The notes: generated from the sequence alone by a model not told the origin. DNA of 27,881 bases from a virus (IMGVR_UViG_3300030333_005513:1-27881), one strand, 5' to 3'. Shown: positions 1 through 27,881, counted from the first letter of the stretch. Translations and numbers: made by a program.

Positions 1-157
1 GTGATCCCTTGGCATGTGTTCGGTTAAGATATGTAACTTGTTTTAAGATGCTCGTTGTTTACGACCTCATTCAATTTGAAGCGTAGTCCAAATGAATAAC
101 TCGCAAGATGAATACTTCGGTGAGTATCACCTTTGTCTAATCGTTATGAGTAGACAC
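1..157. other. Left-edge non-coding stretch
   Basis: I see no supportable gene here. Frames are short or broken on both strands. One plus-strand frame is open from the left edge to about position 110, but it has no recognisable protein features. The stretch lies beyond the terminator that closes the leftward arm. Confidence 0.4.
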
Positions 158-191
158 AAAAAAGCCCTGCATCCGCTGGGGATGCAGGGCT
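158..191 (-). terminator. Intrinsic terminator ending the leftward arm
   Basis: A perfect 12-bp stem (AGCCCTGCATCC at 163-174 pairing with 180-191) encloses a 5-nt loop. Read on the minus strand it is followed at once by six T residues (A158-A163 on the plus strand). This is the textbook layout of a Rho-independent terminator for minus-strand transcription. It lies 24 bp past the stop codon of the last leftward gene. Confidence 0.92.
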
Positions 192-214
192 AGTGGCTCG
201 CGCCTTTATGCTAG

Positions 215-604
215 TTACTTAGCTTCTTTCAGAAGTAACTCGTATGCGTTAAGCTTCAAACTTAATGCTTTCTTGCTTTCCTTAAGCGCAACCAGTTCAG
301 CATGACGACCAGCAAACAGTTGATACTCTCCTGTATCGATTGTATCACCAAGTGCTTCCCTTTGTTTCTTAAGGGATAGACAGCAAACAGGTCGACGGTT
401 ATCGCCAACTTCAAACGCGAATACGTTTGTGCTTTCGTTGTCTTTGTCAGTCAACTTTATCCACCAGTCATCTTGCGCACCATTCGATTCCTTGGCAACT
501 CGGATGATATCCGACTTGGTATCTTTGAACTTTTGAATGATACCCTCCAGTTCTTTGGCGAGCTTAGTGATCTGAGTTTTAAGATTACGTAGGTTTATTT
601 TCAT
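215..604 (-). CDS. Small hypothetical phage protein, last gene of the left arm
   Basis: The product is 129 aa and I do not recognise its family. Its first 30 residues and its last 25 are rich in Lys, Glu and Leu and look helical or coiled-coil. The middle (about 45-75) is mixed and has a Trp-Trp pair and two adjacent cysteines (CC). No signal peptide or membrane segment is visible. The ATG at 604 has no Shine-Dalgarno sequence; the bases before it are A- and C-rich on the coding strand. It is the last gene before a strong terminator and is separated from the glycosyltransferase gene upstream by 199 bp, so it may have its own promoter. Small genes at this end of a replication arm are often early host-takeover proteins, but nothing in the sequence proves that here. 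Confidence 0.7.
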   Translation of the reverse strand: MKINLRNLKTQITKLAKELEGIIQKFKDTKSDIIRVAKESNGAQDDWWIKLTDKDNESTNVFAFEVGDNRRPVCCLSLKKQREALGDTIDTGEYQLFAGRHAELVALKESKKALSLKLNAYELLLKEAK

Positions 605-713
605 AACGTGTAGTTTGTTTTTTGATTTGGAGAAGAGCGACTTGTTATTGGTTTGTTTGTTGCGCCCTTCCCTCTACAATATTGATGGATCAAACTATGC
701 AAGATACCACCAC

Positions 714-726
714 GGGGGGAGGGGGG
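714..726. other. G6-A-G6 run in the 605-803 intergenic gap
   Basis: Two runs of six G separated by one A sit in the 199-bp gap between the first two leftward genes, followed shortly by CCCCC (near 739). The C and G runs can pair imperfectly. This may form a stable structure on the transcript, or may simply be a slippage-prone homopolymer. Apart from a short palindrome at 794-804, nothing else stands out in this gap. Confidence 0.5.
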
Positions 727-803
727 TCACCCAAACGCCCCCGCGTGATAGGGTGTGATGGCTTGTAGAATTTTCTCGGATTTTATACTGTACGTATTTA
801 ATA

Positions 804-1586
804 CTACCCCCAAGGTCTTACACCAGAACTGTGGTAGAAATCCTTCTTAAGTTTCAGGAACCTCTCCGCCTCTGCAGGGTCACCATCGAACAAAATATTT
901 ACCCCAGAACACTCCACCGAAGTACCTGTATATGGACAGTCCTCTAACAAGGGTTGGGCCGCGTCAACAAAGTCATCTCCCTCGGGAGTCCTGTACCTAA
1001 CAAAGGCGCCAAACATGCTACTAACAACGGCATCCATGAAAGTTGGAGGGCCTAATTCATACAATGAACGGTAGTTCCCCCGTGCCCGGCGGCTAATATT
1101 CAAGTTTATGGCCCTTCGGAAGATGGGATTTCCGGGTGCAGAGCACATAAAGTCTTGGGCAAAGTTCTTCCCGTACCCGGATGTTGGGTGGTGGATGGGG
1201 AGTAACATGCGAGTTTCATCGGTGAGTACATCAGAAAGTGGCTTGTTACATCTGCGGTCAATGTCGGTGTAGACCCCACCCTCTTGGTAAATCTTGAACA
1301 ACCGCCACAAATCGGTCTTCTCCACGATCTGCTTGTCTTTGATTAAATCGTAGTGCTCGGGCAACCCCCAGTCACTGAGGGACAGTTTAAGGTAGTGTTC
1401 CAACTCGTCATCCTCAGTCAACATAACCTGCCAACTGGGGTTTAGGTCTACTAAGGGGCGTACGCAAGCTCGGGGAAACTCGCTATTGTCTTCCAGTATG
1501 TTGTGATCCCGCCACGTTAAATGGATGGTTTTGGGTATTGGCTCGGCTCCTATCAAGAAGGTTATGACCTCATCTGATATCTTCAT
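804..1586 (-). CDS. GT32-like glycosyltransferase with DxD motif
   Basis: A 260-aa protein of the glycosyltransferase DXD-sugar family (Gly_transf_sug / GT32, the fold of OCH1-like and capsule mannosyl- or galactosyltransferases). The start PKTIHLTW (18-25) is the family's first strand. The core block TDLWRLFKIYQEGGVYTDID (91-110) contains Asp92, Arg95 and the metal-binding Asp108-x-Asp110. Such enzymes use a nucleotide sugar and Mn2+; donor and acceptor cannot be read from sequence. There is no signal peptide, so it is probably cytoplasmic or membrane-peripheral. The gene stands apart from the replication operon, behind a 465-bp repeat-rich non-coding block, and a promoter-like sequence ends five bases before its ATG. 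It is one of four glycan-type enzymes in the window. Likely roles are changing host surface sugar or decorating the virion. Confidence 0.85.
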   Translation of the reverse strand: MKISDEVITFLIGAEPIPKTIHLTWRDHNILEDNSEFPRACVRPLVDLNPSWQVMLTEDDELEHYLKLSLSDWGLPEHYDLIKDKQIVEKTDLWRLFKIYQEGGVYTDIDRRCNKPLSDVLTDETRMLLPIHHPTSGYGKNFAQDFMCSAPGNPIFRRAINLNISRRARGNYRSLYELGPPTFMDAVVSSMFGAFVRYRTPEGDDFVDAAQPLLEDCPYTGTSVECSGVNILFDGDPAEAERFLKLKKDFYHSSGVRPWG

Positions 1587-1591
1587 AACCC

Positions 1592-1621
1592 TCTATAACA
1601 CGCGTTTCTGTAACGTGGCAA
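1592..1621 (-). promoter_or_regulatory. Promoter-like sequence before the GT32 gene
   Basis: On the minus strand, TTGCCA is followed after 18 bases by TATAGA, preceded by TG (TGTTATAGA, an extended -10). The -10 ends only five bases before the ATG at 1586, so the transcript would be leaderless or nearly so. The -35 overlaps a 12-bp inverted repeat (1611-1649) that could be an operator. Confidence 0.45.
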
Positions 1622-1649
1622 ATACAGCTAAGTCGTTTTTGCCATGTTA
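1611..1649. repeat. 12-bp inverted repeat with back-to-back -10-like boxes
   Basis: TAACGTGGCAAA (1611-1622) pairs with TTTGCCATGTTA (1638-1649) with a single G-T exception, around a 15-nt centre. Just outside each arm sits a TGTTATAGA-type sequence: on the minus strand toward the GT32 gene, and on the plus strand toward the repeat block (from about 1645). The symmetry suits an operator covering two divergent promoters. Confidence 0.6.
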
Positions 1650-1659
1650 TAGACCCAAA

Positions 1660-1703
1660 ACCCTTATAGTAAATAAGTCTCCCATAACTCTATAAATAAG
1701 GGT
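1660..1703. repeat. Inverted repeat ACCCTTAT / ATAAGGGT
   Basis: ACCCTTAT at 1660-1667 is matched by ATAAGGGT at 1696-1703, with an AT-rich centre. A second pairing, AGACCC (1651-1656) with GGGTCT (1700-1705), overlaps it, so two alternative foldings exist. Confidence 0.5.
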
Positions 1704-1736
1704 CTGAGCGGGCTTAGGGGGTGTATGGCGAGGGTT

Positions 1737-2040
1737 TGTGGTGGGGATGGTGGAGATGCGCGGTAGATGTATTAAATACATCCACACCACGACTAAATTT
1801 TTCGCGTTCAACGAGTTACGCGTGGTGGTGGTGATGGTGGAGATGTTTTTTCCTAAAAGTATAGAGAGTAAGAGGGATCACACATCAACACCTTGTTTTC
1901 ACTTTTCAACCGTGTTTCCCGCCCCGGGAGTTTTCCGTCAAAACATCCCCACCATCTCCACCACCCCCAGTTAACACCCTTGTTAGCAACGAGTTAAGGT
2001 GGTGGAGATGGTATTTTTGATCTCCACCCATCCCCACCAC
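1737..2040. repeat. Cluster of five iteron-like G-rich repeats
   Basis: The core TGGTGGKGATGGTGGAGATG occurs at 1739-1758 and 1826-1845 on the plus strand; over 21 nt the two copies differ at one base. A minus-strand copy at 1944-1968 has the two half-motifs (GGTGGAGATG and GGTGGGGATG) in swapped order. A plus-strand half copy lies at 1998-2011 and a full minus-strand copy at 2020-2040. The last two form a perfect 9-bp dyad, GGTGGAGAT (2001-2009) with ATCTCCACC (2020-2028), around a T-rich 10-nt centre. CAACGAGTTA precedes the second and fourth copies, extending the repeat unit. Spacing is irregular and orientation mixed, so this is neither a CRISPR array nor a simple tandem repeat. Confidence 0.85.
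1766..1782. repeat. Perfect palindrome GATGTATTAAATACATC
   Basis: The eight-base arms match perfectly around a central A. The inner GTATTAAATAC also occurs on the minus strand at 794-804, and ATTAAATAC recurs in the divergent gap at 11394-11405. It looks like a protein-binding dyad. Confidence 0.55.
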
Positions 2041-2051
2041 GCGGGAATTGT

Positions 2052-2261
2052 CTAAATCTCCCACGGGGGGACCTGCTCAGAGTCCTGTTTAGCGAAAGGA
2101 CCGTCAAACTCCGCCTCTATGTAATCAACGGCGGTTTCTAGATCGGGAAACAGTGCTACGGGCTTGCCACGCCAGAAAAGAGCAACACCCCTGTCTGGCG
2201 TGGCATAAATCCGCGCACTGCTGTAAGCGTAAAGAAGCTTAGGAAGTCCATAACCCGGCAT
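2052..2261 (-). CDS. Small hypothetical protein
   Basis: A 69-aa product with no family I can name. It begins with a Gly/Tyr-rich stretch, has hydrophobic strand-like segments around residues 25-40 (VALFWRGKPVALF), then an acidic helix (about 41-52) and a Pro-rich end. It could be one compact alpha/beta domain. No signal peptide, membrane helix or metal motif is seen. The ATG at 2261 has no clear Shine-Dalgarno sequence. It lies 30 bp after the preceding leftward gene, so it is probably the last gene of the replication operon, and its stop codon abuts the repeat block. Position alone would allow it to be a small DNA-binding or repeat-binding protein; there is no motif evidence for this. Confidence 0.6.
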   Translation of the reverse strand: MPGYGLPKLLYAYSSARIYATPDRGVALFWRGKPVALFPDLETAVDYIEAEFDGPFAKQDSEQVPPWEI

Positions 2262-2291
2262 AGGTTAATGTACCCTAACTTCGCACTATTT

Positions 2292-2702
2292 TCACCCCCG
2301 GAACTCGCGGGTAGCGGCAGAAATGGCCATTTTGTTTTGTTCCATGGCCTCTAGGGTTATAAGCCTTGATAAGTCTTCTAGAACATGTCCCCGCACCATT
2401 TCAGTTACGCGGTCCGAGCTTACCATGTCATGGGCATCCGCCCTCACCTTAAGTGTCCTTTTGCGTCCGTTTAACTTGTACTCAATCGCGGCTTTGATAA
2501 CCCACTTAGCCTCATCCAAATAGATATCGGACTTTACCTTAAGTTCGTTATCTATCTCAAAGCTACCTATGTGGGTCAGCCCCACCTCCCGTTCAAGTTC
2601 CCGGACACTTTTAGCTCGTTGTTTTTTAGCGGTTTTCTTGATTAGAGCGTTTATCTGAGCTTCCTCATACTCTTTACCGTATAGTTGTTTCTTAACTCTC
2701 AT
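2292..2702 (-). CDS. Hypothetical protein coupled to the primase-helicase
   Basis: A 136-aa product of unknown family. The first 40 residues are strongly basic and helical (Lys, Arg, Gln, Glu). Residues about 45-85 look like alternating strands (SFEIDNELKVKSDIYLDE, then WVIKAAIEYKLNG). The C-terminal third is a helix containing EMVRGHVLEDLSRLITLEAM. The pattern of a basic helix followed by an alpha/beta body fits a nucleic-acid or protein-binding role, but this is not diagnostic. The start codon overlaps the stop of the primase-helicase gene (ATGA), so the two are translationally coupled and the protein is probably a partner in replication. Confidence 0.65.
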   Translation of the reverse strand: MRVKKQLYGKEYEEAQINALIKKTAKKQRAKSVRELEREVGLTHIGSFEIDNELKVKSDIYLDEAKWVIKAAIEYKLNGRKRTLKVRADAHDMVSSDRVTEMVRGHVLEDLSRLITLEAMEQNKMAISAATREFRG

Positions 2703-4825
2703 ATACTTATAATATACGTAACTGCGCCTCTGACAAGTTTTTTCGATATTTGGCTAGGGAACCGCGAGGCCATCTTGGACATGGTGCGGCCAAAAACGAT
2801 CTTGTTTAGACTGCGCGTGAACACTTTGAGTTCATCAAAAGTCTCCATTGTCCCCATCAACTCACTTACGTTCCCCTCCCAAGGCTCCTGACTAGCCCTA
2901 AGCTTCCACCAAAACTGGAGCATCTCCCAGTCCCGTTGTTCCGCGGACAAGTCTTTCGCCATAGAGATAATGTCGGGATGATGGTAGGTGTTTATCCCGA
3001 ATCGGCCTGAGGCGTCCTTGGTTACATAGTCCGGGGACCTGTACTCATCCATCAACCATTTGAGGGCGTGTGGAAGCTCTTTGCTTATGATTTTCTCGAT
3101 CTGCCGATGTGTTTTGCCCCTAAACCACGGTTTGTAGTCGTTGGCCATCTTTAGGATCATTAATTTGTCCAGTATTGTCCCGTCCAAGTTTGGCAAAACC
3201 GCCAATGAGTCCGCATCCGTATTCGTGGTCACAACAACCCGCCCCCGGCGCTCAATATCCACAGGCTCCCTATACATTGCCCTTACAGTCATCTTAGGTG
3301 ACGCCGTAAGTTTCTTAACCATTTCACTGAACCTACGATGTTCAGCCATAGAAGCCGCCGAAGCATTGTCATCCACGTACCAAACAGCCGACTCAGCCAA
3401 CTCCTTGTTAAAGTTCTCCTTACCCATCAAAAACGGACCTGCATCAGCACCCCCGTTAAATATCTTGGGTAGAATGTGTGTTGAAAACAGAGATTTACCG
3501 TAATCCGCATCCCCTGCGATTATCACAGAGTGACCTGCCCTAACATCCCCATCAAGAGCCGAGACATAGAACCTCTGCAACCAAGACAACATATAGTGCA
3601 CTGATTTGGGCTCATCCATCCATTCGTTCCACCAGTCATATAACGTAGGCCAATGTTTTGGATCGGGATCATCTGCCGGGGGTAACGCCCTTACATGCGC
3701 GTGAGTGTTGATGTACCTCTTTGCCCCCACATCCACTACTTCCTCAAAATTAAACAAGAAGGGTGCCGCGCCATGGATTCGGCGCTCATCCTGCACGTAT
3801 ATGAGCACTTCATCTATTTCTGACGCGGGATCACCCTTCTTGCGCGGCTTGTTGGAGAAGCCAGCCAAGCGAAGCCGTGTAATAAAGTCTTCTTTCAACA
3901 CAGGACTCCAAACCTGTCTCCCATCCTTCACCCAATACTTCTGACCATCGAACCAAGTATCCTCTACCGCGTCAGCCAACTTCTTCTCTCTATACTGGTC
4001 AACAAACGCTTCACCCAATATTTGGCTCCACGGAGTAAAGCTAGACTTAGCTCTGGTGGAATAACTCCACACACCTCCCTGTTGGATTACACAACCGTCT
4101 CTGTCTACACCGTCATCAATCCAAAACAAAGGACCACGACAACCAATATCAAACTCCCCGTTCCATCTGCCCGGAAACATCTCAGCCACCTTGTCAGCGA
4201 CCACTTCTATTGGTATAGTAACTTTACCCCTAGGACCCGATGTCTTCTTGGCACAATCGAAAAATAACGCTTCCAGCTTCAGCGATGCCAGCGGGTCCGC
4301 AACCTTTACCCAAGAAGAGCCAAGCTCCCAATACATGGCGGGGTTCATGGAGGCGTTATCAAAGCCGGGAACCAAAGTTTTCACCTTCGTCTGAGCCGCG
4401 ATTGAATCGTAAAGTTTTCCCAGTAAAACCTCGTTATCAGCGAGGATGGGCTTCTCAAACTCCCAAATGGCACGTATTTTCCCTGAATAAGTCAGCGTAA
4501 CCCATGTAGGCGCCCACCCTCCCGGTGATTTCTTGTTTACCCTCTCCAGAATCTTTTTGATGTCCTTTCCCACTAAAGAATCGTCATCATAGTCAGCCAC
4601 GAACCCATGCATACGAAAAGCCGGGTTTGAAGAGCCTACCCTGTCGTGAGGGTTAACGCCTTCTATGGTGGAGAAAAAGATGTGTTTTGTAGAGGGGTCC
4701 TTACACCATTCTCTGAATCCTTCTTTTGATGAGAATGAAGGAATGCTCCCTTTGAGCTTAGAGGGGTGTGTATTGGTTAGTTTTACTGTTTTGGCAGTTA
4801 GGTTTTCGAGTAGGTAGTAGTTCAT
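2699..4825 (-). CDS. Primase-helicase: PrimPol-like N-terminus with SF3-type helicase
   Basis: A 708-aa replication protein. The N-terminal region resembles archaeo-eukaryotic primase (PrimPol) domains: an acidic motif VADYDDD (76-82), SGKIRAIWEF (114-123) in the place of the second motif, and GFDNASMNPAMYWELG (154-169) with Asp156. The second motif lacks the usual His, so primase activity is less certain than helicase activity. The C-terminal half has a P-loop GDADYGKS (437-444), a Walker B strand VWYVDD (480-485) and a sensor-type VVVTTNTD (529-536), as in SF3/DUF5906 and VapE-like phage helicases. It would unwind and probably prime DNA at the fork. The ATG at 4825 overlaps the polymerase stop codon (ATGA), so priming and synthesis genes are coupled. 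Confidence 0.8.
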   Translation of the reverse strand: MNYYLLENLTAKTVKLTNTHPSKLKGSIPSFSSKEGFREWCKDPSTKHIFFSTIEGVNPHDRVGSSNPAFRMHGFVADYDDDSLVGKDIKKILERVNKKSPGGWAPTWVTLTYSGKIRAIWEFEKPILADNEVLLGKLYDSIAAQTKVKTLVPGFDNASMNPAMYWELGSSWVKVADPLASLKLEALFFDCAKKTSGPRGKVTIPIEVVADKVAEMFPGRWNGEFDIGCRGPLFWIDDGVDRDGCVIQQGGVWSYSTRAKSSFTPWSQILGEAFVDQYREKKLADAVEDTWFDGQKYWVKDGRQVWSPVLKEDFITRLRLAGFSNKPRKKGDPASEIDEVLIYVQDERRIHGAAPFLFNFEEVVDVGAKRYINTHAHVRALPPADDPDPKHWPTLYDWWNEWMDEPKSVHYMLSWLQRFYVSALDGDVRAGHSVIIAGDADYGKSLFSTHILPKIFNGGADAGPFLMGKENFNKELAESAVWYVDDNASAASMAEHRRFSEMVKKLTASPKMTVRAMYREPVDIERRGRVVVTTNTDADSLAVLPNLDGTILDKLMILKMANDYKPWFRGKTHRQIEKIISKELPHALKWLMDEYRSPDYVTKDASGRFGINTYHHPDIISMAKDLSAEQRDWEMLQFWWKLRASQEPWEGNVSELMGTMETFDELKVFTRSLNKIVFGRTMSKMASRFPSQISKKLVRGAVTYIISI

Positions 4826-6549
4826 TTTGTATATCTTTCCATCTGTTCAACATCCGCATCCAGAGGTAGTGAGAGGCACCACTCCGGGGGTTTGGTCATT
4901 ATGTTTTGTATGTCTCCCATGGCATCTTTCACATTGTCTAAGTCCGCTTCAATCACGACCTCATCGTGAACACGGAGTACAACTTTGTGACCAGCCCTGC
5001 GAAGTGCCAGAACCCTGTCCATGAAGACATCTCTGGCAAAAGCTTGGGTGGCATTCTCAATCAAGGTCCCTTTCCAGAACCTCAACCTCTGCATCCTGCC
5101 ACCCCGGGGAATCTCTGCAGATAAACCTTTTTCCAACTCCACGTCCCGGTATTTCAACGCCCTCCCTGACGGGAGCCCAATTTCATAAGTCTCCCCTACC
5201 GAATTCCTCATATCTCGCTCTAATTCTCCCCATAAGTCCACTAATTTAGGCATTTTAGCTCTAAACATCCGAACCATGGTCTGAGCTTCATCGTACTCAA
5301 CACCCGTTATAGCCGAGAACTTCTTCCCGGACATAGCAAACTGACATCCTAGGCTCATTTGCTTCATTGTGTGCCTAAGTGTTGGGTTTTGGGTCTTGAG
5401 TGCGCCGTTACCTGTATAGAGTTTGAAAGCACGGGCTTGGGCTTCGTACCAGTCCATGCCCTGCCTAGCTAACTCCAACATGTCATCCTCTTGAGCCAGC
5501 CAAGCGGCACATCTTGCCTCAATTTGTGCGAGATCAGACACTAAAAGCGTCTTTCCCTCTCCTGCGCGGACACATGAGCGTAAATCAGCGCCATACATGC
5601 CTCCCCGAGGGAGATTCTGCATGTTGAACCCTGAATCCCCACTATCCCGACCTGTATGAGCCCCAAAATACTTCAAACCGTACGGAAGCCTCCCGTTATC
5701 CACTCTTTGTAGCATTGTGGAGAACTTCTTCAGGAGAGAGTTAGCTCCCCTCAGCTCATGAGTGGCCTCCAAAACTCTTCCCTCTTCCGGGTTCTTAACT
5801 ATCCACTCTTTTACCTCAGGATCATCCTTGGCCATGGACGTGGGGGGCTCTTTCCCTTGGGAACGGCAATAAGCGGACCATTCCTTCGGTGAAAGAGCCC
5901 CCGCTTGCTCCTCCGTCCAAGGTAAAACGTCAATAGCTTCAAAAATCTTCTTTTCCAGCGTTATAACCGCTTTTTCCATCGCTTCCTTGTCCACAGGAAC
6001 CCCTTCCCAACACATACGGGTTGTTTCCTGAGACAACGATCTCTCCCACATAGGCCAGTTATCGCTTTCCTTTTTCCAGAGACAGGCGCACCCCTTGGCG
6101 TCAAACAGCGCGTACTTCGCCAAATCCATCTTCTCGTCTATATCAAGGTCTTCATATTGACGACCCTTCATGTTATCCCTGACCTCCTTAGACATCACAG
6201 CCCCTAGAGAGTGCTTCAGGGATTCTTTCAGCGACCGAGGGTAGCCACAATAAGCGACCATATCCGCCGTGCAGTGCCACTCTGAGAAATTAGTCTGGGG
6301 TATGATCCCCTGCTTGATGAGATGTTCGTGAACAGGTTGATCGAAACCCCTGTTGTGTGAAAGGGCTATATGCCCGTCGAGCCTACTCCAGTCAAAGTCC
6401 TTTGGGTGACCAACCCACGCGAAGTTATCTTCGCAGTATATTGACACCATGTAGGCGTCGAAATTGTCGTGGTTTAAGTAGTTTTGAAGTCCATTAGTGA
6501 TGGAACAGTCCTTATCGTAGTATGTTTCGTAATCTATTCCTGTAAACAT
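4822..6549 (-). CDS. polA: Family A DNA polymerase with 3'-5' exonuclease
   Basis: A compact 575-aa family A polymerase without a 5' nuclease domain. The exonuclease motifs are Exo I DYET (Asp6, Glu8), Exo II HNRGFD (Asn66, Asp70) and Exo III YALFD (Tyr146, Asp150). The polymerase motifs are A, SDLAQIEAR (338-346, Asp339); B, RHTMKQMSLGCQF (392-404, Arg392, Lys396); and C, VHDEV (527-531, His528, Asp529, Glu530). All catalytic residues are present. By counting from motif B, the position equal to E. coli Phe762 is Leu400, and Tyr766 is Phe404. This is the phage replicase. It has one of the few good ribosome sites in the arm (AAAGGAG, 9 bp before the ATG). It overlaps the primase-helicase gene downstream and follows the FkbM-like gene by 4 bp. 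Confidence 0.97.
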   Translation of the reverse strand: MFTGIDYETYYDKDCSITNGLQNYLNHDNFDAYMVSIYCEDNFAWVGHPKDFDWSRLDGHIALSHNRGFDQPVHEHLIKQGIIPQTNFSEWHCTADMVAYCGYPRSLKESLKHSLGAVMSKEVRDNMKGRQYEDLDIDEKMDLAKYALFDAKGCACLWKKESDNWPMWERSLSQETTRMCWEGVPVDKEAMEKAVITLEKKIFEAIDVLPWTEEQAGALSPKEWSAYCRSQGKEPPTSMAKDDPEVKEWIVKNPEEGRVLEATHELRGANSLLKKFSTMLQRVDNGRLPYGLKYFGAHTGRDSGDSGFNMQNLPRGGMYGADLRSCVRAGEGKTLLVSDLAQIEARCAAWLAQEDDMLELARQGMDWYEAQARAFKLYTGNGALKTQNPTLRHTMKQMSLGCQFAMSGKKFSAITGVEYDEAQTMVRMFRAKMPKLVDLWGELERDMRNSVGETYEIGLPSGRALKYRDVELEKGLSAEIPRGGRMQRLRFWKGTLIENATQAFARDVFMDRVLALRRAGHKVVLRVHDEVVIEADLDNVKDAMGDIQNIMTKPPEWCLSLPLDADVEQMERYTK

Positions 6550-6553
6550 TTTC

Positions 6554-7213
6554 TTAGGCTCCTTTCACCCACCAGTCCAAAACTAGGTCATCACACTCAT
6601 GATAGTTCGGGGCATCTAAGTGTGTAGGGCAGGGGGCGTCTTGGTTCCCTAAGTCATCCAGAAGTTCTGATAACACATACGTCAACTCAATCACACAGGG
6701 AACTCCCATAGTAGTTGCATGGACATGATTATTCCCATGAATGTGTATTAATGTGTGGGATTTATTTATGTTGCGGAAAAAATTGACCCACGGCCAACCA
6801 TTAGGACCCATATGAGCCTCTAGGCATAACTGCTTAACCCTACTCATCTTCGATAAATCCCCCCGAAACAAATCAAATTCACTCCCCTCAATATCACACT
6901 GAATGAAACATTCTTCGGGAATATGGAAGTCATTCAGTGAATGAACATTCTTTCTGAAGAAGGTCACCCGGGGGTCGCGTTCAGCCAGAGGACAGTCGCA
7001 AGTCCCGTCGTATATATCCACAGAGCAATCACAGTCTCCATCAACCTCGTTGATATAAGCCTCCTCAAAATCAGTATTTCCCCCACTACCCAAAGATACT
7101 AGGTAGTTAGGTAAATGGTCAGCACAAACGACGTACCCACCGTCCCTGACGGACCCTATACGTTTTTTGTTTAAAGCTTTCTTAGGTATTAGCTGTTCCT
7201 GTAGTTCAGTCAT
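6554..7213 (-). CDS. FkbM-like SAM-dependent methyltransferase
   Basis: A 219-aa protein resembling the FkbM / Methyltransf_21 family, which methylates hydroxyls on sugars and other small molecules with S-adenosylmethionine. Supporting motifs are RIGSVRDGGYVV (18-29), typical of the family's entry; a glycine-rich SAM-binding loop LVSLGSGGNTDFE (38-50); and CDIEGSEFDLF (106-116), matching the conserved D-x-E-G-x-E motif. A cysteine-rich insert (C61, C63, C72, C74) is unusual. It has no signal peptide. The gene sits between the putative ssDNA-binding gene and the polymerase, an odd place for a glycan enzyme. It starts after a 176-bp hairpin-rich gap and ends 4 bp before polA. It may cap or modify the sugars made by the window's glycosyltransferases; the substrate is unknown. 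Confidence 0.72.
   Translation of the reverse strand: MTELQEQLIPKKALNKKRIGSVRDGGYVVCADHLPNYLVSLGSGGNTDFEEAYINEVDGDCDCSVDIYDGTCDCPLAERDPRVTFFRKNVHSLNDFHIPEECFIQCDIEGSEFDLFRGDLSKMSRVKQLCLEAHMGPNGWPWVNFFRNINKSHTLIHIHGNNHVHATTMGVPCVIELTYVLSELLDDLGNQDAPCPTHLDAPNYHECDDLVLDWWVKGA
6559..6565 (-). promoter_or_regulatory. Strong Shine-Dalgarno site for the polymerase
   Basis: AAAGGAG on the minus strand lies 9 bp before the ATG at 6549, inside the 3' end of the FkbM-like gene. It stands out because most genes in this window have no such site. Confidence 0.7.
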
Positions 7214-7271
7214 TCCAAAAGTTCGTTACTATTGCATGTGAATGGGCGGAAGTCAGATGTTCACTCTTGGA

Positions 7272-7382
7272 GAGGCCGCAATAGACAAAGGCCTCCCCAC
7301 GTCCGGGGCTCTCCCCCGACTCTATTTCTGAAATCCTTGGCGGGGAGTTTAGGAACACACCAATAAAATCCTAAACTCCCCG
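7272..7382. other. Three consecutive hairpins in the 7214-7389 gap
   Basis: Three hairpins lie in series. First is GAGGCC (7272-7277) with GGCCTC (7290-7295). Second is GTCcGGGG (7301-7308) with CCCCcGAC (7313-7320), closed by a tight 4-nt loop and holding one internal C-C mismatch. Third is a perfect 14-bp stem (7341-7354 with 7369-7382, beginning CGGGGAGTTTAGGA) with a 14-nt loop. The large stem begins 8 bp past the stop of the putative ssDNA-binding gene, as a transcript-end or RNA-stability structure would. No T-run follows on either strand, so it is not a standard intrinsic terminator. An RNA element, processing site or origin structure are alternatives. Confidence 0.7.
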
Positions 7383-7389
7383 AGATTGG

Positions 7390-8190
7390 TTACTTAATGC
7401 TGTTTACGAACTTAAGTTCGCCCTCATCAAGTTTACCAGCCCGTTTCAAAGAAGGCGTAAACCAAGAAACGTCGCCTTCCGTGCGGAGTTTTGATGTGAG
7501 CATCCAAGACTGAGCCCAGACACCCTCATCCTTCGCGTACATCGCGTAGGTCGCTATCTCCTTCGCTGTTGGCTTGTACGCCGACTTCGATGCCGTATAG
7601 ATGGCCATTGCGTAGTGCTTCCCGTCATACTCGTATGGGAACAGCTCCAGATCACTCTCACTCAGGCTCTCCGGTGCCTGAACGAGCATTGTGATGTGGG
7701 CAATGGGGCGAACCATGTTCGTTGACCCCCACTCAAAAGAGTAGCCAGCGGCGTGAACCTCTTCCTCCGAGTTAAATGTCTTGGGTAACTCCTCAGAGCC
7801 CCAAGCCACATCCTCTTGGAATTGCTTCACCATGTGCGTAACAATTACGCGAAGTGGTTCATCCCTAGTGACTAACGTTACTTCCTTATTCAAGGCGATA
7901 GCACCGGGGGCAAACCCGTCATCAACCAACGCTGAAGTTTTAGCTACGATGTTGATGCGCGGCAGGTTGATATCCGATTGATCGAAGTCTCCTGCCAGCC
8001 CAGCCTCACTAAGCTGTTGGTTGGTTATTGCGAGTTCCCCTCGTTCTGAAGGTTGCTCAATAAGCGCTTCGGAGGGTTCCTCCACAGCGTCCACTTCGAC
8101 GGTTTCGGCCTTAGCCTTAGTCTTAGTGGGTTTTTTGGTTGGGCTATTTTTACCCTTGTCTTCCATTTCTGCGAATGATGTTTTAGCCAT
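7390..8190 (-). CDS. Putative ssDNA-binding protein (by position)
   Basis: A 266-aa protein whose function rests mainly on context. The first 60 residues are a disordered tail rich in Lys, Pro, Thr and Glu. The body from about residue 70 is beta-rich (LPRINIVAK, EVTLVTRDEPLRVIVTHMV, AHITMLVQA) and aromatic residues are frequent in the last third, as in OB-fold or other ssDNA-binding proteins. In many phages an SSB-like gene lies between a DUF2800 nuclease gene and a family A polymerase gene, and this gene is in that slot. I see no motif proving ssDNA binding. The sequence before the ATG is A-rich and lacks a Shine-Dalgarno site. It ends at a large hairpin, hinting that its mRNA is separately terminated or stabilised, as suits a product needed in quantity. 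Confidence 0.5.
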   Translation of the reverse strand: MAKTSFAEMEDKGKNSPTKKPTKTKAKAETVEVDAVEEPSEALIEQPSERGELAITNQQLSEAGLAGDFDQSDINLPRINIVAKTSALVDDGFAPGAIALNKEVTLVTRDEPLRVIVTHMVKQFQEDVAWGSEELPKTFNSEEEVHAAGYSFEWGSTNMVRPIAHITMLVQAPESLSESDLELFPYEYDGKHYAMAIYTASKSAYKPTAKEIATYAMYAKDEGVWAQSWMLTSKLRTEGDVSWFTPSLKRAGKLDEGELKFVNSIK

Positions 8191-8252
8191 TTCGTTTTCA
8201 GTTTATTATTTTGTTTTTTGTTTTCGTTTGTTTGTCCGCCCCACGGGCGAAA

Positions 8253-10712
8253 TTATTTAATCTCGGACAGATACTGAGAGTCCTTTCCATACTCGACAAC
8301 TCCTAAACGATGGAGTTCCGACATAACTTCAGAGACGCGTTCTTTTTTCTGTCCGCGAGGGGCCATATCAGACACTAGTTTTTCCAGTTTGCCAACTGGA
8401 AATTTATCTATTCCCTCTAAAAAGTCTTCAACCTCCACGTCATCCTTGATAGCACCGTATGCGGCCAACGCAGACGTTATAGAGCGCCTTCCCTTACGTT
8501 CCTTGACCTCGTACCCCGGAATCTCAATACCCTCCTCTATGGCCATCCTACGAGCCGCATACTCAACACCAGCGGCCCACTTCTTAACTATCGGGACAAC
8601 CTTCATCATGTCCGCGATTGCCTGAGGGTCTTCACAAGTACTGCCGTGCACCTCATCCGGCAAAGAAAGAAAGTCTTTAGATGTTGGAGCGTACTTCTTC
8701 GCCGTATCTATAGAGAGTTTAGCCAAAGAGGGACAGCGACCCGCGTTTTTGCAGTAGTTGCAAATCTTCAGTTGAGGGATCAGTTCAGATGGGTCTGTCT
8801 CGCTGAAACAAGCCCTAACCTTCTTCGCCCGTTTAATAACATCCGAAATAGCGTGGATTACCTCTTCCATATCCTCCCGCTTGAATGTGTGGAAAAGAAT
8901 TTCGTCCCTCCGACACGCTATAAAGTAGAAGTGAATGGTATCCAGTTGAGGGAACTTCTGGAAAGCCCCTAACGCGTAAGCCTTGGCTTGCCAGTTGTCC
9001 TGAGGTTCGTCTACAGCCATTTGACCCGTTTTATAGTCTATCTGCACCGCTTCCGTGCCATTAACCGTGAGTCTGTCGCAGGTTCCAAATGTTTCCTCAT
9101 CGCGGAGTTTCATAGTTAACCGGATTTCCTTGTAGTCATCCAACTCCATAACCTCGTAACCGTGGTGGTTGAATATGGAGTCCTCCGCGTTTCTACACCC
9201 TTGGGCCAGTGAAGACTCGTAGTCATTCAACTTTGACCAGTCCCCCGTCTCTAGAGCCTCATGGATACGTGTACCCATTTCAGCGGCGGGGTTAGTGCCC
9301 GACTCCCCCTCGTAACCGGGACAGTGAGCAGACATTTTAATGGACGACGGACCAAACTCAGCGTGAGCTTCCTCTTCGTCTACAACAGGTGTTTTTTCAT
9401 CAGTTTTCATCGTAGTCGTATTATATACGTCATTTTTTGCGTGAAGCAACTTTAAATTTTCGATTTTGGACATCATTGATTTAACTATCTTAGCTTCAAT
9501 GGTTTCCTCAGCTACCAGTATTCGCTGAACACTTTCAGACATCCCCCCAAGCCTATCCACACGACCAAGACATTGGTGGAAGTCCTTGGCATTATACGTA
9601 GGGCTTATAAGAGCTATTCTGGGGGAGTTCCCCGTGGTATCATGCAAACTAACCCCCACACCACCCGCGGCAATATTACAGAGAATAACCCCTACCTTCC
9701 CAGTTTGGAAATCTTCTACTGACCTATCCCTATCACTTTTAGTCTGCCCACCTTGGATGAAGGTGTGGTTTTCTTTAAGTCTCCGGGACAGAGCATCAAT
9801 AGAGTCCGTGAAGTTCAAAAACACCGCCACGGAGTTACCAGCCTCCCTAGCCTCGTCAACCATCTCCGCTAGGTCAGGGACTTTAAGGAGTTCTATCTCC
9901 TGACGCAGACGTAGAATAGTTGTCAGCACAATGGGCTCATCCCCATCACCATCTCTACGAGACTCTAATTTCGCTATTTCTGGCTCTAATTCCTCGAAAA
10001 GGTCGTTTATTTTCGACTTTTTACCGAATCTGATGGGATCAGTGATTACCCGAGTTACCTGAAAGTGGTCCCCCAGATCATCCCGAGTCAGCCTATGACC
10101 CCTGTCCGGGTAAATGAGCTTGTTAAGCTCTTTTAACTTCCCCCGGTTCCTTTCCGGGAATTGCAGAGCCTTCCAGCGATCAAATTCACACCCCCAGTGT
10201 TGCGCCCAGTTCCAGAAGTTACTTAGGTTATGTAGGCTGAGGGCGAACCCCAGAGCCCTCATCTCCCTCGGGTCTTCGGCGGCAGTAGCCGACAGCATAA
10301 GTATTTGGAACCCCTGCTTCTTAGCCGCAATCATCATATTAGCGTTGAGGGTTCTAACCCCCTTCGCTTTATGACACTCGTCAAAGATAATCAGAGTTTC
10401 CGGGGGCAGTTCCCAGTGAAAACCCCTTTTACCCCGCCTCGATACGTAAGACGTGTTCCCAGTCCTGAGTTTCTCCCAGTTAATCACGTCCCCACACACT
10501 CCCTGCCCCTTTAGGGTGGATTCCCACGATGCAATTACCGTTTTCGGGCAAACCACGAACGGGGTAACTCCCATGGTTTTAGCAACTTCCACCGCTTTGA
10601 GCGTTTTTCCTGTCCCCGTGTCTGATGAGTCAAGCGCGGATCGGTGGGTTTGAAGCGCTTTGACAAGAGTGTTATGGGATGTTTTCTGTGCTGGATAAAG
10701 TGTTAAGGCCAT
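8253..10712 (-). CDS. SNF2-type helicase fused to DUF2800 / Cas4-like nuclease
   Basis: An 819-aa two-part protein. Residues 1-434 are a superfamily 2 helicase: motif I DTGTGKT (31-37), motif II DECH (111-114), motif III SAT (141-143), motif V region NIAAGGVGVSL (346-356) and motif VI QCLGRVDR (380-387), as in phage SNF2 helicases. Residues 435-819 match DUF2800, a PD-(D/E)XK nuclease family: HAEFGPSS entry (450-457), His484, Asp546, Asp559-x-Lys561, Gln575, and four cysteines (464, 651, 654, 660) placed like the Fe-S cluster of Cas4/AddB nucleases, ending with a GYEVKERKGRRS-type tail. These are usually two genes. Met435 is at the joint and has a promoter-like sequence just before it, so the nuclease may also be made alone. 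The likely role is DNA end processing in replication or recombination. The start overlaps the resolvase gene by 41 bp; the next Met lies past motif I. Confidence 0.85.
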   Translation of the reverse strand: MALTLYPAQKTSHNTLVKALQTHRSALDSSDTGTGKTLKAVEVAKTMGVTPFVVCPKTVIASWESTLKGQGVCGDVINWEKLRTGNTSYVSRRGKRGFHWELPPETLIIFDECHKAKGVRTLNANMMIAAKKQGFQILMLSATAAEDPREMRALGFALSLHNLSNFWNWAQHWGCEFDRWKALQFPERNRGKLKELNKLIYPDRGHRLTRDDLGDHFQVTRVITDPIRFGKKSKINDLFEELEPEIAKLESRRDGDGDEPIVLTTILRLRQEIELLKVPDLAEMVDEAREAGNSVAVFLNFTDSIDALSRRLKENHTFIQGGQTKSDRDRSVEDFQTGKVGVILCNIAAGGVGVSLHDTTGNSPRIALISPTYNAKDFHQCLGRVDRLGGMSESVQRILVAEETIEAKIVKSMMSKIENLKLLHAKNDVYNTTTMKTDEKTPVVDEEEAHAEFGPSSIKMSAHCPGYEGESGTNPAAEMGTRIHEALETGDWSKLNDYESSLAQGCRNAEDSIFNHHGYEVMELDDYKEIRLTMKLRDEETFGTCDRLTVNGTEAVQIDYKTGQMAVDEPQDNWQAKAYALGAFQKFPQLDTIHFYFIACRRDEILFHTFKREDMEEVIHAISDVIKRAKKVRACFSETDPSELIPQLKICNYCKNAGRCPSLAKLSIDTAKKYAPTSKDFLSLPDEVHGSTCEDPQAIADMMKVVPIVKKWAAGVEYAARRMAIEEGIEIPGYEVKERKGRRSITSALAAYGAIKDDVEVEDFLEGIDKFPVGKLEKLVSDMAPRGQKKERVSEVMSELHRLGVVEYGKDSQYLSEIK
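9420..9449 (-). promoter_or_regulatory. Promoter-like sequence at the helicase-nuclease joint
   Basis: On the minus strand TTGCTT is followed after 18 bases by a perfect TATAAT. Nine bases later comes an in-frame ATG (8-10 of the block at 9410), which would be the start of a free DUF2800 protein (residue 435 of the fusion). The surrounding linker DNA is clearly more AT-rich than the flanking domains. Confidence 0.45.
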
Positions 10713-11127
10713 ATAGAGCTATTAGAGCCGCATCACAAGTTTTAAGTGTCCAAGGTGTTTTTGGGAAGAACCTTCCCGCGGCATCCTTAAGTGCGGCTTT
10801 TCGTTTGGTTTTTTCCTTTACTTGGGGTATTCCCAGTCCTTTTTGCCATTTTTGTGGCAGGACTTCGTAAAGTGGTATTTTTAAGGTTCTCACGACTCCG
10901 CGCTCAAACCCATAGTTTTGGGCGAACTTCCATGTGGAAGCTACCCCCTGTCCCGGGAAAGCATTTACTTTCTCTATAAAAGCGGCATCAACTCCGCCCC
11001 GAGCCATCTCTTCCACGAATGTGATAAAGTCTTGCTCAGTTGTATAAGATACAATGCTTAGGGGGGTTCGGTCTAGGAGCATAACCGCCCCACCGCCGAC
11101 CCCCGGATCAATCCCCAGAATCTTCAT
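10672..11127 (-). CDS. RuvC-like Holliday junction resolvase
   Basis: A RuvC/RNase H-fold resolvase of 151 aa from the ATG at 11127; a frame from 11151 adds eight residues but MKILGIDPG is the normal family start. Catalytic acidic residues are Asp7 in ILGIDPG, Glu52 in AFIEKV and Asp132 in TCDAALIAL, with the conserved KWQK (93-96) and KEKTKRKAAL (104-113) between them. Phage enzymes of this type cut branched DNA, clearing junctions before packaging and during recombination. It follows the tandem RHH gene with a 20-bp overlap and overlaps the helicase-nuclease start by 41 bp, so it is part of a tightly packed operon. An imperfect AGGGT lies just before the ATG. Confidence 0.88.
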   Translation of the reverse strand: MKILGIDPGVGGGAVMLLDRTPLSIVSYTTEQDFITFVEEMARGGVDAAFIEKVNAFPGQGVASTWKFAQNYGFERGVVRTLKIPLYEVLPQKWQKGLGIPQVKEKTKRKAALKDAAGRFFPKTPWTLKTCDAALIALYGLNTLSSTENIP

Positions 11128-11389
11128 TACCCTGCAACATTTTCTGGACAAAGTGCTCCAGAGTCATTCCGTTAGCGTCGGCCTTTTTAGAAGCTTTCTC
11201 CCACCATGTCCTGTTAAGTCTTACAGTCACCGGGATTTCATCCCCAACCTCTTTTTCTACGAGGTTCGTGACTAGCTGACTTAATGAACTGCCTGTCTCA
11301 GAGGCATACTTTTTACCACGTTTTATGGTGTTTTTAGGCATGTATAACGTGACTTTTGTCGGGTTTTCTATGCTACCTTCTCTGGCCAT
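11108..11389 (-). CDS. Tandem ribbon-helix-helix DNA-binding protein
   Basis: A 93-aa protein that appears to hold two ribbon-helix-helix (Arc/MetJ-fold) units. The first has strand TKVTLYMP (11-18), helix A about 20-32 and helix B SSLSQLVTNLVEKEV (34-48). The second has strand IPVTVRL (52-58), helix WWEKASKKADANG (62-74) and helix MTLEHFVQKML (75-85). RHH proteins normally bind DNA as dimers, so a two-unit chain could form a dimer by itself. It is the first gene of the leftward arm and lies 56 bp from the terminase gene on the other strand, the natural place for a regulator of both arms. A role as an unusual small terminase subunit is possible but less likely given its strand. No Shine-Dalgarno site precedes the ATG. 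Confidence 0.7.
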   Translation of the reverse strand: MAREGSIENPTKVTLYMPKNTIKRGKKYASETGSSLSQLVTNLVEKEVGDEIPVTVRLNRTWWEKASKKADANGMTLEHFVQKMLQGNEDSGD

Positions 11390-11393
11390 GGTA

Positions 11394-11440
11394 GGTATTT
11401 AATCCGTCCACCTTGATTTAGCAACAAAAAAGTGTATCTT
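11394..11440. promoter_or_regulatory. Divergent promoter region between the two arms
   Basis: Minus strand: TTGCTA (11419-11424) and TAAATA (11396-11401) are 17 bp apart, facing the RHH gene. Plus strand: TTGATT (11413-11418) and TATCTT (11435-11440) are 16 bp apart, facing the terminase gene. The two overlap, so they should exclude each other. The leftward -10 lies inside GGATTAAATACC (minus strand), a match to the palindrome at 1766-1782. Matches to consensus are partial. Confidence 0.35.
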
Positions 11441-11445
11441 CATCC

Positions 11446-13179
11446 GTGCCTATCTCCCGATATGGGTTTACATTCCCAGATGGAACCAACGAAGTAACCA
11501 TGGAATTACATGCCTTCCTGCACGACAGGGGGCCTGAACAAGGGGGTTTGGGTAAGTTTGAACACTTCAAGAACGCCGTGGACTTGCTGTGGAATGATCC
11601 TCAGAAACCCGCCTCCCGTAATTTTATATGGTCGCCGTGGGCTGAAGACATGATCTATGAGGCCTGCGAGAACCAGTATCTGTCCATTGCAGGGTGTGCC
11701 TCCTCCGGTAAGTCCGATACCATGGCGTTGTGGGGGATTATTAATTACTTAGCCGACCCCTATAATACCCTTGTTATAGCCACGTCAACCACGCTACGGG
11801 AGGCGCGGCGACGTATTTGGAAGTCAATTACCGAGTTGTGGTCATCTGTTCCGGGGCTACCCGGTAAATTAGTCCCATCACTTGGGCAGATTAAAGGCCT
11901 ATCTAAGAACGGCGGGGTCTGGGAATCTACCGGGATCGTCCTTGTTCCTGCTGAGAAACGTAAGGAAAAAGAGGCCATCGGCAAGCTAGTCGGTATAAAA
12001 ATGAAGCGTCTAATCCTTTTGGCCGACGAGCTCCCCGAACTCCCCGAGAGTTTGATCCACGCCGCCTACACCAACCTCGCCACCAACCCATTCTTCCAAA
12101 TGGTTGGTCTAGGTAACCCCAACTCCCACTTCGACGCCTTCGGGGTGTTTTCCCGTCCCGCGGATGGGTGGCAGTCCGTGACCGAACACGACTCCGAGTG
12201 GGAAACCTCTCGGGGAAAGTGTATCCGGTTCAACGCTGAAGAGAACCCCAATGTGTTAGCTGGTAAGCAGATTTACCCGTGGATGCCTTCCCGGGAGACG
12301 GTAGAGGCCGCAAAAAGAGATTACGGAGAAAAGTCTCTTTTGTTCTACCGCATGTATAAAGGATTTTGGTGTCCCGACGGTGTCGATAGTGGTGTCTATT
12401 CTGAGGCAGACTTAGTTAGAGGTGTGGCGTCTAACCCAGCGAGATTCGACAGCGCCCCCACTAAAGTCGCCGCTATCGACCCGTCGTTCACTAATGGAGG
12501 GGACCGATCTATAGTCTACTTCGGTTCCTTCGGGGAAGAGGGCGGGGTTCAAGTGCTACAGTTTGATGATTACGAGGTTTTAAGTGAGAACGTCGCAGAT
12601 AAGGACACCCCACGTTCCGTACAGATCGCCCGAAAGTTTAGGGCCGCGTGCGAGAAAAAGGGAGTTTTACCCGAAAATGCCGCGTGCGATGCTACCGGGG
12701 CGGGAGGCCCATTCCACGATATCTTGAGCGTAGAGTGGTCTGATAGGGTGTTAGCTGTTAATTTCGCAGGTAAAGCCTCCGACCGACCTGTATCCGCAAC
12801 TGATAGGACTCCGGGTTGTGACAGATACGCCAACCGAATGTCTGAGATTTGGTATCAAGGACAGGAGTTACTGCGCTCACACCAGTTACGGGGGATTTCT
12901 ACTGACTTAGCGCGGGAGATGGTTGGTAGGCGATATGAAACCCGAGGCACCAATGTAAAGATAAAGGTGGAGTCAAAGATAGACTTTAAGGCGCGGGTAG
13001 GTAGGTCACCAGATATCGCAGACGCGGCATTCATTGTTATCGACCTTTGCAGGTCTAGACACGGTTTTATGGGGGGAGAGAGGTTCTCTGTTAACGCAGG
13101 TCGTCAGAAGACTTGGGCTAATAAAATGAAGTCACTTGATGTTACTGCGTCTTCCCATAGAACTCTCCTTGATACTTAG
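11446..13179 (+). CDS. terL: Terminase large subunit
   Basis: A 577-aa DNA-packaging motor. The ATPase domain has Walker A GCASSGKS (83-90) and a Walker B strand ending LLADE (191-195). The nuclease domain has the RNase H-like acidic residues Asp345 (AAIDPSF), Asp415 (ACDATGAG) and Asp523/Asp526 (SPDIADAAF). It cuts concatemeric DNA and pumps it into proheads through the portal, encoded 30 bp downstream. The start chosen is GTG at 11446 because the frame is open there and no earlier start exists in the gap; an ATG at codon 19 is the alternative, and the promoter-like -10 five bases upstream would make the GTG leaderless. No small subunit is recognisable next to it. Confidence 0.95.
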   Translation: MPISRYGFTFPDGTNEVTMELHAFLHDRGPEQGGLGKFEHFKNAVDLLWNDPQKPASRNFIWSPWAEDMIYEACENQYLSIAGCASSGKSDTMALWGIINYLADPYNTLVIATSTTLREARRRIWKSITELWSSVPGLPGKLVPSLGQIKGLSKNGGVWESTGIVLVPAEKRKEKEAIGKLVGIKMKRLILLADELPELPESLIHAAYTNLATNPFFQMVGLGNPNSHFDAFGVFSRPADGWQSVTEHDSEWETSRGKCIRFNAEENPNVLAGKQIYPWMPSRETVEAAKRDYGEKSLLFYRMYKGFWCPDGVDSGVYSEADLVRGVASNPARFDSAPTKVAAIDPSFTNGGDRSIVYFGSFGEEGGVQVLQFDDYEVLSENVADKDTPRSVQIARKFRAACEKKGVLPENAACDATGAGGPFHDILSVEWSDRVLAVNFAGKASDRPVSATDRTPGCDRYANRMSEIWYQGQELLRSHQLRGISTDLAREMVGRRYETRGTNVKIKVESKIDFKARVGRSPDIADAAFIVIDLCRSRHGFMGGERFSVNAGRQKTWANKMKSLDVTASSHRTLLDT

Positions 13180-13209
13180 AGCTCTACGTGGCAAATTAGT
13201 GGGATAATT

Positions 13210-15459
13210 ATGTCATCCGGGCTAAAAGAATTTTCCGACCTATCCCTAGAGACTATTAAAGAGTCTGGGGCGGTACCTAAGTCGCGCATTAAAAATGTAA
13301 AAGCGGCAAATGAGATTTACGAAAACCTACGCGACGGCGACGAGGTTTCCGCCACTAACCGAGCGAGAGTTCAGGCTATGTTTGACGGCTCTCCCCCGTA
13401 TTCCGATGCAGTTCTTAGGAACTCCGGTCAGGGTTTCCGATGTAACCTAAACTTCGGGGAGGCTGAGAAGTTTCTTGAGAACGCGATGTCCGCGTATGTG
13501 GACTTAGTAAACTCGGTAGAAACCCTAGTTAGGGTGGAGACTTCCTTCGGTGACCCCAAGCAACAGGTTGAATGGAATCGGATTATGTCCGAGGAATATT
13601 CTTTTCAGTTACGGAAGTGGCCCCGCTTTAACTACGAGTACCTAAACCTCTGCAATCATTTCGTGGGTCATGGTGTAGGCATTAATTATTTCGAAGATGA
13701 ACGTTCTTGGCATTGGCGTTCCACAGGTCTAGGAGACATCGTTATACCTCGTCAGACACAGGCTACAGAGGATGCCTTAGAGGTAGCGGCTTGCCGCCGA
13801 GCCGTGATGGTAAATGACCTATACAAGTATATAGAAGACCCAGAAGTAGCTTCTGAACTTGGGTGGAATGTTTCCGAGGTCCGCAAAGCTATAATGAAGG
13901 CCTCCGCCACCGTGACCACTCACAGTGACTGGGAGAATTTTCAGGCTGAGATTAAGAACAACGATATCTGGGCAGGAGCGAAAGCCGCACGGGTTTCCCT
14001 CGTCCACTTGTGGGTAAAAGAGTTCAACGGAACGGTATCGCATTTCATCACCCTCTCTGACGCGGAGAACAAAGATTTCCTATACAAGAGGATCGGACGT
14101 TACAACAACATCAATCAAGCATTCACGTTCTTCACTTATGGTATTGGGACTAACGGAACTTTCCACAGTATCCGGGGACTAGGGTTCAAACTGTACCACC
14201 ATCTTCAGGTCAGTAACCGGATTCGTTCACAGGCAGTCGATAACGCTATGCTTGCAGGAGCTCCGATGATTCAACCCGAAGACGAAAGGTCTTTGGAGAA
14301 CTTCGCGTTCAACTATTTTGGACCTTTTGCAATTTTACCACCCAACATGAAGTTTGTGGACAGAGCGTCTCCAAACACTTCACAAACCATGATGCCCGTA
14401 CTCAACGACCTGACTCAACAGGTACAAGAGCGTGCAGGACAATACTCAACGGCGGGGGTCTTCGGAAAAGGAGATCGCAGGACACGGTTCGAAGTAGCCG
14501 CCCACCTTGAAGAAGCCGCGAAGTTGAACGTTACCGCGCTCAACCTGTTCTATAACCCGTGGGATAGGTTTCATATGGAGGTGGCCCGCCGATTCTTTAG
14601 ACCAGACTACTCTCCTAGTGAAGGGGGAGGTGATGCTGTTATGGAGTTCCGTGAGAGATGTCTGATGAGAGGAGTGCCTCCCGAGGCAATGCTTGCCATA
14701 GACATACGCAAGACGCGTTCCGTAAGAGCTGTCGGCAGTGGTAGCCAAGCCAAACGTGCTGTCAGTCTCCAGCAGTTGAATGAATTCGCCGGGACTTTCG
14801 ACGCAGAGGGTAGACATAATTTATTCCGGGACCAAGTAGCGGCCCTTGTCGGACACGATGCGGCTGACCGTTACATACCCGCCCGACCAGATCAGCGTAT
14901 CCCGATTGACGCTAAGGTCGCTCAACTTGAGACAGAACACTTGCTTGAAGGCCGAGAGATTGAAGTCTTCCCGAACGAGATACATACAATCCATTTGGAT
15001 GTACACCTACCTATAGTGGAGCAGATGTTTGCCGCCGTGGAAGAAGGTCAGATGGAAATTGAGGACGCCGCCATGCGTTCTATGAATGTGTTCCAGCACT
15101 CCGTCCAACACTTGGAGCAAGTTCAACAAGACCCAACGATAGCCGACCAAGTTGCCCAATATAACCAGAGACTCCAGCAAGTGTCTGAGTTGATTATTAA
15201 CGGGCAGAAGAAACTAGCTAAACTTCAACGCGAGGCCGCCGAGGAAGGCCCTGTTGGGGAGCCGGGTCCCGAAGGGGAAGAAGGACAACCTCAAGTTACT
15301 CCAGAGCAACAGGAGAAACTTATAGAGCATCGACTTAAACTTCAGATGATGCAGGAGAAGCATCAAGCTGAGATGATGATTAAACTACAGAAGGCCGAAC
15401 AGGAGCGCCAACTATCGGACGCCAAGGCCGCGACAGATATTAGGGAGTACTTACGATGA
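13210..15459 (+). CDS. Portal protein
   Basis: A 749-aa protein taken as the portal: it follows terL directly, precedes the scaffold and capsid genes, and has the usual mixed alpha/beta body with a long helical end. Residues about 20-110 include the YENLRDGDE and FDGSPPYSD region typical of portal N-termini. From about residue 620 the chain is rich in Gln and Glu with coiled-coil character (HQAEMMIKLQKAEQERQ near 720-736). The size is large, closer to long portals of podophage-like groups than to lambda-type ones. It would form the dodecameric ring at one vertex, dock terminase and pass DNA. No Shine-Dalgarno site precedes the ATG. The stop overlaps the next start (ATGA). Confidence 0.82.
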   Translation: MSSGLKEFSDLSLETIKESGAVPKSRIKNVKAANEIYENLRDGDEVSATNRARVQAMFDGSPPYSDAVLRNSGQGFRCNLNFGEAEKFLENAMSAYVDLVNSVETLVRVETSFGDPKQQVEWNRIMSEEYSFQLRKWPRFNYEYLNLCNHFVGHGVGINYFEDERSWHWRSTGLGDIVIPRQTQATEDALEVAACRRAVMVNDLYKYIEDPEVASELGWNVSEVRKAIMKASATVTTHSDWENFQAEIKNNDIWAGAKAARVSLVHLWVKEFNGTVSHFITLSDAENKDFLYKRIGRYNNINQAFTFFTYGIGTNGTFHSIRGLGFKLYHHLQVSNRIRSQAVDNAMLAGAPMIQPEDERSLENFAFNYFGPFAILPPNMKFVDRASPNTSQTMMPVLNDLTQQVQERAGQYSTAGVFGKGDRRTRFEVAAHLEEAAKLNVTALNLFYNPWDRFHMEVARRFFRPDYSPSEGGGDAVMEFRERCLMRGVPPEAMLAIDIRKTRSVRAVGSGSQAKRAVSLQQLNEFAGTFDAEGRHNLFRDQVAALVGHDAADRYIPARPDQRIPIDAKVAQLETEHLLEGREIEVFPNEIHTIHLDVHLPIVEQMFAAVEEGQMEIEDAAMRSMNVFQHSVQHLEQVQQDPTIADQVAQYNQRLQQVSELIINGQKKLAKLQREAAEEGPVGEPGPEGEEGQPQVTPEQQEKLIEHRLKLQMMQEKHQAEMMIKLQKAEQERQLSDAKAATDIREYLR

Positions 15460-15716
15460 CAGGAAGTGGTTCAGGATATTCAGGCAGTGGCTCTGGCTAC
15501 ACAGGAAGTGGCGGTTCAGACATGTCCGGGGAGGTAGATTGCTACCACTGGACAGGTTATATGGAGTCAGGCTCAGGTAGTGGCTCAGGTAGTGGAGATG
15601 AATATATAGACCTTTACCCCGTAAATAAGGGGTGTGGGTGTGATTGTGGCGGAGATTTCGAAGAACATATTAAATACGGGTTTGCAAAAAAGCGAGAGTG
15701 GGATAATGATTCCTAG
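15456..15716 (+). CDS. Small Gly-Ser repeat protein with C-x-C-x-C cluster
   Basis: An 86-aa protein of unknown function. Residues 3-20 and 38-47 are almost pure Gly-Ser(-Tyr/Thr) repeats (GSGSGYSGSGSGYTGSG). A Cys cluster, GCGCDCGGD (59-67; C60, C62, C64), follows, then a charged end. It overlaps the portal stop by four bases and abuts the next gene, so it belongs to the head operon and is probably a virion or assembly component. A similar pairing of Gly-rich repeats with C-E-C-G-D occurs in the 536-aa protein at 23600. The cysteines could bind metal or crosslink. A moderate ribosome site (AGGGAG) lies about 8 bp before the ATG. Confidence 0.65.
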   Translation: MTGSGSGYSGSGSGYTGSGGSDMSGEVDCYHWTGYMESGSGSGSGSGDEYIDLYPVNKGCGCDCGGDFEEHIKYGFAKKREWDNDS

Positions 15717-16007
15717 ATGGAAGGTCTAGTTAAAAAGTGGCAAGGCGACGAAGCCGGTAGAGCCGCTTGGCAAGATTTTATACTAACCCCCGAGTTTGAG
15801 CGGGGGTTGAGGGTACTAGAATCCCAAGCCACCCCTGTTGTGGTTATGGGGGAATCTTTGGAGCAGACTGCGAAGAGGCAATCTTTCCAAGCAGGGTTCC
15901 ACACAGCCCTACACTTAATACAAAGACTCCCCACGTTACACTTCAAAAAAGTTCAGGATCAGTTACCTGAGTGGGATTATATACAACCTATAGAAGAAGA
16001 TGAGTGA
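15717..16007 (+). CDS. Hypothetical head-operon protein
   Basis: A 96-aa protein with no family I can name. It is predicted mostly helical: an amphipathic start (MEGLVKKWQGDEAGRAAW), a central region (about 27-62) and a Gln/Pro/Glu end. Many phages carry a small helical protein of this size between portal and scaffold genes, often of unknown role, so a virion or assembly function is plausible. The ATG follows the previous stop with no gap (TAGATG), suggesting translational re-initiation, and its end overlaps the scaffold start by 8 bp. No Shine-Dalgarno site, signal peptide or membrane helix is seen. Confidence 0.65.
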   Translation: MEGLVKKWQGDEAGRAAWQDFILTPEFERGLRVLESQATPVVVMGESLEQTAKRQSFQAGFHTALHLIQRLPTLHFKKVQDQLPEWDYIQPIEEDE

Positions 16008-17199
16008 AGAAGCCGTAGCCGCAGAAGCAGAAGCCCCGGAAACTCCCGTTGCCGAGGCCCCAACTATCCCTAGTACCGAGGAGTCTCTAAGTGCTCTGGA
16101 CGCTGAAATGCAACCTGAGCCTAGCGATGATACAGGTTTTCTGGACTTTATTGGGGATGCGTTGGAGGGTGGTTCCGAAACAACTGAGCCAGAAACTGAG
16201 CCAGAAACTGCGCCAGAAACTACAGAGGAGACAACTTCACCAGATACAGAGGAAGAGTCTCCCGCAACTGATTTAGTCGATGACTTCCCTTCTCCTGAGG
16301 AATTAAGTGAAACATTAGACGAGAAAGCTGTAGCCAAGTGGGGCGAACTTCGATCTGAGTTAGCCGAAGCTAGAGCTAGAGCCGCTGAGTTAGAGGGCCA
16401 GATCACCGAAACCCCTGTAACTGAGGGTACCGAGCAGTTAGAGCAACAGTTGCACGCGCAACAAGAGGCTATTGAGGCATATGAGCGCGAACTGTCTATA
16501 TCTAGGGTGGAGACTTCTGCCGAGTATAAACGGACAGTAGCTGAACCGTTACAGTCTATAATGGATGCCACGGAGGCTCTAGCGGAGAGGAACGAGAAAG
16601 ACCCCGGAGTTTTACTCGACATCTTGTCCGAGAGTAACATTGAGCGTCAAAACAAGAATTTAGAAGAAGTCGCGGCTGAGATGGGCGACCGCGATAAGAT
16701 GATGCTCTATAGAATGGTGGACGACGCCCAAGCCATCTTTGAGCGAGATAGACAACTCAAGGAATACGCGGCAGAAGCCGCGGCAGAACTAGATCACCAC
16801 CAGCAACAAGAGGAAGAAAAGGCTCTACACGACTATACAATGAGTACTAAGTCCTCTGTAAATAAGGTTTACGATAAGTTCGAGTCTGTTCTCCCCGAGT
16901 TAGACGGAACTGATTTGGGGGAACTTAGAAAAAAGACTCTTGAGGATAACTTCTTAGACTTGGGTGTAGACCACCAAGCGTACGCCGTTTCCGCCGGAAC
17001 CTTACTCCCACCTATGGTTAAGGCCCTTAGGGCGAAGGACGCTAAGATAGCCAGCCTAGAAAAACAGCTTTCCAGTTACCAAAAAGCAACACCCAAAGCC
17101 GCCGAGTCCGGGGGCGGGGTTCAGGTAGCCCCCTCCGAGCCTTCTTCTTCAGAAGGATTCGACTTTATGGATGCTATATCCAAAAGATTAGGGGTTTAG
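16000..17199 (+). CDS. Capsid scaffold-like protein
   Basis: A 399-aa acidic protein in the classical place of a scaffold, between portal and major capsid genes. Residues 1-90 are disordered and rich in Glu, Pro, Thr and Ala, with a short P-E-T repeat (about 60-80). Residues 105-330 are largely helical with coiled-coil character (AELEGQ, EQLEQQLHAQQEAIEAYEREL, QQQEEEKALHDY). The end, about 350-399, has another coil, a Gly/Ser/Pro linker and the short helix FDFMDAISKRLGV, which resembles capsid-binding tails of scaffolds. The expected role is to guide prohead assembly and then leave or be cut. No protease gene is recognised nearby. The ATG at 16000 lies within the previous gene. Confidence 0.75.
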   Translation: MSEEAVAAEAEAPETPVAEAPTIPSTEESLSALDAEMQPEPSDDTGFLDFIGDALEGGSETTEPETEPETAPETTEETTSPDTEEESPATDLVDDFPSPEELSETLDEKAVAKWGELRSELAEARARAAELEGQITETPVTEGTEQLEQQLHAQQEAIEAYERELSISRVETSAEYKRTVAEPLQSIMDATEALAERNEKDPGVLLDILSESNIERQNKNLEEVAAEMGDRDKMMLYRMVDDAQAIFERDRQLKEYAAEAAAELDHHQQQEEEKALHDYTMSTKSSVNKVYDKFESVLPELDGTDLGELRKKTLEDNFLDLGVDHQAYAVSAGTLLPPMVKALRAKDAKIASLEKQLSSYQKATPKAAESGGGVQVAPSEPSSSEGFDFMDAISKRLGV

Positions 17200-17211
17200 G
17201 AATTTTTTGTT

Positions 17212-17240
17212 TTGCGACTCAAAAAGTTGTGCAGTATACT
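17212..17240 (+). promoter_or_regulatory. Promoter for the major capsid gene
   Basis: TTGCGA (17212-17217) and TATACT (17235-17240) are exactly 17 bp apart, a good sigma-70-like match. It lies 13 bp after the scaffold stop and about 165 bp before the capsid ATG. A dedicated promoter suits the gene whose product is needed most. Confidence 0.6.
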
Positions 17241-17407
17241 TCTGGTGGAACCACAGATTCCGCAATTTCTGTACAAATAATTTGAGCTAGGCGGTCTACC
17301 CGCCACTCCTCGGCTCAGGGAGATAGTGAAACGGATGCTAAACACTCGTAGGGGTGGGCGTATCCGCGTATATTAATTAACCGCCCTGAGGAGGGCATTT
17401 TAAAACA
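17241..17407 (+). promoter_or_regulatory. Structured leader of the capsid mRNA
   Basis: A gene-free 167-nt leader with several dyads: an outer TGAGC (17283-17287) / GCTCA (17313-17317) enclosing GGCGG (17290-17294) / CCGCC (17300-17304), and near the end a GCCCT-GAGG-AGGGC hairpin whose loop and 3' arm contain the only Shine-Dalgarno-like sequence (GAGGAGG). A 13-codon open frame (17335-17376), MLNTRRGGRIRVY, is also present. The hairpin is followed by ATTTT, so attenuation is possible. I match it to no named RNA family. Confidence 0.5.
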
Positions 17408-18709
17408 ATGGCAACACAGAATCCAAACGGCGGAGGTACCGAGCCATCCATCTCCCACCTTCTGGTGGAAGAGACTGGCAGGATTTCCGGTGACATCTAT
17501 CGCCGTACAATCGACACCTCGCCATGGCTCAAGCTTGTTAAGCAAGGAGCATGGCCAAACGAAATGGGAGACACTCTTAGTGTCTTAACTTACGAGCGCA
17601 CTCTTGCGGCTTCACAGACTTGGTCTAACATCAACAGTGATAGTACCACTTTCTGTATTCCTACCGCGACTGAGATTGACAACGCGCAGACTACTAGGAC
17701 ATACGGCTTGGCGCACACCGCCATTGAGTCGGCTCCTATTTGTGTGCACGGAGTTCGTATGGGATATCGCTTCCGGGAACAGCTTAAAGCGGTCTACGAC
17801 AACCTTGTCGAGAACGTGTCATGGGCTTGGAAGAACCGTTACCGTGACCAATACGAGTCATGGGCCGCGAACCACATCGTAGCTGGTTCTACGACTGCAG
17901 GTGGCTCAACGCTTCTGTCAGGTTCAGGCACCAACATGGGAGGCACTGGTATGCCTACTCAGGACGGTGGCACCGACCTCGTTACAGCCTCGATTTCCCG
18001 TCTTACACAAGGTCTTCTTGACCGAGTCTACATGCAACTTGTGCGTGATGGAGCTGGAATTAATCCGATGGGCCGTGAAAACGGTCGCCCGGTGTTCACC
18101 ATCATCACCAGTGCTGAGTCCTCAGACAAGATTATCCGCGAGAGTGAGATTCGTGACGACTATCGTTACAGCCCACAGGTAAGCGAGCTTCTTAAGCCTC
18201 TTGGCGTTGAGCGCTCTTATCGCGGGTTCTACCACCTCATCGATCCGTTTCCGAAGCGTTATACATATAACGCCGCCTACACAGGCACCGGAACCGGAGG
18301 CGACATGGCCCAGTGGGTCGAGGTTCCAGCCTATACGGAGGACTCTTCTTGGACTGGTAAGGTTGGTTCTAACAGCCGTTACATCGTTAACCCAGACTAT
18401 GAGACTGCCGAGTACGAGGATACCATCGTGTTCCACACAGATGTTATGGAATCATTGATTCCAACACCTATCGCTAACGCAGGTTCAGGCGTGAAGTTCA
18501 ACCCTCTGACTTATCGTGGTAAGTTCGACTTCCTTAATATTAAGGATCGTGTCGAGAACCCCGACGGCTCTTGGGGATACTTCCGCGGAGTTCTGGCCAA
18601 CGCGGCCAAGCCCATCAAGCCTCAGTGGGGCTACGTGATTAGGCATAAGCGTTGCGATCCTCTTACTAAGTTGGATTGTGCCGGAGCTTCCATCACAGGA
18701 GGTCTGTAA
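17408..18709 (+). CDS. Major capsid protein
   Basis: A 433-aa protein identified as the major capsid protein from its position after the scaffold, its length, and its own promoter, leader and terminator. The N-terminus is Gly-rich and flexible; a long helical stretch (about 110-155, FREQLKAVYDNLVENVSWAWKN) fits the spine helix of the HK97 fold; the rest is beta-rich with loops. Codon use differs from its neighbours: it favours C- and T-ending codons such as CGT, AAC and GAC and mostly avoids AGG, CCC and ATA, which are common in adjacent genes. That fits very high expression. The fold assignment is inference. The ATG at 17408 has GAGGAGG 13-14 bp upstream, rather far for a standard site. Confidence 0.82.
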   Translation: MATQNPNGGGTEPSISHLLVEETGRISGDIYRRTIDTSPWLKLVKQGAWPNEMGDTLSVLTYERTLAASQTWSNINSDSTTFCIPTATEIDNAQTTRTYGLAHTAIESAPICVHGVRMGYRFREQLKAVYDNLVENVSWAWKNRYRDQYESWAANHIVAGSTTAGGSTLLSGSGTNMGGTGMPTQDGGTDLVTASISRLTQGLLDRVYMQLVRDGAGINPMGRENGRPVFTIITSAESSDKIIRESEIRDDYRYSPQVSELLKPLGVERSYRGFYHLIDPFPKRYTYNAAYTGTGTGGDMAQWVEVPAYTEDSSWTGKVGSNSRYIVNPDYETAEYEDTIVFHTDVMESLIPTPIANAGSGVKFNPLTYRGKFDFLNIKDRVENPDGSWGYFRGVLANAAKPIKPQWGYVIRHKRCDPLTKLDCAGASITGGL

Positions 18710-18745
18710 GATCGACATAAGGATTACCTTAATGGTGATTACACG

Positions 18746-18787
18746 GGTGCCTGCGGCTCAAATGGGTCGCAGGCACCTTACTTTTAT
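18746..18787 (+). terminator. Intrinsic terminator after the capsid gene
   Basis: GGTGCCTGCG (18746-18755) pairs perfectly with CGCAGGCACC (18768-18777); four further wobble-containing pairs can extend it into the loop. It is followed by TTACTTTTAT. It lies 36 bp past the capsid stop and isolates the capsid transcript. Confidence 0.85.
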
Positions 18788-18795
18788 GGTATAGT
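18787..18795 (+). promoter_or_regulatory. Extended -10 box before the lysis block
   Basis: TGGTATAGT fits an extended -10 (TGn + TATAGT). No convincing -35 is present. It sits directly after the terminator and five bases before an ATG at 18801, so a lysis transcript starting here would be almost leaderless. Confidence 0.35.
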
Positions 18796-18800
18796 CATTG

Positions 18801-18998
18801 ATGCCCTTCGGGGATTTATTAAGCATGAACACTAGCGAGATATTGACTAGAGGGGCTACAGGCATATTTGGGTCCGTCTTAGCAGTGATTAGTCCCTACC
18901 AACAGCAATTAGAATGGACAATTCAAATCCTTGGTGGATTGTTAGGGATAGCAGTGGCTCTAGTGAGCCTTTATCATCTAACAAAAAAGAAAAAATGA
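18801..18998 (+). CDS. Holin-like small membrane protein
   Basis: A 65-aa protein with hydrophobic stretches at about 20-33 (TGIFGSVLAVISPY) and 39-60 (WTIQILGGLLGIAVALVSLYHL), ending in a run of lysines (KKKK). Small size, one or two membrane helices and a basic tail fit a holin, the protein that makes the inner-membrane hole timing lysis. The start is uncertain: ATG at 18801 follows the -10-like box by five bases; ATG at 18825 (MNTSEIL) gives 57 aa with the same membrane part. Its stop overlaps the start of a second holin-like gene, and spanins and an endolysin follow, so a lysis role is well supported by context. Confidence 0.65.
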   Translation: MPFGDLLSMNTSEILTRGATGIFGSVLAVISPYQQQLEWTIQILGGLLGIAVALVSLYHLTKKKK

Positions 18999-19162
18999 GT
19001 AAAGAAGCAATACTGGGAGTGGTACGTCATATACTGACCTTCATGGGTGGCTTCGCCGCCGAAAGGGGCATCGCCTCTGGCGAGGAAGTCCAGACAGGCG
19101 TTGGTGCCGTTATTACTCTTATTGGACTGGTTTGGTCAGTCTTAAATAAGAGGGGTAAGTGA
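18995..19162 (+). CDS. Second holin-like protein (Pam3-gp28-like)
   Basis: A 55-aa protein. The pattern RHILTFMGGFAAERGIASGEE, then GAVITLIGLVWSVLNKR (38-53), resembles the Pam3-gp28 family of putative phage holins: helix, short charged turn, membrane helix ending WS-x-x-NKR. The start used is the ATG at 18995, overlapping the previous stop (ATGA); an open frame begins earlier but those codons overlap the first holin. Two holin-like genes in tandem may act as holin and antiholin, or as partners in one pore. The stop overlaps the next start (GTGA). Confidence 0.65.
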   Translation: MSKEAILGVVRHILTFMGGFAAERGIASGEEVQTGVGAVITLIGLVWSVLNKRGK

Positions 19163-19344
19163 CCTTTTTTAAGCTCATAAAAGCGGCCCTTGAGGCCTAT
19201 ATAGCTTATGCAAAGTGGCGACAGAGAACCTATATCTACAAAATGGAGGATGAGGTGGATGAGCTTGCCGCTGATGCTTCTCCTGTTTCAAAGTTGCGCA
19301 TCGAACGACTCGCAAAGCGACTTAAACAAGAGCGCACTTCATGA
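19159..19344 (+). CDS. Rz-like inner spanin candidate
   Basis: A 61-aa protein starting with GTG overlapping the previous stop, with GAGGGG as a nearby ribosome site. The first 20 residues (FFKLIKAALEAYIAYAKW) are hydrophobic or amphipathic and the rest is a charged helix (KMEDEVDELAADASPVSKLRIERLAKRLKQE). This is the outline of a short inner spanin: membrane end plus periplasmic coil. A lipoprotein gene overlaps it in another frame, the classic Rz/Rz1 layout. The membrane segment contains two Lys and a Glu, so it is weaker than usual; a soluble lysis accessory protein is the alternative. Confidence 0.5.
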   Translation: MTFFKLIKAALEAYIAYAKWRQRTYIYKMEDEVDELAADASPVSKLRIERLAKRLKQERTS

Positions 19345-19480
19345 TCCCCCTACCGTTACCTTGATTGAGGGGCAGGAGTATCAATTTGTAGAAGGCCGAC
19401 TTGTGGGTAGGAAAAACCACAAGTGGCATTCGGATTACAGTTACAGGCGTGCTATAATCATAGGTTCCGGGGATAAATGA
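19250..19480 (+). CDS. Rz1-like outer-membrane lipoprotein (outer spanin)
   Basis: A 76-aa product from ATG 19250, overlapping the Rz-like gene by 95 bp in a different frame. It begins with a short signal peptide, MRWMSLPLMLLLFQS, followed by Cys (codon at 19295), a lipoprotein processing site (FQS-C, slightly off the usual L-x-G/A-C). The mature part is 61 residues and ends DYSYRRAIIIGSGDK. Lipoproteins nested in or overlapping an Rz gene are outer spanins of Gram-negative phages and join with Rz to fuse the two membranes at lysis. The frame is open from an ATG at 19208, but 19250 gives the better signal peptide. The last 16 codons are duplicated, diverged, at 20265-20312. The stop overlaps the next ATG. 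Confidence 0.65.
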   Translation: MRWMSLPLMLLLFQSCASNDSQSDLNKSALHDPPTVTLIEGQEYQFVEGRLVGRKNHKWHSDYSYRRAIIIGSGDK

Positions 19481-20223
19481 TATCAGCAATATTTTCCTGC
19501 ATGAACCGGGAGTACAACCTTGCGAAAGGTTTACCCTCTTGGTTGAAGTACGAGGAAATAGGAGACATCGTCATTGTTGACTGGTCTTCTAAAACCCCAT
19601 TACTGGATAATGAGTTTTTGTGTGGTTTGATGGACAACGACCCACGCATCAAATTAGTTCGGGTAAGCGGGGAGAAGGTGTTCAACTTAGCTAAGTCCTA
19701 TAACCTAGCTTTTAAGTTTACGGACCCGAAAAACAAAATACTGCTTAAGTTGGATTGCGACTATCTAAGTCTTAACCGGGGGTGGGTGGACAACCTAGAG
19801 TTAAAGGGAGGAGAACTAAATAAGTTCTTTGTTACAGGCATAGAACACGGAACTTCGCCGCATTTTTGCGGACTTATGCTCATAAACAAAAAGGACTTTC
19901 TAGGGTACAATGAAAACTTTCAGGGGTGGGGCTACGATGACAATGATTTGTATAAACGTCTACAAGGAAGGGTAGACCAGAGGACCTTTGGAGGCACACC
20001 TGTACATGTCCGACCTCCCACGCAAGTGTACGATTATGTTCACCACTTTCCCCACGGCGATGATCTCAGGGTTGAAAACTACGAAATTAAAGATCGTGAG
20101 GAGTCACACCGCTATAATGAGTCTCGTTCAGGCAGTTACTGGACCCCCAAAATTTACCGTATATTGAAGCGAGAGAGTCAGTATGTGGAACTTGAGTTCT
20201 TTGATACCCCATTCCCTGAGTAA
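19477..20223 (+). CDS. GT2/GT7-type glycosyltransferase
   Basis: A 248-aa protein with a GT-A fold: the opening ISAIFSCMNREYNL (2-15), a metal-binding DxD (Asp93-Cys-Asp95 in LKLDCDY) and a block GYNENFQGWGYDDNDLYKRL (143-162) that matches the C-terminal galactosyltransferase motif (Glyco_transf_7C). It transfers a sugar from a nucleotide donor; donor and acceptor are unknown. It is cytoplasmic as far as can be seen. It lies inside the lysis block, between the Rz1-like gene (ATGA overlap) and a scar of gene fragments followed by the endolysin, so it appears to be inserted cargo. The extended -10 TGCTATAAT at 19451-19458, within the end of the Rz1 gene, may give it a promoter, though those codons are also conserved for protein reasons. 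Confidence 0.85.
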   Translation: MISAIFSCMNREYNLAKGLPSWLKYEEIGDIVIVDWSSKTPLLDNEFLCGLMDNDPRIKLVRVSGEKVFNLAKSYNLAFKFTDPKNKILLKLDCDYLSLNRGWVDNLELKGGELNKFFVTGIEHGTSPHFCGLMLINKKDFLGYNENFQGWGYDDNDLYKRLQGRVDQRTFGGTPVHVRPPTQVYDYVHHFPHGDDLRVENYEIKDREESHRYNESRSGSYWTPKIYRILKRESQYVELEFFDTPFPE

Positions 20224-20224
20224 C

Positions 20225-20281
20225 ATGTTTTGGAAAAAATTCTTCCGTAAAAAGTCCCCTTCACCCGGATTATCCCTATAG
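20225..20281 (+). pseudogene. Truncated copy of the endolysin gene start
   Basis: An 18-codon remnant, MFWKKFFRKKSPSPGLSL followed by TAG. Its first 41 bases match the start of the endolysin gene (20983-21023) with three mismatches, so 14 residues are identical. It begins two bases after the glycosyltransferase stop, exactly as the real endolysin start overlaps the end of the gene before it. After codon 14 the sequence changes to the Rz1-like fragment. It is a recombination scar, probably not functional. Confidence 0.85.
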
Positions 20282-20312
20282 ACGTGCTATATTTATAGGG
20301 ACCGGAGCTAAA
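20265..20312 (+). pseudogene. Fragment of an Rz1-like gene end
   Basis: Aligned without gaps at an offset of 835 bases, 20266-20312 matches the end of the Rz1-like gene (19431-19477) at 35 of 47 positions. Translated in that frame it reads PDYPYRRAIFIGTGAK against SDYSYRRAIIIGSGDK: 11 of 16 identical. There is no upstream part of the gene. The lower identity than in the adjoining endolysin fragment suggests that it came from a related but diverged phage rather than a fresh local duplication. Confidence 0.8.
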
Positions 20313-20317
20313 CAATT

Positions 20318-20983
20318 ATGGCAGACAACTTAAGATATCACCCCAGAGAAGCCGCCAAGAGGGACGCGGTTAAGGATTATGTGATTAAGAAGTGGCGTAA
20401 GGATGTCGCGGCAGGGCGGGAAGCCGCTCAAGCTGAAGCCGCCCGGAGGCGGGAGGCTCAATGGGATATCCCATCACCCGGCACCCCCAATGCTCCCGGA
20501 ATTCCCCGCGATCAGTTCGGTAGACCTCACACGTTCCCAAAAAGGCTCCCTTCTAGTGAGGCTATAGGGGCTATAATTCCACGCCGAGTCCGGCCCCTCC
20601 CAGCAGAAAACCTCCCAGCAGAAAACCTCGCAGAACCCCCAGCACAACCCCCAAGGGCTATAGAGCCACTCCGGCCCCTACAGCCTTGGCAAAAGAAGGA
20701 CATGGAAAACCTCGCAGAACCCCCAGCACAATCCCCAATGCCTATAGAGCCAGTCCGGAGGAGTGGGCTTGGGCCAGCTAAGAGGGCGGTGCCGGGACTT
20801 AATCTTAAGAATTCCGTGATTGACCCCGCGCGGAGACGCCTCCGTAAAGCTACCCGCACCCGCGATATTATGTCCAAAGGGATGCGGGGGGCAGGTGTCG
20901 TAGACCCAATGGATCGGGTATTTCCGCCCGCCCCAGTACGCGCAAGGCCTCAAGGGGGGATTGACCCTAACTACTGGCATTAA
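20318..20983 (+). CDS. Proline-rich hypothetical protein with internal repeats
   Basis: A 221-aa basic protein of unknown function. Residues 1-50 are a charged helix (Lys, Arg, Ala, Glu), and 50-155 are Pro-rich and probably disordered. Within it PAENL occurs twice in tandem and a longer unit, ENLAEPPAQ-P-IEP, occurs twice (nucleotide repeats at 20621-20674 and 20705-20758). The end is basic with GLGP, RRRLRKATRTRD and a Pro-rich tail. There is no signal peptide or membrane segment. It lies between the scar and the endolysin and shares its stop with the endolysin ATG (TAATG), so it looks like a second inserted cargo gene. It may be a virion or nucleic-acid-binding protein. A CGGAG stands 10-11 bp before the ATG. 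Confidence 0.6.
   Translation: MADNLRYHPREAAKRDAVKDYVIKKWRKDVAAGREAAQAEAARRREAQWDIPSPGTPNAPGIPRDQFGRPHTFPKRLPSSEAIGAIIPRRVRPLPAENLPAENLAEPPAQPPRAIEPLRPLQPWQKKDMENLAEPPAQSPMPIEPVRRSGLGPAKRAVPGLNLKNSVIDPARRRLRKATRTRDIMSKGMRGAGVVDPMDRVFPPAPVRARPQGGIDPNYWH
20621..20758 (+). repeat. 54-bp in-frame direct repeat
   Basis: Two copies (20621-20674 and 20705-20758) start GAAAACCTCGCAGAACCCCC and match at 50 of 54 positions, 84 bp apart. A 15-bp unit coding PAENL is also doubled just upstream. The spacing keeps frame, so repeat number can vary without breaking the protein. Confidence 0.8.
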
Positions 20984-21471
20984 TGTTCTGGAAAAAATTC
21001 TTCCGTAAAAAGTCCCCATCCCCACCAAAAGAGTCGGGAATGGCCATAACAGCCTACGATCTGGCTATGCGCTACGTAGGGATCAAGGAAGTCCCCGGAA
21101 CGGAGGATAACCCCCTCCTATTAGCTATGCTCCAGCTAGATAACGATTGGCCCCAACACGATGAAGTTCCGTGGTGTTCAGGATTTATGAACTGGGTTGC
21201 ATGGCATTTAAGGCTACCGAGGTCCAAGAATCTCATGGCTAGGAGCTGGCTGAATGTGGGAAAACCTATTTCTTTGACGCGGGCAGTCCCCGGATTCGAT
21301 GTTGTGATCTTATGGAGGGGAACTCCTGAGGGAGCCAGCGGACACGTCGGCCTTTACGCGGGGCATAGCGACGGGAAAATAAAGATTTTAGGGGGAAACC
21401 AGAACAACGCAGTTACTATATCTGAGTACCCTGCAAATAGATTGTTGGGGATTCGTCGATTATATGGTTAA
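20983..21471 (+). CDS. Endolysin, NlpC/P60-like cysteine peptidase (TIGR02594 type)
   Basis: A 162-aa cell-wall peptidase. After a basic aromatic leader (MFWKKFFRKKSPSP) the domain begins near residue 20 with AYDLAMRYVGIKEVPG, typical of the TIGR02594 family. Catalytic Cys65 is in VPWCSGFMNWVAW, His121 in SGHVGLYAG, and a polar third residue in GGNQNN (137-142). It would cut peptide links in peptidoglycan once holins open the membrane. No signal peptide is seen; the leader could be a weak membrane anchor or a signal-arrest segment, but is short. Its start overlaps the stop of the proline-rich gene, and its first 14 codons are duplicated at 20225. MAIT at residue 20 is an alternative start, but the duplication argues that the long leader is real. 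Confidence 0.85.
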   Translation: MFWKKFFRKKSPSPPKESGMAITAYDLAMRYVGIKEVPGTEDNPLLLAMLQLDNDWPQHDEVPWCSGFMNWVAWHLRLPRSKNLMARSWLNVGKPISLTRAVPGFDVVILWRGTPEGASGHVGLYAGHSDGKIKILGGNQNNAVTISEYPANRLLGIRRLYG

Positions 21472-21482
21472 TTACTACTATT

Positions 21483-21713
21483 ATGACCGGATATTCTGCA
21501 GGCATTAGAGTTAACGCTGGAGCCACTGTACACTACGTGAAGATAACCAATGGGGTTATGGACATTGTGTCAGTGGCTTCGGGCGACGATATGGGGTTTA
21601 AGCTTACGACGTGCAACATAGATACCACTAACAATATTATTAGTGGTTATGATGCGTCGGGGAACAGGTACATTTTTGACAAAGAGTCCGATGTGACTGT
21701 CACGTTGGTCTAA
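21483..21713 (+). CDS. Small beta-rich hypothetical protein
   Basis: A 76-aa protein with no known family that I can name. It alternates short strands and turns (VHYVKITNG, MDIVSVASG, GFKLTTCNID, YIFDKESDVTVTLV) and looks like a small beta sandwich or barrel. It lies 11 bp after the endolysin and 9 bp before the large virion-type gene, in the late operon, so a minor structural role (decoration, head completion) is plausible. No signal peptide, membrane helix or ribosome site is seen. Confidence 0.6.
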   Translation: MTGYSAGIRVNAGATVHYVKITNGVMDIVSVASGDDMGFKLTTCNIDTTNNIISGYDASGNRYIFDKESDVTVTLV

Positions 21714-21722
21714 TTTCGTCCC

Positions 21723-23600
21723 ATGCCCCAACCTCCATCACCACCCCCGCGTAAGCAGAGGGTCGTAAACTTCGTATCCCCGGAGATTGCGGACCTTATC
21801 TTCTACGAGTTGCGTGATAGTAGGCTCCCCAAATACAAAAATCCCCCTGCGTATGGTACCGCCCACCCAGACGCCACAACTTATCCCCACCATAAGTTAG
21901 TTTTAATACGCCCAGCCACCGAGGCTGAAGATGGGTGGCAACGTTGGTATTATGCACGCGCCCGAGGCACTTCCGTACCTACGTCCAACCCTAACGGGAC
22001 TTTTACAGATCAAGATGAGTATAATTTTGAGATTGAGGGAGACGATCAGTTAACCCGTACATATATAATTCCCCGGGCTCAGTTTTTAGGTAACGCGGCG
22101 CCTTATCAATCTTATACTTACGCCGCCCCCACAGCAGGGACGGCGGATTCGCGTTTTACAGATTTTAAGTTTAGGGAGGAGAATATCCTCAGAACCCGAG
22201 ATAGTACCATAGATGCCTATTTCATAATAATTCAGCGGTTTTACTACAAGTCCGAAAAACTACGAGCCGTCTCCGAAACGGGTACGGCTCGGGGCGAGGA
22301 AGGTTCCGAAACTAGGCGAGAGGCCGATAGGCTGGCCTATTCCATTGAGCCGGGGATTGTGCTTCAACGCAGTTCAAGACTTACTGACGAAGAGTTATGG
22401 GATAACACCGAAAATCGCCTCGCCCTGCGAGCGGGTGTTAACAATACATCTATAACTAATCGGGTGGGTTTCATAGAGACGGACACCTCTGAGTTATCTC
22501 AAACTGAACCAGCCTCCAAGAATGAACCCCAATTTACCAAAAGGGTAGTTACGACAGACTCCGACGGAGTAGATGCTGTATGGGCGGCTAACCGCAAGGT
22601 AAGAGCCTCTGACCCAGCCAACGGCAGTGAAATGTCTACGTTCTTGGGTGGAGGTATCGTGGATGTAGACATCAGTCTAGTAGCAGACACTGCTTCCGCT
22701 GATTCTGGGTTTTTAGTGGTAGGCTCCCAAGTGTCTCCTATGGGTGGAGGTGACGCGATCAGAACTACAAAGACTATAGATGAATTTCCTATACTTAGGG
22801 AGGATCGTTACGATAGTCAACTAGACGCCATGTTGACTATTACGAAGAGCGTCATCGTCCCCGGTTCAGAGGTGGGCTCTAAGTCAGGTTGTGGTTCTCT
22901 CGTAGAGATTAAACCTGTAGATAAGTGGCGTTCTATTAAGATACAGACTTCTGTAGGAGCCTCTGCCATAAGGACCGAAATTATTCCCGGAGTGTTTAAC
23001 TACCGCTTTCCTGCTGTTATTGAGAAAGCTTACTTTGATTGGGCATGGGCGTATGCTTATCATGGGAGTAACCGGGCCGAGGACTCTGATATGGCTTTAA
23101 TATTCCATGTCACCGAGTCCGTCCAACAAGCAGTGAGAGGTAGGACGCGTAGGATAATTACATGTAATACCGACGGTATTATAGAGGAAAACCCCGTAAT
23201 TAGTTTCAAACCCCAGAGCCACACAGTTAGCTTTATGTCCGCAGGTAGTTATGCTAGTAAAAAAACTGTTTGGGCCAAGGCTGGTGTACGTACTTGGCAA
23301 ACCCCACTAGCCCTTTGTAAAGGCATTGATATCCTCTTACCCCCAAAACTTGCGTCAGGTGTCCAAGGCGTCCACGTCGATGGAGACTGGACTGCGGCCA
23401 TCCCGGCCACCTCCCCCGCAGGTATGCCAGCGGAAGGAACTCCCATGACTATTGATATCAAAACCCGCAGACTCAAACTTGGTTACTGGGAGGTTTTAAT
23501 TACCGAGATTTTTAGTCCCGGCCCCGGTATGTCTGAGGACACTTTATTAACTTTGACCCCCACCGATTTAGAAAGCACTATGGATGGGGAGGAGTCATAA
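21723..23600 (+). CDS. Large structural-type protein, family unknown
   Basis: A 625-aa late protein I cannot assign. It starts with a Pro-rich stretch, then VVNFVSPEIADLIFYELRDSRLPKY, and is beta-rich throughout with many polar loops. Size, late position and composition fit a virion protein, most likely a tail, fibre or tail-spike-base component. A short charged segment near 187-200 (TARGEEGSETRREADR) could be a linker between two domains. No catalytic motif is obvious. It shares its stop with the start of the next gene (TAATG), so the two are probably made in a fixed ratio and may form one appendage. Confidence 0.6.
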   Translation: MPQPPSPPPRKQRVVNFVSPEIADLIFYELRDSRLPKYKNPPAYGTAHPDATTYPHHKLVLIRPATEAEDGWQRWYYARARGTSVPTSNPNGTFTDQDEYNFEIEGDDQLTRTYIIPRAQFLGNAAPYQSYTYAAPTAGTADSRFTDFKFREENILRTRDSTIDAYFIIIQRFYYKSEKLRAVSETGTARGEEGSETRREADRLAYSIEPGIVLQRSSRLTDEELWDNTENRLALRAGVNNTSITNRVGFIETDTSELSQTEPASKNEPQFTKRVVTTDSDGVDAVWAANRKVRASDPANGSEMSTFLGGGIVDVDISLVADTASADSGFLVVGSQVSPMGGGDAIRTTKTIDEFPILREDRYDSQLDAMLTITKSVIVPGSEVGSKSGCGSLVEIKPVDKWRSIKIQTSVGASAIRTEIIPGVFNYRFPAVIEKAYFDWAWAYAYHGSNRAEDSDMALIFHVTESVQQAVRGRTRRIITCNTDGIIEENPVISFKPQSHTVSFMSAGSYASKKTVWAKAGVRTWQTPLALCKGIDILLPPKLASGVQGVHVDGDWTAAIPATSPAGMPAEGTPMTIDIKTRRLKLGYWEVLITEIFSPGPGMSEDTLLTLTPTDLESTMDGEES

Positions 23601-25210
23601 TGGCTAATAACGAAGATCGTTTAATAGCTAGGGTAGTAGCGGCTGTTAAGTCTTGGCTGGAACAACGGGGTATAGGTGGGGGTGGTGGAGGTGACCCCCG
23701 CGATTTAGATGGTGATGGTAGGGTCACTCGACGTGAGAGAGCCGCGACAAAAAGAGCCGACAGGTTAGCGAAACGGAATGCGAGGAAAGCGAGGCGTGAT
23801 TCGGGTTTACTCCCGGGCATGACCCGAGCACAAACGGCGGACTTTCGCCGTATGGAACAAGCTCAAGCCGACAGAGCCGCCCAACAGAACAACAAACCCC
23901 AACCCCCACCGCCCGCCCCTCCGGGGGCTAATGTCGCCAACCAAGCGGCACCTAATTTTGATGACCAGCTTAGAGCCGTAGCGGCAAGAGAGAGTGAGGA
24001 AAAAGCCAAGATTGAGGCCGCACTTGCAGACGCTAAGTCATCTGCGGATACCGATGTTAACGATGGCGCTACAGGCGTTATTGGGGATGTGGGCCTACAA
24101 GGAGTTGCTGGCGCTGAGGGGAATAAAAACATTATAACAAATTCCCCCAATGAGAAGAACATAGGTAAAGCAACCAACTTAAACCCACAACCGGGGTTTG
24201 TAACTGTACGGGCTGAAAACGAAAATGGCACACGTAAGTGTTTTGGTGTTTTAGGGTATGAGGCAACTGGTTGTGGGGATGGGTTTCCCGCCGTTAGAAC
24301 TGTTTGGTGGGAACCGGAATTTGGGTTCGGCACAGGCACTGGGGTTGGGGTTGGTACCGGTAGAGGGACCGGAGACGGACCACCTTCGGTCAGCATAGCT
24401 AAAGGGCTTAACCTAGTTCCCAGTAGTAATACTTACGGAGAACATCATCCCGAGACTTTGTGGAAAGCCATATTCACGGCGGCCAACGGGACGCATGAGT
24501 TAACCCCCGACGCCACTAATTATTTATGGGTTAAGATAAGTTATTCTGAACGAGAGGTTTTGGTAGCCGATGAGCTATGGCAAAATTATGGCATAGAAGA
24601 CTACGACTTCGACTTTGATTATGACTATAATTTCGAGTTTAACTTCACAGGAGGATTTACTGGGGCGGGCACAGGAAGGGGTACAGGAACAGGTATAGCA
24701 ACTGTCCACGCGGGGCTAGACATGGATGGTCAAAGTCTAGAATATGGCTCCAGCGGTGTTGGTACGGGTTGCGAGTGTGGCGATGTCCCTGTTACCGGAC
24801 ATGCGTATTTCACAGGAGATAATGAAATACTCATACCCGTATATACGGATGTGTACGGGGAATTTTATGGAACGGGGGCGGGGTCTGGCTCAGGTTCAGG
24901 TTCCGGCACTGGATACACTTATAAACCTGAGGTTTTCGACGGGTCTATAAAGCAGTACATGCTCCATACTTCGTCCGCACCTATCGTAGTTACTCCCATA
25001 ACAACAAGTTCTACAGCACCTGCTGACACTAAAACTGATAAACACCAGTTTTTAGGTTCCGTAACTCTTAACGAAAAAGGTGAGGTAACCGCATGGGAGT
25101 GGCGTGTAAATCACGCTTTTTACTGGAATGCCCCGGATTTTGTGGCAGGTAGTTATGGCAAGACCAAAAAATCACCCCCTCCTAATTACGACCCTCCAGA
25201 CATCTCTTAA
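23600..25210 (+). CDS. Multi-part Gly-rich virion-type protein, candidate fibre or receptor-binding protein
   Basis: A 536-aa mosaic. Residues 1-20 form a helix; 25-34 are a poly-Gly linker; 35-46 (DLDGDGRVTRRE) fit a 12-residue EF-hand calcium loop (Asp35, Asp37, Asp39, Thr43, Glu46); 50-150 are basic and helical with a Pro-rich break. Five collagen-like G-x-y triplets follow (159-174). Then come a globular part with WWEPEF, Gly-Thr repeats (243-260), an alternating acid-aromatic run DYDFDFDYDYNFEFNF (334-349), more Gly-Thr repeats (351-365), CECGD (391-395) and a Gly-Ser run (427-437). Collagen triplets and Gly repeats are common in phage fibres, hence the call. A strong ribosome site, GGGGAGGAG (23586-23594), precedes the ATG by 5 bp, suggesting high expression. 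Confidence 0.6.
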   Translation: MANNEDRLIARVVAAVKSWLEQRGIGGGGGGDPRDLDGDGRVTRRERAATKRADRLAKRNARKARRDSGLLPGMTRAQTADFRRMEQAQADRAAQQNNKPQPPPPAPPGANVANQAAPNFDDQLRAVAARESEEKAKIEAALADAKSSADTDVNDGATGVIGDVGLQGVAGAEGNKNIITNSPNEKNIGKATNLNPQPGFVTVRAENENGTRKCFGVLGYEATGCGDGFPAVRTVWWEPEFGFGTGTGVGVGTGRGTGDGPPSVSIAKGLNLVPSSNTYGEHHPETLWKAIFTAANGTHELTPDATNYLWVKISYSEREVLVADELWQNYGIEDYDFDFDYDYNFEFNFTGGFTGAGTGRGTGTGIATVHAGLDMDGQSLEYGSSGVGTGCECGDVPVTGHAYFTGDNEILIPVYTDVYGEFYGTGAGSGSGSGSGTGYTYKPEVFDGSIKQYMLHTSSAPIVVTPITTSSTAPADTKTDKHQFLGSVTLNEKGEVTAWEWRVNHAFYWNAPDFVAGSYGKTKKSPPPNYDPPDIS

Positions 25211-25216
25211 TATTTA

Positions 25217-26074
25217 GTGGACTCCAAGATATCCATAGTTAGTAAACTTAATGGTATAGGGGACTCTATGGTGTCCATGTGGTGTGTTGAGGGGTTCAAA
25301 CAGGCGGGACTCGACGTAGATTTTTTTGTACGCCCTGACCATGTGGGGATGTGCAGTTTCTTTCACGACAAAGTTTATCCCAAGGATAACGCCCCTATAA
25401 GTGCTATAACACTCAACTTAAACTCCACAGGAGGGCAGATGGCGGGACTACCTCCAGATAAGGCGGCTAGAATGGATTGGTGGTGGAAGTGGGCGGCAGA
25501 TCAGTTTACCGGAGATATACCTGAAAATGCTTCCCCCCAAAAGCCTCAGCTTATAAAGCCATTGGAAAAAGTCCCCCAGTTTGAGAATGCCGTGGTAATA
25601 GCCCCCGAATGTTGTTTCCTCAACCGAAAGTGGAGTATAGGCCATTACAGCAGGTTAGTTCTTTTGTTGAAACAGGCAGGGTACGAAGTGATTTCATTTG
25701 TTGCGCAGGAAGATTCTCAGGTAAAGGCTATAAAAGACATAGTTTACCATTACGGGTTCTCTCTAGAGTATTTAGTGAGGGCGATATACTCCTGTAAGTT
25801 GCTTATAGGTAATGACAGTGGCCCCGCCCACATTGCAGGAACCGTAGGAACCCCATGCATACCCATCCACGCCATAATGCCACCCAACCTCTTGTGGGAA
25901 CGCTATAGTAACTTCTACCCCGTATTTGCAACCGACTCTTGTGCGGGGTGCGGGTTTACTCCCGATTTAGGTTACCACCCCCATTCATGTAGCGCGATGT
26001 GTTCTGCTTTAGAGGGTATTAGTGCTGAGGAAGTATACAAAGTCGCTGTCAATGCTCTTGAGCAGATAAATTAG
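25217..26074 (+). CDS. GT9-family glycosyltransferase (heptosyltransferase-like)
   Basis: A 285-aa protein with the GT-B features of family 9 (ADP-heptose:LPS transferases). The N-terminal loop LNGIGDSMVS (11-20) matches the family's G-x-G-D site. The C-terminal donor site reads LLIGNDSGPAHIAGTVGTP (195-213), with Asp200, Ser201, Gly202 and His205. Four cysteines near the end (242, 245, 258, 262) may bind metal, an uncommon addition. The start is GTG at 25217. In bacteria these enzymes extend the LPS inner core; here the gene sits among virion-protein genes. It may alter host LPS, which blocks superinfection, or modify a virion glycan. The family is clear; the sugar is not. Confidence 0.88.
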   Translation: MDSKISIVSKLNGIGDSMVSMWCVEGFKQAGLDVDFFVRPDHVGMCSFFHDKVYPKDNAPISAITLNLNSTGGQMAGLPPDKAARMDWWWKWAADQFTGDIPENASPQKPQLIKPLEKVPQFENAVVIAPECCFLNRKWSIGHYSRLVLLLKQAGYEVISFVAQEDSQVKAIKDIVYHYGFSLEYLVRAIYSCKLLIGNDSGPAHIAGTVGTPCIPIHAIMPPNLLWERYSNFYPVFATDSCAGCGFTPDLGYHPHSCSAMCSALEGISAEEVYKVAVNALEQIN

Positions 26075-26085
26075 CGTTTTTCCTT

Positions 26086-26107
26086 GTAGGGGTTATATTT
26101 CTCCTAC
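26086..26107 (+). promoter_or_regulatory. Hairpin / -10-like box before the 26111 gene
   Basis: GTAGGGG (26086-26092) pairs with CTCCTAC (26101-26107) with one G-T pair, leaving the 8-nt loop TTATATTT. The stem ends three bases before the ATG at 26111, so it would hide the start region in mRNA. The loop also contains TATATT, which could serve as a -10 in the DNA. Confidence 0.4.
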
Positions 26108-26110
26108 GAT

Positions 26111-26785
26111 ATGGCAAATGAGCGAAACCTTACCCTCGCTGAGGCGCGGGCCCTTCTATATAAACATGCTACAGACGATGCGTCAGATTCCGACGGAACG
26201 TTCAAAGCCCGACTAAATGAGGCTATAGAACGTATTTATACTGAAGGTATTTGGGATGGTTTAACTGTACGTGCAGATTTATCTTCTTATGTAGCTAATG
26301 AGGTACTAACCCTCCCCTACGCATATGAAGCAATATTGTCGATAGCGATTGATGATAATCCTACCCCTATCATGGGTAAGCAGTACGAGTTCATGCGAGG
26401 AGGCCCCGGCATTGAGGACGCGGGTGAGGGAGGAGCATTCGTCATAGACTTAGGTTTTGATAGTACTGGGGACGCTCTCCGTCGTTATAAGATTTTACAG
26501 GATGTTGATTCAGGAACAGAGATAGAGGGTCTGATTAAACGCAGATATGTGTACATCTCTAGTGACTCTGATGTTATTGTCCCATCTAATATAGGAGCCC
26601 TTAAACACGCATTGCTCGCTATAACTTACGAGGATGAAGGAGATATACAGAGAAGTACCGCTTTCTGGGATGAGTGCTATAATATACTCCAATCAGCTAA
26701 ACAGGTTAACCGCGCAGGTATAATCAACCCTAACCCCCAACAACAATGGGGTTTTATGTCTAATAAACCACACAGCATTTTATAA
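26111..26785 (+). CDS. Candidate head-tail connector (neck) protein
   Basis: A 224-aa protein. The helical start (LTLAEARALLYKHATDD, FKARLNEAIERIYTEGIWDGLT), a beta-rich middle and a final helix with GALKHALLAITYEDEGDIQRSTAFWDECYNILQSAKQ resemble adaptor or tail-tube-A type connector proteins of short-tailed phages. These bind under the portal and close the head. The resemblance is to general layout, not to a diagnostic motif, so the assignment is tentative. No Shine-Dalgarno site is present and a hairpin abuts the ATG. The stop overlaps the next start (TAATG). Confidence 0.45.
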   Translation: MANERNLTLAEARALLYKHATDDASDSDGTFKARLNEAIERIYTEGIWDGLTVRADLSSYVANEVLTLPYAYEAILSIAIDDNPTPIMGKQYEFMRGGPGIEDAGEGGAFVIDLGFDSTGDALRRYKILQDVDSGTEIEGLIKRRYVYISSDSDVIVPSNIGALKHALLAITYEDEGDIQRSTAFWDECYNILQSAKQVNRAGIINPNPQQQWGFMSNKPHSIL

Positions 26786-27240
26786 TGGCCGAATACGCAA
26801 AACCTTTCTCTGGTAAGGATCAACGGGAGTTTGCCCGTAGGCGATCCGTGATAAATCAAATACGTGCCGCGAAGATTCGTGAGAGACGCGCCGCCCGTAA
26901 AGCGGGAGATCATGGCAAGGACGCCGCAATCCTCATGCAAGGCGAAAAGATGGGAATCCCATTTGGCGGAGTAGCTTCTGCAGAGAATTTAGATCAACTT
27001 GTTTTGTCAGAGATGCACATGAACAAGCAGATTGCAGATAAAAGGGATGCGCAACGTGCTAACATGTTGTCTCGACAGGCCCCCCAACAACCTGACCCGG
27101 TTCCGGGTAAAGGTCCCTCAGGTCCCGCCGAACAAGAGACTAATATTAATGTTGTATCACCCGGAGATACTTTCTTCGGATTTCTGGGGAGGCAAGACCC
27201 CCTAAAGACTGCCTTATACATGGAAGATTTAATTGAATAA
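26785..27240 (+). CDS. Hypothetical basic late protein
   Basis: A 151-aa protein. Residues 5-45 are very basic (REFARRRSVINQIRAAKIRERRAARK), likely a helix that touches DNA or the inner capsid. Residues 60-100 are helical and 100-125 Pro/Gly-rich; the end (PGDTFFGFLGRQDPLKTALYMEDLIE) is hydrophobic with an acidic tail. It is translationally coupled to the preceding connector-like gene and lies 5 bp before the last gene of the window. An internal virion or ejection-related role is possible. No family is recognised. Confidence 0.6.
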   Translation: MAEYAKPFSGKDQREFARRRSVINQIRAAKIRERRAARKAGDHGKDAAILMQGEKMGIPFGGVASAENLDQLVLSEMHMNKQIADKRDAQRANMLSRQAPQQPDPVPGKGPSGPAEQETNINVVSPGDTFFGFLGRQDPLKTALYMEDLIE

Positions 27241-27245
27241 TTAAT

Positions 27246-27881
27246 ATGGCTACAGACCCAAACAGAGCAATAATGTCGGCCGTCTCCCCGGAGCAGATGG
27301 AGCAGGCTAGGAGAAATGCCGCTATACAACAAGCTGGTAGGCAAATGGCTGAAGCAAGGTCACAGTTGCCTTTCAACCTCGCGGGACGCAGACTCTCCCC
27401 CACACAACAACAATCATTCGTTGATAATCCTAACAACTGGACCCCAAAAAACCCTATAGCCCATACACACGCCACACTGGCTTTGATTGGTATGGGACTG
27501 CCTCTTGCCGACGCAGTCGATGCCCTACTTTATGGGGGTGAAGGTCTAGTTAAGCTAGTTTTAGGTGACCGTGAAGGCGCCCTTGAAGATGGGACTATGG
27601 CCATGCTCGCCGCTGGTAGCATCCTCCCCGGAAATGAAACTGGACTCCCTTTAAGGTTAAATAAAGCACTCCAAGTGGGGGGTTACATTCCACGTAGAGG
27701 CACAGAGTTGATTTTTGAGGCGGGTGTTGACGCTAGTAAGTGGGTAATGGATGGCGCCAAGAAACTTAAAAATAAAACGTTCCCCCCGAGAACTAATTTT
27801 CTAGGGGGTGAGTCGGCTAAACGCCTCGCACGCGCCGCCCACAGCGTCGCCCAGAAAAGTGATACTCCCGCCTTCACTGTA
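27246..27881 (+). CDS. Partial late protein, cut by the window edge
   Basis: An open frame of 212 codons with no stop before the end. The start ATG at 27246 lies 5 bp after the previous stop. Residues 1-70 are rich in Gln, Ala, Arg and Asn (SPEQMEQARRNAAIQQAGRQ). Then follow hydrophobic segments (about 81-100, HATLALIGMGLPLADAVDALLY, and 127-135, TMAMLAAGS) and a basic Lys/Arg region. A Gln/Ala-rich start with hydrophobic helices suits an internal virion protein ejected with the DNA, but this is a guess from composition and position. Confidence 0.7.
   Translation, partial: MATDPNRAIMSAVSPEQMEQARRNAAIQQAGRQMAEARSQLPFNLAGRRLSPTQQQSFVDNPNNWTPKNPIAHTHATLALIGMGLPLADAVDALLYGGEGLVKLVLGDREGALEDGTMAMLAAGSILPGNETGLPLRLNKALQVGGYIPRRGTELIFEAGVDASKWVMDGAKKLKNKTFPPRTNFLGGESAKRLARAAHSVAQKSDTPAFTV

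Follow-up and report, generated by a model that had tools for sequence, protein, structure and literature searches.

The locus considered here raises the question of how fragments of an endolysin gene and of an Rz1 gene came to lie between two cargo genes of a virus, and whether the Rz1-endolysin boundary is a place at which related phages exchange cargo. The window, that is the whole stretch of 27,881 nucleotides which was analysed, had been given in a preliminary description the order Rz1-like gene, glycosyltransferase (GT) gene, endolysin piece, Rz1 piece, proline-rich gene and endolysin gene, and all six parts were located in the sequence at their places.

Layout of the lysis locus

The features of the locus are as follows (window coordinates).

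18798..18998, + strand, small membrane protein, putatively holin-like; ORF, labelled from its position and a weak holin match of its L018 homologue
18995..19162, + strand, holin of the Pam3 gp28 family (PF23987, 60.5 bits against a cut-off of 27)
19159..19344, + strand, putative Rz-like gene overlapping Rz1; ORF, labelled from the nested arrangement
19208..19480, + strand, full Rz1-like gene with FQSC lipobox, nested in another frame of Rz; left border of the cargo interval
19387..19408, no strand, mapped crossover of the sister phage L002 relative to the window (60 informative sites)
19477..20223, + strand, GT, first cargo gene, beta-1,4-galactosyltransferase-like (PF02709, 30.1 bits against a cut-off of 23)
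20225..20265, + strand, scar part 1, truncated endolysin-start piece of the first 14 codons (38/41 to 20983-21023)
20225..20982, + strand, 758-bp unit formed by the scar and the second cassette, absent from the sister phages L001/L002
about 20262..20316, + strand, scar part 2, 3' end of a second, diverged Rz1 gene (42/50 to L003 Rz1, 35/47 to own Rz1)
20318..20983, + strand, 221-aa proline-rich basic protein, second cargo gene; ORF, no relative found
20983..21471, + strand, full endolysin-like gene, TIGR02594 / CHAP-like (TIGR02594 match); right border of the cargo interval

The homologue of the first holin-like gene in L018 (5612-5791) gave a P21 holin match at an E-value of 0.063 only. The Rz-like protein was found in four relatives at 100% amino acid identity and had no family match. 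The Rz1-like gene overlaps 19159-19344 in another frame, encodes a lipobox cysteine and lies beside holin and endolysin genes, which is the arrangement of an Rz1 spanin, and the SC of its lipobox is invariant in the 12 aligned members. Its name is taken from this gene arrangement because the protein gave no hit to a known Rz1 family in Pfam, PHROGs or NCBIfam. An Rz1 profile search returned 231 relatives among viral contigs; the one match in bacterial genomes covered 15 residues and was rejected as spurious. The endolysin-like protein matched TIGR02594 with 91.8 bits, above the curated cut-off of 70.55, and its CHAP match was below cut-off.

The scar between the two cargo genes

The endolysin piece was confirmed to match the start of the full endolysin gene at 38 of 41 bases (E 3.6e-12), its score of 35 standing against a best of 14 in 2000 shuffles of the 94-bp gap. 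The Rz1 piece likewise agreed with the window's own Rz1 gene at 35 of 47 bases (score 23, maximum 13 in 2000 shuffles of the gap) and, by direct reading, at 11 of 16 residues (PDYPYRRAIFIGTGAK against SDYSYRRAIIIGSGDK), as previously described. This piece resembles the Rz1 gene of GT-less relatives more closely than that of the window: it matched the L003 allele at 42 of 50 bases with a score of 34 (shuffle maximum 15), the second-best place for the L003 Rz1 tail in the window scored just 12, and on inspection it was of the GT-less type at most informative places. Its stop codon has changed from TAA to CAA, so the piece is read as a decayed remnant; within it, a Shine-Dalgarno-like GGAG is retained upstream of the ATG of the 221-aa gene. 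The endolysin piece has TTT as its second codon, like the sister phages (L002), and the full endolysin of the window has TTC there, like the GT-less L003 and L004. The exact scar junction was absent from the other viral contigs searched, and the double-cassette form is known from one metagenomic record, the window.

Sister phages with a single cassette

Protein searches of viral contigs with the endolysin and Rz1 returned nine close records, which form with the window a close clade of 10 (L001/L002, L003, L004, L012 and L015-L018). L001/L002 were found to be colinear with the window over 9951-27881, with about 95% DNA identity overall and 95-98% in long blocks. In these phages the order is Rz1-GT-endolysin, with the full endolysin directly after the GT stop and no scar. 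Their GT is 93% identical in amino acids to that of the window and is carried by these two other records only. The Rz1-endolysin interval measures 1502 bp in the window and 744 bp in L002 with colinear flanks, and the difference of 758 bp is the sole gene-level difference between the window and L001/L002 over 9951-27881. The 758-bp unit thus stands between two genes that are adjacent in relatives and is absent in L002, and the single-cassette relatives which had been predicted do exist in the form of the GT alone.

To the right of the scar, most of the sequence agrees at 95-99% with the sister phage that the left side also resembles. The flanks on either side of the interval are of the sister type, with the exceptions of a diverged holin/Rz stretch to the left and of the region 23000-25000 to the right.

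Recombination in the flanks

At the sites which separate the window from L003/L004/L012, L002 is of the L003/L004/L012 type at 42 of 43 classed sites from 18816 to 19387 and of the window type at all 14 sites from 19408 on (Fisher p 1.9e-12). The breakpoint is located inside Rz1, 70-90 bp upstream of the cargo, and the Rz1 tail therefore travels with the cargo. Moreover, the third-codon identity between L002 and L004, which is 0.44 in the putative capsid gene, reaches 0.97 and 0.70 in the first and second holin-like genes, 0.84 in Rz1 and 0.72 in the endolysin gene. The high Rz/Rz1 identity may be due in part to overlapping frames, which do not account for that of the first holin-like gene or the endolysin. 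The Rz1 breakpoint and the jump in identity relative to the capsid gene both show that core genes flanking the interval recombine.

Origin of the double cassette

The preliminary description had explained the scar by two relatives, each with its own cargo gene, joined end to end. The part of this claim that is supported is the derivation of the scar from joined cassettes; one end-to-end join between two parents is at odds with the sister-like right flank. Since a simple join would leave a right flank of the donor type, the scar calls for either another exchange close to the endolysin start or a duplication whose cargo was later replaced, and we favour an illegitimate join with a homologous return crossover. 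The order of events, the donor and the benefit of the cargo to the phage are what we infer. Cargo genes lie among the lysis genes and start on the Rz1 stop codon; they would be exchanged for the most part through homologous crossovers within conserved flanking sequence, namely the 3' half of Rz1 and the 5' end of the endolysin, so that each cassette would travel with its own Rz1 tail. An occasional illegitimate join or deletion would change the number of cassettes and leave a scar. In the window, a unit made of an Rz1' tail, the 221-aa gene and an endolysin start would have come from a relative and been joined behind the GT cassette, the illegitimate junction lying in the endolysin start, where the partners would have shared a few bases at most. 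The return crossover into the endolysin of the recipient would have been homologous, again in the endolysin start, and the Rz1' remnant would later have decayed with the exception of the ribosome-binding stretch.

The polarity may also be the reverse, the double form being older and the second cassette having been removed from L001/L002 through a deletion between the 41-bp endolysin-start repeats. This fits nearly as well as gain: the endolysin start of L002 is as a deletion would leave it, with TTT as codon 2 followed by the downstream letters of the window's full copy, and loss with a scar is known elsewhere in the interval (L003 against L012, see below). However, the double form would still need a prior joining event, which is one extra step, and the TTC codon 2 of the full copy, matching L003/L004, suits import of the 221-aa unit from a GT-less relative. 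We regard the reversed order as a credible but less likely course of events. A tandem duplication of Rz1 tail, GT and endolysin start in one genome, with the second GT then replaced by the 221-aa gene, would yield the same order of parts through one illegitimate junction; but it appears improbable, as the Rz1 remnant agrees better with the L003/L004/L012 allele (42/50) than with the Rz1 gene of the window itself (35/47), so that the copy would have to be overwritten up to the junction, and a second GT has left no trace. Very improbable is the reading that the fragments have been retained for a function, one as a leader peptide of 18 codons (MFWKKFFRKKSPSPGLSL) and the other as the ribosome-binding region of the 221-aa gene. 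The endolysin piece does retain its ATG and upstream context as in L002, and GGAG is kept before the 221-aa ATG despite the lost Rz1 stop, but the fragments occur in no relative, the Rz1 part is decaying, and a kept ribosome-binding stretch would account for the persistence of a few bases and not for their origin. Least probable of all is an assembly chimera of two co-occurring strains, which the metagenomic source of the contig and a junction unique to the window might suggest, but against which stand the lack of any long word common to both parental alleles (the longest match on either side is 16-19 bp and none spans the junction), the lost stop of the Rz1 remnant and shifted start of the next gene, which are decay unlike a fresh chimera, and the match of left and right flanks to the same sister.

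Alternative cargo in the close clade and the wider group

Seven different contents of the interval were found in the 10 close records.

Window: GT, scar and 221-aa gene
L001/L002: GT
L003: 117-aa gene
L012: 109-aa relative of the L003 117-aa gene and a second gene of at least 202 aa, which runs off the contig
L004: 127-aa and 123-aa genes
L015/L016: 330-aa protein with HESGH
L017/L018: 351-aa relative of the 330-aa protein, with HEARH, and a 148-aa gene

Relatives with other cargo, as had been anticipated, are thus L003, L004, L012 and L015-L018, and the six-part order is not common to all relatives. No empty site was found among the 10 close records. The endolysin of L015-L018 is an Amidase_3 unrelated to that of the window, so the right border changes too; the endolysin type differs between clades and this border is not universal.

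A second scar was found in L003, where the gap between cargo and endolysin contains a 27-bp stretch that corresponds (26/27) to the start of the second cassette gene of L012; the first cassette genes of these two records are 98% identical over 313 bp, and no other copy of the second L012 gene was found. The 27-bp scar is read as an independent deletion remnant. Between L015/L016 and L017/L018, the 3' end of the first cassette gene and the spacer are shared at 83-96% DNA identity, the first cassette proteins being 39% identical overall, and the 148-aa gene is present or absent exactly at the spacer end.

For the wider group, 80 of the 231 Rz1 relatives from the profile search were kept, and the survey comprised 88 loci, 78 of them outside the close clade and 74 of those reaching the amidase gene. 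The cargo-less relatives that had been predicted are the rule here, as 61 of the 74 loci have the order Rz1-(holin)-amidase without cargo; the other 13 carry inserts of at least five families. Ten have a gene directly 3' of Rz1, which is a 100/101-aa membrane protein in six and a protein of 163, 139, 214 or 230 aa in one each, and three have an insert between holin and amidase (122, 224 and 123 aa). In 81 of the 88 loci the start of the next frame falls no more than 3 bases before or 1 base past the last base of the Rz1 stop codon, and inserts therefore remain coupled to Rz1. A single cargo family (148/139/163/122/123 aa, together with the 123-aa gene of L004) spans both clades in different slots.

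The 100/101-aa membrane protein (L066:4440-4745 and relatives) has homologues at other sites in other genomes, including near the capsid gene (L041:10414-10812, minus strand; L046:1955-2284; L048:2925-3254, minus strand), and its gene probably moves between sites.

The varied contents, the scars and the Rz1 crossover all support the earlier suggestion that the Rz1-endolysin boundary is a cargo-exchange hot spot, and cargo families are common to distant members. We consider it highly probable that the interval has this role in this uncultured phage group. Cultured phages gave no match by DNA, capsid or Rz1, their matches being limited to remote ones for the terminase and to a single cyanophage GT at 29%; the group is large and consists of uncultured bacterial viruses, mostly ocean-sampled.

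Other variable places in the genome

Within the core of the window (7390-21713) only 19477-20983 is lineage-specific, and all other genes are in order among close relatives; a small repeat-rich gene at 15456-15716 is poorly conserved within this otherwise ordered core. The interval is not the sole variable place of the genome, since accessory genes lie outside the core (an FkbM-like methyltransferase at 6554-7213 and a GT at 804-1586). The FkbM-like gene (minus strand) stands between the DNA polymerase gene and the next gene and is absent there in the genomes G003, G004 and G005; from this comparison it is a putative second accessory site. Further sugar-transfer genes are the one at 804-1586 (minus strand, Gly_transf_sug) and one at 25217-26074 (plus strand, GT9 heptosyltransferase-like), giving four sugar-related genes in the window with the cargo GT and the FkbM-like gene. 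A contig of the sister phage G002 (L039:608-16066) holds a single open frame of 5152 codons.

Cargo proteins

The cargo GT is predicted to be galactosyltransferase-like, with a sequence match to beta4GalT1 in the PDB at an E-value of 1.9e-4. For the 221-aa protein (pI 11.0, 15% Pro) no relatives or family matches were found; its gene has an internal 54-bp direct repeat (93%) at 20620-20760 with ENLAEPPAQ units. The close-clade cassettes other than the 221-aa protein and the GT have pI values of 9.5-10.8, and as 33% of background families have a pI above 9.4, basic pI is weak evidence alone. By eye, the NLMRxSV- and FFPTEN-like ends of the basic close-clade cassettes look like a possible shared motif. 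The 330-aa and 351-aa proteins (L015:4127-5119 with HESGH, L018:6270-7325 with HEARH) gave no match in Pfam, PHROGs or PDB sequences, and their HExxH motif makes them possible candidate metallopeptidases. Predicted structures were poor, with a mean pLDDT of 32 for the GT and 43 for the HExxH protein.

The GC content is 0.439 in the GT gene and 0.584 in the 221-aa gene against 0.489, and the third-codon GC of 0.50 and 0.53 is ordinary. A consensus scan of the cargo for its own promoter or terminator gave nothing above chance, with 2 promoter-like sites against 3.0 expected and 1 terminator-like site (minus strand) against 3.1.

A scaffold-like terminal motif

The gene at 16000-17199 is named a putative scaffold from its position before the putative capsid gene; its product ends in FDFMDAISKRLGV and had no family hit. 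Scaffold homologues of the wider group end in SFAEAIEAAL, TFEERVESAF and SFEEKVAAAF. The motif [STD]F.[ED][AKRVS][VI][EAST], which was written from scaffold tails with position 3 left open and partly chosen after seeing the hits, matched a mean of 5.5 out of 385 other families, where 0.64 were expected and the highest count in 300 shuffles was 4, an enrichment that is indicative. The matches lie mostly near protein ends, and the carriers are phage lysozymes (PF00959), a small basic protein, the 148-family cassettes (at the N-terminus), the 214-aa cassette of L036 and a tail lysozyme. Some putative scaffolds have a second, N-terminal copy. The motif is absent from the window's GT and 221-aa proteins, and the tail of the window's own scaffold gave only chance-like internal matches elsewhere in the window. 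Loci with the motif are L054:6890-7453 (minus strand), L056:5543-6172 (minus strand), L033:2206-2769 and 2776-2943, L036:92-736, L017:1524-1970, L048:5659-6825 (minus strand), L050:8501-9712 (minus strand), L052:2302-3528 and the C-terminus of 16000-17199 in the window.

The scaffold-like motif may possibly be an encapsidation or packaging tag, a role with precedents in the T4 capsid targeting sequences (PMC9026906) and in SaPI CpmB (PMC6893505). More speculatively, and in our view with low probability, the interval would be a supply locus for encapsidated and injected proteins, with small basic or enzymatic cargo swapped as cassettes and, in the wider clade, a scaffold-mimicking helix ([STD]F.[ED].[VI][EAST]) that loads it into the procapsid.

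Comparison with known systems

Morons are extra genes between genes that are adjacent in relatives, and they are not needed in all members (PMC4378225). As with lambdoid morons, close relatives may have or lack the interval cargo. A classic moron is equipped with a promoter and a terminator of its own and is often aberrant in composition, whereas the interval shows neither signal above chance, its cargo genes overlap the Rz1 stop and the third-codon GC of the GT and 221-aa genes is ordinary, their overall GC of 0.439 and 0.584 lying on either side of 0.489. The regions of genomic plasticity of Pseudomonas Mu-like phages are intervals between core genes with zero to several alternative accessory ORFs (PMC4378225). 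The present interval resembles them in using one core-gene boundary, in holding non-homologous genes in each relative and in having empty sites in the wider group. It differs in its position within the lysis module; moreover, the flanks of the Mu-like regions showed no recognisable recombinase target in common (PMC4378225), whereas here a crossover inside Rz1 and preserved scars are found.

The internal proteins of T4 are poorly conserved, basic, may replace one another and share a short terminal targeting peptide (PMC9026906). In a similar way, most close-clade cassettes have a pI of 9.5-11 and some wider-group cassettes share a terminal motif. Unlike in T4, the window cassettes are without the motif, and the motif resembles a scaffold C-terminus with no cleavage known. 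CpmB of SaPI is a non-scaffold protein with the C-terminal coat-binding motif of the 80alpha scaffold (PMC6893505); CpmB changes capsid size, whereas the motif carriers here are lysozymes and small cargo proteins. The class of mechanism, morons and mosaicism, is already known, and the Rz1-endolysin exchange site with its cargo appears to be undescribed.

Conclusions

This study has located a defined exchange site in the lysis module of phages for which it found no cultured relative. Its intermediates, i.e. scars, single and double cassettes and empty sites, indicate how cargo moves, by homologous crossovers in Rz1 and the endolysin with occasional illegitimate joins. The cargo of the interval provides candidate host-takeover or counter-defence genes, for which position alone suffices as a search criterion. 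Should the scaffold-like tag turn out to be a packaging signal, it would further provide a rule by which injected proteins could be predicted from sequence in a large uncultured group.
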